This document shows positions 1-64,000 of a stretch of DNA of 64,000 nucleotides, one piece after another. This DNA is from Linderina pennispora. Its lineage: Eukaryota; Kickxellomycota; Kickxellomycetes; Kickxellales; Kickxellaceae. A program made the position numbers and the translations under genes. The stretch spans positions 124,001-188,000 of the forward strand of contig NW_024468254.1 of assembly GCF_002104995.1 (NCBI RefSeq), read 5' to 3'. Position 1 is the stretch's first letter. The number at the start of each line of letters is the position of its first letter. Under the pieces are notes generated by a model, which was not told the origin of the DNA, did no database searches, and was given only the letters and a program-made list of their open reading frames with translations.

Positions 1-301
1 CGCACAAAAAGGGAGCGTGATGTCGAGTAAATAAATTTGGACAAGTACAGCAAAAAAAGCGATGAACGGAAAGGCTGGCCCTGTCAGGCTCGGCCAAGCG
101 CGTTCAGAATCAAGCGTTGTGGCAGAATCACGTGCGGTTTTAGCCGAAAAACTCCCCTTACCACTTGCAAAGAGTCTTGCGTGTGTGCCATAGTCGCTGC
201 TCGCCCACGCCTGCAGTTTTCTGGCTCGCCCACGCCCGCTCTACGGACTCCCAAGAGTGCTCTACCATCCCCTTGGTTATCTACCTCTTTTTTCTTCACT
301 C
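1..301. other. Intergenic sequence upstream of RFT1
   Basis: I see no convincing gene. The short overlapping frames are not conserved-looking. A pyrimidine-rich run (about 281-299) just before the RFT1 start codon fits a fungal 5' leader. Confidence 0.5.
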
Positions 302-1930
302 ATGGCTAACCAAGTAAGCGAGCGGGCAGAGGAGCCAGTGACGACCGGGTCTGCGTTTGCAGGCGCACAGTACCTGATGGGTCTCCAGCTCTTTACCAAG
401 CTAGCCACATTCGCCATGAACATCGTTATCGTCAGGCTAGCCGGCATCGAGTCGTTCGGCGTGGCCTCGGTAGATTTTGAGCTACTGCTGGCTACGCTGC
501 TGTTTCTCTCGCGTGAAGGCATGCGCAATGCCCTATTGCGCACCACCTCGGATCCGCCAACACGCAGCACTCAGCGCAAGCCTGGGGCCAAGGACCAGCT
601 CCTGATTAATGCATCGTTGGTGCCCATTGCCATAGGCATGGTAATGGCAGACTGTGCATATCTGGTATATGCCCGTGGATCGAATAATGAGCGGAGAATG
701 GCCATGGTTATTTATATTGTCGCGGCGTGGGTTGAGCTCTGCGTGGAGCCTTTGTATGTCCTATCAAGGGCGCGAGTCCTGTTTAAGGTGCAAGCCAAGT
801 GCGAGGGCATTGCGGTAGCTGCGCGGTGCGCCACTGTCGCCATGCTACTTATTATTGGCCGCCAGATGGCTGTGGATGACGACAACCCGTTCTCGCTGGT
901 TGCATTTGCTGCTGGTCAGATGGCATATGCCCTGACTATATTGGCCGCATATGCATGGTACATGTCGTGCGAGCTAGAGTACCGGGTCTGGCACTGCTAT
1001 GTGCCCAGAAAGTCCAGTGCCGGGTATTTTGTCATGCCCGAGACCCGCAGCATGGCTGTGACTTTTGCTGGCCAGTCCCTGCTCAAGCACTTTTTGACGC
1101 AAGGCGACAATATGATTCTGGCCATGCACGCATCCGATGCCGTCAAGGGCACATTCGCGCTGGTGACAAACTACGGATCGATTCCAGCCCGCATAATCTT
1201 CCTTCCTCTGGAAGAGGCCTCCCGCGCCATGTTCTCGCGCCAGTCCAATGGATCGCCTATTGAGAACGCAAAGCTTGCTCGACGAGTGCTAGATATCCTG
1301 GGCAAGTTCCAGTTCTTGCTGGGCGCAATCCTGGTTGTATTCGGCACACTGTACTCACCGACATTACTAGCGCTGCTAGGCCAGAACGACAAAGCAACCT
1401 CTGCTGCCATGGTCATGTATTGCCTGTACCTGCCACTGATGGGCGTGAACGGCTTCCTCGAGGCATTCGTGCATTCGGTTGCTGATCGCACCCAGCTAGT
1501 GCAGGCAAACGCGTGGATGATTGTCTGCACCGTTACGTATGCGATCTTCTCGGTGCAGGCCCTGTCGGTTCTGCAGTTTGGCAGTGCTGGTATTGTCGCG
1601 GCGAACATGGGAAATATGGCGATGCGGATCGCGTATTGCGCAAAGTTCATCAAGCAGTGGTTCCAGTCAAAGCGCTTGCCAGGACCAAAAATATCCGAAA
1701 TGCTGCCTCACCGCAATGTAATCCTCGCATGCGCCGGCTCTGCACTGGCAATCATTATCACACAGTCCTATGCCGGTAAGGACACGCTGCTCATGCGGCT
1801 GATGTCACTAGGAGTTGGCGGACTCCTTGGGCTGGCTGTCCTGGCCACTATATGGAAGTACGAGCGCAAGTTCATTGGAGCCGTGCAGGATCTGAAATCT
1901 GGCAATGTGGACAAGCTCAAGACCGACTAG
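302..1930 (+). CDS. RFT1: RFT1-family protein, Man5GlcNAc2-PP-dolichol translocation
   Basis: A 542-residue polytopic membrane protein of the RFT1 family, needed in the ER membrane for lipid-linked oligosaccharide assembly in N-glycosylation; whether RFT1 is itself the flippase is disputed. The N-terminus (QLFTKLATFAMNIVIVRLAG, then FGVASVDFELL and SREGMRNALLR) is characteristic. Further segments such as ITQSYAGKDTLL and many hydrophobic helices follow the family length of about 540. The open frame extends 15 codons upstream to 257, but I chose the ATG at 302 because the upstream codons are not family-like and the MANQ start is the usual distance from the first helix. It is a single exon. It converges on the PP4R3 gene with only 55 bp between stops. 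Confidence 0.93.
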   Translation: MANQVSERAEEPVTTGSAFAGAQYLMGLQLFTKLATFAMNIVIVRLAGIESFGVASVDFELLLATLLFLSREGMRNALLRTTSDPPTRSTQRKPGAKDQLLINASLVPIAIGMVMADCAYLVYARGSNNERRMAMVIYIVAAWVELCVEPLYVLSRARVLFKVQAKCEGIAVAARCATVAMLLIIGRQMAVDDDNPFSLVAFAAGQMAYALTILAAYAWYMSCELEYRVWHCYVPRKSSAGYFVMPETRSMAVTFAGQSLLKHFLTQGDNMILAMHASDAVKGTFALVTNYGSIPARIIFLPLEEASRAMFSRQSNGSPIENAKLARRVLDILGKFQFLLGAILVVFGTLYSPTLLALLGQNDKATSAAMVMYCLYLPLMGVNGFLEAFVHSVADRTQLVQANAWMIVCTVTYAIFSVQALSVLQFGSAGIVAANMGNMAMRIAYCAKFIKQWFQSKRLPGPKISEMLPHRNVILACAGSALAIIITQSYAGKDTLLMRLMSLGVGGLLGLAVLATIWKYERKFIGAVQDLKSGNVDKLKTD

Positions 1931-1985
1931 AATATAGCCTTACACACTTTATATTTCACCATACAAAGACGCACCAAGTGCCCCA

Positions 1986-4900
1986 CTATGTCGACGCAGT
2001 CTTGGCCTTTTTAGGTGGTGCTGGGCTCTCGGGTCCAGCAGACTTTGACACAAGACCTATTGGAGCCGAGTCCTGTGCACACGTAGTGGCAGCTGCCAGT
2101 TTTGTTGCCGCTGCCAGCCCGTCGGCCGCCATCTCACTGGCAGCAGTTGGCCGCTCCTTGTCCGCCTTACTCAAGCCATGCCCTGTGCCATTAGCGAGCC
2201 CGATCTTTTTGGGTGCTGTACCATTGCTGCCCCCTGAAGAATGCGGGCGCTTGCCAAACGGCGATTTGTGCACGCCGTTTGCGTCGCCATTGACCAGGGA
2301 GTTGGGCCGTGAAGTCATCACGATCTTGATCGATGAGTCGCTGCGGCGCAGCAGGGGCTTTGACGCCATCTTGCGGTTGATCAGCTTGCTGTCGGGGAAC
2401 GCATCTGACATGGATATCCGATGGAATCCGTCGGAATCGCCGCTGGATTCAGCCTCAGAGTCAACAGAGTCAGTGTCAGCATCTTTCGAGTCAGTCGACC
2501 CGCTGCTGAGATTGCGCGGTCGGAACGGCTTAGGGGACCGTGGAGCTAGAAGCGGGCTTTGTTTGGAGCTGCCGACTTCGGCAACCAGAGGGGAGCGGTC
2601 TGGATGGTCAGTATCGGCAATGAGCGGCGACTTGCTGGACAATGGTGACCGGATCCCAATATCAGCCATGTCGATTTCAGGGTCCCCGCCGCTGCCCATG
2701 GCGCCGTTGCTGTTTGACGGTGCCGAGAGGATTGGGCTCCTCGCCGGCTTTGCCTTTGTCGTGTCTGCTGCTGTCTCGGCGTCGTCGTCAATATCGTCAA
2801 AATACGCCTCCTCCACGGCATCAGTGGCGTTGCTCTTCCACAATCCACCGACATCGTTGCCGCTGGACTCAGTCGCTGACTCTGCCTCTCTGCCAGCCAA
2901 CATGTTAATCGACACAGACATGCGCCCGCTGTGCTTCACTGTGGGTGTCGTGGTCCCACCGTTCTTTTCCTGCTCAACGTCTTCCAGGTACTCCTCGTAA
3001 GTGTGCTTCAGATGCTCAAGTGTCGCCGGTACCTTGGCCAGTGCCGTTGCGTGCACTGTGACGAAATGTGACAGTAGATCCGCGATTTTGTGGTTGGCGA
3101 TAAACTTGAACAGCTCGCGGCATGCCGATGTGATCAGATTATCGCGCCTCGACGACTCAACAAACAGCTCGACAATTGGGTCGAGCAGGCGCTGGCCAAC
3201 CAGCTGCTTGTTGTATAGTTCATCGCACATGCCAACGCACGTACGGATGAACCGCAGGGCTGCCAGCCGCAGATACTTTGGCTTCGCCGACAGCATATTG
3301 CTGATGGGCTTGGAGATGCCCGACGAAAACACAAAGTACCGCGCCTGATACGAGTGCTGCCTGACCATGAACGACAGGAGATCGCACAGAAACAACAGCA
3401 TATTGGCGCGCTTGTCGTGGACGTCGATTTTGACAATGTCGGTGGCAGTCAAACACAGCAGTGGCTCCATGGCGTCGAACGCATATTTTTCGTAAAATAG
3501 GCGCAGGAACGCGTCTGTCTCGCGATCTGCTTGTCCGCCGATTCCAATGTCTGGCTGCATGCCGAAGCTCTCGCTAGGCGGCGGCATGGTGTCAAGAATC
3601 ATACGCAGCATTTCGCAGCACTGCACCTGGATCGGTGAGCCAATGTCCTTGCGGGTGCCCTGGATGATAAGACTCAGCAGTGTTGTGCCCTCGCGCTGTT
3701 GGCTAATCTGCGCTAGTACATAGGAACGCACAAGGGCGCGGTCCTGCTCCAGAACCGTCATCAGTACGTCAGCACCCGACATGCGCAGTGATTGGTCCTC
3801 ATCCTGTAACGAAAACTCGAAAATGGTGAACAGGCCGTGCTGGCTCAGGGTGCGGTAGAGCCCGATCCGGTAGTTGATGGGCAGGTTCTTGGCTATTGTG
3901 CAGAACTGGCGTACAAACAGCACTACGTTGCGTCGCCGCTCTGGATCGTCCGACTCGTGCAGAATGTCGAACAGATCTTTGAGAAAGGCATGGTTCTGCT
4001 GGAAGTAGTTGGCAATCTCGATGTGGTTGAAGAATATGAGCGAGTTGATGATGGTCAGCGTGCCTTCGTCCAGGATCCGTGGCAACACAACGTCTTTTAG
4101 GTACTGCAGCCGGAAAGTCTGGTGGATTTTGGCTTCCATTGCTGGATCCGGGATCGGTACTACCTGTTTGAACCGGGAGTTGTCGCGCAGAAAGTTGCGG
4201 TATGTACCACGCTCCACGGAGTGCTGCGGCTCGTACTCGAGCATACCAGCTACAGCCAGAATGTTGCCATCGCGCACTATACACTCGAGCACTGACGAGT
4301 CGTTGAGCAGAATGATGCGCTGCATGATGTCGAAGATGTGACGTAGCTCTTCAGTCGCATCCAGATCCTCGCACGTCTCATGCAGCTCCCGCAGCTGTTC
4401 GAAGTAGTTGTTGTTAACCAGAAATGACACCAGTTTGTCTCGATGGTATATCGAATGCCCGGCCTCGATAATCGCCGCCTCGATCTCCTTTAGCGACCCC
4501 ATTGCTGGCTTGGGCAGGACCAAATCGGGGTGGGGAAAGCTGTCGCCAAGCGCACTGTCTACGGAAAATGTAGGAATTAGCGGTGGCCACGACGATTAAG
4601 TAGCATGACGCTACTTTGGGGGAGGGGCGTGAGAGGGGGTGGCATATGCAGTCAGGCATCATATGTACAATGCTTTTCAGCTGCAAATTCATTCATGACC
4701 ACCCACACCCGCTTTTCCTCGATCAAGGCAGTAGAGCAAACAAGAAGCGACTGGGTAGAACTTACCGTTCATTGCGTTCTCAAACTCGGTTATTTGGTTT
4801 CTACATGCAAGGTAAGCGCAAGCACCGCCATCAGCAATGCGTGCAAATCACTTAATAGTGGCAGGCCACTGCGGAATACGGAGATGATGGGGGAGTACAG

Positions 4901-5481
4901 GCAGCGAACTGCGGATACTTACAGTATCGACATGCACCCTTCAGGTTCCTGAAAGCTCAGCGCAAGGTCCTCGCCGGTCGGCTCTGTCCACACAATCAGC
5001 GTAGCTACACGGGAATGCATACAATGGCGGTAAGAAGCTTAGTAACAAGGGGCATGCGGTGCAGAGATGGGGGAGGGGGAGATGGGGAAGGCAGCGAGAG
5101 GGCGCCTTATTTGCACTGAGGCGCCTGTTTTGCGTTGTATCGAGCTCCACCTCTTCCCACGTTTCCAAGATAGCGCTCAGCGCTGCTGCTGGATACATAC
5201 CTTCCTGCTGCTGGTACACCTCGCCTCGCTGCACGACGCAGTCTAGCAATAGCCGGCTGGGCCCTTCCTCGGAAGCGACATTGAGATGCAAAACGCCCTA
5301 CAAATTGGCAGCAGGTATACTTAGTTCAGGTTTGGGTATTCTCGGTGTCTGCGCGCCCCCAAAAGCATCGCCTTACCTGGTAGTCCTCCAATGTGCAGAA
5401 CCCAGTGCCTTTGTCAACCCAATTTGTACCGTGCTCGAGCTCGTATACTTTGACTCTCACTTGCGAATCGGTGGTAGTCAT
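1986..5481 (-). CDS. PSY2: Protein phosphatase 4 regulatory subunit 3 (SMEK/Psy2-like), five exons
   Basis: Regulatory subunit 3 of protein phosphatase 4, which targets PP4 in DNA-damage recovery and other nuclear roles. I assemble exons 5481-5377, 5297-5201, 5004-4923, 4800-4766 and 4558-1986. All junctions are GT..AG and the phases agree, giving 963 residues. Exons 1-4 encode the PH/EVH1-like N-terminal domain (residues about 1-110, with YELEHGTNWVDKGTG and LIVWTEPTGEDLALSFQEPE). The last exon holds the SMK-1 domain (for example VLECIVRDGNILAVAGMLEY) and ARM-type helices to about residue 640. A low-complexity tail follows with repeated SP motifs (SPLIAD, SPLVAE, SPLLAP), candidate CDK/MAPK sites, plus basic patches. 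The short exons lie outside the main open frame, so simple ORF calling would lose the first 107 residues or so. Confidence 0.92.
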
Positions 5482-6164
5482 CGCCGATAGAGACTCTTGC
5501 AGCCGGTGCGTATATTTTTAAAATGGTGAGCTGGAATATGGTTACCCGTTATCTTTTTAAGAGGAAAATAGTGGACTGAGAATAGAGTGTAAATTGGCCC
5601 CTCGTACAAAGAAGAGACGAAAAATGGAGCCAAACCTGAAATTACTGAGGAGTAAAGCCAAAAAGAGGATATTTTTCTGCGGAGCGAAGAGGGAGAAAGC
5701 TGTGCTCTCCCGAAGGCGCGTTTTTTCTTCTTTGGTAGATTCGATTGGATAACAATTTCCCAGAGCCACAGCCTCTCGCAGCCATCTCTCTCGATAAACT
5801 TTGGGCTCTATTATTCTGCTGGCAGGACACAGGCGGAGTGGAGGCGCGGATTGACTGCTCTAAAGATAGCCCCACTACCAATGCCACTGGAGTACCGGAG
5901 GCGATGTTGAACAAGACAGCATATGCAAATGGCTTGACTAATTATTTCTCACTCTTTTGGATTGGCACAGACTCAGGAACATACAAATACTGCGCCGATC
6001 CCATGACTGGGCAGGGTGGCTGATAGCGTGCAATTTCGGACGTGTATGGATGGTGCATGATGCATCCAACCCAGCACGGGCGACGTGTGTAATCATCATG
6101 CAGGAGTAATAGTGACAGGGACGGTATTGAAATGAAGCAGTAACTGGAAATGAAAATAGTGATT
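5482..6164. other. Intergenic, about 0.68 kb
   Basis: It lies between the PP4R3 start codon and the 3' end of the secreted-protein gene. I see no ORF with family-like features, no tRNA and no repeat. Confidence 0.5.
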
Positions 6165-8185
6165 TTAGATGCGCTCGCCCATGACAACGACTTCGCGACG
6201 CGGGTGAATCAGGGCAAAGCCGACAGCTGCCTTGGGCACAGACTCGGTCTTGTAATCGCCAATAACGCTGTGGATGACAGCATCAATGCTGGCTTCTAGT
6301 GCATCGTCGTTGGTGGCACTCAAGATGTTGATTGTCTGCACAGCCGCTGCTGCGTCCTCAGCTGCTGGCGCTGGGGTGGGTGCTGCTGCTGTGTCAGCTG
6401 ATGCCTCGGAGCTGCTGCCAGCGGGCGATGCACCGAATAGGTTGTCTATGGCATCGGGGGCAGAACTCACAGCGCTAGAATCACCCGACGGTAGAGCCGC
6501 TGTCTCTGTCTGCAGTGCATCTATGGCAGCCGGGGACTCGGCAGCAGGTGCCTCATCACTGGCGATGGGTGCTTGCTTACCATCGGCAGCGGGTGCTTGA
6601 GTGCTAGCAGCTTCAGCGGCTGAAAGAGGAGCAGAACCGGTAGCAAGAGCTTCAGGGACAGTTGCAGTAGTGACATCATCGGCAGGTGCATCGCTAGGTG
6701 GAACCTGGCCGAGTAGGTTCCCAATGAGATCAGTGGTGCCAGAAACAAGTGCATCGGCGTCAGGTGCAGGTGGTGCCTCAGCGTCAGCTGGATGGTCTTC
6801 AGCACCTGCTGTAGATGCCCCCATATCACCCATTGGCGGAGCTGCTGATGACACAGCTGCCATACTGTCCATTGGCAGAGCCGCCATCTCAGCTGGTATC
6901 TCAGACGAGCCACTCACTGTAGGTGCAACAGCGCCCGCGGTAGGAGCTGGGCTCCCGAAAGAAAACCCAATGGAAAAAGACTGAGAGATGGATCCGGCTG
7001 AAATGCTGAGCACATTGCCCATGAATCCCGCCATACCACCACTCTCAATTGCGGATGCCTGTGAGCTGCCTAGGATTGGACTCTCTGGAATGGCTGTAGT
7101 TTGTAGTGGAGCATCAGTAGAGGGTGCTGGTACTGTAGATGCAGCGAGAATTCCTGACGGATATGGCCAGGATCCGACGGCGCCTATGGCAAGAAAGCCT
7201 ATAGATATCATTGCGCGTTAGTCTGCATACTCTGTAAGACTAGAGACGAAGTATTATATGCGTACTTACCTGAAGACTGCTCGGAGAAGATGCCACTGCG
7301 TGAGAGCTCGCTAAAGACTTCCTGGATCTGACTAGAGGCGCTTGCTTCGGGGTTGGGCATAGGTGTGGCATTTACAGGAGGAACTTCGGTGGGTGCTTCG
7401 CCAGAAGTAGGTGGTGGAATCTCATCTGATGAGGCTTCGGGCACACTATCGGACTCAGCAGGCGACCCGATAGCAGAAGGTTCGTCAGAAGTAGGTTCTG
7501 GGTTAGCAGTAGGGGCAGAGCCATTAGGGGCAGAATCTGTACCAGCCGTATCGGTAGGAGATGTGGCAGAAGGGGAAGAATCTGTAGGGGCAGGGCTAGG
7601 AATGGAAACAGAAATAGCTGGAGTTGACTCTTCAGGGGATGGTACCTCGTCCGTGGGAGCCGGAACCTCATCCGTAGAAGTGGGTGCTTCGTCCGTAGGA
7701 GCAGGCACTTCATCTGTCGATGTAGGTCCCTCGCTATCAGAGTCCTGCTCTGATGGTCCTGGAACCATGATGGTTTGGTGCGCTGTAGAATCGCCTGGCA
7801 AGATGATCTCGATCTGGGTCTTTGGTATGCCCAAGCCGCCCTCAATACTCACAGCATTGATTTGGCTGAACGGAACACCACCATTGTTCTTGGGCGACCT
7901 GACCATGATCTCAAGGTAGTAGCCAGGGCCAACAAGTGGCAGCGGAATGTCTAATGGCTCGCCAGTGTCAGCCAACCGCGCGAGCGCTTCGGCGACAATC
8001 CCAAACGCAACATTGTATGGAGCGAGGTCAAAATCGAAGAGTGGCTCTACAGAGTCAGCACTAGGCGATGGTGCTGGATCCTCGAGAGCTGCGGCAGAGA
8101 TGCTGTCGGCTTCAGAAGGAGCGCTGCTATCTTGAGCACGCACAAATGAGCACGCCAGAAGCAGGAATGCAGTCGAGACTCTCAT
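6165..8185 (-). CDS. Secreted Ser/Pro/Ala/Thr-rich protein, two exons
   Basis: I do not recognise the family. Exon 1 (8185-7270) and exon 2 (7198-6165) join across a 71-nt intron with donor GTAAGT, branch-like ACTAAC and acceptor TATAG. The product is 649 residues. It starts with a clear signal peptide (MRVSTAFLLLACSFVRAQ, cleavage predicted after the RA or RAQ region). A compact region of about 100 residues follows (PYNVAFGIVAEALARLAD, then GYYLEIMVRSPK and TQIEIILPGD). Next is a Pro/Thr/Asp-rich stretch with degenerate PTDEVPAPTDEV-type repeats, then a long Ala/Ser/Pro-rich region. The protein ends in a non-repetitive segment (INILSATNDDALEASIDAVI ... HPRREVVVMGERI). The composition suggests an O-glycosylated wall or extracellular protein. 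I see no GPI signal or transmembrane helix at the C-terminus. Confidence 0.75.
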
Positions 8186-8879
8186 GTGCTATGTAACTTT
8201 TATGGAGATGTGTGTGGAAGATATTGAAACGAGCGAAACAGACAAGGTGGAGAGAAGATGATATGAAACTGGTATCGGGTAATTGTGCAGTCTTTTTGTC
8301 TCTGGACATGGACTGGCTCGGCGACAGGTGCGGCTGGATACTAGAACAGAAAAACAGTGCTAGGGTTATTTCGATAGCAATTAAATCGCTAATACACTAC
8401 AGCAGTAGGCACTGCATAATGTCGTCGATGGATAAGAAGGAATGTGGGCTGCGGGTGCTTGGAAAGAGCACCAAATGCATGGCAACCGGCCATGAAATAA
8501 TAGATAAAGCGAGCGCTGCCAAAGGGCATATGGTTGCCTGTCGGTGCTACGGCTCGGTATGAAAGAGCGGGCAGTACATCTACTATATACGCTTTATCAA
8601 TCGTAGCAGCTGAATATATAAGCAGTACGAGCACCGCAGCTGAGATAGCTGATGCTGGAGCCGCATCGACGGAAAACAATCAGTCGGCATTTTGGCGGGA
8701 GACGGTTCGGCTTAATCACATTACGGTTTGCGTCATCACCGGGTTCAAATTTGGGCATGCAGGAGGCGGGCAGCAGCGGGCTTTGGGAAAAAGAATAGTG
8801 GCCTGTGTTTTTACTAAGCGCTGCAGGCACTTTTTGGTATTCAGTTTTTTTCTCATTTGGGCGTTTTTTATACTTTCAC
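8186..8879. other. Divergent intergenic region, about 0.7 kb
   Basis: It separates the divergent secreted-protein gene and VPS26. A TATA-like stretch (GAATATATAAGC) lies near 8610-8622. No gene is supported. Confidence 0.4.
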
Positions 8880-9989
8880 ATGGCGTTAGCGGTAAGGCGA
8901 TGCACCACTCCACAGCACAGGAGCTGCTGACAATAGAGAACCATGGAGATAGCAAGCACTCAACTGTGTCATTGTGTAGAGTCTATTTGGGTTTGGGCCG
9001 GTTGCGGATGTCAATATAATTCTGAGCGGTGAAGATGAGCGTCAGCAGGTCGAATACCGCGTAGGCAAGGACAAGCGCGAGAAGGCGCCGCTGTACTTTG
9101 ACGGCGAGTCGATATCGGGCAAGGTAAGCGAATCACTTACATGAGCGTGCATTCTGTCTTGGCAAGACACTAAAGCAGCGCCTTTTGCCGATAGGTGGTT
9201 GTGCGTGTTCACGAGGGAAAGCAGCTGGAGCACTATGGCATCAAGGTGCAGTTCATTGGGTGTATCGAGATGTTCTACGATCGTGGCAATCACTACGAGT
9301 TTGTGTCTCTGGTGCAGGAACTGGCGGCGCCGGCGGAGTTGTCCACCACAGCCATGTATAACTTTGAGTTCAAGAACGTCGAGAAGCAGTATGAGAGCTA
9401 CCAGGGGATCAATGTGAAGCTGCGCTACTTTATCCAGGCGACAGTCTCGAAGCGCGTGGGCGTGATTACACAGAGCAAGGACCTGTGGGTGTACTCGTAC
9501 CGCATCCCACCCGAGGTCAATAGCTCAATTCGCATGGAGGTCGGCATCGAGGACTGCCTGCACATTGAGTTTGAGTACAACAAGTCGAAGTACCATCTGA
9601 AGGACGTCATTGTTGGCAAGATCTATTTCCTGCTGGTGCGCATCAAGATCAAGCACATGGAGCTGTCGATTATCCGCCGCGAGACCACTGGGGCCGCACC
9701 TAACCAGTACAACGAGAGCGAGACCATCACCAAGTTTGAGATCATGGATGGCGCGCCCGTACGCGGTGAGACCATCCCGATCCGACTATTCCTTGGCGGG
9801 TTCGACTTGACGCCCACGTACCGCGACGTCAACAAGAAGTTCTCCACCAGATACTACCTGAACCTGGTGCTGATTGACGAGGAAAACAGGCGGTACTTCA
9901 AGCAGCAGGAAATAACACTGTACCGGAAAAACTCGAAGGAAGACAACGCCAATGAGAACGACGCCGAGACATTTGTCAACAACGACTAG
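8880..9989 (+). CDS. VPS26: VPS26, retromer cargo-selective subunit, three exons
   Basis: An arrestin-fold subunit of the retromer, which recycles receptors from endosomes to the Golgi. The exons are 8880-8891 (tentative, encoding MALA), 8980-9123 and 9195-9989, all phase 0 with GT..AG introns, giving 316 residues. Exon 2 gives [20 protein letters not shown] and [11 protein letters not shown]. Exon 3 contains near-invariant VPS26 blocks ([20 protein letters not shown], then [52 protein letters not shown]). Exons 2 and 3 are secure. The 12-nt first exon is my best solution because exon 2 has no in-frame ATG and an acceptor TGTAG sits directly in front of it. The gene converges on SURF1, 36 bp between stops. 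Confidence 0.92.
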
Positions 9990-10025
9990 TACTTTTCCTT
10001 CCTAATGTTCTATAAAGCCTATCCT

Positions 10026-10922
10026 TCACTGCAGGAAGCCACCGGTCCGGCTACGCAGTTTCTTGACGGTCTCGGCTGCGCTGCTGGGCTTGCGCAGGCG
10101 GTAAAAAAGCATTCCGCTGGTGATTGCGGCCAGAATGTACCAGGTGAGCAGATATTGTAGATGGTTGTTTCTGATGTCCACCTGCGACGGCACGCCCAGC
10201 GGCACGCCGTTCTTTAGGCTGGTCATGATCACCGACATGGACTCGGGCTGGATCGACTCGAGCAGCACCTGCTGTGTACCCGCGTGCTTTGCCATCTGCT
10301 CCACATCAATGTTATACCACTCGTTGCTCTCGGGCTTGGGCTCTGGCGTAAAGCGATTTTTGCCTGGTGCCTTCCGCACAAATGCAACAAGCGTCACAGC
10401 TCCCTCTGGCTGCGATTCTGGCCGCGTCTTTGGGTCTCTCAGCTCCCTCTTGATCCATCCGCGATTCACTAGTACCTTCGACCCGTCCTCGCGCACAAGG
10501 GGCGTCACCACGATAAACCCAGGCTCGCCCTCATACAGTCTTGGCCCCACCAGCATTTCATGCGCATAGTCAAAGTGCCCGTGCACGATCACTCGCCGGT
10601 ACTCGTTGCGCTCGATCTCCGACTCTGTCACTCGCAGCGGGAACGCAATTGGGCTGCGGTGCATCTTATCGTTCACCTCGTCCAGTAGCGCCAGCTTCCA
10701 CTGGAGCCGCTGAACTTGCCATGTCCCCAGGCCAAAGGCAATAAGGGGGATCGTGCACAGGCCGAGTGTCTTCCATGAGTAGAGCTGGCTGCGCCACTCA
10801 GCCTCGGCAATAGAATCGTCTGCACCCAGCCGCCTGGCATAGCCGCGCGTCTGTCGCGAACCCTGACGTGTCAGATTCGCAAACCGCGATTTGAATGTTG
10901 AAGTAAACGCAGAGCGGAACAT
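10026..10922 (-). CDS. SHY1: SURF1/Shy1-like cytochrome c oxidase assembly factor
   Basis: An inner mitochondrial membrane protein that assists Cox1 maturation. The product is 298 residues from the ATG at 10922, and the Arg/Ser-rich N-terminus (MFRSAFTSTFKSRFANLTRQ) reads as a mitochondrial presequence. The SURF1 signatures are present: LIAFGLGTWQVQRLQWKLAL in the first transmembrane segment, EYRRVIVHGHFDYAHEMLVG, VLVNRGWIKRE, and a C-terminal helix (YLLTWYILAAITSGMLFYR). The open frame extends 46 codons further upstream into non-family sequence, which I excluded. The left arm of the inverted repeat begins only 127 bp upstream of the start codon, so that duplication landed in or beside this gene's promoter. 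Confidence 0.93.
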   Translation of the reverse strand: MFRSAFTSTFKSRFANLTRQGSRQTRGYARRLGADDSIAEAEWRSQLYSWKTLGLCTIPLIAFGLGTWQVQRLQWKLALLDEVNDKMHRSPIAFPLRVTESEIERNEYRRVIVHGHFDYAHEMLVGPRLYEGEPGFIVVTPLVREDGSKVLVNRGWIKRELRDPKTRPESQPEGAVTLVAFVRKAPGKNRFTPEPKPESNEWYNIDVEQMAKHAGTQQVLLESIQPESMSVIMTSLKNGVPLGVPSQVDIRNNHLQYLLTWYILAAITSGMLFYRLRKPSSAAETVKKLRSRTGGFLQ

Positions 10923-11048
10923 TAGACAGATACGATCATGAATAAGCGGAGAAGAAAAACACAGCTGGCAGAAATTATTGTAATAGGGCTGATTGTTTAT
11001 AAAATTTTGAAAAATTGATTCCAGGCAGACTCGAGCTGGTGGCCACTG

Positions 11049-11275
11049 CAAGCCCAGCAAGGTAAGGATTCCAGATTATAAGGCTTGGTGACAAGCACAG
11101 GATATCTAGCGAGAGCAGGCCATTGCTCACGCAAGCCCTTTTGATGTAGGCTGCCAAGGCTGATGTCACGACCAAGGAGTTTGTTGCGCCCAAGGCCCCG
11201 GTCGCGCCGCAGAACGACGTCAACGTCGATGCCGACCTGAAGACGTACGAGCAGACGGGCACTCTGTCGCAGTAG
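11049..11275 (+). pseudogene. Truncated ATP14 copy: exon 3 end, intron 3, exon 4
   Basis: Only the last 13 nt of exon 3 (to 11061), the following intron and terminal exon 4 (11150-11275, ending TAG) of the ATP synthase subunit H gene are present. The full gene lies at 27814-28371 on the minus strand. No start codon, presequence or exons 1-2 accompany this copy, so it should not make the protein. Its breakpoint within exon 3 marks this arm as the derived one. Confidence 0.85.
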
Positions 11276-11518
11276 GGTGTTTGTTGGCAGTAGTTGCGCT
11301 ACGAAGCACATACGTGATTCTTTTTTCTCGAAATACATATGTTTGACATACGCTGCACGAGGCAAAAAGGGCAAGAGGTATATTGCATACGGTCAGATGA
11401 GGAGGGTGTGCTTTCATGCCAAAAACGAAAAGCAGGACCCCCCCATAGTGGGTGGGCACGGCACATCCCAACGCGCGCAGGCATAAAAGGAGCGGCAGAG
11501 GGGCAGGAAGCAAAAGGA

Positions 11519-11592
11519 TGATTTCTGCCGGGTTCGAACCGGCGACCGTCTGCGTGTTAGGCAGACGTGATAACCAACTACACCAAGAAATC
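11519..11592 (-). tRNA. tRNA-Val (anticodon AAC), copy 1
   Basis: Read on the minus strand, GATTTCT pairs with AGAAATC to form the acceptor stem, with discriminator A. The D arm contains GTAGTTGGTTATCAC. The anticodon stem TCTGC/GCAGA encloses CTAACAC (anticodon AAC), and the T arm is GCCGG-TTCGAAC-CCGGC. The total is 74 nt with no intron. A TTTT run a few bases downstream (11512-11515 on the complement) can act as the Pol III terminator. It is identical to copy 2 at 27497-27570. Confidence 0.96.
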
Positions 11593-12260
11593 ACGTGACA
11601 TCAGCACCGGATCTGCCGATCCAACTAGTTCACCACGCTTGTTGGTAGCGGTCTCAGAAAGCCATACATGAACCAAATTGCCTGTGCAACAGCCAATTTT
11701 CGACGACATCTGGGCTGCTGGAGAGCTATGCCCCGAGGTGTAATAACAAAAACTGCTATCCACAATGTGACAAATACCACATTACTGCCACACACCAAAC
11801 TAGTCTTATTCCGATGACATGTGTGATCCCAATGGAATTGTTCTGGGTAATGAACTAGCCCGCAATATCTCTGCGCTGGCATGCATTCCTTGCCTGCACA
11901 CTCACAAAAGTAGGCCTGGTACGCAGCACTGTTGCTTTAGCTCATCTTCCTCATAACTACCAGGACTCCAACAATGCCAATCCTGGAAGAATAGATCCTT
12001 ACGGCTACACTGTACTCCATACCTAGGCGCACAATGTTGGAGCAGAGGCATATTGTGCTAAGATAATACCTATCGCTAGGTACATCCTTGCCCGATATAT
12101 TTGTGTTCTTTAGCTCCCTCGCGTACTCAGCATCTCTTTCAATACATGCCATGCCCCAGCTGCCCAATCAAGTGATTGCTACTTGTCATATTTGCTCTTG
12201 GCGTTCATATACATCTTGCGATCTATCAGGCAGCAGTGATGAAGCCGCCTTGCTCCACAT
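11593..12260. other. Non-coding stretch inside the left repeat arm
   Basis: About 0.67 kb between the tRNA and the TATA box of the secreted-peptide gene. No ORF here looks like a protein family. It is duplicated identically in the right arm. Confidence 0.4.
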
Positions 12261-12268
12261 TATAAAAG
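12261..12268 (+). promoter_or_regulatory. TATA box of the secreted-peptide gene, left copy
   Basis: TATAAAAG lies 107 bp upstream of the ATG at 12375, a good spacing for a TATA box plus a short CA-rich leader. It is mirrored at 26821-26828. Confidence 0.6.
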
Positions 12269-12374
12269 CAGCAGCCAACATCCAGCTTCCTACACTTACT
12301 CAGTATCAGCATCAGTATCAGAACCAGCATCCACTTGCTTCAACACCAATATTGCAGCCCATCTTCTGTCCACC

Positions 12375-12878
12375 ATGGTCAACACTTGCACCCCGATTCT
12401 TGCTCTCGTCTCCCTGGCTGCCTTTGCACCGCCAGCCAATGCTGTACCTACTCCTATGCCCGAGATCGCTCGTCGCCAGTACGGTTGGGGCTGGGGCTTT
12501 CCATTTGTGAGCGTGCTTAATACCGAGTTTGACAGTGCCTCCAACCGTGCCAACTTCAACGAGAACACTCTGTATACCAACAGCCTCAGCGCAAACCAGG
12601 TAAATGATGCTGTTCATTCCAACACCAACACCTTCAACAGCTTCCGCAAGCGCCAGTGGGGATACGGTGGATACGGTGGATACGGTGGATATGGCAGATA
12701 TGGTGGATATGGCGGCTGGGGCTGGGGATTCCCATTCCTGAGCTCGTTCAACAGCGAGTTCGATCGTGCTTCAAACCGCGCTAACTTTAGTGAGAATACT
12801 CTGTATACCAACAACATCAACGCCAACCAGGCAAATGATGCTGTCCACTCCAACACCAACAACTTCATCTCTGGCTAA
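12375..12878 (+). CDS. Secreted two-module peptide precursor with dibasic sites, left copy
   Basis: 167 residues, with a signal peptide (hydrophobic residues 7-20, cleavage likely after ANA at 21-23). Two homologous modules each follow a dibasic Kex2-type site and begin with Gln: RR at 33-34 then QYGWGWGFPF, and KR at 92-93 then QWGYGGYGG. Both modules contain WGWGFPF, a FD.ASNRANF block, ENTLYTN and NDAVHSNTN. The second module adds a GGY-repeat run at 96-113. The layout resembles fungal Kex2-processed repeat secretory proteins; release of two peptides with N-terminal pyroglutamate is my inference. I do not recognise the family. The same protein is encoded in the right arm (26211-26714), so the genome may have two expressed copies. 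Confidence 0.82.
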   Translation: MVNTCTPILALVSLAAFAPPANAVPTPMPEIARRQYGWGWGFPFVSVLNTEFDSASNRANFNENTLYTNSLSANQVNDAVHSNTNTFNSFRKRQWGYGGYGGYGGYGRYGGYGGWGWGFPFLSSFNSEFDRASNRANFSENTLYTNNINANQANDAVHSNTNNFISG

Positions 12879-12944
12879 CTCAGTTCTTACGATCCTTACA
12901 ACTTTCTGACATTGTGAGTCTACACTTAGAATAAATACTTCATC

Positions 12945-13490
12945 CTTGAGCTCAATCGTTCTACGTAAACTGTTTCTGATTAATGAAGTAGCCCGGCGAT
13001 TATACTGATTTATGCCTGCCAACTAGGAACCCTCAGCCAACCCATCATGAAATTCGTGATGCCTGCAAGCACACCATGTTTGGCAAATGATACATTAGCA
13101 CTATACACCAGGCTATGTTTACGTTTCTTGATGATGCAGAGAGCGAATACCATCGACTCCCGTATATAAACAGCGATGTGGCTGGTGGTATCGGTGCCCA
13201 TTGTCTCAATCTGCCGCTTTTCACCTACCATTCTACCAACACAATTCTGCTAGAAGAAACGGCCAGCAAAAAGGCAAGTTCTGCCGGCAAAATCCTGCAA
13301 TCGGCAAGTGGATGATATGATGGGTAATAGACAGCCACTGATGCCATCACCAACATTGCTAGATATAGAGCTTCACACCATGACCGTTAAAGCCAGTCGT
13401 GGCCGCAAAAGTAGGTTCCTGCTCTCCTCCCAGAAAAAAACTTTGCTTCTACGTTGTTCATACAAACACATTATTCGCACTGTCTAACAA
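12945..13490. other. Intergenic between the left arm and the FunK1-like gene
   Basis: About 0.55 kb. It contains CCCGTATATAAACAGC (near 13159-13174) as a possible TATA element. No gene is supported. Confidence 0.4.
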
Positions 13491-16085
13491 ATGGGCTTCA
13501 AATATCCTCACTACCTAGAGAACGACGGCAAGTCAGCCAGACCGAGCAAGCGTAGGCGCACAATCGAGAGCTTTGCAACTGCTACAAACGAAGAGACACC
13601 AGATGCAGGCACTGACGGTAACTTGCTGGACAACCTTCCTCCTCCTATCGGGTACGAAGCATTTTTCCATGGTTGGGCCAAACAACTTCACATGAGGCCC
13701 GACCGTAAGCTGATAGAGGGTGGCGTTATTGTCGCAGTTGCTGTTGTTCGTAAGGCCATCAGTGACTACCAAGACCTCAAAACGGCTCGTACCACGGACT
13801 TGCCGGTATCTGTGGAAGATAACTCTAAAAGCATAGCACTCCTTGAGCGCGAGTATGAGCGTTTCGACAAGAGGCGTGAGATGGTCATGGCTCGCTTGAA
13901 TGATAACCCCGACGCCGAGAACCTGTGGAAGGAGATTGACAAACTCGACCTCAAGTGCGAGTCTGTTCAGAAAGCGATCGATAGAAAAATAGAGTCTGCC
14001 AACCAGCGTGCACAACAATTACAGGAGGATGCGCAGAAAGCTGTTGACGAGTCTATCGAACGAGTCAATACGCTGTTGGCAATCAGCGGTGGAGAACTAG
14101 CCAGCATCACGGCAGCCAGTAAGTGCACTTCTGTAAAGAAACCTGATAGCTCAACAAACTGTTTCGCTAACATGTACTTATTCCTTCAAGTAGACAACCT
14201 TGTGCTAGGGCCGATCGAGCCTCTCATCGCACCCCAGAACACTCGCCCTGCACTCCGTATTGTCAACTCGTGCCTTGCGCTTCCCCCAATCAAGCATGAC
14301 GCTGAGAGACGACAGAACGCGATCCGTCTCAACAACCATCTCCTTGAGACCCGTCCGCACCTGCACACACGTCGTTTTGCACTGCCGCATGCCCCGATTA
14401 ACCAGGGATTCCACCCGCGCATCCTGCTGAACGAGCACTGTATTGGCAAGTTCTTTGAAAACGAGATTTTCAGCCGCGTGCTCGATCTCTTCCCGGAGGT
14501 TGTCCATGGTGCCTCGATTGAGTTTGTACCCGGTAATCCAGCCTGCCATGCTGACTACTTTGCATACCTCAAAGCCAACGTCAAGGGTAGAATGCTACAC
14601 ACCTATATTGCACTTGAGTTCAAGATGCCGTACCGCACTCGGCCACAGACGACTGGCATACGGTCAGAGATGGGCGATTCAAGGGTCCGCGTGGATGGGG
14701 AGTCAGGAAAGGCACTCGAAGACGCTGGATTCGCTAGCATTGCGCATGGCGCGAAGCTGATCCACCAGACATATTGCTATGCGCGGGATGGCAGGCTGAC
14801 GTGTCCGCAGGTTCCTGACCCACGGCTGATCAACCGAAAGTTCGGGTACTGCTCGACGTTCAACGAGTCATGGGTCTGCGAGTATGTCGATAGTGACATG
14901 GAGTCTCAGGGCTCGCTCACCGAGACTCAGCACACTGCTGTGTCGACTGGATCCAGTGGCAGTATTGTCGATAATCAGACTACTGGCAGTCCAACCCAGG
15001 CCACACCTGCGTGCTACATCAATGTGTCGTCATGCTTCCATGCCAACAACAACTCACCTCACATCGCTGTGGTGATTGTCGGTATGCTCAGTGACGCTGT
15101 CAGAGACATGCAAGACAACCCCGACCAGTACATGGAGATGGACCAGGCTGTCGACAAGACCAACCCATTGATGTCGCCTCCCAGTCATGTATCCAGGACT
15201 CCATATAAGAGTGGCACCATGGTGTACAGCATTCCAGGCAAGGTGCATAGAAGGTCGCTGGGCCGACGCAGCATACCTGGTAATGGATCTACCACCAAGG
15301 GACAGGATATGGCTGTCCTGGCTATACAGTGCAAGCAGCAGTCGACGTTCGCCTTCCAGCCTCTCTTCCTGCACACGGATGTATGGTGTGGGAATGCGGT
15401 TGTGAATCAGCATGCGCCGGAGCAGACTGACATGGCGACTGACTCAACGCTGCAAGCGAGGCAATCCACAGACGATGGCTGTGTGACCCAGGGAATCTGG
15501 GCATGTGTCGTGGAGAACTGGCGCCCGCTGACAGGGCATTTCACACTGGGACGGCAGCTCGGATACGGCCGCAGCGGGTATGTTCACGAAGCCTGGCACA
15601 ACAATAGGCATGTCGCGCTAAAGTTGTGCCCTCTGCAGACGGAGGGCAGGATTCTGGAAGAGATCGTCCAGGAGACTAGGGTGTATGACTATCTGAGGGA
15701 CCTGCAAGGCACCGAGCTGCCAACCCTGTACAACTACGGTGTATTGGAGATCAATGGCGTGCTGTACTTGGCACTGGAACTCGAGTTCCTGCAGGATGCG
15801 CTACAAGCCAACACCATGTCGGTATATCGCGAGCATTTGGTTGCAGCACTACCCTTGTCAGTCAAGAGTGATATCCTGAACAGCCTGGCTAAGCTTCATG
15901 AGCGCGGCGTGGTGCACAACGACCCGCGGGTATATAATGTACTGCTGGTGCAGGACCTAGCGCGACCAGACAGGTACAAGCCCAAGCTGCTGGATCTGGC
16001 GATGAGTTACATAGATGCGACAGATGAGGCGATCCAAGAGGACAAAAGGCTCTGGACAGCTGTGCTCAATGGTGAAGCCATCTGA
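13491..16085 (+). CDS. FunK1/Crinkler-like protein: nuclease-like region plus kinase domain
   Basis: The open frame has 864 codons. A 72- or 75-nt in-frame intron probably interrupts it (donor GTAAGT at 14119, branch GCTAAC, acceptor at 14190 or 14193), giving about 840 residues. Unspliced numbering follows. The N-terminus has a basic NLS-like patch (KRRR, 20-23) and a coiled coil at about 105-195. The middle region, about 310-430, contains HADYF (D355) and ALEFK (E376, K378), a pattern like PD-(D/E)XK nucleases. Residues about 683-850 form a kinase domain: GYGRSGYV glycine loop, VALK (K711), VVHND (H809, D811), N816 and LLDLA (D835) in place of DFG. The C-terminal lobe is short, as in FunK1 kinases. 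REase-kinase fusions are known in Crinkler-type effectors; assignment to them is inference. It lies next to the inverted repeat. Confidence 0.7.
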   Translation: MGFKYPHYLENDGKSARPSKRRRTIESFATATNEETPDAGTDGNLLDNLPPPIGYEAFFHGWAKQLHMRPDRKLIEGGVIVAVAVVRKAISDYQDLKTARTTDLPVSVEDNSKSIALLEREYERFDKRREMVMARLNDNPDAENLWKEIDKLDLKCESVQKAIDRKIESANQRAQQLQEDAQKAVDESIERVNTLLAISGGELASITAASKCTSVKKPDSSTNCFANMYLFLQVDNLVLGPIEPLIAPQNTRPALRIVNSCLALPPIKHDAERRQNAIRLNNHLLETRPHLHTRRFALPHAPINQGFHPRILLNEHCIGKFFENEIFSRVLDLFPEVVHGASIEFVPGNPACHADYFAYLKANVKGRMLHTYIALEFKMPYRTRPQTTGIRSEMGDSRVRVDGESGKALEDAGFASIAHGAKLIHQTYCYARDGRLTCPQVPDPRLINRKFGYCSTFNESWVCEYVDSDMESQGSLTETQHTAVSTGSSGSIVDNQTTGSPTQATPACYINVSSCFHANNNSPHIAVVIVGMLSDAVRDMQDNPDQYMEMDQAVDKTNPLMSPPSHVSRTPYKSGTMVYSIPGKVHRRSLGRRSIPGNGSTTKGQDMAVLAIQCKQQSTFAFQPLFLHTDVWCGNAVVNQHAPEQTDMATDSTLQARQSTDDGCVTQGIWACVVENWRPLTGHFTLGRQLGYGRSGYVHEAWHNNRHVALKLCPLQTEGRILEEIVQETRVYDYLRDLQGTELPTLYNYGVLEINGVLYLALELEFLQDALQANTMSVYREHLVAALPLSVKSDILNSLAKLHERGVVHNDPRVYNVLLVQDLARPDRYKPKLLDLAMSYIDATDEAIQEDKRLWTAVLNGEAI

Positions 16086-18454
16086 AAACATTCTGTCGAA
16101 CGAGGCATCGTCACCGCTGTAAATGGCAAAATCTTAAGCCGCTGAGCGGTTTGTACAAAGACACATAGATCAACGACACCAACAGAAAATCACAGGCATG
16201 GATGGGTCGTTATGAGATATCCACACGCATCGCCGGCATTGCATTTTTCTGTGGAAACCAATTTGTTGCGCACCCGATGTGGCCGTCCCTGACTTCAGCA
16301 TGGCAGCTGACGCTATGGATGGCAAATCAGCCGCCAACGAACGCCCCACAGCAGGCTCATCAGTAAAAATGCAGCTTTCCAAAACTCTACATTTCACAAA
16401 CACCCCCGACAAACGCAGCAATGATATTGGTTTTCAAGATGCTGTGGTATTTATGAACAATGAGATGAATGGACATGCTAGTTATCACCAGGCATACCAA
16501 GCGTCTGCTTTCAACTGTGCGTATCCTTGTCATGGTTCTTTTTAGGATTCGTGCTCATATAGCTGAAGACAAAAACCAGCAGGAATTTTATCTGTTTCAT
16601 TGGAGCTGTGGCTCAGGGGCTTCTTGATCCGCTCGATGGCTATGCAAGCAGCAGGTAGGATCGGGGTTGTGTTGTGATGAGGAGAGAAAGGAGGTGTCAG
16701 TGGTTCCCCAATATTACGCGCAGCACGCTTGTTCATACGCGAGCCCCCCGGTTTCCAGATTCTTGCACAATTTGCCTTGCGTGGGGCAGTAGCTGCTACT
16801 TGCCGGAGTTTCCTGATATCTTGCATGCTGGTGTCGAGCTACATGTAAGCAAATGAGATGTGGCTAGATATGCTACTGCTGAGTATGCTTAAAGACTCTG
16901 GGTGATAGAGCTGTAGACCCAGTTGCACCAAAACTGCAAAACTCTTACTAACGGATGATGGTGAACATGCTAGGTGAAAATTGATATGTGGAAAGCATTG
17001 CAAAATAGAAAAGAGCAAAAAGAAGAGAAAATATGTTTTTCTTGCACCATTTCCAGACAACCAAAGGACCATGTTTTTAAGCCAGACGCGACTGCACAAT
17101 TCAAAGACGGCGAGTGATGGCAAAAACGGACCAAGGCTCACGGTTCAGTTCATGAACAGTATACTGCGCTCATCGAGCAAAGCAACATCAGCTGTTTCAT
17201 TGCTGCCAAAGGCACTGGGTGGTGCATGCTCTAGAACAGTAACTGTGCGGTGTACACAAGAGCTGCTGAAAGTTGAGGTACCTAGTGTATTAGTGAGTGG
17301 TGCTGTTTGTTGTATGGTCTGGTACACGCGTTCAATTACTGAACATGTCACAAACGTGAACCGAATAAAAGAAAGACAAGTTGGATCAGCACGTAACATA
17401 GCATATAACAAGTAAATGCCGATTGGCTTTGATCAGACAAGAAATATTGTCACAGACATGTTGAAGGGTCATCACATAGCATGGCTTGATGGTTTTATGA
17501 TTTGCTGGGCTACGTAAGATGGTAGGTACCTTAGTCTAGTCTAGCTACCGACACTGACACTCTCGATGAGATATGAAGCTGGGGCAGCACATGAGCGGCA
17601 TAAGACAGGATACAACATAGCCAACAGTCCTGTATGGCCGGTCTAGGATTCTGCAAAAATAACATTTGCCAGCATTTTAGTAACTGACTATCTTCATGAT
17701 GTATTGGCAAATGGTAAATTTTGATATTTGATCTGGCTGTGCATTTTCGATGCTAAATATGACGCACTATCACTCTGGCTCCAGTGATCTGCAGCGAGTC
17801 TGCTGTGCAGCTCACGGGCGCATATATCGATATCGTGCCTTTCATTCTTCTCATAATTCCTGGCATACTTCAAATTTTGTCTTCAAGCTCGCACCTATTC
17901 TCACTGTTGAGTACACATGATAGTGCATCCTAAGGTGACATAATACCATCTATACTGACAATAACCTCTACTAAGCACCTTTATTAAACAGTACTACACG
18001 GTTGGTTCTGTGCTGTAGGGACTCTTTAACAATCTACATCTAGACGTCTTGCTATAGTGATCCTAGCACAACTACGACGCATTAAATTATATGTCTACTA
18101 AATGTATGTCACATATTGGCAATGCAATCCCAAGTAATAAGTATACCTGAAGTCTCTGGGCAGCCTTGTTGTGAATCCCTGGCTATTGCCATATATCCTG
18201 TCAATGAACTATCCCCACTGTGCTGACGAAATCCTGCTACGGCCTGTTTAGTAGGTAATTAGGTGAAATGATTGGGCAACTATAATAGTGGTTTCGTACC
18301 CACAAGGGTGTGATGTTTGCACGCAGATCCATTACCCACTATGTCGGCGGCCGAAAAAATAATCCCCACACTACCATTGCAGACAAACTCAGTACTCTTC
18401 TTTTTGGCCCACCCCGGCTTATACATTCTATACTCAATTACTCCAGTTTCTAGC
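16086..18454. other. 2.4-kb stretch without a recognisable gene
   Basis: AT-richer than its neighbours. Frames of up to about 140 codons occur (for example around 16981-17415) but none shows family motifs, good splice structure or biased composition. I found no tRNA, no terminal repeats and no transposase-like sequence. It may be intergenic DNA or a decayed element. The last 140 bp before 18455 include TTATACATTCTATAC, a possible promoter for the next gene. Confidence 0.4.
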
Positions 18455-20401
18455 ATGTCTAGCAGCGATTCAGATGAGCCACAGGAATGCAAACTATGCT
18501 GCGAGGACGCGCCTATTGATTTGCCAGCATACGAAACATGGGTGATGTGCGACATCTGCTTGGAATGGTACCATGGGGTGTGTGTTGGGATATCTGCATC
18601 TGAATGCGAGCGTATCGACAAGTACCATTGCCACAAGTGCGTCGAGCAGCATGGCCCCAGCTCATACAATGGCCCGGCTCTGCGCCGATCTAACCGTAGC
18701 CACGCCAACGTTGATTACACGAAGCTCAACGATGGACAACCAGCGACGTTCAATCAGTACTTGCTACGCATTGACGCACATGAATTCGCTGAGGACGAGT
18801 TTGAACACCTGGAGAATGGGCACACGGTTACAGCGGATTGGATTAGGCATCGTGATACCAACGATCCATTTATTGTTGATAATCCTGATGGCCTGAGAAT
18901 ACAGATGCCTGGACGAGATACGACTGTGAAAGATATTGCGAGGATTATCGGAGAAGAGACAAGCGTCAGTGTCATGGATGTGCTGACGCAGGAGGAGCTC
19001 AGCGGGTGGACGCTGGGCGAGTGGGCGGAGTACTTTCATAGCACCGATAGGCGGCGTGTATTGAACGTCATCAGCTTAGAAGTGTCTGGTACGCCGCTGG
19101 GAGACATGATTCGGCGACCAGCAATCGTCGACGAGCTTGATTTGGTCGACAACTACTGGCCCGAAAATAAGCGCAAGCCGAGCAAGTTTCCGAAGGTCAA
19201 AACATACTGCCTGATGAGCGTGGCCGATGCTTATACCGACTTCCATATTGACTTTAGCGCAACCTGGGTATACTACCACGTGCTATCAGGCGAAAAGGTG
19301 TTCTATCTTGTACCGCCGTCGCCGTCGAATATACGCAAATTCGAGAGCTGGAGCAAGTCGCCCGACCAGGCAGTCAGTTTCTTTGCCGAGCATGTCAAGC
19401 AGTGCTTTGAGGTAAGATTGGAGCCCGGCAATACGCTGTTTATTCCGGCAGGCTGGATCCATGCAGTCTTTACGCCAACCGATACAGTTGTCATAGGCGG
19501 CAATTTTCTGGTCATGCAGAGCCTCAACACGCACATCGGTCTGTATAAGCTCGAGGCACGCACAAAAGTGCCCACGCGCTACCGCTTCCCGTTTTTCCTC
19601 AAGCTGTGCCGGTATCTGGTTGAGTCGTTGACAAAGACATGGACCAAGCTGGATTCCTCGTCAAAGGCGAAGTGGACGACTGAGGAGCTAGAAGGTGTGT
19701 TTGTGCTCGCATCGTTCCTCAGCGACAAGCTTGTCGATGAATCCTGCGATGACGAGATTTCCAAGATTGTTGGCGACAAGATGGCGCTTCGCAAGTATCT
19801 GGCAAGACTGCTAGAGTCGGTGGAGCCAGTGCTCAGCTCACGCATGCTGCCAGAAGAGTGGACGAATCGAGAGCCACAGTTGCGCGAGGGCAGCCATTTC
19901 CGGTGGATCCGGCCAGGAATGTCGCGTGGCTCGCTGCTTCTGGCGACCCGGCCCAAGCGTTCGCGGAATCCGAGTGTGGCTGATGGCACCGACAAGTCTA
20001 TCGCCAAGATCCGCTTAAAGAATAAAGGGCTCGGCAAGCGTAGCAGAGCCTCGCGGCATCGACTAATGCGGCGAGTTGCCAGCAGCGGCACAGCATCAGA
20101 CACCGGCAATGGCGATGAGCTGGTAGCAGTATTGGGCACGGGACAAGGCAAGGATTCGGAATCCAGCGACCACGAGGAGAGCGGCACAGAAGTCAGCGAT
20201 GAAGAGGATTACTCATCGTCGGCATCCTCAGGCGCAGGCAGTTTTATTGTCTCATCGGACGACGACAGCCGGAACTCCAGAAAACGCAAAGCAAACACGA
20301 CAAGCCAACGAGCCAGATCGGTAAAATCCAAGTTTGGGTCACTAGGCAGGGCAAAAAGTACGCGGCAGCGCATAGCAGAGCGGCTAAAAATGAAGTTTTA
20401 A
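18455..20401 (+). CDS. PHD-finger + JmjC histone demethylase, KDM2/JHD1/KDM7-like
   Basis: An Fe(II)/2-oxoglutarate-dependent lysine demethylase of the JHD1/KDM2/KDM7 group, which removes methyl marks from histone H3 lysines. 648 residues from the ATG at 18455. PHD finger at about 12-62 (CKLC, CDICLEWYHG, CHKC). JmjC core at about 230-370 with the iron triad H264-x-D266 (TDFHIDFSATW) and H336 (AGWIHAVFTPTD), and the 2OG-contacting YHVLSGEKVFYLVPPS strand. The C-terminal third is basic and acidic low complexity. The frame stays open 46 codons upstream to 18317, but that stretch is hydrophobic and not family-like. There is no CXXC, F-box or LRR segment, so the architecture is closer to yeast Jhd1 or KDM7 than to animal KDM2. 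Confidence 0.9.
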   Translation: MSSSDSDEPQECKLCCEDAPIDLPAYETWVMCDICLEWYHGVCVGISASECERIDKYHCHKCVEQHGPSSYNGPALRRSNRSHANVDYTKLNDGQPATFNQYLLRIDAHEFAEDEFEHLENGHTVTADWIRHRDTNDPFIVDNPDGLRIQMPGRDTTVKDIARIIGEETSVSVMDVLTQEELSGWTLGEWAEYFHSTDRRRVLNVISLEVSGTPLGDMIRRPAIVDELDLVDNYWPENKRKPSKFPKVKTYCLMSVADAYTDFHIDFSATWVYYHVLSGEKVFYLVPPSPSNIRKFESWSKSPDQAVSFFAEHVKQCFEVRLEPGNTLFIPAGWIHAVFTPTDTVVIGGNFLVMQSLNTHIGLYKLEARTKVPTRYRFPFFLKLCRYLVESLTKTWTKLDSSSKAKWTTEELEGVFVLASFLSDKLVDESCDDEISKIVGDKMALRKYLARLLESVEPVLSSRMLPEEWTNREPQLREGSHFRWIRPGMSRGSLLLATRPKRSRNPSVADGTDKSIAKIRLKNKGLGKRSRASRHRLMRRVASSGTASDTGNGDELVAVLGTGQGKDSESSDHEESGTEVSDEEDYSSSASSGAGSFIVSSDDDSRNSRKRKANTTSQRARSVKSKFGSLGRAKSTRQRIAERLKMKF

Positions 20402-20417
20402 GATACAGAATAAAGAC

Positions 20418-21376
20418 CTAAATCCGAGGAGTGCCAATGCGCGATGGGTCAGTGTCCCGGATACTCTGCGCTATGTGGCTGCGCTTTGCCTCATGCTCCG
20501 TATCGTCCTCGCCCTCTTCGCCCTCTTCGCCCTCTTCGCCCTCCTCAGTAGCGCTGCCAGGAGTGGGCTGGGACTCGTCCTCGGGTTTCTGGGTCGTTTC
20601 ACCACAGAGCTTCTTGCTGAGCTTGATGATACCGCCGACATGCTTGCGCAGCTGGCTATCGATTTCCTCAAGGTGGTCGTTGCGCTTGCGCTTGCCGACT
20701 CTCAGCTCATCGCGCACGGCCTTGACCTTCTTCTTCTCCTCCATCAGCCTACAAGAATAATTGGTGTCAGTAAATAGTCGGCAAAGTGTATACACATGGC
20801 TCCAGTGCGGGATTCTTACATCTCTCGCTGCTTAATTTCAAACCTCAGTCGGTTGAGCATCAGCGTGTGTGGATTTTCCGTGTCCTTCAGGAACTCCTCA
20901 GGCGCAGTCTCCCTAAACTCGTCTTCTGAAATGATCGGAATGTTCTGGTAAATGGTCTCCAGCTTTTGCGTCGATGTAATCTCTCTATGGATGAACGTCT
21001 GCTCGCGCCGAACATTCTCCAGGTCCAGCGCCAGCCTGTCCACCTTGGTCTTCAGCCCATTGACCTTACTACCAACCGACGTCTGCTCTTCGTAGAGCGT
21101 ACGATTGAGTGAGCGCAGCCGCGAAAACGCGCCGGTGCTTGCCTGCAAGAGGCTGTGGTGGTCGCCAATGTCCTCGACGCGGTCTTGCTGGCAGCTGCTG
21201 ACAATAGTGTTGGCGAGCTCCTCAATCTGGTCGCATAGGGCGTTGATTTTGTGCGCTGTTGCATCGATGACCGACTCGGGCTGTGGCTTAATTACGGCGC
21301 TTATTGTTGCAGCCAGGTTGTCCACAATTGCAATGTCAACGGCAGGCACTGGTTCAGTAGCTGCAATAGGTTCCAT
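20418..21376 (-). CDS. THO complex subunit 5-like protein, two exons
   Basis: Exon 1 (21376-20820) and exon 2 (20748-20418) join in phase 2 over a 71-nt intron (GTAAGA..TGTAG), giving 295 residues. The THOC5-type signature is ETIYQNIPIISEDEFRETAP, followed by a heptad-rich coiled coil crossing the splice site (LRFEIKQREMLMEEKKKVK). The C-terminus is an acidic EEGEEGEEGE run. THO couples transcription elongation to mRNA export. The protein lacks the large C-terminal half of animal THOC5, which is common in fungi. The stop codon is 16 bp from that of the convergent demethylase gene. Confidence 0.8.
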
Positions 21377-21498
21377 GGCGAAGGTGTTGAAGGGAGAAGC
21401 TTGCGAAAAATGAATATTCTCATTTTTTAAAAATCTGAATAGTTTCCTTTTTGGACCAGCGAGATGATGGCGCTGGCTTTTGGGAGAGGTTGCATGCC

Positions 21499-23154
21499 TT
21501 ACTCTTCGGCCGTCTTGGGCTTCTTGGGCTCCTCTTCCGTGGGCTGCTCTTCCTTGGGTTCAGCCTGCTTGCGCTTCGCCGCGCCCTTATTTCCTTTCTT
21601 AGGTGTCTCTGTGTGCCTCGCCTTGGGTCCCCAGTTCTTCTCAGGGTTGATCTGGTACCGCACCAGCTTGATCCGGCGGGACTCGGGGTTCGCATCCTTG
21701 TGCGTCTTGAAGTTGATATCGGTGGTAATGTCCTTAGCAAGGATCTTGTCAGCGGTTGATCCCTCGACAATCTTGGTGGACCTACCGGCTTCCTTGACGT
21801 GGGCACGGATGATGTCCCAGACGACATGCGATGGCGCATCGGTCTTGATCGACGATTGCTTGGTGTGCGACCCAGAAACGCGGTAGCCAGCGTTAAGGAT
21901 TGCCGAGTTGATTTTAGCCAGCGGCGGGCTCGAAGCACGCACAGCTGCACACAGCTGCGGCAGCGAGTAGTGGAAGGGCACATCGTTGAGTTCCTCCAGA
22001 ATGACCTTCAGCATGCCCTCCATACGCGGCTGCGTGCCAAACACCTTGGGCGTCCCCTGCTTGACGCTGTCATACATACGCTGCACAAAGTCCTTGTTGT
22101 GGAGTGGGCCAAGCCAGCACGGGCCACCAATCTCCTGTCGCGAGCCACAGCTTCCGCACCGCTGGCCCACAGTCGGGCCGTCAGAGACCGTGTATTTGAT
22201 CATATCACCCTTGCCCTTCTCCTGGTGTCCAAACGTCTGCGTCGTGAAATCGCTGCACGACTTGCAGTGGTACACTAGGCCGGTCTTGGAAGCCACGTCC
22301 TTGACCAGAATCGGCTTGTCGTGTACACGCACAAAGATGCGCACGTAGAAATCAATGCTGCACGACAGCAGGGGCTCAATGTACCGCTTGTGCCGGTTTG
22401 CTGCCTGCTGTAGGCTATTAATGACCAAGCGCAGTGCCAGCTCATGACCAAACTCGCTGCGTAGCGGGCTGCCGCCGTACTTGGCAAAACACGTCTCTGG
22501 GTGGTTGTTGCTGGCCAGAATTGCCAGGTCCGTACACGTCACACAGATCAGCCCGCCCTTGTTGACTGCCTGGATAGCAGCATCTATGAACGGCGCCGCC
22601 GACCCATAGGGATCCAGGTCAACCACGTCAAACCGGTCTGTGTCACGCTGAGCATACATCACTGACACTGCATCGCCCTGGTTTGCGCGCACCAGATCCT
22701 GACTCAGTCCATTGAAATGCACGTTGCGCTTAATCGACTCTACCGCGTCTGCCAAAAGATCGTTGGTCAGAATATAATCAATGCCATCGATTTCTTTGGC
22801 GTACCGCACGGACCGCAGCCCAGAAGCTGCCAGAGCCTCCAGTATCTTGATTGTGGTCTTGGGTGCTACCTTGCCCGGCCGCGTCGACTTGTTGTACCGG
22901 CCCATCTTCTCCTCCTTCATAATGTCACGCCACGTCTTGATACCTGCGATCGACATGTCACGGTTGAACTGCTGCACTGGGTTGTAGAACACCTCGTTGC
23001 GCTTCGGGAACAGGATCGTCGCCTGACCCTCCTTAACCTCCTGATAGTCCTCGATGTTGTACACGGGTGCGTCAGAAGCCATTGTTGAAATGTGAATACT
23101 GCGGGTGATGGAACGAGTGGAAGGTCGCGTCAAATTGAATACGCGAAGCGCCAT
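21499..23154 (-). CDS. TRM1: TRM1, tRNA (guanine26-N2)-dimethyltransferase
   Basis: SAM-dependent enzyme forming N2,N2-dimethylguanosine at tRNA position 26, in nucleus and mitochondria. 551 residues from the ATG at 23154, or 527 from a second in-frame ATG at 23082. The extension (MALRVFNLTRPSTRSITRSI) is an Arg/Ser/Thr-rich, acid-free mitochondrial presequence. Core motifs include ILEALAASGLRSVRYAKEI (motif I), VVDLDPYGSAAPFIDAA, CVTCTDLAILASN and the zinc-type CKSC/CGSC pairs. The C-terminal tail is Lys/Glu-rich. The frame is open further upstream to 23259, where the sequence is hydrophobic and unlikely to be translated. It is divergent from DPH5, about 207 bp apart. Confidence 0.95.
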   Translation of the reverse strand: MALRVFNLTRPSTRSITRSIHISTMASDAPVYNIEDYQEVKEGQATILFPKRNEVFYNPVQQFNRDMSIAGIKTWRDIMKEEKMGRYNKSTRPGKVAPKTTIKILEALAASGLRSVRYAKEIDGIDYILTNDLLADAVESIKRNVHFNGLSQDLVRANQGDAVSVMYAQRDTDRFDVVDLDPYGSAAPFIDAAIQAVNKGGLICVTCTDLAILASNNHPETCFAKYGGSPLRSEFGHELALRLVINSLQQAANRHKRYIEPLLSCSIDFYVRIFVRVHDKPILVKDVASKTGLVYHCKSCSDFTTQTFGHQEKGKGDMIKYTVSDGPTVGQRCGSCGSRQEIGGPCWLGPLHNKDFVQRMYDSVKQGTPKVFGTQPRMEGMLKVILEELNDVPFHYSLPQLCAAVRASSPPLAKINSAILNAGYRVSGSHTKQSSIKTDAPSHVVWDIIRAHVKEAGRSTKIVEGSTADKILAKDITTDINFKTHKDANPESRRIKLVRYQINPEKNWGPKARHTETPKKGNKGAAKRKQAEPKEEQPTEEEPKKPKTAEE

Positions 23155-23361
23155 ACAACAGAAAAGCGGTGAGACCGGAAAGCGAAAGAGCAGGAGGGAG
23201 CGGCCAGAATGGGCCAGCACAAATAGCAAACTTTTTAAGGAGCTGCCTTGATCGATCACCGGCGATCAACGCCGCTGGCCGCTAAAAACTATTCACCTTG
23301 CGACGGCAGTCTGGGTCCATCTTCACCTTTAGTTTTCTTCAAATTCAGCCTGTATTGAGAA

Positions 23362-24219
23362 ATGCTGTACATTGTCGGTCTGGGACTCTCTGACGAGCAT
23401 GACATCACTGTGAAGGGCCTCGAGGCGGTCAAGTCGTCCGAGCGCGTGTACCTCGAGGGCTACACCAGCATCCTGATGGTCGAGAAGGAGAAGCTCGAGG
23501 CCTTCTACGGCAAGGACGTGATCATTGCTGACCGCGAGATGGTGGAGTCCAACAGCGACGAGATTCTGCGCGATGCTGCCAATGTTAATGTGTCGTTTCT
23601 GGTTGTCGGCGATCCGTTTGGCGCCACTACCCACACCGATCTGGTCATCCGCGCCCACGAGCTCGGCATCCCAGTAAAGTCGATTCACAACGCCAGCATC
23701 ATGAATGCCATCGGCGCGACTGGTCTGCAGCTCTACAGCTTTGGCCAGACCATCTCGATGGTGTTCTTCACCGAGACCTGGCGCCCCGACAGCTGGTACG
23801 ACCGTGTAAAGGAGAACTCCGACATTGGCTTGCACACCCTGTGCCTGCTGGATATCAAGGTCAAGGAGCAGAGCATCGAGAACATGGCCCGCGGCCGTCT
23901 GATCTATGAGCCTCCCAGATACATGACTGTTAACCAGGCTGCTGAGCAGATGCTTGAAATTGAGGACAAGCGTGGAGAGAAGGCCTATACTGCCGACACC
24001 CTGGCTGTCGGTGTTTCGCGCCTGGGGTCGGACGACCAGATTATCCGTGCTGGCACTCTGCAGCAGCTCGTTGATGTTGACTTTGGCAAGCCCCTGCACT
24101 CGCTTGTTCTTGTTGGCAGCCGTCTGCACCTTCTTGAGGCCGAGATTCTGCGCGAGAATGCTGTGGACCTGGAGCACTTGAACATGGTTCTCAAGCGCGA
24201 CTACAACATTGACAATTAA
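23362..24219 (+). CDS. DPH5: DPH5, diphthine methyl ester synthase
   Basis: SAM-dependent methyltransferase of the diphthamide pathway that methylates the modified histidine of elongation factor 2. 285 residues, single exon, full family length. The start [20 protein letters not shown] is the canonical DPH5 N-terminus. SAM-binding and core motifs follow: [60 protein letters not shown] and [12 protein letters not shown]. Codon use is strongly G/C-ending, as in other well-expressed genes here. It is probably driven from the short divergent promoter shared with TRM1. Confidence 0.96.
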
Positions 24220-24300
24220 AAGTATTTTCAAGTAATAGATGGCGGACGCCCTTTTTCTCCTCCCCTTCTCCTTTGCACTCTGGAATACTTTATTACTACT

Positions 24301-25959
24301 ATGCCTTCACCAGCTCAGACTCTGCCGCCCTCTATCCTGGAGCCCATCATTGAATATGCGTCCGGCGTGGAGCGGGCCATAGGACACCGTATTGGTACTA
24401 AGCTATGCTGTCTGAACCGCAGTTTTCTCCCGTTCCTGGCTGTCTGTCGTGACTGGAGGGTGTATTCTAGGGCTCTGTTCTACCAGGAAGCGCTAGTGCT
24501 GATGGACGACGAGCTTTTGGACCTTCACGACCATACGCATATGCTGCCCGGCCTGACAACTGCTGTTAAGGCAGGTACTGCTGGACTGGTAAAGATTGCC
24601 CATGTAGAACTTCCGTACAGCCGTGTCCTAGATGGCGCAGCAGCGACTCTATTTTCCAGTACTCACTTTGCTGGCACACAGTTCTCTAGTGCCACTCAGC
24701 TGCTTGTTGTTCTCAACGACAACATGTATCCAAGAACCATGGACAGCGGCACAATGGCGGAAAATGTGGCAAGATTTTCAGCGGCCATCACCAGGCTGTT
24801 TCCAAATGTCCGGGACCACCTGTTCTACATTGGCTGCTACGAGTATGCACCGCAGCGGGAAGACCTGGTGGACATGATCCCTGCCATCTGCAAGCTGTCA
24901 AGCGGAGTTTCAATCATCGACCTTTCGCATGGTATCTACGAACAGGATCTGCTACCGAAGTCTAACCTCAAGCACATCATGTTCCGCTCTGACCAGTATA
25001 CAGATGCACAAATGGAGCTTGTGCGCAGAAACTCTCAGTCGCTGGAGTGTATTCACCTTGTCAACATCGATATAACGGCGTGTTTGAAGCTAATACAGGA
25101 CCCGACTGGGAACCCGGTTGTATACCCACACGTGTGGAAGCTCGAGCTTTTCGTCAAGACCAAGCTCGACGCGATGACATTTCCTTCTCCCTTATCAACA
25201 CCATTCCCATCTCTGATAGATCTGGCCTGCACTGGTATATACCCTTTCTCCAACGACTGCCTGCTTAGAGGCAACAAAAAGACATTGGTCCGCTTAGCCC
25301 TTCCGGTAACAGCCCATCTTGTCGAGGCTCTTGACGATATCACCGATTACATAGGTCTGAAAGATGTCAGTTTTTACTGGAGAGGTAGAAGCAATAACAA
25401 CGGGGAGGAGATTGCAGAGCAGACCATTGCACTAGCATTCAAAATTTCAGCTACTATTGAGCGTATTGAGCTCGATGTCGAATACACCACGGACTATGGT
25501 GCAATACTAAGAATCGCTCGCGAGTCGTTAGTAGCACAGACTCTACAGATCCTGGACCTCATATCTACACCGCTCACTTACATTGATGTGATTCAGCTTG
25601 TCACATCGCTGCCGAACCTTGCACGCCTATCGCTGATGTTAGCACACGAAGATCCACTGAACACCCGCCAGAGAATCAGCGCGGATGTTATTCAACAGGC
25701 ACACTCTGAGAACTACCCAGTCAATGCTCGAAGGCTGTACTTGCTGCGTGTTGTGTCGCTCTTTGGCATGAACTTCAACCATATGGCAGAAAGGATAGTC
25801 TTGCTATGTACGCTCATCCCATCGGTGAAGCGTGCTGTTGTATCCCTGGATCGCCAGGTTTCAAACTTCGAAGAACTGGCGAACAAACTGCTCAAACGTA
25901 AAGGATTCAGGGAGCTTAATAATCGTCTGAGCGGCGTTAAATTCAGTGAAGTAAAATAG
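24301..25959 (+). CDS. F-box/LRR-like protein of unknown role
   Basis: 552 residues in one exon. The N-terminus (LPPSILEPIIEYASG, then LPFLAVCRDWRVYSRALFYQ) has the spacing of an F-box-like helix pair. The rest holds irregular leucine-rich stretches (for example LIDLACTGIYPFSNDCLL, LQILDLISTPLTYIDVIQLV) typical of degenerate LRR solenoids. Such proteins are often SCF ubiquitin-ligase substrate adaptors. That they form large expanded sets in Kickxellomycotina is my recollection, not something seen here. No partner or substrate can be inferred. It is the last gene before the right repeat arm. Confidence 0.6.
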   Translation: MPSPAQTLPPSILEPIIEYASGVERAIGHRIGTKLCCLNRSFLPFLAVCRDWRVYSRALFYQEALVLMDDELLDLHDHTHMLPGLTTAVKAGTAGLVKIAHVELPYSRVLDGAAATLFSSTHFAGTQFSSATQLLVVLNDNMYPRTMDSGTMAENVARFSAAITRLFPNVRDHLFYIGCYEYAPQREDLVDMIPAICKLSSGVSIIDLSHGIYEQDLLPKSNLKHIMFRSDQYTDAQMELVRRNSQSLECIHLVNIDITACLKLIQDPTGNPVVYPHVWKLELFVKTKLDAMTFPSPLSTPFPSLIDLACTGIYPFSNDCLLRGNKKTLVRLALPVTAHLVEALDDITDYIGLKDVSFYWRGRSNNNGEEIAEQTIALAFKISATIERIELDVEYTTDYGAILRIARESLVAQTLQILDLISTPLTYIDVIQLVTSLPNLARLSLMLAHEDPLNTRQRISADVIQQAHSENYPVNARRLYLLRVVSLFGMNFNHMAERIVLLCTLIPSVKRAVVSLDRQVSNFEELANKLLKRKGFRELNNRLSGVKFSEVK

Positions 25960-26210
25960 CTCTGCAATACACATTTCATATTCTGATAAACAATCCCAAT
26001 AGTTGAAAGAGAGTATGATTTCTTAATGCAATGGTTCATGGTGTTGCTTAAACCTAAGAGCGTGTGTCTTCAAGATAATTACCTGTAGCAATACTGGGGA
26101 GTTCACATAATAGTATTACTATACATATAGCGCTTGAGCTTAAAGATGAAGTATTTATTCTAAGTGTAGACTCACAATGTCAGAAAGTTGTAAGGATCGT
26201 AAGAACTGAG

Positions 26211-26714
26211 TTAGCCAGAGATGAAGTTGTTGGTGTTGGAGTGGACAGCATCATTTGCCTGGTTGGCGTTGATGTTGTTGGTATACAGAGTATTCTCACT
26301 AAAGTTAGCGCGGTTTGAAGCACGATCGAACTCGCTGTTGAACGAGCTCAGGAATGGGAATCCCCAGCCCCAGCCGCCATATCCACCATATCTGCCATAT
26401 CCACCGTATCCACCGTATCCACCGTATCCCCACTGGCGCTTGCGGAAGCTGTTGAAGGTGTTGGTGTTGGAATGAACAGCATCATTTACCTGGTTTGCGC
26501 TGAGGCTGTTGGTATACAGAGTGTTCTCGTTGAAGTTGGCACGGTTGGAGGCACTGTCAAACTCGGTATTAAGCACGCTCACAAATGGAAAGCCCCAGCC
26601 CCAACCGTACTGGCGACGAGCGATCTCGGGCATAGGAGTAGGTACAGCATTGGCTGGCGGTGCAAAGGCAGCCAGGGAGACGAGAGCAAGAATCGGGGTG
26701 CAAGTGTTGACCAT
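26211..26714 (-). CDS. Secreted two-module peptide precursor with dibasic sites, right copy
   Basis: Encodes the same 167-residue protein as 12375-12878: signal peptide, RR-Q and KR-Q Kex2-type sites, and two WGWGFPF/ENTLYTN/NDAVHSNTN modules. It is the parental copy if the right arm is the source of the duplication. Its promoter and TATA box are also duplicated, so both copies may be expressed alike. Confidence 0.82.
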   Translation of the reverse strand: MVNTCTPILALVSLAAFAPPANAVPTPMPEIARRQYGWGWGFPFVSVLNTEFDSASNRANFNENTLYTNSLSANQVNDAVHSNTNTFNSFRKRQWGYGGYGGYGGYGRYGGYGGWGWGFPFLSSFNSEFDRASNRANFSENTLYTNNINANQANDAVHSNTNNFISG

Positions 26715-26820
26715 GGTGGACAGAAGATGGGCTGCAATATTGGTGTTGAAGCAAGTGGATGCTGGTTCTGATACTGATGCTGATACTGAGTAAGTGTAGG
26801 AAGCTGGATGTTGGCTGCTG

Positions 26821-26828
26821 CTTTTATA
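26821..26828 (-). promoter_or_regulatory. TATA box of the secreted-peptide gene, right copy
   Basis: TATAAAAG on the minus strand, 107 bp upstream of the ATG at 26714; the mirror of 12261-12268. Confidence 0.6.
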
Positions 26829-27496
26829 ATGTGGAGCAAGGCGGCTTCATCACTGCTGCCTGATAGATCGCAAGATGTATATGAACGCCAAGAGCAAATA
26901 TGACAAGTAGCAATCACTTGATTGGGCAGCTGGGGCATGGCATGTATTGAAAGAGATGCTGAGTACGCGAGGGAGCTAAAGAACACAAATATATCGGGCA
27001 AGGATGTACCTAGCGATAGGTATTATCTTAGCACAATATGCCTCTGCTCCAACATTGTGCGCCTAGGTATGGAGTACAGTGTAGCCGTAAGGATCTATTC
27101 TTCCAGGATTGGCATTGTTGGAGTCCTGGTAGTTATGAGGAAGATGAGCTAAAGCAACAGTGCTGCGTACCAGGCCTACTTTTGTGAGTGTGCAGGCAAG
27201 GAATGCATGCCAGCGCAGAGATATTGCGGGCTAGTTCATTACCCAGAACAATTCCATTGGGATCACACATGTCATCGGAATAAGACTAGTTTGGTGTGTG
27301 GCAGTAATGTGGTATTTGTCACATTGTGGATAGCAGTTTTTGTTATTACACCTCGGGGCATAGCTCTCCAGCAGCCCAGATGTCGTCGAAAATTGGCTGT
27401 TGCACAGGCAATTTGGTTCATGTATGGCTTTCTGAGACCGCTACCAACAAGCGTGGTGAACTAGTTGGATCGGCAGATCCGGTGCTGATGTCACGT
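26829..27496. other. Non-coding stretch inside the right repeat arm
   Basis: Mirror of the non-coding part of the left arm, between the secreted-peptide promoter and tRNA-Val. No gene is supported. Confidence 0.4.
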
Positions 27497-27570
27497 GATT
27501 TCTTGGTGTAGTTGGTTATCACGTCTGCCTAACACGCAGACGGTCGCCGGTTCGAACCCGGCAGAAATCA
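27497..27570 (+). tRNA. tRNA-Val (anticodon AAC), copy 2
   Basis: Same 74-nt cloverleaf as copy 1: acceptor GATTTCT/AGAAATC, anticodon loop CTAACAC, T arm GCCGG-TTCGAAC-CCGGC. TTTT at 27574-27577 is a probable Pol III terminator. This is the presumed parental copy. Confidence 0.96.
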
Positions 27571-27813
27571 TCCTTTTGCTTCCTGCCCCTCTGCCGCTCC
27601 TTTTATGCCTGCGCGCGTTGGGATGTGCCGTGCCCACCCACTATGGGGGGGTCCTGCTTTTCGTTTTTGGCATGAAAGCACACCCTCCTCATCTGACCGT
27701 ATGCAATATACCTCTTGCCCTTTTTGCCTCGTGCAGCGTATGTCAAACATATGTATTTCGAGAAAAAAGAATCACGTATGTGCTTCGTAGCGCAACTACT
27801 GCCAACAAACACC

Positions 27814-28371
27814 CTACTGCGACAGAGTGCCCGTCTGCTCGTACGTCTTCAGGTCGGCATCGACGTTGACGTCGTTCTGCGGCGCGACCGGGGCCTTGGG
27901 CGCAACAAACTCCTTGGTCGTGACATCAGCCTTGGCAGCCTACATCAAAAGGGCTTGCGTGAGCAATGGCCTGCTCTCGCTAGATATCCTGTGCTTGTCA
28001 CCAAGCCTTATAATCTGGAATCCTTACCTTGCTGGGCTTGTAGTCGCGGATCTCCTTGAGGTACAGGTCCTGGAGGAAGTCTACATGCAGATTCTTCTAT
28101 ATCAGCTGTCATGTTTGACCGATTACGGCTGCTCTGCCTGCCGATCAATGTTATATGTACACGTACCCTTCTTCGAGGCGCTGGAGACAGAGAAAGCGCG
28201 GACAGCAGCACGGCTGGCGGTCTACATGGAGCAAAATAGGGGTTGAGAGTGCCTCCCAACAATTCGGTTTAGTGATTGTGCTGAATCCTGTACGGTTCCC
28301 TTCTGTCTGAGAAATAAGCTGCAATGCGCAAGCGTGCGTACCTGGTTGCGGATGGCGGCAAGGGCGAACAT
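27814..28371 (-). CDS. ATP14: Mitochondrial ATP synthase subunit H (Atp14-like), four exons
   Basis: A small peripheral-stalk subunit of F1Fo-ATP synthase. Exons 28371-28342, 28221-28167, 28080-28028 and 27939-27814 give 87 residues with consistent phases and GT..AG borders. The N-terminus (MFALAAIRNQ, then TASRAAVRAFSVSSASKK) is a mitochondrial presequence. The diagnostic core is DFLQDLYLKEIRDYKPSK, matching the QDLYLREL-type motif of Atp14. The C-terminal part is Ala/Pro/Asp-rich. All exons are short, so no long ORF covers the gene. The inverted-repeat border (28040) falls inside exon 3. No other gene in the window encodes this subunit; the left arm has only its 3' end. Confidence 0.8.
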
Positions 28372-28661
28372 TTTCTCCGATTCGAAAAATTGAAATGAAA
28401 GAGTAAGCGCTTTTTCGGAATTTGGGAATGAAAGAGTTGAGAGCAGGGTGCAATTTCGAATTGGCCAACAGTCACAGGCACGGGCTGCCTGCCAAGGTGC
28501 GCCTGTTCCGCGCTAAAATACAGGCTTTGATAAGGCGCACTCATGGTGGCTAATCATGTCGCTGATCCAAATCAGCAGTTGTGATCACAGACCAGCCTCA
28601 GCGGCTGACGATAAAAAAAAGGCTAGCAAGTCGTGTATTTCGCTACAGATCAAAATGGCTT

Positions 28662-28940
28662 CTAGTGGTGAACCTCGCCGGTCTCAGGATCGGTCCAGGT
28701 CTTGGCCGGCCGCACGATCTCGGCAATAGCGAACGACTTGTGGCGGCTAACCTTCCGGCAGTGCTCAATACGCACAACATCGCCGATGGTGCATTGGCTG
28801 AGCTCGTCGTGGGCCAGGTAGTTCTTGTGGACGAGCAGCTCCTTCTGGACATGGTGGTTCATGACGCGCTTCGGCACACGGACCTTGACAGTCTTGGGCC
28901 GGGCGGCGCTGACGACCATACCGATGAAATTGTGTCTCAT
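28662..28940 (-). CDS. MRPS17: Mitochondrial ribosomal protein uS17m
   Basis: 92 residues, a small-subunit ribosomal protein with the S17 OB-fold. Family motifs: FIGMVVSAARPKTVKVRV, HHVQKELLVHKNYLAHDE, and CTIGDVVRIEHCRKVSRHKS, followed by FAIAEIVRPA. There is no cytosolic uS17 extension, and the start MRHNFIGMVVS places the protein with the mitochondrial form. Single exon. The start is clear because the frame closes just upstream. Confidence 0.9.
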   Translation of the reverse strand: MRHNFIGMVVSAARPKTVKVRVPKRVMNHHVQKELLVHKNYLAHDELSQCTIGDVVRIEHCRKVSRHKSFAIAEIVRPAKTWTDPETGEVHH

Positions 28941-29347
28941 TTTGAATGTGAATTGGGATATAAAAAGCGAAATGCGAGATATTTGCAGAACAGAGGAGCA
29001 AGCGTGTGGAAAGCGCTCTTGATCTTCGCTATTGCTAATTTTTTGGTGTTGGTTTGTTGCCTAAGGTAAAGTGCCACAGTATCTACTGGAATGGAGACAA
29101 GCGGTGTGGATAAAGGCTTTTGCATTCGTATAGGTCTCGTCAACGGAAAGAGATGCGAGGCGAAGGCCCCAAGAGGGGTCTCGGCAGCTCCCGGTTAAGT
29201 TCGGTGACCATTTGATTCTGAGGTTTTCGTGAAGCTGACCCACACCGGACTCCATCAAGACCCCACCTGATGCATATCCGCCAGACTATGGGGTGAGCCG
29301 GGATTTTCTTTATTCTCTTGTGAGCTATTTTATTTTATTTTTCTGAA
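28941..29347. other. Intergenic with a G/C-rich, self-complementary stretch
   Basis: About 0.4 kb between divergent uS17m and SLX4. Positions about 29160-29302 are G/C-rich and can fold: CCCCAAGAGGGG (29167-29178) forms a hairpin, and GGGGTCT (29175-29181) can instead pair with AGACCCC (29258-29264). I compared it by eye with 5S, U1-U6, SRP, RNase P and MRP landmarks and found no match. A structured RNA is possible but not shown. Confidence 0.3.
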
Positions 29348-31448
29348 ATGTCGTTTCATGGAATGAGCGGCTCTGAGCTGAGTGAACCCAATGCAAAGGT
29401 TGGCTGTCCACTCTGCGGCAAGGACTTTTCTGACTGGGATTTGGCGGCCCGGACTGCACATACAGAGAGCTGCTTGGAGCTGGATAGCTCGGGTCCTTCA
29501 GCAGAGCACGTTTCGCGAAAAATCGTCGAGCAGCACCCAGAGATCGAGCTTGACCAGTATGCTGACACCTTCAGGCGGCTGGCAGACTGCCCTGTGTGCG
29601 GCAAGGGGTGGCCGTTTCGTGACCCGTCACGGATATCGCATGCCAAGCAGTGCGCAGCACGATACGGTGTTTCAGCAACAGACCTATACAGTCTAATCGA
29701 CGTGTTCAAGGACTCGCTGGACAGTAGCAGCAGTCTCAACCTGCCACCCGAAAAGCCAAAGCAAGCTCAGGCGAAGAAACCACGAACAATAGACGGATGG
29801 GTTAACCAGCATACCGGTTCTGGCCAAATGGCAGTCGAGCAGGGGAGTCCTTCATATCAGCATACCACAAAATCCTTTGCATACGAGATCCCAGGCGACG
29901 ACGACTTTCAACCGACTCGCATCACTGTCCCTAAGCGCCAGTCACGAATAACCATAAACCGGCTGACAAAAAAACAGCAAGAGTTTATGGACGAGCTAGA
30001 TGAAGACTTGATTGCAGCAAAGGCGCTGTCGTTATCCCTGAAACGTAACATTTCAGACAGTGTAGTGTCAGAGTATCCGGCAAAGAAGCGCGAGTCCAAG
30101 GACAAAAAAGCTGCGCGGTTGGAAAGATCCGATGTCCTGGCATGTGCCGACGCTCAGGACTACATTCGCCAGCGAGCTGTGGCCTTGGCATACTTGGATG
30201 AGGAGCTTGGGATAGTGTCGCCAAAGCCTGCGGAGTCGCCTCGTAACACCACCTCAAAGGAGAGCGGCGGACTGTGGGGTCTGTCAGCATCGATGACGTC
30301 AGACCACGAGGACTGTCCAATCTTCAGAGCTTACAATGTAGGTAGACGCAAGCGTAAAGGCAAAGACAAAGGCAAGGAGCCAGAGTGATGTGCGCGATAT
30401 TACATTTTTATGGAGGTCCATATATTAACTGGAGCACGTGTGGGGAGGGGGTGATTATAAATGCCAATTTATGACGCTGTAGATGCGGCACTCGCACCAC
30501 GGCAATGTGGGGGACTGTATCGGAGGCATGGTCGAGAACATGTTAATATTAGAAGCAGCATTACATAATAGCGGAAAGAGCAGCAGCAGCGACATTACTG
30601 AGGAGTCGTTGCAGGCAGCGTATATGCAGATACTGAGGCTGGCTCGCGAAGGGTTTCAGCGGCAAAAGTCAGCGTTGCAGTGCGCAAGATGGGTAGAGTC
30701 GTCGCAGAGGGATATGTCTGAAAGGGCTATCGTTCTGTCATCACAGAGCGCACGTAGCTCTGAGGCCGGAGGTCAATCTGCTAGTAGCCAGTCTGGACTG
30801 GCTGCCACCTGTGGCGCCGGTCTGCGCCAGCCAAGCGGGTCAATTGCCTCGTCGTCAAGTCTGGATTCGCTTGATAACCTTATACCACGCCAGCCCACGG
30901 AGACAATACACCCAACAGAGACGGGTCCTCCAGTTGAAGCCACAGTTGCTGCCATACAGCAGCAAGACCAGCCCTCCCAAACCAATGCCAGCCGCAGCAG
31001 ACCAGCCCAGTGTCCAAACTATGCGCAAATGAACCTTGAAGACCTGAAGGAAATGGCCGAGATGTACGGACTGCGGACCAATACATCCAAACGGCTTTTG
31101 GTTCACCAGCTGACCCAGATCTGGGAGCGGATGCATAAAGACCACTCTAACAGTAGCGGTGAGGGAACGTCCAGGGTCCAGAATAAAGTCGAGTCGCTGC
31201 ACAGCAGACTGCGAGCATTTATCCGCAGTAGCACAGGCATATTCGAAGACGTCCTCTGCTACAAGGTGCTCGACTTTGAGCGTGTGTACCAGGCTGTAAA
31301 TGCCAGCGTGCAGTGTGACCGCTGGATGCTTCGGAAATTCTTCGACAGCGAGGGCATCGTCTACACATCGGCCTATGGCAAGAGCAAACGCAAGGGAGGC
31401 ACGTTTGACAGGCAACGTTGGCATGGAGGCGGGGCTGGAGAGGGCTGA
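29348..31448 (+). CDS. SLX4: SLX4-like structure-specific endonuclease scaffold, two exons (tentative splice)
   Basis: SLX4 is the scaffold of the SLX1 nuclease in recombination and replication-fork repair. The first open frame (29348-30388) carries two UBZ-like zinc fingers at about 19-42 (CPLCGKDF ... HTESC) and 78-104 (CPVCGKGW ... HAKQC). The second (30483-31448) carries the Slx4 C-terminal helical domain (QMNLEDLKEMAEMYGLR, then SKRLLVHQLTQIWERM). I join 29348-30337 to 30483-31448 through a phase-0 intron (donor GTAGGT at 30338, branch ATTAAC near 30425, acceptor TGTAG at 30482), giving 651 residues. The stop that would end the first frame lies inside this intron. Two separate genes remain possible, since the second part starts with ATG, but the order of domains argues for one. 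Confidence 0.75.
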
Positions 31449-31776
31449 TTAGCCAAAGTAATGCTCGAGTATTTTACTACTACGGCAATATTTGGGGAAT
31501 GTGTGTGCGGTGCTATATGGTTGTGTGGAGAATTCCCGGCACAGCGTTGTGGTTGCGGTAGCTCCACAGCAACAGCAACAGCAGCATCAGCAAAATTGCA
31601 GCTGAGGGTCTAGGCAGCCCTTCTTTTGGGTAAGCGAGTTCACTGTCTGGAAGCAGCAGCGTTCGGGAGGCATATATAGCCCTACCTGGCACTTTGCATT
31701 GGAGGACCCCAGTCTTGTTGGCATATTTATGTTTCACCCTTCCGTTCCAATTTCGCACACTCTAAGACATCTGAGA
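31449..31776. promoter_or_regulatory. Promoter region of the small secreted protein
   Basis: No gene here. TATATAG at 31673-31679 lies about 100 bp upstream of the ATG at 31777, a plausible TATA box. Confidence 0.45.
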
Positions 31777-32082
31777 ATGAACGCCCTCAACTTTATGCTG
31801 ATCGCCGTGCTGTGCCTGGCTAGCTATGCACAGGCCGCAGCGCTGCCGACCTCCGTGGGAGTAGCGACACCTAGCCCAAGGCCAGTCGCCGGCGAGTCCG
31901 CGACAGCTACAGTAGTGGTCAATATTGAGACGAACCTGTCGGCTGATCTACCTCGTATCCTGTCGGAGGCCAGGGAGCTGGAGAAGATGGTCGAGATGAA
32001 CGGCGAGCCGACAGCTGCATCGGCCAAGGCGGCTTCTGCGCGGGGGCCCGGGGAGATCGAGGAGTTCATGAGCGAGATCTAA
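31777..32082 (+). CDS. Small secreted protein, 101 residues
   Basis: Unrecognised family. A clear signal peptide (MNALNFMLIAVLCLASYAQA, cleavage likely after AQA) precedes a short Ser/Thr/Pro linker and a probable helix (ADLPRILSEARELEKMVEMN), ending in an acidic tail (GEIEEFMSEI). There are no cysteines in the mature part. I chose the ATG at 31777 rather than the upstream 31699 because only the former puts the hydrophobic stretch at the N-terminus and fits the TATA box at 31673. Confidence 0.65.
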   Translation: MNALNFMLIAVLCLASYAQAAALPTSVGVATPSPRPVAGESATATVVVNIETNLSADLPRILSEARELEKMVEMNGEPTAASAKAASARGPGEIEEFMSEI

Positions 32083-32506
32083 AGAGTGCATGCTGTTATT
32101 CCCAATATACACACATTTGGCTTCCAGATGGTTCGCAAACATTGCGTGACACGTAATTCCCTGGGCTTGGCGGCTGTGCGCAGCCACAGGAGCTTTGGGC
32201 GCACAGCGGGTCTGAGGGGTGGGTGGAAAATCAGACGCTTGCTTTTAGCTCACTCGCCGATACCACTCGCCGAGTCTGACTGGCAGCACATGACTTGTCG
32301 TCTTTGCCAAGAGCCAGATGGCTATTTAAACCCGCAGCATCCGGCATGGTATCCACCGCTCCTCCTCCAGCTTTTTCTCTTTCCCACCCGCATTTTTAAT
32401 TCTTCATATTTGTTTCGCTCTTTTCTGAAGCAGAACCCTTTTTTCTCTCTAACCCAAACAACGCCTTTATTATTTATTGATTTCTAGGCCTACGTCAGTA
32501 CTCACC
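32083..32506. other. Intergenic / 5' leader of the NBR1 gene
   Basis: No gene. The last 120 bp are pyrimidine-rich. GATTTCTAG just before 32488 could be the acceptor of a 5'-UTR intron. CACC precedes the ATG at 32507, a good initiation context. Confidence 0.4.
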
Positions 32507-35500
32507 ATGTCGTTTGGACCTAGCCAGCTCACCACCGCTGCTGAGCAACTCGACGCCAAGATAGCTGAGCTCGAGGCAGTAATCAGCAGCGCGACCAATG
32601 ATGCCCAGGCCCGCGTGTCTCGCGACCTGAAGAAGGCCTGGGAGAGCGTCTACAACGCCCTCGGGTACTCGCCCAATCCGCGCGGTCCTGGTGTGCATGC
32701 ACACATGACCACGGCTCACAGTAGCAACCGGCCCTCGGCAACAGCTACCTTGGTAGCTTCGGCTATGGGGGCTGGCCCACACAGCTACGCCTCTCCACCC
32801 AACGTCCCTCTGGAGCCCGAAGAGGCGCAGGCCCACTCTCCAGCACATGCCGGGCCAACTGGGCTGAACAAGATCGGCACGCGTAACGAATGCAGCAAGT
32901 GCAAGAAGGCGGCCGCCGACGTCCTCTGGGTCTGCATCAGCTGCGCCGACCATCGCCTGTGCAACACGTGCAAGGACAGCACGGAGGTCAAGGGCACCCA
33001 CCGCATGGTGGCATGGGCCATTGACAAGAGCACCATCGCCAAGGGCCACTACATTGTGTGCGACGACTGCAGCAAGCCAGTCGTCGGGCTGAGATGGAAC
33101 TGCACCGAGTGCCCGTCGTTTGATGTCTGCAATGACTGCGCCAAGGGCACCACGCACGAGCATAAGCTCAAGGCTCTGTACTATGCTGAGACCGCAACGT
33201 TCCCGTACGGCTCGGTTGGCTACTCGTGCAACCTGTGCGGCAGCACTGCGGCGCCGCCTATCTACTGCTGCCTCCACTGCAAGGATTTCCATGTGTGCAG
33301 CAAGTGTGTTGCCTCGGACAAGATATCTGAGCACGACCACGACTACGCAGCGCTGTGTATTCCGGCCAATGCCCTGGCTCCGACAAGCGCGCCCGAGCCA
33401 TCCAGGAAGGTGGCTGTGGAGGACACGCCGGCTGATGACAAGCAGACTGTGGCCTCGACCAGCGAGACCTCACGTGCCAATGACGGCATCGCGTCTGTCG
33501 TGTGTGACGGATGCGAGAGTTCAATCACTGGGATTCGTCACAAGTGCACCCGCTGCAAGAACTACGATCTGTGCGACGGCTGCTACCGGAATGTGACAAA
33601 GGTACACCCAGGTCATGGCTTTATCCATTTCGGTCCGCCAGCACATCCGCCGCACCACCACAAGCCGCACCACCACAAGCGTCATGGCCACTATGGGCCG
33701 CGCCCCTTCCAACACAGCCCCCATGGCTTCCATGATCACACTCATTTCCATGCCGCTGCTGAACATTGGCGCATGAGGGACTCGTCCCGCAAGGCTTGTC
33801 AGGAGCAGCAGGAAGCGTGTCGGAAGCATGCCAAGCACACCCCACATGTGCCGCCGTTCCCAGGCAGACCCAGCCATCATCGTCACGACTTCCGTTGCCC
33901 ACCCGGGCAGTCGCCTGGCTCTCTTGGCCTGCCGCCCCTGCCACCACCACCACCGCCGTGCCAGTTCAACCCTCCTGCGCATCCGCCGCCGCCGCCGCCA
34001 CCGCACCCGATGCCTAAGTGGAACCAGCTGTTTGCTCCCATTAGAGATAACTGGGGCTTCGGCTGGGGCGGCCCTACACGCTGCCCACCCCCGCGGGTTA
34101 CCCCAGTGAACTGCACGATGCCACCGCTTCCGCCTATGGCCGCAGACGGTACCTACGTCACCGACAATGCTGAGGAGGCGCGTCGTCATGGCCTGGCCAT
34201 CTCGAGCGAGGAGAAGCAGCAGCAGACCAACATCACTCCCTCGGTCGAGCGTGGCATGTCAACAGACTCTGCCAGCGTCCAGGTGGTGCACCCCGGTGTG
34301 CTCTGCGACTCGTGCGGCGACCTGGTGACTGGCGTGCGCTACAAGTGCGGCAACTGCAGTGACTTTGACCTGTGTGAGAAGTGCGAGGCCAAGACCAGCC
34401 ACGACGAGTCGCACATTTTTGTCAAGATCCGCAACCCCTCCGTGGTACCCAGCCGTGTTCCGATGCTGTCCCAGGTGTATAGGCCGCTGAAGCTTCACGT
34501 TGACTCCCCCAGCAGGGCTGCTTTGGAGCGTGCGCCCTCTATGCCAACTACCGCCAAGGAGGCTACCGCCAGGTGGAACGCTGCATCTGCTGCTGCTGCT
34601 GCTGCCACTGCTGTCGCTGCCGTTAGTCTCAAGGGCACGTCAGCTGGTCAGACTGTCACCACGGTGGCCACTAGCGACCTCCCTGAAGACAAGGAGGGCA
34701 AGAAGGAGGGTGTTTCGTCCAAAGAGCCTGAGGCTGCTGCTACTGCAGTGGCACCGAGGATCAGCGAGACCACAAAGTACGCCGCCCACTTTGTCGAGGA
34801 TGTGACGATTCCCGACGGCACCACTGTTGGCGCTGGCGAGCCGTTCGTCAAGATCTGGAGCGTGGCCAACATGAGCGAGCACGAGTGGCCGCAGGGCACC
34901 ATGCTGGTCCACATGGACGGCGAGCCCATGATCCCTGGCGGCAAGAAGGCTGTCGCGGTCATTGTTGGCAAGTGCTACGAGCAGGTTGGCGTTGCTGTCG
35001 ACCTCGTGGCACCCGAGATGCCTGGCAAGTACATCAGCAAGTGGCGCCTGATGACGCCCACTGGCAATTACTTTGGATCTGGTCTGTGGTGCTCAATCGT
35101 GGTGCCTGAGGTTGCCAGTGCTTCTCCTGCCGCCGACTTGATCCCGCAGCTCGCGATCTGCCCTCCCAAGATCGAGTACGAGGGAGAAGGTGCCGAGGTT
35201 TCCAATGCCTCTCCTGCTGCCGACTCGTTCCCGAGGCTTGCAATCTGCCCTCCCAAGATCGACTACAAGGGCAAGGATGTCGAGGTTGCTTCTACGACCA
35301 CGTCTGAGTCTGTAGCTGCATCTGAGACTGCGTCCAAGTCTGCTTCTGAGACTGCATCCAAGACTGCTTCTGAGGTCGTGTCCGAAACCACCTCTGGTAT
35401 CGTCTCTGTGGCTGCAGATGCTGATGATGATGAGGATGCTGTTGTGATTGACGTGGCCGCAGAGCCGGAGACCAAGGATGAGCGCACTGTTCCTGAGGCA

Positions 35501-36091
35501 CCCAAGATCGCATCGGCTGCCCCCTCCGAGCAGCTGTCCACCAGCGAGAGCATCGCCAGCCTGACCAACACGTTCGTCCAGATCAGTGCCGACCTGATGA
35601 AGGAGATCCAGCGTCTGGATTCGTCAATCAAGGAGATTCAGGCCAAGCAGAACGCCAGCGACAAGCAGCCGTTCGACATCACCTCTGCACCCAGCATGTC
35701 GGAGACGCCGATCAAAGGCTACCCCGCCGCCAGCCCCTCTCGTCCGTTCACGAACGTCGACCTGCTGACGTCGCCACCGTTCACTTTTGCGCCGTCCCAC
35801 CCGTCGCTGCAGCCATCGGCGCCGCCAATGGCCGACTCTCCGGGCCACGCAAGCGCCCCCGATGCGATGTCCGAGCACTCGAGCGTCCGCGAGTTTTTGG
35901 CGTCGACGGACCGTCTGAACCGCCTGGTAAGCTCGACCCGCCAGTCTGATCCAACGACACCGTTCTACGTGCCCTCGGGACCGCCGTCCGGCGGCAGTCC
36001 ATTCCACCCATCGGCTAGTGACAACGGCCACGACGAGTTTGAGTTTGTCAACGACTTTACGCCAAACTTTGCCAAGCACCACCACCACTGA
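32507..36091 (+). CDS. NBR1: NBR1-like autophagy receptor with five ZZ zinc fingers and an FW domain
   Basis: 1,194 residues. NBR1 proteins deliver cargo to autophagosomes or, in fission yeast, to the vacuole through the ESCRT/NVT route. ZZ-type fingers lie at about 126-170 (CSKC..CISC..CNTC), 182-225 (CDDCSKPVVGLRWNC), 238-285 (CNLCGSTAAPPIYCC), 331-375 (CDGCESSITGIRHKC) and 598-643 (CDSCGDLVTGVRYKC). The NBR1-specific FW (Ig-like) domain follows at about 757-869 (WSVANMSEHEWPQGTMLVHM ... GNYFGSGLWCSI). A His/Pro-rich linker separates ZZ4 from ZZ5. There is no PB1 domain. FEFV at 1178-1181, after acidic DE, is a candidate Atg8-interacting motif. The start at 32507 was chosen over an in-frame ATG 30 nt upstream because of its Kozak-like context. 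Confidence 0.9.
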   Translation: MSFGPSQLTTAAEQLDAKIAELEAVISSATNDAQARVSRDLKKAWESVYNALGYSPNPRGPGVHAHMTTAHSSNRPSATATLVASAMGAGPHSYASPPNVPLEPEEAQAHSPAHAGPTGLNKIGTRNECSKCKKAAADVLWVCISCADHRLCNTCKDSTEVKGTHRMVAWAIDKSTIAKGHYIVCDDCSKPVVGLRWNCTECPSFDVCNDCAKGTTHEHKLKALYYAETATFPYGSVGYSCNLCGSTAAPPIYCCLHCKDFHVCSKCVASDKISEHDHDYAALCIPANALAPTSAPEPSRKVAVEDTPADDKQTVASTSETSRANDGIASVVCDGCESSITGIRHKCTRCKNYDLCDGCYRNVTKVHPGHGFIHFGPPAHPPHHHKPHHHKRHGHYGPRPFQHSPHGFHDHTHFHAAAEHWRMRDSSRKACQEQQEACRKHAKHTPHVPPFPGRPSHHRHDFRCPPGQSPGSLGLPPLPPPPPPCQFNPPAHPPPPPPPHPMPKWNQLFAPIRDNWGFGWGGPTRCPPPRVTPVNCTMPPLPPMAADGTYVTDNAEEARRHGLAISSEEKQQQTNITPSVERGMSTDSASVQVVHPGVLCDSCGDLVTGVRYKCGNCSDFDLCEKCEAKTSHDESHIFVKIRNPSVVPSRVPMLSQVYRPLKLHVDSPSRAALERAPSMPTTAKEATARWNAASAAAAAATAVAAVSLKGTSAGQTVTTVATSDLPEDKEGKKEGVSSKEPEAAATAVAPRISETTKYAAHFVEDVTIPDGTTVGAGEPFVKIWSVANMSEHEWPQGTMLVHMDGEPMIPGGKKAVAVIVGKCYEQVGVAVDLVAPEMPGKYISKWRLMTPTGNYFGSGLWCSIVVPEVASASPAADLIPQLAICPPKIEYEGEGAEVSNASPAADSFPRLAICPPKIDYKGKDVEVASTTTSESVAASETASKSASETASKTASEVVSETTSGIVSVAADADDDEDAVVIDVAAEPETKDERTVPEAPKIASAAPSEQLSTSESIASLTNTFVQISADLMKEIQRLDSSIKEIQAKQNASDKQPFDITSAPSMSETPIKGYPAASPSRPFTNVDLLTSPPFTFAPSHPSLQPSAPPMADSPGHASAPDAMSEHSSVREFLASTDRLNRLVSSTRQSDPTTPFYVPSGPPSGGSPFHPSASDNGHDEFEFVNDFTPNFAKHHHH

Positions 36092-36297
36092 GTGCTCTTC
36101 CTTTTTTGAATCTTGAAATCAAGCCTGCTGGCCAATAAATATCCTCATGATCAGAGGACGGGATTCACGATTACATGATTTGGGCCGACTTTTTTTTTTT
36201 TTCTTAGGTTTTTTATGAGACGAGCATTTTGCTGGTACTCTCTTTTCGCTTCTCGCTCAATTCACACAGACCTTTATTCACACATACACACACAGCA

Positions 36298-36870
36298 ATG
36301 CGTCTTGAGAAGTGCTATTTCTGCTCGTCGACGGTGTACCCGGGCCACGGAACGATGTTTGTCCGCAATGACGGCAAGGTAAGGCCACCACCACCACCAC
36401 CACCACAGCACCGAGTGGGTTCCACATATGCAAAAAGCCGGTCTCTGCTAAAGCAGCGCATATCACGTTTGTAATAGTCCTTCCGGTTCTGTCGCTCAAA
36501 GTGTCACAAGAACTTCAAGATGAAGCGGAACCCTCGCAAGGTGCGCTGGACGAAGGCGTTCCGCAAGGCGGCGGGCAAGGAGATGGCGATTGACTCGACG
36601 TTCGAGTTTGAGAAGCGGCGGAACGTTCCGGTGCGCTACGACCGCGACCTGATGGCGACGACGATCAAGGCCATGAAGCGGGTGCAGGAGATCCGGGCAC
36701 GTCGCGAGCGCGCGTTCTTCAAGCAGCGCATGGCGGGCAACAAGGAGCGCGAGAGAGCCGAGAACATCCGCGAGATCCAAAAGAACATCCACCTTGTGTC
36801 GACACCCGCCCTCAAGACCAAGGAGGTGCAGAAGGCCGCCGAGTCGTCCAAGCAGATGGACCTGGACTAG
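36298..36870 (+). CDS. RLP24: RLP24, 60S ribosome biogenesis factor, two exons
   Basis: Nuclear pre-60S factor that holds the site later taken by ribosomal protein eL24 and recruits the AAA-ATPase Drg1. Exons 36298-36378 and 36478-36870 (GTAAGG..ATAG, phase 0) give 157 residues. The zinc-binding start [20 protein letters not shown] continues across the junction with [36 protein letters not shown] and [20 protein letters not shown] are nearly invariant in RLP24 and separate it from eL24. The C-terminal basic coiled coil is complete. Confidence 0.95.
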
Positions 36871-36963
36871 ATCAGACCATGCCTATCCAATATATGTGTA
36901 TCCTCAACAACAGAACGTGGCCTCTGCAATGTGGTGTATATTCAGACAAATGCTATTTTGCGC

Positions 36964-37511
36964 TTATTCAATAGACTGTGTAGCCAGCGGGATCTTGGTG
37001 TCGTACCGCTTAATGATGTTTTCGGCGTACGGATGCTCGGCGTCAGGGAACACCAGTAGGCGCTCCAGCCGCACCTTGCGCAGGCGGTTCTTTGGCAGCA
37101 TGCCCGACACCGCCTTCTCGATGATCTTGGATGGGTTCTTCTCCTGCAGCTTATCGAACGGAATCTCCTTCAGGCCGCCCATGTACTGCGTGTGGTGCCG
37201 GTACAGCTTCTGCTCGCGCTTGCGACCCGTCACCTCAATGTGCTTTGCGTTGATCACCACGACGTAGTCGCCGCAGTCCGATGCCGGATCGTAGATGGGC
37301 TTGTGCTTGCCCATCAGCGTCTGCGCGATCTGAGAGCCCAGGCGGCCCAGAACCATGCCCTTAGCGTCGACCAGGTGCCAGACGCGGGCGTACGCAAGAG
37401 CGGTCTATATCAGAGGAGGGGAGGGAGGTTAGCGGGGGTGAATTCAGCTGCGAAATTGCGTGCTCTGCATGTTCTGCCAGCGGAACCTACGTTTCCAATA
37501 GCCGTGGACAT
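36964..37511 (-). CDS. MRPL23: Mitochondrial ribosomal protein uL13m, two exons
   Basis: Large-subunit ribosomal protein uL13 of mitochondria. A 21-nt exon 1 (37511-37491, encoding MSTAIGN) and exon 2 (37404-36964) give 153 residues, phase 0. Motifs: LAYARVWHLVDAKGMVLGRL, LMGKHKPIYDPASDCGDYVV, VINAKHIEVTGRK and EKAVSGMLPKNRLRK. The short first exon lies outside any long ORF. I accept it because donor GTAGGT, acceptor ATATAG and the similarity to the yeast start (MSQKIGH) agree. Confidence 0.92.
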
Positions 37512-37884
37512 TGCGGGTCTGTGTGTATGTGCGGGTCTGAATTGAAGGAGCTGAAAAGATTTCTACAGGGAGAAAAAAAAAGCGGAGCAGCCTGTAGATT
37601 ACAGCAAGAATCCTGGCTCTGCCTAATCTCATGCACGATCTTTGATCCGCGCCAAATTTCGCCTCAAGAATTTTTGCCTCTGGAAATTTCGGTGTTCACC
37701 GCCACACGCTTTCCTTTGCGCTTTGCAGCAGGGCACGTCAGCAGTTGGGCTTGTATAAATTGTTTCATTTTGCCGCTGCCACCCGCCTGACGCTCTGCCA
37801 TTCTTTTTCCCTCCCTCCACATCATTTTACTGTTACTTTCTTTCTACATCCCTCTCTTTTTCTTAAACCCGGTCTATACACCAA
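37512..37884. other. Divergent intergenic region (uL13m / PSMD5)
   Basis: About 0.37 kb, no gene. The PSMD5 side has a long pyrimidine-rich leader (about 37798-37866) and TTGTATAAATTG at about 37749-37760 as a possible TATA element. Confidence 0.45.
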
Positions 37885-39933
37885 ATGAGCGAGCTAAAGC
37901 CATACGAAGAGACAATCAAGCGGATATGTTCCTTGCTGCAGAGCGAGCCGACGCCCGATGTTATCCAGGGGCTGCGCGATTCGTTTGACCTTTTGAACCG
38001 GCAGCTAAAGGCAGGCCCGTTCCTCGAGGTGTTTGAGGCGACGCTGAGCAACATCCCGTTCTCTGCGCTATTCTCGCTGCTCGCAGCGCCAGACAATAGG
38101 CTGATCGTGATCGTGTCGGAGCTCACGGGCCAGCTGCTCAGGCCAGTGACATGGTCGATGGTTCACCAGACGTTCGAGGTAAGTTTTTTCTTTCTAGGAC
38201 GATCCAGTTGTTGTTGTTTGTGATTTTCTGGTGTAACGCGAAATTGTCTTGTTTACATATTTTCAAGGCCCACGGCTCTAACCTGTGTTTGTTTTGGTAG
38301 GAGTACATTATCCAGGGACTCGACCACCCGCACCCCGACGTCAAGTGCTTGGTGCTGAATCAGTTCCTCAAGTGCGACCTGTCCACCGATCCAGTAAGTA
38401 CCTGCGCTGAATGCTGAGCTGCGCCGCAGACCCTTCTGTTCGTTTTCCATTTAATCAGCAAGGCGGCAAATAAGGGCCATGCATATGACAATACGCTGGG
38501 CTTGTCTGGCAAATATTTGCCGTTTTGGCAACCAGGAAGGAGCTAATGCAGACGACGGGGTGGCCTATGGGCTCCCCTTCTCTTCCTCCTTAATATCGCG
38601 ACCAATGACTGGGTGGCGGCTCTTCCCTTGCTTCCTTGTAAAAATGCAACATGTCCTTATTCGCATGCCGGTAATAATTGCTTCAATATCCGCATTGGGT
38701 AGTCCAGAAGAACGAAGCAGAAAATAAAAAAACGCCGCAATTCTCAACTCACATTCCAATGGCTTACTACCCATATAGTTTTCGCCGTCATATGGCCCGC
38801 ATATCTGGAAGTGTCTGGCAGGAAAGCAGGACAGCGAGTCGATCAAGCTGACCAAGCGAGTACTGGCGCATTTGTGCCGGTGTCCCCAGGGAATGGACTA
38901 TCTATTCACAGATGAGAGCATGAAGGGGGTCAGGAAGCTGCTTGCAGGCAAGGAGGAGGAGCGGTTTCGCACATACGACGTGATCGTAGCGGCAGTGGGC
39001 GGCAGCGACAGCGCGTTCGAGTTCTTTAAGCAGGAAGGCATCGTCGATATGTTTATGAACGAGGGTAGATCAAAGGACATCCTCGTTATCATGAACTTTT
39101 ACGAACAGCTGCCGGATATCTGTGCCACCACAGCGCCGTTCGAGTACATGGACGAGCAGGGGGTATTCCAGAAGGCGCTGGAGAACCTAAGCGATACAAC
39201 AGATGAGGGTGTAACAGGGTCGTTGCTGCGCACAGCGAGCTTGAAGTTGTTTGCACGCATGGTTGATGCCAAGGGCTTGGATCCGCAGCAGTTCCTGGAG
39301 AAGTACCCAGTTGCGACAGTGATCAGGGAGATCATCGAGGAGCACTCGCATAGTCGGTACGACTCGACAGTGACCGCCATCAACTGCCTGGGCGCAATCG
39401 GCAACAACCCAGCGGCACTCGAGTACCTAGCCAAGGAGGACAAGGCCCTGGCAGCGCTGGCATCTCTCTACAACTCGTCGACTGGCGATCTGCGCATCGA
39501 GTGCCTGAAGACGATTGCGTGCATTTTCGGCCACTCGCAGGCGCCCACCGAGACAGCATCGCAGGCGTGCTTTGACCTGTACATGCGCCTGTGCGACGGC
39601 AAATTCCTGTCAAGTCTGGTCAAGGAGATCATGAAGGGGTTCGAGGAGTCGTGCATTGCGGCGTTTGCTGTGATCCAAAAGATGGCTTCCCATGCGTGGG
39701 GCGTGCGGGAGATCGCCAGCGTGCAGAACATTTTGGGCTTCCTGCTGACCCGCGACCCGTCACGCGGCAAGACTGTGCAGCAGTGGCAGTACTCGGCCAT
39801 TGAGTCGCTGGCAGCGGCGACGGAGGCCAAGGCGTCGTTTGATGAGGAGACCTACAAGCGTCTGCAAAAGTACGTCAACAACGGGCCGTTCTATGTGGAG
39901 TCAGTGCCCAGGGTCGCCATGGCCACGTCGTAA
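37885..39933 (+). CDS. PSMD5: PSMD5/Hsm3-type 26S proteasome assembly chaperone, three exons
   Basis: Chaperone for assembly of the proteasome 19S base, binding the Rpt1-Rpt2 module; an armadillo/HEAT-repeat protein in the cytosol. Exons 37885-38178, 38301-38393 and 38830-39933, all phase 0, give 496 residues, close to the animal length of about 504. Helical repeats run throughout, such as VKCLVLNQFLKCDLS, DILVIMNFYEQLPDICATTA and TVTAINCLGAIGNN. The C-terminus NNGPFYVESVPRVAMATS matches the PSMD5 ending. Intron 2 (436 nt) is unusually long for this window. I chose the acceptor at 38829 because it keeps phase 0; the CAG eight bases earlier does not. Confidence 0.9.
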
Positions 39934-40109
39934 TTCCTGTGCGGGCTTGGCTTTGGTGCATCAGATTTGTTTAGCAGATCAGATCATAAATACAAAAAAT
40001 ATTCACTTTTTTTGCTCATCCACCGCTTGATGCCCACAGGTGTTGCTTTTGGCTCAGCAAAAAAAACCACCTCACCCCCTTTTCCAAATTTCTTACAAGA
40101 CTGCAGACA

Positions 40110-41414
40110 ATGCCCAAGGTCACTGGCAAGAAGAAGACCCGCCACGATCCGCTGCTGGCGGAGCTGCATGCAGACAAACAGCTCACGTCCAAGGGCCGCA
40201 CCAAATACGCAGAGCGCGAGCAGCGGCGCTTGCAAAAGGAGAACACGTCCGGGTATGTGGACCCGAAGACATCTCAGCGCATTCTAAAGATTGCTCGCGA
40301 GCAGCAGGAGGAGCTCGATGAGGGATCAGATGCCAGCGACTACGAGGATTTCCCCGAGGACGACGCGCGTGATCTCGAGTCCGACGACGACGAGGTCCTG
40401 GAGGAGGAGGATGAGGAGGTGTACGAGTATGAGGAGGAGGAGCTTGAGGGCGAGGATGCGGCGATCTTTGAGAGGTTCATGCCGGAAGCACCGCGCGAGC
40501 GGCAGAACCTGGCAGACATGATCATGGCGAAGATCAAGCAGCACGAGGAGGCCAAGACGGCGGGCACAGCTGCCATGGATGAGTCTGAGGCGCAGCGGCC
40601 GACGCCGCGGGGGCTGGACCCGAAGATTGTGCAGGTGTACAGCAAGATCGGCGAGCTTCTGAGCCGGTACCGGTCGGGCGCCGTGCCCAAGGCATTCAAG
40701 ATCATCTCGTCGATCCGCAACTGGGAGGAGGTGCTGTATCTGACGCAGCCGGAGAACTGGACGCCGCAGGCGACTTTCCAGGCGACGCGGCTGTTTGTGT
40801 CGAACATGAAGCCGAAGCAGGCACAAAAGTTCCTGAACTTTGTTATTCTCGACCGCGTGCGCGACGACATTGCCGAGAACCGCAAGCTCAACTACCACCT
40901 GTACATGGCGCTGAAGAAGGCGCTGTATAAGCCGGCGGCGTTCTTCAAGGGCATTTTGTTCCCGCTGTGCGAGTCCGGGTCATGCACGCTGCGCGAGGCC
41001 GTGATTATCGGCTCTGTCCTGGTCAAGGTGTCGGTGCCGGTTCTGCACTCGGCTGCCGCGCTGCTGCACCTGGCGGAGATGGACTACACGGGCCCTGCGT
41101 CGGTGTTTATTCGCATTCTGCTCGACAAAAAGTATGCTCTGCCGTACAAGGTCGTTGACTCGCTGGTCTTCCACTTCCTGCGGTTCAAGCAGGATAAGCG
41201 TGAGCTGCCGGTGCTCTGGCACCAGTCGTTCTTGGTGTTTGTGCAGCGGTACAAGGCGGATCTGACGCCCGAGCAGAAGGAGGCGCTGCTGAGCGTGCTC
41301 AAGACGCAGTACCATGAGGGCATTTCCGAGGAGATCCGCAGGGAGCTGCTCAACTCGGTGTGCCGTGGTGAGCTGCTGGTGGCACCTGAGGGCATGGATG
41401 TTGAGATGCAATAG
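40110..41414 (+). CDS. ENP1: Bystin / ENP1, 40S ribosome biogenesis factor
   Basis: Pre-40S assembly factor acting in nucleolus and cytoplasm. 434 residues, one exon, family length. Lys/Arg-rich start (MPKVTGKKKTRHDPLLAEL), acidic stretch at about 70-125, then the bystin domain: YRSGAVPKAFKIISSIRNWE, PENWTPQATFQATRLFVSNM, RDDIAENRKLNYHLYMALKK, FFKGILFPLCESGSCTLREA and YTGPASVFIRILLDKKYALP. The gene is G/C-rich at third positions. Confidence 0.96.
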   Translation: MPKVTGKKKTRHDPLLAELHADKQLTSKGRTKYAEREQRRLQKENTSGYVDPKTSQRILKIAREQQEELDEGSDASDYEDFPEDDARDLESDDDEVLEEEDEEVYEYEEEELEGEDAAIFERFMPEAPRERQNLADMIMAKIKQHEEAKTAGTAAMDESEAQRPTPRGLDPKIVQVYSKIGELLSRYRSGAVPKAFKIISSIRNWEEVLYLTQPENWTPQATFQATRLFVSNMKPKQAQKFLNFVILDRVRDDIAENRKLNYHLYMALKKALYKPAAFFKGILFPLCESGSCTLREAVIIGSVLVKVSVPVLHSAAALLHLAEMDYTGPASVFIRILLDKKYALPYKVVDSLVFHFLRFKQDKRELPVLWHQSFLVFVQRYKADLTPEQKEALLSVLKTQYHEGISEEIRRELLNSVCRGELLVAPEGMDVEMQ

Positions 41415-41785
41415 AGCATTTGTTTCTCGGGTTTCTGTTTTCTAAATACTAGTTCAAGATACATCGCATGTATGTGGCGCTGTCATGTGCAAACACCTAG
41501 AGGATAGTGGCAGCTGATGGGATGCACAATGGCCTGGCAATTTGGAAGCCAGAGCCAGCAGCAGTGGTGATGCTATCACCGCCATTCCAAACAGGGAACA
41601 GGAAATTTGCCTAGTATTGTTAGTGAGTCAGTCAACAATACATCGGCGTTTTGCTGACTCTGTAGCGCCAGCCCAGGTCTCTTTTATTCCTTGCTCTGTG
41701 CTGACGACAGACAGCGCTTTTTCTTCTTTACTCGATTTCGTTTTCCCCGCTCTCTTTACAAAGTCTATTTCACACCGTGCAAGAA
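41415..41785. other. Intergenic between ENP1 and TRP2
   Basis: About 0.37 kb; I see no gene. A pyrimidine-rich leader (41680-41770) precedes the TRP2 start. Confidence 0.45.
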
Positions 41786-43400
41786 ATGTCCAGCCTGGTA
41801 AGCGAATTCGGAACCAAAAAAGCACAGGTGCTGTGCTCATAGCTCCCACTTGTCCCAACACTATCACTAACAGCGATCATGCCTATTTCCTTTTTTATAG
41901 TTTGAAACCAAGCCGTCGCTTGACGACGTCAAAGCGCTTCTGCAAAAGACCAGCGGCAACTTCATCCCTGTGTACCAGGACGTGCCCTCTGACCTTCACA
42001 CGCCAGTGACGGCGTATCTGAAGCTGGCGCAGGGCAGCAAATACTCGTTTCTGCTGGAATCAGCGGTCGGAGGCGAGAGCATCGGACGGTACTCGTTTAT
42101 TGGAGCAAACCCGTACAAAGTAATGAAGACGGGGCGGGCCGAGAACATCACCGGCGACCCATTGGTGCCTCTGGAGAAGGAGCTGAACAGTGTGCGGTAT
42201 GTGCAGGTGCCAGGGCTGCCGCGCGGTTCGGCAACGGGCGGGGCATTCGGGTATATTTCGTACGACTGCGTGCAGTACTTTGAGCCGCGGACGGCATGCG
42301 AGCTGACCGACCCGATTGGGCTGCCGGACTCGATCTTTTTGTTCTGCGACTCGGTGGTGGCGTTCGACCATCTGTACAAGCAGCTCAAGGTGATTGCGCA
42401 TATTCGTGTGCCCGACGCGGCGACGGACGCGCAGCTGGCGGAGCTCTACGCTGCGGCGTCGGAGCAGATTGGTAGGACAATCAGCGTCCTGTTTGACGAC
42501 ATGCCGGTGCCGTTCCCGGAGCAGCCGCCGATTGAGCTTGGCAACGAGTGGGTGTCGAACACGGGCGCCGAGGGATACAAGGAGATGGTGCTGGAGCTGA
42601 AGAAGCACATTGTCAAGGGCGATATTATCCAGGCGGTGCCGGCGCAGCGCATCACACGGCCGACGACCCTCAACCCGTTCAATGCCTACCGGTACCTGCG
42701 GACGGTGAACCCGGCGCCGTATATGTTCTATTTTGACTTTGACGGGTTCCAGGTGGTCGGGGCGTCGCCCGAGATGCTGGCGCGGGTCAACAACGGCCAG
42801 GTATATAACCATCCGATTGCAGGCACGCGCAAGCGCGGCAAGACTGAGGAGGAGGACAATGCGCTGGCGGACGAGCTTCTCAAGGACGAGAAGGAACGGG
42901 CGGAGCATGTGATGCTGGTGGATCTGGGCCGCAACGACCTGAACCGCGTGTGCAAGCCCGACAGCGTCACGGCCGACAAGCTGATGGTCGTCGAGCGGTT
43001 CTCGCACGTCATGCATATTGTCAGCAACCTGTCTGGGGAGCTGCGCGAGGGCATGACTGGGTTTGACGCGTTCAGGTCGATTCTGCCGGCAGGCACGCTG
43101 TCGGGTGCGCCCAAGGTCAGGGCGGTGCAGCTGATCTACGAGCAGGAGAAGGAGCGTCGCGGCATCTACGGCGGAGCCATTGGGCATTTCGGGTACTCGG
43201 GCGACCTCGACACGTGCATCGGCATTCGCACCATGGTGTTCAAGGACGGCAATGCGTATATCCAGGTGGGCGCAGGAGTTGTGCACGACTCGGTGCCCGA
43301 GAGCGAGTGGCAGGAGACGCTGAACAAGGCCATGTCCAACATCACCACGATTGGCGAGGCCGAAAAGTACCACTATGCGCTCCAGCAGGCGCAAAAGTAG
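41786..43400 (+). CDS. TRP2: Anthranilate synthase component I, two exons
   Basis: First enzyme of tryptophan synthesis; makes anthranilate from chorismate with ammonia from the glutaminase subunit. A 12-nt exon 1 (41786-41797, MSSL) and exon 2 (41901-43400) join in phase 0 over an intron with branch CACTAAC, giving 503 residues. FLLES at 54-58 holds the LLES motif for tryptophan feedback. The chorismate-binding domain has the usual blocks: VKGDIIQAVPAQRIT, YMFYFDFDGFQVVGASPEML, PIAGTRKRGKTEEED, HVMLVDLGRNDLNRVCKP, ILPAGTLSGAPKVRA and YGGAIGHFGYSGDLD. No glutaminase domain is fused. Confidence 0.96.
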
Positions 43401-43645
43401 AGGGTGTGAACAGTCGACTGATCAAAGGTCATTCACAAATAAAGTGCTAGGAAAACAATCGGGCTGCCAAGGACGAGGGTAGCAGCATAGCAATGTCGGC
43501 AGAGGGCATGGCGGGGTGGTTTAGTGTACACGACCAACAAACACATGATCCACGGCATGACGCATGCGCTTTTTGGCTTGGTGTAGTCAGCAATGTCTTG
43601 GTTTCATTCAAAAGCAAGAGTCAAAAAGCTCGATAGAAAAGCTGT

Positions 43646-44188
43646 TTACTGAGCGGCGCCAAAGTGCTCGAGCAGGACGTTGCGAGCCTCGGACTCCTCG
43701 CCCCACTTGCGGACGACGACGACGGAGCAGCCAACGACCTTGCGGGCGTTACCCTCACGGTCGATCTTGCAGAGACCGGCCATCTCACCGAGCTTCTTCG
43801 AGTCGGAGACCTTGATCAGGCGGATCTTGTGCTCGTTGCAGAGAGCCTCGACAAGGGCGACGATGCCGGCCTCCTCGGTGGTCTCGCACAGAACGCACAG
43901 CTCGGCGTCACGGCGGTCCAGGGCCTTGATGGCCTCGCGGGCACCACGGACAAGGCCGTCGTGGACCAGAGCCTTCTTGATCACGATCTGGAGAGCCTCC
44001 TCAACGGTAAGGGCGCCCTTGGCGGCGTCAGCGGGGACCTCGACGGTCTCGGGGGCGGCAACAGCCACAACATCTCTACATTAAAGCAGTTCGGGATATT
44101 TGAGCCAAAGGTTTTTCTCGGCAAATAGCTGGGGTGGAATTTGCGTCCTTAAAAAAGCTGGGCTCGCTACTTACCCTTCAGAAGCCAT
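43646..44188 (-). CDS. RPS12: Cytosolic ribosomal protein eS12, two exons
   Basis: Small-subunit ribosomal protein. A 14-nt exon 1 (44188-44175) and exon 2 (44075-43646) give 147 residues starting [14 protein letters not shown]. The eS12 core is clear: [60 protein letters not shown] and [18 protein letters not shown]. Donor GTAAGT and acceptor TGTAG are good, and phase 2 is kept. The first intron directly after the start region is typical of fungal ribosomal-protein genes. Confidence 0.96.
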
Positions 44189-44682
44189 TTTTAATCGTTC
44201 GTTTGGTTACGGTAAAGGGGGTCAAAAATTCGTTGAAGCGGACGGAATAAACGGCCTGCAGAAATCCTCACTACAGCATTTTGGCGAATTCGAAATTAGC
44301 GAGCGTTGTATCCATCTGGATGTTTCCGATTCCTTTCGAGTGCATCCTTCGTGGCGTGCTCAGTCCCCTCCGGGCAGCATGTCGCAGCAGCGAAACTTAC
44401 ATGGTGTGAGATAAATCGAAGTTTTCGAGAGAGAAAGAATCCAACCTCTCGAGCGCGAGGCAACGCGTAAGGTTTTGATGGCTGGACCTGGATCAAGCCA
44501 TTAGATTTCTGATCAGCTTTTTTTGTTGTTGACGTGCCGATTTTTTCCCTTCCCACCTGGAATGCATGCACGCGCTGGTGGCCATTTTCCTCTCTAAAAG
44601 ATCGCTTCTTCAACCCTTCCTATTATTTTCGCAAATGCACAAGCCATAGCAACACAGCCCAGCAAAAACGTGATATACAACA
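44189..44682. other. Divergent promoter region RPS12 / ZZZ3-like gene
   Basis: About 0.49 kb; no gene supported. The stretch upstream of RPS12 should contain its promoter. I did not find an unambiguous TATA box. Confidence 0.4.
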
Positions 44683-46236
44683 ATGGGTGGCGACGAGAGC
44701 TTATCACCGGCACCAAATACGTCACAGCCTGCTGCAGCAGATCAGACGGACGTGCTGAACAACAACATGGAGTACATGCTGGTATATCGGGCAATCGAGG
44801 TGCTACGAAGCCAGCTGACGCGTGCCAAAAGCGACATGCAGCAGCTGGAGGCGCTGAGGGCCTCGGCATTGCGTGACCCTGCACAATATGTCACAGCGCT
44901 GGTGGCGAACACGGGACCCAAGGCGCCAGCACCGCAGACAGTAGGTGAGGTGCCGAGCGTCCACATGGAGCCGTATTTGAGCTGCGCAGACCCAGTTTCT
45001 CTGCAAACATACATGACAACCGTGCGCTCAGGAGACGGTCACGAGCGAGTGGTGACACGGCCGCGCAACGGGCGTATGGCGTGGTCCGCGCGATCCAGTG
45101 CGCGCGTGTCACGGCAGCCGTCGCTGGTCGGCGTGTCACGAATGGCAGTGACGGCGGCGCCGTCGGTGCGGGCGACGCCAACCGCATCTCCGGCCCCTGT
45201 AGCGACACCAGTGACACCAGTGGCACCAGCGGCACCAGCGCCCAGGGTGCAACCGAGCACGACGGCAACAAACACAGCGACCGATGATGGAAATACTGAC
45301 AAGTCACGAGGGCAGAAAACGCTGACACCGCAGATGCTGGCTGAATTCCGGCGGCAGGCGTCCGAGCGATCGGCGTCACCGGAGGCAGCAGCACCGCCGC
45401 CGGTGAAGCGCAAGCGCGGGCGGCCACCGAAGCCCGGCGGACCGACGGAGCGCAAGCGGCTGTCGCAGGCGCTGGGGACGAAGGCTCGGGCCCGTGGGCC
45501 GACGCGGCGGGTCGAGGGCGGGGCGCGGCCAGCCAGCTTCAACGTGCCATGGTCGGACGCCGAGCAGCAGCGGCTGGAGCAGCTGCTGGGCGAGTTCCCC
45601 GAGGAGGAGGTGGCCAACAACCGCTGGCGCAAAATCTCCGAGGCCCTGGGAACCCGCACCATGCGCCAGGTCGCCAGCCGCGTGCAAAAGTACTTCATTA
45701 AGCTTGCCAAGGCTGGCCTGCCGGTGCCAGGACGCGCCCCCGACACGTCGCAGTGGGGTGATGCACGTGACGAACCCCGCCCACCGCGCAGGCCCCGCGA
45801 CGTTGACTTCACAAGCTCCGAGGACGACGACTATGCGAGCGATGATGGCGGATATGCTGCAGGGGAGTCCAGTGGGGTTGCTGCGGGCACGTCCAGTGTG
45901 ACTGGCAGCACTGCAGCTGCGGCTGACGGGGTTCCCAGCACTCCCGGGCCGCAGTTCCAAACCCCGGCGCTGCAGAGCGCCAAGGCTGTGCATTTGGGGT
46001 ACCGCTGCGACTCCTGCTCGGCTGAGCCAATCGTCGGCATCCGCTGGCACTGCCAGGACTGCCACGGCGCTCAGACGGTGGATTTATGCGACGACTGCAT
46101 GGAGGAGGGTGCCTACGAGACGCCGTGGCACACGCATATCCACAACTTCCACGCGTACCGGGACGCCGAGATGGAGCCATACTATGCGAGCGAGGTCGGC
46201 GCTCCGGCGCTCCGCGAGTTCTCGTACCTGGCATGA
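44683..46236 (+). CDS. ZZZ3-like chromatin protein: AT-hook, SANT/Myb and ZZ finger
   Basis: 517 residues, one exon. Order: N-terminal helix (MEYMLVYRAIEVLRSQLTRA), Ala/Pro/Thr linker, AT-hook (KRKRGRPPKPGG, about 242-253), SANT/Myb domain at about 286-340 (VPWSDAEQQRLEQLLGEFPE ... NNRWRKISEALGTRTMRQVA), acidic Ser stretch, and a C-terminal ZZ zinc finger at about 443-490 (CDSCSAEPIVGIRWHCQDC ... LCDDC ... HTHIHNF). SANT plus ZZ in this order matches ZZZ3, the histone-reading subunit of the ATAC acetyltransferase complex. Whether this fungus has ATAC or uses it with another complex cannot be told. Confidence 0.82.
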   Translation: MGGDESLSPAPNTSQPAAADQTDVLNNNMEYMLVYRAIEVLRSQLTRAKSDMQQLEALRASALRDPAQYVTALVANTGPKAPAPQTVGEVPSVHMEPYLSCADPVSLQTYMTTVRSGDGHERVVTRPRNGRMAWSARSSARVSRQPSLVGVSRMAVTAAPSVRATPTASPAPVATPVTPVAPAAPAPRVQPSTTATNTATDDGNTDKSRGQKTLTPQMLAEFRRQASERSASPEAAAPPPVKRKRGRPPKPGGPTERKRLSQALGTKARARGPTRRVEGGARPASFNVPWSDAEQQRLEQLLGEFPEEEVANNRWRKISEALGTRTMRQVASRVQKYFIKLAKAGLPVPGRAPDTSQWGDARDEPRPPRRPRDVDFTSSEDDDYASDDGGYAAGESSGVAAGTSSVTGSTAAAADGVPSTPGPQFQTPALQSAKAVHLGYRCDSCSAEPIVGIRWHCQDCHGAQTVDLCDDCMEEGAYETPWHTHIHNFHAYRDAEMEPYYASEVGAPALREFSYLA

Positions 46237-47866
46237 GCATGCCACTATGTAGGGGGATGCTGTTGCTGGATGCGCCTTACATCTCCCTGTCTATTGCTGC
46301 GGGCTTCCAGTGCCGCAATGCCTTGTTTTTTTCTCTCAGTGCTGCGTAGTTTGCATCCGATGTGCATTGCATGATAGCTGCTAAATTTACCCCCTCATTA
46401 TCTTTTTTACATGCAGCATGCTGCTGCTGCAGATGAGCACATCCCATGAATAGCTGAAAATAGGGGGCAATGTGCAGGCTGACGTTTTTTGTCATCCGAA
46501 ATTTAGTGCTTTGACACCCCCTACATTATGACAATGGGATAGTGACGCCGATAAAAAGCCACTCCCCACGCCTTGATCGGTGACGCTGGTGTATGACAGC
46601 AGCGATTCCATCTCCACGCGGTCGCGCGTGTTTATTGCTTTGTAAGGCGAACCCGAACATTTCGCGCGTGCCGAGTTCAGGCCAGTTGCAGAGGCAAAAA
46701 GCAACTCTCCCCGTCTATCCGCGTCTGCACATGGGGGAAGGATTGCTGAGATCCCCTGTTCGTCGAGGCATGGTGTTCACAAAATTGGAGATCTACGCCC
46801 TCGCCTTTGTTAGACGTACTTTTTTGCTCCCAAACCAAAAACCCACCCCCCTTGAAAGCTGCGCGCTGTGCTTTGCCCCCTTGCTTCGATGGCATGAAGC
46901 CAGAGATGTTGTGATCTCGAGGTCGAGCTCATGTGGCCCATCATGCATCTGGTCTGCTAATTGTTGCCTTTGTATATGCCTTGTTGCTGGTGCTCCGGTA
47001 TTGTAGCCGATTGGCGCAAAAGTGGCCATTTGCCGACTGTGGGAGCCCGAACGAGCTGTGTCTCAGGCCATGTCAAACCATGCCCCCTCCAGTGCTGACA
47101 TATTTGGCACTTTTTGGGGCGAGGAGCGATAATGAGCCAGGGGCATGAGTTTCAAAAGGCATTTTTTTCAGCTCTAACCAAAAGAAAAATCAGTTTGATG
47201 GAAAAGAGCTATTCGTGTGGGGATCTGCCACAGCATGCAAAAAATGTCACCCAGCCGAAGGCCAGCAAGCACATTTTTGTTTTCTGTTTAGCCCCTGGGC
47301 CTTTGGGCCAGGCCAGAGGCCAGCCCAACACCCGGGCTTTTTGTGGAGCAAGGGTAGCACGCATGAAGCCATCGCAAAGTGGATGGAGCTGAGGGCGCTG
47401 GCAACATATAGTGCCGACTGATGTCGGCGTATATGGGCCGGTTTTTTTTGCAAAGGCGTCTCCCCAGCAAGAGGTTGGGCATCTGAGCGGCATCACGTGC
47501 AGGGCCTAGCAGCCAACAGAAAAAGCAGGGCTAGCGGGCTCGTGCGGATTGGACAGGTAGTCGGGGGGATGGGTTCAGAAATTGTTTCAACCCGCCCATT
47601 CCGCCCGACATCACCCACCCCACAGTGAAAAATCATTTTTGGGGAGAAGGAAAAAAGTTTGCTGGCAGTGCGCGGCCGCATAGAAAAGGCGAGGCGTTTC
47701 CCCCCCGTCGTAGTGGGGGTTTGTAGTACGTCTTTTTTTCCAAGCGAGCAGTTCTCTCATCTCTCATCTCTCAAGAGCCGAAACTCGTTTCTAGATGATA
47801 CCGTCCATACTCGACGACATTTTATAACACCCAGCCACTCTCTTCCTCCTATTGTAACATCACGCT
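46237..47866. other. 1.6-kb gene-free region upstream of the HAL-type kinase
   Basis: Frames of up to 137 codons occur but none is protein-like. There is no tRNA or repeat. The last 200 bp become pyrimidine-rich before the ATG at 47867. It probably includes a long promoter and 5' leader for the kinase gene. Confidence 0.4.
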
Positions 47867-49204
47867 ATGTCAGCGATAGCAGCAATCCCCCAGCAGTCGT
47901 CTCCCAGCCTTGTAGAGGGAACACCAGACGTGCGCCGTCACACATCCAATAGCAGCCGGCATTCCGAGCACACGCTCTGCAACGAGGCAATGGAGCCGCA
48001 GCAGGACCTGAAAATAACCACAGCCAATATGCAAAAGCTGAATCTCACGGGGGCAGCCCCAGTGTCGCCCAAGAAGAGCGACGCGATCGCGCAGGAGCTG
48101 ACTAGCGCGCCGCGCGTGGAAAAGAAGCCAAGCCTGATGCAGCGGTTCCTGGGCAGCAGCAAGGCGCCCAGCACGAAGCGCTCATCGCCGCCCGCATCAG
48201 TGACGTCCTCGGCGACGCACCACCGGCGGGGCTCGGAGACGTCGACGACGTTCGAGCAAAAGTACGGCGTGTGCTCGCGCGAATGTATTGGGCGCGGGGC
48301 GACGGCGGTGGTGCGGGTTGCGTACAAGCAGCACCGGGACGGGCCGCAGACATACGCAATCAAGCGGTTCCGCAAGCAGCGGGCGAACGAGACGGAGCGC
48401 GAGTACATCAAGAAGCTGACGTCCGAGTACTGCATTTCGTCGAGTGTGCATCACGCGAACGTGGTGAGCACGCTTGATCTGATCCAGGATCCGCAGAAGA
48501 ACTGGTGCCAGGTCATGGAGCTGTGCCCGGGCGGCGACCTGTACACGGTGATTCGCGACGGCACCATGGGCATGGGCGAGCACGAGTGCTGCTTCAAGCA
48601 GATGTGTCGCGGAATCGCTCACCTGCATTCGGTGGGTGTCTGCCACCGCGACATCAAGGCTGAGAACATGCTCCTGGATGACCACAGCACGCTGAAGATC
48701 ACCGACTTTGGCGTGGCCGACGTGTTCCGCGTGGCCTGGGAGGACAGCGTCCACAAGTCGCGCGGGCTGTGCGGCTCCGAGCCGTATATTGCGCCAGAGA
48801 TGTTCTCGGCCAAGTCGTATGACGGACGCAAGGTGGATGTGTGGTCGGCGGCCATTGTCTTCTACACCATGGTCTACAATGGCATTCCGTGGCGTGTCGC
48901 CAAGGATGACGACCCCAACTTCAAGCGCTTCCTCGACGCTGTGCGTGCGGGCCGCGACTACGAGGGCTTCAAGAAGTTTGATGTGCGGACGCGCCAGCTG
49001 CTGCAGAAGATGCTGAGCCCCGACCCGGCTATGCGGCCCACCATGGACGAGGTGCTGAAGACCGATGTGCTGCAGCATATGGCTGTCTGCAGGGACGGCC
49101 ATGTCGAGGGCGGCGGCTGCCACTACCACTACACCGAGGAGTACGAGGAGCGCAAGAACTCGCGGCGTCTGCGCGCCCAGGCCCGCAGCGCGCGCCAGCT
49201 CTAA
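47867..49204 (+). CDS. HAL4/SAT4-HAL5-type Ser/Thr protein kinase
   Basis: 445 residues, one exon. The Ser/Pro-rich N-terminus (1-135) is followed by a kinase domain at about 138-410: GRGATAVVRVAY loop, AIKRFRK (K166), CHRDIKAEN (H260-R-D262), ITDFGVADVF (D280) and GSEPYIAPEMF. The DFGVADVF block, the insert WEDSVHKSRGLCGS and VWSAAIVFYTMVYNGIPWR are features of the fungal Npr1/Hal subfamily (Sat4, Hal5, Oca2), which control the stability of potassium and nutrient transporters at the plasma membrane. A His/Tyr-rich tail (GGGCHYHYTEEYEERKNSRR) is present. The exact member cannot be fixed by eye. Confidence 0.88.
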   Translation: MSAIAAIPQQSSPSLVEGTPDVRRHTSNSSRHSEHTLCNEAMEPQQDLKITTANMQKLNLTGAAPVSPKKSDAIAQELTSAPRVEKKPSLMQRFLGSSKAPSTKRSSPPASVTSSATHHRRGSETSTTFEQKYGVCSRECIGRGATAVVRVAYKQHRDGPQTYAIKRFRKQRANETEREYIKKLTSEYCISSSVHHANVVSTLDLIQDPQKNWCQVMELCPGGDLYTVIRDGTMGMGEHECCFKQMCRGIAHLHSVGVCHRDIKAENMLLDDHSTLKITDFGVADVFRVAWEDSVHKSRGLCGSEPYIAPEMFSAKSYDGRKVDVWSAAIVFYTMVYNGIPWRVAKDDDPNFKRFLDAVRAGRDYEGFKKFDVRTRQLLQKMLSPDPAMRPTMDEVLKTDVLQHMAVCRDGHVEGGGCHYHYTEEYEERKNSRRLRAQARSARQL

Positions 49205-49736
49205 CCTGTATGTTTTTTCTTTCTGTTTTTCTTTTTCTGTGTATAATTCTACTGTTTCCTTTCTGTTTCTCTTAGCTGTCTTGGCATTCCAGGGGGTTAG
49301 GCCTATTTTGATTCTGTGACGGCATCATGCATGGCGGGACATTCCATGCGCCAGCATGTGGAACATTCCCGGGTATTATCCTTACATACATCAGTGGGGG
49401 GTCTCATGCCGACAAGCTACTTCCTGGAAACTGTGCTCAGCGGAAGTGCGGGTTTTCTAAATAAAACCTGAAGGGAGAGCAATTGACGAGAAATAGGCCG
49501 GAAGGCTTGCTGTCTTCCCAATGGGCAAGGTTGCACTGTTTATCTCGCTTGAAAAGGGCCGAATAATACCAGGCGCACTTCTCTATTGACAACTACCGCC
49601 CGGTATGCGCGCGACCTTTGTCCCCTTGTCGATTTGACAATAGTCACTGTCCCTTTTTCCCGCACAGCCTTGCTTTTTATCTTGTTCTTCTGCATAGATC
49701 GTTCTCTACTAACTTATTAGTGAGGCGCACAATACA
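49205..49736. other. Intergenic between the HAL-type kinase and ATE1
   Basis: About 0.53 kb, no gene. A T-rich 3' trailer follows the kinase stop. Pyrimidine-rich sequence (49630-49700) precedes ATE1. Confidence 0.4.
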
Positions 49737-50870
49737 ATGAGTTCCGGCATGGTGGCGTCGTCTGAATCGGTACTGCGGATTCTGGGCATGCAAGAGCGTG
49801 AGCATTGCGGGTACTGCCGGACTGACTCGGGGTCGCGGTTTTTCGCCCTGCGCGCACGCACTCTGTCATGCAGCGATTACCAGCTGCTGGTGGATCGCGG
49901 CTGGCGGCGGTCCGGCTCGCTCCTGTACCTGACCGATATGAGCGACTCGTGCTGCCCGTACTACACAATCCGCACGCGTGCACTGGAGTTCCAGCCCAGT
50001 AGTTCGGATAGGAAATTAGCACGGCGCTGGCGCAATTACCTTGGTGTGCCCGTAGCCGACAATCCGGACCGGATGATGTTCCGTGGCGGGCAGTTGCACT
50101 CACTGGATGTGCGACTGGGGCCGGCCGAGTTCAGCGAAGAGAAATACTGCGTGTTTGAGAAATACCAGACCCAGGTGCATCACGAGACGGATACGACGCG
50201 GGCGGGGTTCCGCCGGTTCCTGTGCAACTCGCCACTGGAAAACAAGGAGCGGATGGGGTCGTTCCACCAGTGCTACTATATTGACGGGCGGCTGATGGGT
50301 GTGGGCGTGCTGGATGTGCTGCCAAAGTGCATCTCGTCGGTGTATTTCTTCTACGACCCGGCGTTTGCGCACCTGTCGCCGGGCACGTACAGTGCGATGC
50401 GCGAGCTCATGCTGGCCAAGCAAATGCACATGCATATGCCGACGCTCCAGTACTACTATATGGGCTATTTTATCCCGTCGTGTCCAAAGATGGCATACAA
50501 GAAACACTGGCGGCCAGCAGAGCTCCTAGATGTGACCACATTCAAGTGGTTCCCCATGGAAGACTGTCTGAGGCGCATCGCCCAGCATCCCGTGTTTTGC
50601 AGCTTTGATCCAGAGATCGAGCACCGCGGACTGGTGCGCGATTCACAGGAGGACCGACTGCAGGTGGCGCCGGTGTTTGGCCCAGAGCTGGTCAAGGATC
50701 CGGAGGAAGCGCTTGCGTTCACAGTGCTGGTGGATGTGGGCAGCAAAAAATATGCGCCAGTACTGGCAAGCCGGCTAGCCAACGTGTATGAGTGGGCTAG
50801 GCTTGAGTTGCTGCGTGCTGTTGCGGGTCTCAGTAACGACCTGGCACACCAGGCACTGATTCTCCTGTAA
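49737..50870 (+). CDS. ATE1: Arginyl-tRNA--protein transferase
   Basis: Transfers arginine from Arg-tRNA to N-terminal Asp, Glu or oxidised Cys, making N-degrons. 377 residues, one exon, shorter than yeast Ate1 (about 500). The N-terminal cysteine motif HCGYCRTDSGSRFFALRART and the second pair SCCPYYTIRTRALEFQPS are both present. The GNAT-like C-terminal domain has FHQCYYIDGRLMGVGVLDVL, SSVYFFYDPAFAHLSPGTYS, YYMGYFIPSCPKMAYKKHWR and PAELLDVTTFKWF. Start ATG at 49737 is the first in frame and gives the usual spacing to CGYC. Confidence 0.95.
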   Translation: MSSGMVASSESVLRILGMQEREHCGYCRTDSGSRFFALRARTLSCSDYQLLVDRGWRRSGSLLYLTDMSDSCCPYYTIRTRALEFQPSSSDRKLARRWRNYLGVPVADNPDRMMFRGGQLHSLDVRLGPAEFSEEKYCVFEKYQTQVHHETDTTRAGFRRFLCNSPLENKERMGSFHQCYYIDGRLMGVGVLDVLPKCISSVYFFYDPAFAHLSPGTYSAMRELMLAKQMHMHMPTLQYYYMGYFIPSCPKMAYKKHWRPAELLDVTTFKWFPMEDCLRRIAQHPVFCSFDPEIEHRGLVRDSQEDRLQVAPVFGPELVKDPEEALAFTVLVDVGSKKYAPVLASRLANVYEWARLELLRAVAGLSNDLAHQALILL

Positions 50871-51142
50871 CAAAAATATCAAGCCATTTTTGACGTGTTT
50901 GTATAAGGTAAAAGAATGAACCTGAGGAAACAATTTGCATCTCTGTCGCATACGGCCGTTTATCTGTGCGTTCTAGGGGGCAGGCTTCGTCCTCTCGTGG
51001 CTAATCTCGCCAGAACTTGTACATTACATCTTCATTTTGTTGCACCCATTACAATGCTAGCATGGGCCATGTTTTTGACTCTTCCGCCATATTCTCCCTA
51101 AATATGATCGTTCCAATCAGCCTGATTTTTTATTTTCCATCC

Positions 51143-52381
51143 ATGGGGGTCAAGGGTCTCACGCCACTGCTCGCGCGCTTTGCGCCTGCCAGCATTTCAA
51201 CAATTTCGCCATGTACACTGTCTGGCTGGACATTGGCAGTCGACACGAGCATTTTCATCCAGCGCTTCTTCCGCAGCCCTTCGCCGTCACCGCAATCACG
51301 GCACATCCAGGGCATCTACGACCTGGCCACATATATGCATTCGCTAGATATCACCCCTATATTTATATTTGATGGTGCCACACGCGCGCGCGGCAAAGAG
51401 CGCGAGCTCCAGAAGCGCCGCCAGGACCGCATCCGCCTGCAGCAGGAGTACGAGCGCGCGCAGGCACGGCAGCAGCGCATCCGCACCATGCAGGAAATCG
51501 GCATTGCGGTTCTGGAGGACATGCCGGGCGAAATCTCGGCGGAATCATGGGAGAAATCACGGGCGGTGGAGTGGCTACAAGAGGGGCTTGCAAGGGAGAT
51601 AATGGCTGGACATACGGTGGATGCACGCTTGGATGTGCTGGAGCAGGAGGCTGCCAAAACAATGCTGTTCCAGATGGGCGACTCGGCAGTTTCTGCCGAT
51701 GATCTGCCCGAGCACAATGCGCTGGAGCTGCTGGCTCAGCTTTCGAGCGAACGGCTCGATGTGCTGGCACGGCGTGCCGAGCCGCTAACAAGACAGCACG
51801 TTGATGAGTGCCGGCAGCTGGTGCGGGCGCTCGGCTATGCTGCATATACGGTGGAGGACGCGGAGAGCGAGAGCATGTGTGCGGCGCTGGTAAAGGGCGG
51901 CGTGGCCGACGCTGTGTGTACTGAGGACCTGGACGTGCTGGCGTTTGGTGGCCGCCTGGTGCGCAGCTTCTATACGCCTGGCCAGGACGTGCTAGTGATG
52001 GATGTGCAGCAGGCAATTGCCGGGCTGGGACTCAAAGATATGCACCAGTTCCGCGACCTATGTATTCTGTGTGGCACGGATTTTGCGTCGACACTGGAGC
52101 GTGTCGGCCCGGTCACGGCGCTGAAGCTCATTAAAAAGTTCGGCACCATCGAGCAGATCCTGGAGTCGGGCACCTACCGACAGCGCGACGGCTTTGATTA
52201 CCAGCTGGCGCGGGAGATCTTTGGGAGAAATGTCAAGCTGCCGTTCAGCACCAGGGAGGAGGTCCGTCCGCGGTCGGCAGACCGAGCCGAGCTGGACCGC
52301 CTGCAGAGGCTGTTTGGCGTGCGCCTGCTGGCGGGCCAGGCCGCTGGGCTGGATCCGTTTGCGGCTGGTGCACTGTTCTAG
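51143..52381 (+). CDS. FEN1/XPG-family 5' nuclease with enlarged arch region
   Basis: 412 residues from the ATG at 51143 (MGVKGLTPLLARF). The Rad2/XPG catalytic acids can be placed: D34 (LAVDTSIFIQRF), D77 (PIFIFDGATRARGKERE), E241 and E243 (EDAESESMCAALVKGG), the Asp pair of CTEDLDVLAFG, and Asp of ILCGTDFASTLERVGP. D77 to E241 spans 164 residues against 72 for the equivalent pair in human FEN1, so a helical insertion of roughly 90 residues lies between the N and I regions. There is no clear PCNA-binding box at the C-terminus. It may act on mitochondrial or specialised flaps, but the substrate is unknown. Upstream in-frame ATGs (from 51017) lead to hydrophobic, non-family sequence and were rejected. 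Confidence 0.82.
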   Translation: MGVKGLTPLLARFAPASISTISPCTLSGWTLAVDTSIFIQRFFRSPSPSPQSRHIQGIYDLATYMHSLDITPIFIFDGATRARGKERELQKRRQDRIRLQQEYERAQARQQRIRTMQEIGIAVLEDMPGEISAESWEKSRAVEWLQEGLAREIMAGHTVDARLDVLEQEAAKTMLFQMGDSAVSADDLPEHNALELLAQLSSERLDVLARRAEPLTRQHVDECRQLVRALGYAAYTVEDAESESMCAALVKGGVADAVCTEDLDVLAFGGRLVRSFYTPGQDVLVMDVQQAIAGLGLKDMHQFRDLCILCGTDFASTLERVGPVTALKLIKKFGTIEQILESGTYRQRDGFDYQLAREIFGRNVKLPFSTREEVRPRSADRAELDRLQRLFGVRLLAGQAAGLDPFAAGALF

Positions 52382-52745
52382 CATTGCTGCCCAGTATGTG
52401 TCGTTTTTCTTTCCTGCTGGTGCCCAGGACGGTGGCGCCCTCTGGGTCTAATGGAGCTGGGCTGGTCGCCATATGAAGGGGGCTTGGCTGGGGTTGGCTG
52501 GCTTTGTTGTTGTTGTGGGCTCGGAGAGCTATAAGGGCGGCGATCACTTGGACACCCAATTTTTTGCTCTTGCTTCCTCACTAATCTTGCAACTCTCAAG
52601 ACCTGTGTTCTGCCCGTTCCAAAATAAATCCGTACACTCTAATAATTCTTTTTGTTGTTTACCACTTCTCTCTTCACCCCTTTGCCCTTCTTTTTCCAAT
52701 CTACTATTTCCAATTTACCCGTCTTTTTAATTTTCCCTCAAGAAA
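52382..52745. other. Septin promoter / intergenic region
   Basis: About 0.36 kb; no gene. A pyrimidine-rich leader (52660-52740) runs up to the ATG at 52746. Confidence 0.45.
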
Positions 52746-54276
52746 ATGGCCCCATCTGCCCCCTCAATTAACAGCGTCGGCAGTTCGCGCATGGCGACTC
52801 CTCGCCCGAGCAGTTACCGGCACAAGTCCGAGAAGCGCGGCATGACCTACAACATCATGCTTGTTGGTAAGTAACGCAAACCTTATTGCGGGCGAGCGCA
52901 CGTTTGGCCGGATCCCAACTGCCTTGCTACTTTTCCCGTCGTTTTCCAATCTCTCGGAAAGGAACAAACAGCACAACATGCCTGGCTGTTTTGAAAAACG
53001 CCTCTTGTGTATTTTTCGCATCAAGAAAGGGGGTGAAATGTTTTACTGTATTGTTCCTGGGCCTCTCCCGACCTGTTGTTTATGTTTATGTTTATGTTTT
53101 TCTGTCTGCTTTGTAGGCCAGTCTGGTCTGGGCAGACGCACGTTCCTCAACACGCTGTGCGAGCGCGAGGTTGTGCCTCCCCCCGAGGCGCCGAACCCCG
53201 AGACCGCGCACATTGCCGACCCGATGAAGTTTGACACATACGAGGTGACGCTGGAGGAGGAGGGCACGCGCATCAGCCTGACAGTGATTGACACGCCGGG
53301 GTTCGGCGATGGGCTGGACAACACCGGGTGCTTCAAGCAGCTGCAGGACTACATTGAGGCGCAATTCGATGAGGTTCTGGTGGAGGAGAGCCGGATCAAG
53401 CGCAACCGCCGGTACCGCGACCACCGGATCCACGCGCTGATCTATTTCATTGCGCCGACGGGCCACTCGCTGCGCGAGTTGGACATCGAGCTGATGCGCC
53501 GGCTGGGCGAGTATGTGAACATTCTGCCGGTGATCGGCCGGGCGGACACGCTGACGGTGGAGGAGCTGGCGGTGTTCAAGCAGAACATCACGCGGGACCT
53601 GGAGTACTACAAGCTGCCGGTGTATAATTTCTGCTGGGATGACTCGGACACGGAGGCCCTGGAGGAGAACCGCGAGATCATGGGCCTGATGCCGTTTTCT
53701 GTGGTGACGTGCGACGAGGTCCTGGATAACGAGTACGGATCGGTGCGTGTGCGCCGCTATCCGTGGGGCACCATCGAGATTGACGACGAATCGCAGTGCG
53801 ATTTTGCGCTGCTGCGCTACATCCTGCTGAACTCGCACATTGCCGATATGATCAACTTCACCGAGGACGTGCTGTACGAGAACTACCGCACGCGCAAGCT
53901 CGAGGTTGGCGGCTTTGGCGAGGCCGAGGACGACGAAGAGCAGGATGACGAGCAGGACGCCGCTGCAGGCAAGAGCCAAGAGTAAGTCCACACATTCCAC
54001 CTTCCCCCTTTGATATCCTCTCCACAGCCCTCCGTCATTTTTTGTTTCCTCCAGCTCTCCCCCTCCCCTGCCTGCGGCAGATCAGGGCAGGCAAGTCTCA
54101 ATTCTGTTCAGTTTTAACTTTGTCTGGAACAAAACCTTCAAAAATTGCATGCACACACCCACACCACATCACATGCGACCATGATGCCACTAACTTGCGT
54201 GCGCGAGCATAGGAAGGCGAACCCCGAAAAGGCCGAGTTTGCCGAGACCCGCACTGACGAGGGATTCGACAGCTAA
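52746..54276 (+). CDS. Septin, CDC11-like, three exons
   Basis: GTP-binding filament protein of the septin ring. Exons 52746-52866, 53117-53981 and 54213-54276 give 349 residues. The polybasic region (SYRHKSEKRGMTYNIMLVG) crosses junction 1 into the P-loop GQSGLGRRTFLN, where Arg stands for the usual P-loop Lys, as in Cdc11. The switch motif DTPGFGDGLDN, the G4-like GRADTLT and the septin-unique element RKYPWG-like RRYPWGTIEIDDESQCDF are all present. There is no C-terminal coiled coil; the tail is acidic. Intron 2 has branch CACTAAC, and the last exon adds only 21 codons (EKANPEKAEFAETRTDEGFD). If intron 2 is retained, the protein ends one codon later with TAA. Confidence 0.9.
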
Positions 54277-54399
54277 GCCCCCACACACCCAGCATCCTCT
54301 CCCACCTCCCTTCACGACCAGACGTATCACTCTTCATTTTCTTACTCTCCAATTCTCCTCCCACCCCTTTCAACCACTCTTAAGAAGAATAAAGCTATA

Positions 54400-55197
54400 T
54401 CAAAGCAGATACGGAATCACCGCCTTGCGGTTCCTCGGGTAGTCCTCGAACCGGCCCTGGTACCACCTGTGCACATGCACTGCGCGGGCAAACAGATTTG
54501 CCATGGTGTTGAGTGCAAACGTGAGGACCGCCGGCGACCCAGACGCCAATGCCAGGCCCAGCCACTCGACAGCCTCAGACAGGTAGTGCGGACACGACAC
54601 CCACCTGAACAGCCCGCCCGTGGGCACCGCATACCCGGTAGTTTTGCCGCTGCGCCTAAGCTCCATCAGCACCCCGTCATGGTAGATGTTGCCGTACATA
54701 CCGGCCGCGAACAAGCCCAGGCCTGCAAGACACCTTACCGGATGGCCCATTAGATAGTTGCCCAGGTACTGCTCCGGATGCACCACCGAGAAGTGGCGTC
54801 CGGCAAGATACCCGTTGATTGAATTGAAAATGACTGCCTGGACAACCGTGTCCAGCGGCAGTGGCTTGCGCGACGGTGCGCGCAGCGGGTAGACGATCGC
54901 CCGGTTCACGTAGTGCATGACCCAGAGCAGCACAAATAAATTGCCGGCAGCGGACGTCTGGACGGGCTGCGGCGCAAATACCCCAAGCATGGTCGGCGAC
55001 AGGTACGCGGCGATAAGCACGACTGGCGATACAATCTCCATGACAAACCACCCCCATTTGCCATGCACTGTGTATTTGGGCGGCTCCTTTATCTGGCTGC
55101 CGTACGGCGACCCCGCGAGCAGCGTGCCGACGAATATCACGATTGCTGAGACCTGGAAAAAGAACAGAATCTTGCCATACACGTCGAGCTCGTCCAT
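54400..55197 (-). CDS. Steroid 5-alpha-reductase family protein (SRD5A1-like)
   Basis: 265 residues, several transmembrane helices; an ER membrane reductase using NADPH. The C-terminal 3-oxo-5-alpha-steroid 4-dehydrogenase domain is typical: LLWVMHYVNRAIVYPLRAPS, GVLMELRRSGKTTGYAVPTG, GLFRWVSCPHYLSEAVEWLG and the terminal HVHRWYQGRFEDYPRNRKAV. Length and layout are those of SRD5A1/2 rather than the longer polyprenol reductase Dfg10 or Tsc13. The native fungal substrate is not known. It converges on the septin gene with 123 bp between stops. Confidence 0.9.
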   Translation of the reverse strand: MDELDVYGKILFFFQVSAIVIFVGTLLAGSPYGSQIKEPPKYTVHGKWGWFVMEIVSPVVLIAAYLSPTMLGVFAPQPVQTSAAGNLFVLLWVMHYVNRAIVYPLRAPSRKPLPLDTVVQAVIFNSINGYLAGRHFSVVHPEQYLGNYLMGHPVRCLAGLGLFAAGMYGNIYHDGVLMELRRSGKTTGYAVPTGGLFRWVSCPHYLSEAVEWLGLALASGSPAVLTFALNTMANLFARAVHVHRWYQGRFEDYPRNRKAVIPYLL

Positions 55198-55796
55198 GAT
55201 GAAATCTGATTTTATGGAGATATGAAAATGGCAACGAGTTAATGGAGTTCCTGCAGAGCAGTACCAGGAGGGCTGGCCTGATGCACCGCATTTTATGGTG
55301 TGCGTATGCCTCGCTGCCAGGTTGCAGCTGCCCGCTCCCCCAATGCGATCTGCCCAGCAGTCAAGGCTCTTTTTCTGTCAGTGTTACTTTCCACCCAGGC
55401 GTAGAAACGTCTGGACGGCAGCCCGGGGTTTTTGTTTTATGTGAAGTCGAGATTGCTCATCAAGCAGATCTGCATGCCATCCACGCATGGTGTTGTTTCC
55501 GCGATAAAAAATTACCAATGATTGCCTGCAAGTCAAGCCATGCTGCATTACGCTTCCCAACCCAGTCCAGAGGTGCTGCAGAGTCCGCTCCTGTGTATTT
55601 CGCGTACAGCATGCCAGATGCGACATAGCCTTAAGATAGCGATCCTCTCCCTACCGTGGCCAGCACACCTTGCCCCATCTTTATACCTCGGAGCCGATGT
55701 TTTCATACTATTGAACCCTCTCCCATGGATCCACCGTAGCCTTGGCGCTGAAGAGCCGAATGGAAGGCGATATGATCGTCATGTGCCTGCAAGAAG
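55198..55796. other. Boundary between housekeeping block and tandem array
   Basis: About 0.6 kb with no recognisable gene. It is the last segment before the minus-strand paralogue array begins. Confidence 0.4.
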
Positions 55797-56187
55797 CTAG
55801 TCCAAGACCTCGTCCGTCAGCGCGCTCGTCATGTATTCTGCAAACAGTCTGCTCCACACATGAAACTCAGGATCCGAGTCCATTGCTAGCACTCCGGCCA
55901 TATAACGTCATAGCTCTTGTCACTGCGCATACCGACCGCCACCCTAGGAACGCTGCTATATGCCTCAGGACATTCGGTCTCGTAATAATCTCGTGTAATT
56001 GCCTTGCTTGCAGACGCATATCCGACCTAACAGCGCCTTGCGGCATACACATTACCCGCTCACTGTCCTCTCTACTGTGCACTACCCCGTAGAACCGTCC
56101 TTCCTCTGCTTTGACTTTTAACGCAGATACGTCTGCTATCTCGGACTCATGCAGATGGACCCTTGGATGGGTTGGGCTGTGCTCCAT
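55797..56187 (-). pseudogene. Array member 1, frameshifted
   Basis: From the ATG at 56187 the frame runs MEHSPTHPRVHLHESEIADV, then FYGVVHS (the family's GILHF site) and HIAAFLG (the VFLG site), and stops at 55867. The rest of a family-like C-terminus continues in another frame: YMAGVLAMDSDPEF, then LFAEYMTSALTDEVLD ending with TAG at 55797. It matches the LCAEYTARVV ending of member 2. A single frameshift near 55900-55920 would explain this; a sequencing error is the alternative. No signal peptide. Confidence 0.6.
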
Positions 56188-56400
56188 TATTGCATCTTGG
56201 TAATACGCTATGTAATAGGGAGGCAGACAGGATACAGGGGAGCGAATGATGGGGAAACTGCATTTTACATTCACTCAGGAAAGATAAAGGTGGCCTCAAC
56301 AGTGCCTTGCTAGAATTCTGATATCCACATGTCCTCTGTAGGAGTTGTTTGCAGTTGTCCATTTAAACAAGCTTTTGCTAGCAACTCATAGCGTACGATA

Positions 56401-56883
56401 TTACCGGTCATTAGAAGGAATGCTTCTCATAAACCCATTCCAGTATTTCGGATTCTGCAGCTTCTTCACTACCCTAGCTGTATATTCTGCGCATAGCTCT
56501 GCAAACTTCATATCAGCTCCCAACCCGCCCAGTTCGCTGCAGACCTCGCCAACACACTCCCTGAGCTCTTCGCAACCAAATGGACCGAGCGATATTCCCT
56601 TCACATCAGTAATAAACGTGGCCTCAAGAAGAGTATCCATACCCACGGTCTTGGTTATACACGTATTATCCTCTGCACAGTAATCCGGGAATGATACTGT
56701 CTTGGTGCATGTGTCGCAGAAATGCGATATCGCATATCCCCAGGTCCTATCTTCCTTGAATCGAAGGACATACACTGACATGCAGTGTCTGTACTGATCG
56801 AGCGACTGGATATTGAATTCTGTCACAATTTCGCTATCTAATAACTCCTCAATATGAGGAGGAAGGAATGTTACCTGAGGCAT
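56401..56883 (-). CDS. Array member 2, 160 residues
   Basis: Start ATG at 56883 (MPQVTFLPPHIEELLDSEIV). Family template: SVYVLRF strand, GYAISHF in place of GILHF, ISLGPF in place of VFLGKF, and the C-terminal LCAEYTARVVKKLQ helix. Rich in cysteine (about 9) between the two blocks. It lacks the first His and the HWC motif of members 5, 6, 8 and 10. Function unknown. Intronless, no signal peptide or membrane helix. Confidence 0.65.
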   Translation of the reverse strand: MPQVTFLPPHIEELLDSEIVTEFNIQSLDQYRHCMSVYVLRFKEDRTWGYAISHFCDTCTKTVSFPDYCAEDNTCITKTVGMDTLLEATFITDVKGISLGPFGCEELRECVGEVCSELGGLGADMKFAELCAEYTARVVKKLQNPKYWNGFMRSIPSNDR

Positions 56884-57100
56884 TTGGCTAGACAGAATAT
56901 TATTGAATGATGACTGGGATGAGAGAAGGAGGCATCCCGCAGGCACATCAGCTGGACATATCCCCAAAAGCCATCAATGGCATGGTTTGGAGTATGATTT
57001 ACTAAGCTTGTTGCTACATGTATATCGAAGCATTGAGTTGCTATCCGAAAGTCAGTTTTATTTCTTAATGCGCATCTAGTTTTCATACCAAGCTAACATC

Positions 57101-57483
57101 CTACAAAATATTGGAGATAGTAGGCTCTGGCTCACTAAACAATGCAGACAGCAGCTTGTTCGTGAGCCTACGCACCATGTCTTTCGCAAACAAGTAGTTG
57201 AGGAAAATAGGCAAAATCCGCCTTTTCGCTTTGACGGCGGCATGTCACTCATGCGTAATATACTCTCCAGGGCAAACTTGTCGAAGTAGATCGACTGAAT
57301 TGGTCACACAGCAAGACTTATAACATGATGGCCAGCGTATACCACAGCAACTCTAAGATCCCACTTCGAGAGGTAGTTGGGAATGAGGCGAACTGCTCCA
57401 CGCCCGTTGCTCCCAAAATGGACAATCCAATATTCAAGACGCGATCCGATGGCATACAGAAGGACAAATGCGTTGTAAGGCAT
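57101..57483 (-). pseudogene. Array member 3, decayed copy with stop and frameshift
   Basis: From the ATG at 57483 a 59-codon ORF (MPYNAFVLLYAIGSRLEYW, then IVHFGSNGRGAVRLIP) aligns with the family N-terminus and ends in TGA at 57304. The same frame continues with PIQSIYFDKFALESILRM, the family's middle helix. A shift near 57215-57235 then leads into LNYLFAKDMVRRLTNKLL, the C-terminal helix, ending with TAG at 57101. The ORF is too short to appear in most gene calls. Confidence 0.65.
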
Positions 57484-57811
57484 AGCAGTGTACTATGAAT
57501 GTATTCGGTCATGTCTTATGATGGCATATGGGATAGTTTGATGGTGAAACATAGTCAATTATTGTCATTTGGTGGAGATTTAGGAAGAAATGGCCAACAG
57601 CAGCAGTGGAGCAAGTATCAGCTGGGCCATGATGGCAGTCATGGCCATATGTTTCTAGCTGACATCTCCGTCTAAACAAATCCAGAAAATCGCGTTTAAA
57701 CATGGGTCGCGTTTATTAGCTCATATTTGGCGGCAAGCATGATCAAAGAAGCGATGAGATGGCACATGTAGCGCGCGCAGATCGCTTTACAAATATGCTG
57801 GCGGGTTGAAC

Positions 57812-58279
57812 TTATTGAAAAATGCATTTGCACATAGACTTTTCCTCATGCACCGAGGATTCCTCGCTCTCGGTGTCACCGTTGCAAAGAATATCTAGCA
57901 TGGCCGCTGCAAAAATCTCCTCCAAGTCTGCAAGTTTCTGCGACCAGGCACCTTTCAGCATCTTCCGAAGTGCAGCATCTCGGGCTTCGCCCATCTGCTG
58001 CTCTGAAAACTGGCCAGCATGGACGGCTCGAACATAGCTGAGTCCAGGATCGTTGAGGAATGTATCCAACGCCTCATATGACACATGGGGCATGAGCGGC
58101 CAACGGGATTCACCGAGACGCCAGACAACGCTGGTGCCGCTTTCATGCAGGTGCAGCACCCCAAACATAATACGGTTAAGTAACTCGACCTTGATTGCAT
58201 AAACACCGCCTCCATTGTAGGGGCGAGGAACAGAGCCGCCATTCCAGATGGTGAAGCTGTGGCTATCATCAGCAAGCAT
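57812..58279 (-). CDS. Array member 4, 155 residues
   Basis: Start ATG at 58279 (MLADDSHSFTIWNGG). Template sites: VYAIKVELLN, FGVLHLHESG (the GILHF site), YEALDTFL, VRAVHAGQF (VFLGKF site), and a helical C-terminus (LEEIFAAAMLDIL). Both catalytic-type His positions and the Cys are absent. Acidic tail (TESEESSVHEEK). A TATA box lies 86-93 bp upstream. An upstream open stretch to 58303 lacks an ATG. Confidence 0.7.
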   Translation of the reverse strand: MLADDSHSFTIWNGGSVPRPYNGGGVYAIKVELLNRIMFGVLHLHESGTSVVWRLGESRWPLMPHVSYEALDTFLNDPGLSYVRAVHAGQFSEQQMGEARDAALRKMLKGAWSQKLADLEEIFAAAMLDILCNGDTESEESSVHEEKSMCKCIFQ

Positions 58280-58364
58280 AGTAAAAGGATAGTTGAATCG
58301 CAATAAACTGTTCCTGAAGCAAAAAGGGGGTTAGAGAACGTTAGAATTTGGAGAAAGTTGCCAC

Positions 58365-58372
58365 TATTTATA
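58365..58372 (-). promoter_or_regulatory. TATA box of array member 4
   Basis: TATAAATA on the minus strand, 86-93 bp upstream of the ATG at 58279. Confidence 0.55.
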
Positions 58373-58909
58373 CTCAAGATATCACCTGCACTGAGCAAAA
58401 AGCGTAGTATATTCGATGGTGCTTGCCACCCTCCACATTCATCACAAAAGCTTTTTTTGCTGTAGTGGCTGAATCGTGCCTCGGTGTGGAGGAGCAAAGC
58501 CGCCTCAAGATGTGGCTACGGTCTCCAGTAGGTGCGAGCACAGTCACAAAATGGACCATACAAATGGGCTGCCTAGCATTAAGGGAATAACATCCATGCG
58601 TTTATTGTTGTAGCGTAGAGATACGAGCGCTTCTAGAGCTCGAAAGAGGGTTGGATTGAAGATACTTGAGATACTAGCCAAGAATGAAATAGTTAAAGAA
58701 GAAGGAATCGATATGCTACGAGGCAATCGACTCAACAAAATATGAAACTATTGGTGATCCAAGAATAAATCTATCATTTATATGGCATCAATGGCAATAT
58801 AACTTGCGGCAAATTATGATATCCCGATGATCCAGGTATTTATTTAGTTACAGATGCGCTAGGCGCTGCATGTGGATAGAATCGGCGATACTTTTTTCAT
58901 ATATTCTGG

Positions 58910-59383
58910 CTATAGGGGGCGCTTGGTGTCGGTAAGTTTTGCACCACACAAGGTTTTCCCGACTGTATGTCCGCATAATTGCTTGGTCGCCTCGATGGTA
59001 AACTGTCCACACCAGTGACACACGCACCGTAGCGGGTTTATCAGGGCCATTTTAGAAAGTATATCAATAGCGACACTTACGAGGCTATCGATCTCAAGAG
59101 CAGTATACTTCCCTAGAAGAACCCCGGCACAGCCCTTGTACTGGTTGTTAGCCATGGCTTCAAGCAACGGCTTTTTGGAGACGGTGGATTCTCTGTTCAG
59201 CGGTTGCGACTCGGGGTGGTACAGGGTGCCTGTCCCTGTTCTATCAAAATGGAGTATACCATAGTGCGGTTCGTCACCAATCTGGAATATAACAGCATAA
59301 GTGTATAGCGAGTTTGTCGACAGGACAAGGAAGTCGGCAGTGATGCTGTAAAGCTGGATTCCAGTTGAGGAAATTAAAAACAT
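58910..59383 (-). CDS. Array member 5, 157 residues, His-His-Cys type
   Basis: Start ATG at 59383. Core: YTYAVIFQIGDEP, then HYGILHF (H40), TLYHP (H56), LLEAMANN, AGVLLGKY, and CHWCGQFT (C125) followed by a helix EATKQLCGH. The spacing H40-x15-H56-x68-C125 is shared exactly with members 6, 8 and 10. The motif order resembles the LRAT/PLAAT thiol enzymes (His-His-Cys); a zinc site is the alternative. No signal peptide, no membrane helix, no intron. A TATATAG element lies about 100 bp upstream. Confidence 0.75.
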   Translation of the reverse strand: MFLISSTGIQLYSITADFLVLSTNSLYTYAVIFQIGDEPHYGILHFDRTGTGTLYHPESQPLNRESTVSKKPLLEAMANNQYKGCAGVLLGKYTALEIDSLVSVAIDILSKMALINPLRCVCHWCGQFTIEATKQLCGHTVGKTLCGAKLTDTKRPL

Positions 59384-59791
59384 GGTGGGCTTTTGATAGT
59401 TCAACTACTAGAAACGAAAAGCAGGGCAGCAAGAATAACAGGAGCAGAAAATGCTAGAAAACATATCTAGGCCAGCTTGGCTATATACCAGCCACTGGAT
59501 GAATCCACTAGTTATTGAGTTGCCAACTGATGGCATCAGCTGTGTGGGTCTCGATAAGAATGTCCAGAGAGCATTGCGTTCCGCTACATACCATTTTTAG
59601 TAGTGATAATGCCTCCTTCATGAAAAGGGTTCTCAAAGCTGATGACTTCGCCTGACAGGAATTCCACTGGTCCAAGTACGGGCTAAAGCACAGATATTAC
59701 GGATGCCTGGATACCGAAGTTATAATCCTCTAAGCATGTAGAGCATCTGCTGTGCATACCAAATACTGTTATTATTAAACTAATATTCCAG
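59384..59791. other. Spacer between array members 5 and 6
   Basis: About 0.4 kb. Apart from the TATA-like element at 59481 I see no gene. Confidence 0.4.
59481..59487 (-). promoter_or_regulatory. TATA-like element of array member 5
   Basis: TATATAG on the minus strand, about 98-104 bp upstream of the ATG at 59383. Confidence 0.5.
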
Positions 59792-60268
59792 CTATGGATA
59801 AAACGTACTGTCAACTAGGTTTGCAGCTGAGAGAGTATGCTCAACTGCATGTCCACACAAATGCTTTACCAGCTCGACTGTAAACCTCCCACACCAATGA
59901 TAGAGCATATTCTCTGGATTAATCGGGGTCGTATACGCGAGACTGCGTATAACTATCAACGCCAGAGACTCCACTTTTGCTGTTGGAAACTTGCCCAAAA
60001 ACACCGAAACATTGGTCCTGTACTGCGTACGCAGCATTATTTCAAGCAGCGAGTCCCGTGAGATGATCGCATCGTGGGTAAGAGGCTGCGAGCATGGGTG
60101 GTATAGAATCTCAGGTGCTGTGTCGCCAAAGTGCAATATCCCCATGTGGTTCTCCTTCCCGAGCAGAAACCGTACGGCATAGGCGTTATACGAGCCTACT
60201 AATGATACCAACAACTCAGGCGTAAAGGTAGTAAGGCTGGCGCAGGTGCTGTTGTTTCGAATCGCCAT
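59792..60268 (-). CDS. Array member 6, 158 residues, His-His-Cys type
   Basis: Start ATG at 60268 (MAIRNNSTCASLTTF). Core: YNAYAVRFLLGKEN, HMGILHF (H41), ILYHPCSQPLT (H57), SLLEIML, VSVFLGKF, YHWCGRFT (C126), then VELVKHLCGHAVEHT. It is the closest relative of member 5; both keep SQPL after YHP and LCGH after HWC, so they look like a recent tandem duplicate pair. Same H-x15-H-x68-C spacing. TATAAA about 105 bp upstream. Confidence 0.77.
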   Translation of the reverse strand: MAIRNNSTCASLTTFTPELLVSLVGSYNAYAVRFLLGKENHMGILHFGDTAPEILYHPCSQPLTHDAIISRDSLLEIMLRTQYRTNVSVFLGKFPTAKVESLALIVIRSLAYTTPINPENMLYHWCGRFTVELVKHLCGHAVEHTLSAANLVDSTFYP

Positions 60269-60724
60269 TGACTACATACAAACTTCGAGTGAGTAGCAAA
60301 ATAGGGAAGTTGGCAGAGACAAGTGGCATGGCGCGGTTACTGTAGTATCTAGTCCAGGTGTCGTGCCAGTTTATATTTGCAACAGCTAGTAATCTTTGTG
60401 CGGGTTTGCGTGATGCCATCAGCTCAGTAAAGGGCATACCAGACAACTCCATACATTGTGCATAGATGCAAGTGTCTTGGAAATCGCCATCTGTGTACAA
60501 TCAAGCACTAAAAAGCTCTGGGAGTGAGAGCTAGAACTCAGCTGAGGTGCTGGTCGACATGAGGGGCGTGCTTGTACCCAAACGAATACCTGGATCATGG
60601 GAGTTCTATACTCATCTAGTTACAGCTATTTTATTGAAAGCGTAATGCACTGCTTACCTTGTAGGCAATAAAACAGGAAAGAACTTTGCCGTTGCCTATA
60701 CAGCCGGGCGAATACCTAGTTGAG
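60269..60724. other. Spacer between array members 6 and 7
   Basis: About 0.46 kb, holding the member 6 promoter. A 94-codon minus-strand frame overlaps that promoter and has no family motif, so I do not call it. Confidence 0.4.
60370..60375 (-). promoter_or_regulatory. TATA box of array member 6
   Basis: TATAAA on the minus strand, 102-107 bp upstream of the ATG at 60268. Confidence 0.5.
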
Positions 60725-61159
60725 TCAGTTGAATACCCAGTCAAAGTTGTCAGACCTGTTCTCGCCAGCAAGCCAGATAGTGACATTTTGCGCGTACCAG
60801 CGATTTATTTGCTGCAGAGTTAGATTATCATTTTCGTTTGCTATTTGAGTCAGCCAGGTAGCGGTAGTCGTCCCAAGAGCGTGTTGGCTTGTCTCGCCAA
60901 TGTAGATTATCCAGTGAATTGTCTCTTCAGCCGTGTTTAGCATTTCAGAGAGGTGCCAGAGTGATATGATGGGCATACCATCAGTCTCATTAGGTTGTGC
61001 GGCCCAGATATTTCCCGCACATTCATGGAAGCTCAGGATCCCAAACAAGTTCTGGCCGAGTGCTCTGAACTTCACAACAAATGTAGCATGGGTGCGAGCG
61101 TATCTGGCTGCCAGGGCTGGTGTGAATCTGATGTGCTCCGAGTGTATGTGGTTCTGCAT
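60725..61159 (-). CDS. Array member 7, 144 residues, divergent
   Basis: Start ATG at 61159 (MQNHIHSEHIRFTPA). Template sites: TFVVKFRALG, FGILSFHECAG (GILHF site), WHLSEMLN, WIIYIGE (VFLG site), and NRWYAQNVTIWLAG where members 5/6 have CHWCGQFT. His and Cys of the His-His-Cys type are replaced, so if the family is enzymatic this would be a pseudoenzyme. No signal peptide. Confidence 0.68.
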   Translation of the reverse strand: MQNHIHSEHIRFTPALAARYARTHATFVVKFRALGQNLFGILSFHECAGNIWAAQPNETDGMPIISLWHLSEMLNTAEETIHWIIYIGETSQHALGTTTATWLTQIANENDNLTLQQINRWYAQNVTIWLAGENRSDNFDWVFN

Positions 61160-61790
61160 TTGATTAATGGGACATGGAGAGATTAAGGAGCGTATATGAA
61201 TAACCAGGTTCGAAGTAAAAAACGGAGGAAAAGAGAATGGCCCTGTGTGGATACCTTGCTTGCTGAAAGCACTGCTCTCGGGAAAACCCTTTCAGCTGGC
61301 ATGGTTGGAACATCCACTAAACAAAGGGGATGTCCCTAAAAGGGCTATTTGGTGCAAACTCGGGTGGCGTAGTTAGACAAGCCTGGCTGTCACTGGGCAT
61401 TGCCACCAGCAGGCACAGAGGGACCTTCCAATACTGCCGAAAAAGGGATCGCTTGGGAATTTTCGCAAAAAACAGTTTAGCCACATTGAGTGTGAGCGGA
61501 GCGCACCCGTGCTACTCGGGGCAGCGATTTTCCCAGCCAGTGGCATCTGTGTGGCGATGAAGAACTGAGTCAGCAGCAAACTCTACTTCTCAACGAGTGT
61601 ACCACTTGGTATGTACAGCGATTCCAGACGCATCTCTAGGCTGGCAGTGTAGTGGGCAGATGAGAAAGTTTAATGGGTGCATTGGTGCGGTGGGAGTGCT
61701 ACAATAAGTACCGATATTGGCGCCTGAGTCTGCAACAAGCAAACATGTAAATGAAATGTTATATATCCACCCATCCCAAGAAAGAAATAG
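61160..61790. other. Spacer between array members 7 and 8
   Basis: About 0.63 kb, the longest gap in the array. I found no ORF or remnant that fits the family template, though a strongly decayed copy cannot be excluded. Confidence 0.35.
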
Positions 61791-62258
61791 CTACAACCAC
61801 ATGTTTTTCGGCTGTGCTGAGCCACTAAAGAACGACCGAGAATCGGCTAACCTGAATAGTATGTAGACCATGCATTTCGTGTATGGCATGCACCAGTGAG
61901 GGAGCTGACCAGGAGGTGCTTCGAACGGTCGCGCAGACAGGATCTTGGTTGCATGGCGGCACGCTACTTCGATATCCGCTTCATGGACAATACCGAGAAA
62001 ATATCCCTTGAATTCTGCCGTAGGGTGCTGTAGTAGCAACTCAGAGAACCACGCCCGGGTGATTTGTGACCGCTCTGTGGCTATTTGGCTACGCACATGG
62101 TACAAGGCACCTCCGTACACGTTATTAAAGTGGACTAGCCCTGCGTGTTCCTGGCCGTCCAGAACGAACTTCACAGCATAGATCTGGAAAGTGCCTTTCT
62201 TGCACCTCACATTGAACTCCGTGAAACTTGTAAATGGGGGCTCCTCAGAAACGCTCAT
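61791..62258 (-). CDS. Array member 8, 155 residues, His-His-Cys type
   Basis: Start ATG at 62258 (MSVSEEPPFTSFTEF). Core: QIYAVKFVLDGQE, HAGLVHF (H38), ALYHVRSQ (H54), WFSELLL, GYFLGIV, LPHWCMPYT (C123). Identical H-x15-H-x68-C spacing to members 5, 6 and 10. A TATAAT element lies 85-90 bp upstream (62343-62348, minus strand). Intronless, no signal peptide. Confidence 0.76.
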   Translation of the reverse strand: MSVSEEPPFTSFTEFNVRCKKGTFQIYAVKFVLDGQEHAGLVHFNNVYGGALYHVRSQIATERSQITRAWFSELLLQHPTAEFKGYFLGIVHEADIEVACRHATKILSARPFEAPPGQLPHWCMPYTKCMVYILFRLADSRSFFSGSAQPKNMWL

Positions 62259-62342
62259 AGCAATAAAAGCACCAAAATATCACAAGAAATAATGAGGAAA
62301 GGCATCCAAAGTTGGCAGAAGAAGCGTTCTACACACCAGTAC

Positions 62343-62348
62343 ATTATA
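62343..62348 (-). promoter_or_regulatory. TATA-like element of array member 8
   Basis: TATAAT on the minus strand, 85-90 bp upstream of the ATG at 62258. Confidence 0.4.
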
Positions 62349-62490
62349 GCTACTTTGATTCCCACATCACTCAGGCTCAAAAATTGCGAGCGGTGAGTGG
62401 TGAACAAGGGCTTTTCTGGGAATCTCATAAAACAACCACACAAGATAGATATCACAGTGCCCGCACAGTATACCGAGTGTAGGTCCAGCA

Positions 62491-62832
62491 TCAATGGAAA
62501 TCGGCCCCTCTCATTATCATCCTTATGTGCATATATGTATCTAGAATTTGGCGACTGGCAAGCTCTACGGCATCAATATTAGTATCAGCATCAAACCACT
62601 CAAGAAATATGGCCTGGTTAAGAGAGTGCTGTGGGTGGTCAGGTATTTCCTGGAAAAGAGTTTTGGATACAAACGAGCTGGAGGTAATGGCTTGGGATAT
62701 TGGGTAATATACTTGTCCGTGGTCCAGCCCATGGAATACGAGGATGGCACAGTGGATGCAGCTATCCAAGATGTACTTGAATGCAAAAACATAGGGTAGG
62801 GTTCGGTAGTTTAATACCAGTTCTTTCGTCAT
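62491..62832 (-). CDS. Array member 9, C-terminally truncated, 113 residues
   Basis: Start taken at ATG 62832 (MTKELVLNYRTLPYVFAF). Template sites: FAFKYILD, HCAILVFHG (first His kept), QVYYPISQ (second His changed to Tyr), LFQEIPD and QAIFLEWF. It stops at 62491, before the HWC region, with no sign of it downstream in the same frame. The open frame extends upstream past 62883 without another ATG. Either a truncated gene or a pseudogene. Confidence 0.55.
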   Translation of the reverse strand: MTKELVLNYRTLPYVFAFKYILDSCIHCAILVFHGLDHGQVYYPISQAITSSSFVSKTLFQEIPDHPQHSLNQAIFLEWFDADTNIDAVELASRQILDTYMHIRMIMRGADFH

Positions 62833-63053
62833 AGTGATTCCATTGTCAATTGAGTCCGGCTCGCTTGAGGACTCTACATCCACTGTACTATCAGAAAGTA
62901 TGTCGTGCAGTACTGTTGAGTTGCTCGCCGTATATTTGGTCAGCGCATAAAGCGGAATGAGTAAGGATGAGCTTAGGTAGGAGATTCAATAGAGACATAT
63001 GTCTGAAGTTAAAAGAAGTGAGTCCGGTTCATTATATCCTCGAGGTAGTACGC

Positions 63054-63524
63054 CTAGTTGCTGCGATAAAGCCTACCATCAAACGACTCTCCTAGCAGGG
63101 AGCGGCCTGTCCAGAGTTCAATCAGAACCCACGAGAGAATGCCTGTGTATGTCTGGCACCAATGCGAACACGTGCCCGACGGAACACTGCCTAAACCACC
63201 TGCCATACGTTTCAGCGTGTACTTGCTGGCAAGTTCTATTTCTGCACTGCTAAACCTTCCTAAATACACAACAGAATGCTGGCATGGCGGCCTATTGTGA
63301 AGCATGTCAAACAATCTCATCTTTTCGATAACAGACGTTTCGGTAGCTTCCTGGGTGAGCGGGTGGAATACAATACCGCCGACAACGCTGTTAAAATGAA
63401 GGGTGCCGAAATGAGTGATGCCGTTGGCTCTGTACCGGATGGCATATGCCTGATGTGTGGTGCATTTTTCTAGTGCCAGACCGCTCGATATGGTCGGTTG
63501 CTGGAAAGATGTGCATGAATGCAT
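63054..63524 (-). CDS. Array member 10, 156 residues, His-His-Cys type
   Basis: Start ATG at 63524 (MHSCTSFQQPTISSG). Core: QAYAIRYRANGIT, HFGTLHF (H38), IVFHPLTQEAT (H54), LFDMLHN, SVVYLGRF, SHWCQTYT (C123), then GILSWVLIELW. Spacing is the same as in members 5, 6 and 8, and residue numbers equal those of member 8. A TATACT sequence about 85-90 bp upstream is a weak TATA candidate. The tail continues to ESFDGRLYRSN. Confidence 0.76.
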   Translation of the reverse strand: MHSCTSFQQPTISSGLALEKCTTHQAYAIRYRANGITHFGTLHFNSVVGGIVFHPLTQEATETSVIEKMRLFDMLHNRPPCQHSVVYLGRFSSAEIELASKYTLKRMAGGLGSVPSGTCSHWCQTYTGILSWVLIELWTGRSLLGESFDGRLYRSN

Positions 63525-63639
63525 CGCTTCGGTAGTATTGGTGTTTAGCTCAAAAACTCTGAATAGCAGGCTAGGTCAGGTAAAACAAGAGTTTGAAGCA
63601 GCCTGCCAGTATAAAAGAAAGCGTATGTTGCGTCCATGG

Positions 63640-64000
63640 TCATGAACCATGCTCGCCAAATATGTCATGCTCAGTAGCAATACCAGCCAGGAGCCGCGTT
63701 GTGCACCTAGTAAATTGCTCGCATCGCAGCGAATCAGATCTAGGCAGGCTTTCACTATAGTTCAAGGCTGTCCAGCGGACTCTTTCAGGCTCACTGGGTT
63801 CAGTGACACCCAGGAAATACGCCTGGTGGCTGCGGTAAACAGGCTTTTCTGCCATGTTGTTGGCCATGCCGGCTTTATAAATGGGTTGCTTCGCTGCCAG
63901 AAGCGCAGCATTTCCACATCTCCTTCGGTTTGTGAGCATTGGTAGGGCAAATGTCGCCATATCCCAAGCTATCCGTGCGGGTGAATGGTGACGAAATATT
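63640..64000 (-). CDS. Array member 11, partial at window end
   Basis: The frame is open to the edge of the window, so its start is not seen. The C-terminal part fits the family: AYFLGVTEP (VFLG site) and LRCEQFTRCTTRLLAG, where CEQF stands at the HWC position and looks even more like the NCEHF box of LRAT/PLAAT enzymes. The upstream part (WDMATFALPMLTNRRRC) is divergent and I cannot place the two His residues. Ends with FGEHGS. Confidence 0.5.
   Translation of the reverse strand, partial: IFRHHSPARIAWDMATFALPMLTNRRRCGNAALLAAKQPIYKAGMANNMAEKPVYRSHQAYFLGVTEPSEPERVRWTALNYSESLPRSDSLRCEQFTRCTTRLLAGIATEHDIFGEHGS

Follow-up and report, generated by a model that had tools for sequence, protein, structure and literature searches.

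PLAAT proteins carry a C-terminal membrane tail, and proteins of the DUF6540 family occur in fungi. Aichivirus 2A is a member of the H-NC or permuted NlpC group. LRAT and DUF6540 have a Cys-His-His triad, as given in PMC10318531, and the C92 peptidases use Glu as the third catalytic residue, according to PMC3142127. The locus described here comes from the kickxellalean fungus Linderina pennispora and lies in a 64,000-nt stretch (contig NW_024468254.1, 124,001-188,000) of the 26.2 Mb genome, referred to below as the window. A tandem array of 11 pieces, all on the minus strand, occupies 55.9-64.0 kb of the window. The array probably encodes small proteins with a papain-like fold, a divergent and circularly permuted version of NlpC/P60 of the LRAT/PLAAT type, with a Cys-His-His site and acyl chemistry in members 5, 6, 8 and 10; we put the probability of this reading at roughly 0.65. 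The flanking genes and the four members with the putative triad are as follows.

54400-55197, 3-oxo-5-alpha-steroid 4-dehydrogenase domain gene (PF02544), flanking the array on one side
58910..59404, minus strand, member 5, 164 aa from TTG (157 from ATG at codon 8), H47/H63/C132
59792..60268, minus strand, member 6, 158 aa, H41/H57/C126, AlphaFold2 model 2
61791..62258, minus strand, member 8, 155 aa, H38/H54/C123
63054..63524, minus strand, member 10, 156 aa, H38/H54/C123, AlphaFold2 model 1
63411-63413, 63363-63365 and 63156-63158, minus strand, member 10 codons for H38, H54 and C123, respectively
L008:56-1606, just outside the window, NTF2-domain gene (PF02136), flanking the other side of the array and adjoining member 11

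Elsewhere in the window, on the plus strand, are neighbouring housekeeping genes for an arginyl-tRNA-protein transferase (49737-50870), an XPG-type nuclease (51017-52381) and a septin (52861-53985). The window also contains a perfect inverted repeat with arms at 11042-12967 and 26122-28047 (1926 nt, 100% identity, spacing about 13.2 kb). Each arm holds an identical 167-aa open reading frame (504/504 nt), at 12375-12878 on the plus strand and 26211-26714 on the minus strand, and between the arms lies an open reading frame (13491-16085) with a weak protein-kinase match slightly under the Pfam cut-off.

The original prediction singled out members 5, 6, 8 and 10 for an exact H-x15-H-x68-C spacing. 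The frames and their residues are as listed, and the spacing is present in all four (the triad of member 5 becomes H40/H56/C125 when numbering starts at the ATG of codon 8). Its weight as evidence of a site is, however, small. The four sequences, which are 23-41% identical, can be aligned gap-free over 146 columns (residues 3-148 of member 10), and such an alignment fixes the spacing of every conserved pair, so that this one is no separate evidence. What lies above chance is the identity of the invariant residues and not their spacing: H, C or W occupies six of the 17 invariant columns (p 0.0003-0.003 by Fisher's test, depending on the member). Of the local motifs proposed earlier, HWC and H[YMAF]G[ILT][LV]HF are present in four of four members, but [LI].[YF]H[PV] describes only members 6 and 10, the second His being preceded by other residues in member 5 (TLYH) and member 8 (ALYH). 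Differences at the third codon position exceed those at both the first and the second in five of the six pairs of these members, and for that reason the four frames look coding; in the exceptional pair, member 10 against member 6, third-position differences merely equal those at the first. The closest paralogue of member 6 is member 5 (41-43% identity), and the NCBI protein DL89DRAFT_283569, a partial record from Linderina pennispora, includes member 6.

The full triad was not seen in any of the remaining seven pieces. In the list below the sites are given in the order first His, second His, Cys.

55867..56274, minus strand, member 1, sites F/M/absent, C-terminal part unaligned
56401..56967, minus strand, member 2, open frame, sites G/F/C
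57307..57492, minus strand, member 3, fragment, E at the first site, no alignment at the other two
57812..58303, minus strand, member 4, open frame, sites M/R/gap
60725..61159, minus strand, member 7, open frame, sites L/A/Y
62491..62883, minus strand, member 9, broken, first His kept and second site Tyr, sites H/Y/-
63640..63960, minus strand, member 11, C-terminal piece carrying CEQF

A wider alignment was made of ten members, the four above with 1, 2, 3, 4, 7 and 9; member 11 was left out. All three residues are kept in four of the ten, and each of the other six keeps at most one. The sites are thus mostly lost together and not shifted. This joint retention and loss across the array suggests joint action of the three residues, and it is more telling than the exact spacing. 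The invariant H43, near the triad, survives in four of the six aligned members without a triad and so may serve a different purpose, perhaps a structural one. In member 9 the HWC motif is interrupted by an in-frame stop, so that the gene is broken at the putative active site itself. Member 7 would be a pseudoenzyme or a relic. The protein of member 2 returned itself alone from a genome search, and its place in the family is therefore supported by the alignment and by the A2 profile, of which member 2 is itself a part. A 99-aa protein from another L. pennispora record, P0005 (EC988_003558), is near-identical to member 4; it is without the first two triad residues, and its end precedes the Cys site. 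This counterpart hints that a triad-less copy, possibly a pseudoenzyme, has been retained in the species. Member 11 had been cited for CEQF at the Cys site. The motif is there, but it lies 29 residues past the LG motif, compared to 34 in member 10, and no His pair in register was seen by eye in its open reading frame; for both reasons it lends weak support.

AlphaFold2 models were made of member 10 (model 1) and member 6 (model 2), and are not fully independent because their input alignments overlap. In both, the elements follow one another as in permuted NlpC/P60 proteins, the helix with the Cys coming after the strands with the His; the two His are on or beside neighbouring strands, and the Cys is within the first turns of the later helix. 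In model 2 that helix begins with the Cys; in model 1 the Cys comes later. The LRAT/PLAAT order, His-His-Cys on strand 2, strand 3 and the helix start, is found in predicted model 2. PLAAT2/3/4, YiiX, TseH, a C92 peptidase and Aichivirus 2A are at the top of the VIA-align lists, and most of the rows for model 2 are tied with YopQ, a protein not assigned here to the superfamily. Foldseek alone gave zero matches at E <= 0.001. When the four-sequence alignment was searched against solved structures, all three matches (E 0.8-1.1) were to ribosomal protein S8, which was dismissed as chance. The best 19-residue hydrophobicity means in seven members (0.7-1.5) are below the level expected of a membrane segment, so the array proteins are likely to be soluble; no signal peptide stood out in them.

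Sequence comparison gave less. Nine members were scanned against Pfam, with HMMER filters that drop most matches above about 0.1, and none matched PF04970 (LRAT), PF20174 (DUF6540), PF05903 (PPPDE/C97) or PF05708 (Peptidase_C92). Three of the nine had one match each (E 0.05-0.15), all weak and unrelated. The PF04970 profile had 0 matches in the genome, in a search whose positive control was matched in 1 of 14, and PF20174 likewise had 0 matches, its control also matching nowhere. For profile-profile comparison a bacterial LRAT alignment was built from 9 of 26 matches, chosen for covering most of the profile and including two near-identical sequences, and a C92 alignment from 8 of 32. Tyr at -7 and Asn at -1 from the Cys are present in all nine bacterial LRAT rows and absent from all four triad members (10, 5, 6 and 8 have S, L, E and P at -7, and W throughout at -1). 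The second site in the nine rows is His in five, Glu in two and unaligned in two. With hhalign, the four-sequence alignment scored 13.3 against LRAT (reached by 28 of 150 shuffles) and 12.7 against C92 (reached by 51 of 150). None of the 28 shuffles spanned as many columns as the real alignment (82). The two His were paired, and HWC was set on a later LRAT Cys (NWC) instead of the nucleophile. Because the reversed alignment scored 21.0 against LRAT, above the real one, little should be read into this result. A six-row subset scored 14.5 by a different local alignment, with HWC once more on NWC. The nine-sequence alignment (A3), made without members 1, 3 and 11, did somewhat better; its score was reached by 7 of 300 and 2 of 200 shuffles, and both His fell on the LRAT His pair, as in 2 of 300 shuffles, with the Cys outside the local alignment. 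Profile-profile similarity to LRAT thus appears weak. The resemblance to LRAT/PLAAT enzymes in the original prediction is supported in part: the predicted order of elements, the order of the residues and the tops of the structural lists agree with it, but there is no PF04970 match and the LRAT Tyr and Asn are absent. It is best described as a likeness of predicted fold and triad, with LRAT membership by sequence unsupported in these searches.

From this likeness we infer the triad geometry, catalysis and a lipid substrate. The Cys that opens the C-terminal helix would act as nucleophile; the second-strand His would serve as its base, held in orientation by the His of the third strand. By analogy with PLAAT, LRAT, YiiX and TseH, the acyl group of a phospholipid or lipid-modified substrate would most likely pass to the Cys and then to water or an acceptor, and the triad members are probably acyl hydrolases or transferases. 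The His at the third residue leans towards this LRAT-like chemistry, and merely leans, since some bacterial LRAT rows carry Glu at that site. As there is no Tyr before the Cys, the oxyanion partner, if any, should differ from that of LRAT; the invariant His or Trp preceding the Cys are candidates. The triad-less copies would be pseudoenzymes or decaying genes.

The same fold and triad could instead act on a protein, as a peptidase, a deubiquitinase or deSUMOylase-like enzyme (PPPDE/DeSI) or a deamidase. The array proteins are without a predicted membrane segment, as this would allow, and permuted members with such activity are known (PPPDE/C97, PMC10318531). On the other hand, PPPDE1 has Phe at the place of the third residue, as given in PMC3142127, compared to His in the Linderina members. 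Structures of PPPDE, as of DUF6540, are absent from the best 50 VIA-align rows of either model, which is a statement about those rows only. We consider a protein substrate unlikely. More doubtful still is a His3-Cys zinc site, formed by H38, H54, H121 and C123 (member-10 numbers), which would hold the fold together and have no part in catalysis. In all four triad members H121 and C123 are unchanged, and the mostly joint loss of the three sites also fits a metal site. However, the structural neighbours are drawn from a single superfamily of Cys-His proteins, and the Cys is in a nucleophile-like position as the predicted first residue of the helix in model 2. H43, an odd number of residues away on the strand of H38, should face away from the site, and it outlives the triad. 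Three points shift the balance a little from the main reading towards the zinc site: the tie with YopQ, the later place of the Cys in model 1, and Glu as the third residue in two of the nine bacterial LRAT rows. Least probable of all is an array that is decaying, or non-catalytic, throughout, in which the four triads are remnants of common descent: no fewer than four pieces (1, 3, 9 and 11) are cut short or broken, 2, 4 and 7 are without the full triad, and no relative was found outside the species, but four members that have diverged this far are nevertheless full length with all three residues, and the excess of third-position change in five of six pairs also argues against it.

Searched against 5.8 billion proteins, a four-sequence profile gave three matches at E <= 1, all from this contig, and an eight-sequence profile gave three at E <= 10, P0005 and a pair from this contig. 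No relatives beyond L. pennispora were found in these profile searches, which require shared five-residue words and so may miss distant ones. Searches of the genome itself placed the family at the array only, apart from two weak strays, both set aside, on C212 (E 0.05, in a frame with several stops) and on C113 (E 0.2). A literature search, with thin coverage of subscription papers, found no report of the array. If the permuted NlpC/P60 reading is right, this is a fungal branch of lipid enzymes missed by Pfam and by the profile searches used, and it shows how far a Cys-His-His site persists while the remaining protein changes. Four triad copies beside triad-less ones at one locus also make a compact natural set for the role of the active site. 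A tentative and rather improbable extension is an enzyme family which diverged past sequence recognition in one fungal lineage and grew into an array of working and retained dead copies. The mixture of copies and their fast change would then point to a role in conflict, in self/non-self recognition or antiviral defence; the dead copies would act on the live ones as regulators or serve as decoys, and the oxyanion partner would be other than Tyr (HWC).

Compared to the PLAAT/HRASLS proteins (PLAAT2/3/4) and LRAT (PF04970), the Linderina members have HWC in place of NC. The second His is 16 positions past the first, compared to 12 in the bacterial LRAT L031, and the Tyr seven residues before the Cys of LRAT is missing; no counterpart of the C-terminal membrane segment of PLAAT was seen. 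Aichivirus 2A, an H-NC protein, is part of a viral polyprotein, unlike the array genes, and TseH of Vibrio cholerae (6v98) is a permuted NlpC/P60 protein injected as a secretion-system effector, whereas the Linderina proteins are encoded in a chromosomal fungal array. The YaeF/YiiX-like C92 peptidases (PF05708) differ at the third residue, which is Glu in them and His in all four Linderina triad members. DUF6540 (PF20174) is papain-like with a CHH triad, according to PMC10318531, and in this it is like the putative triad of the Linderina array.
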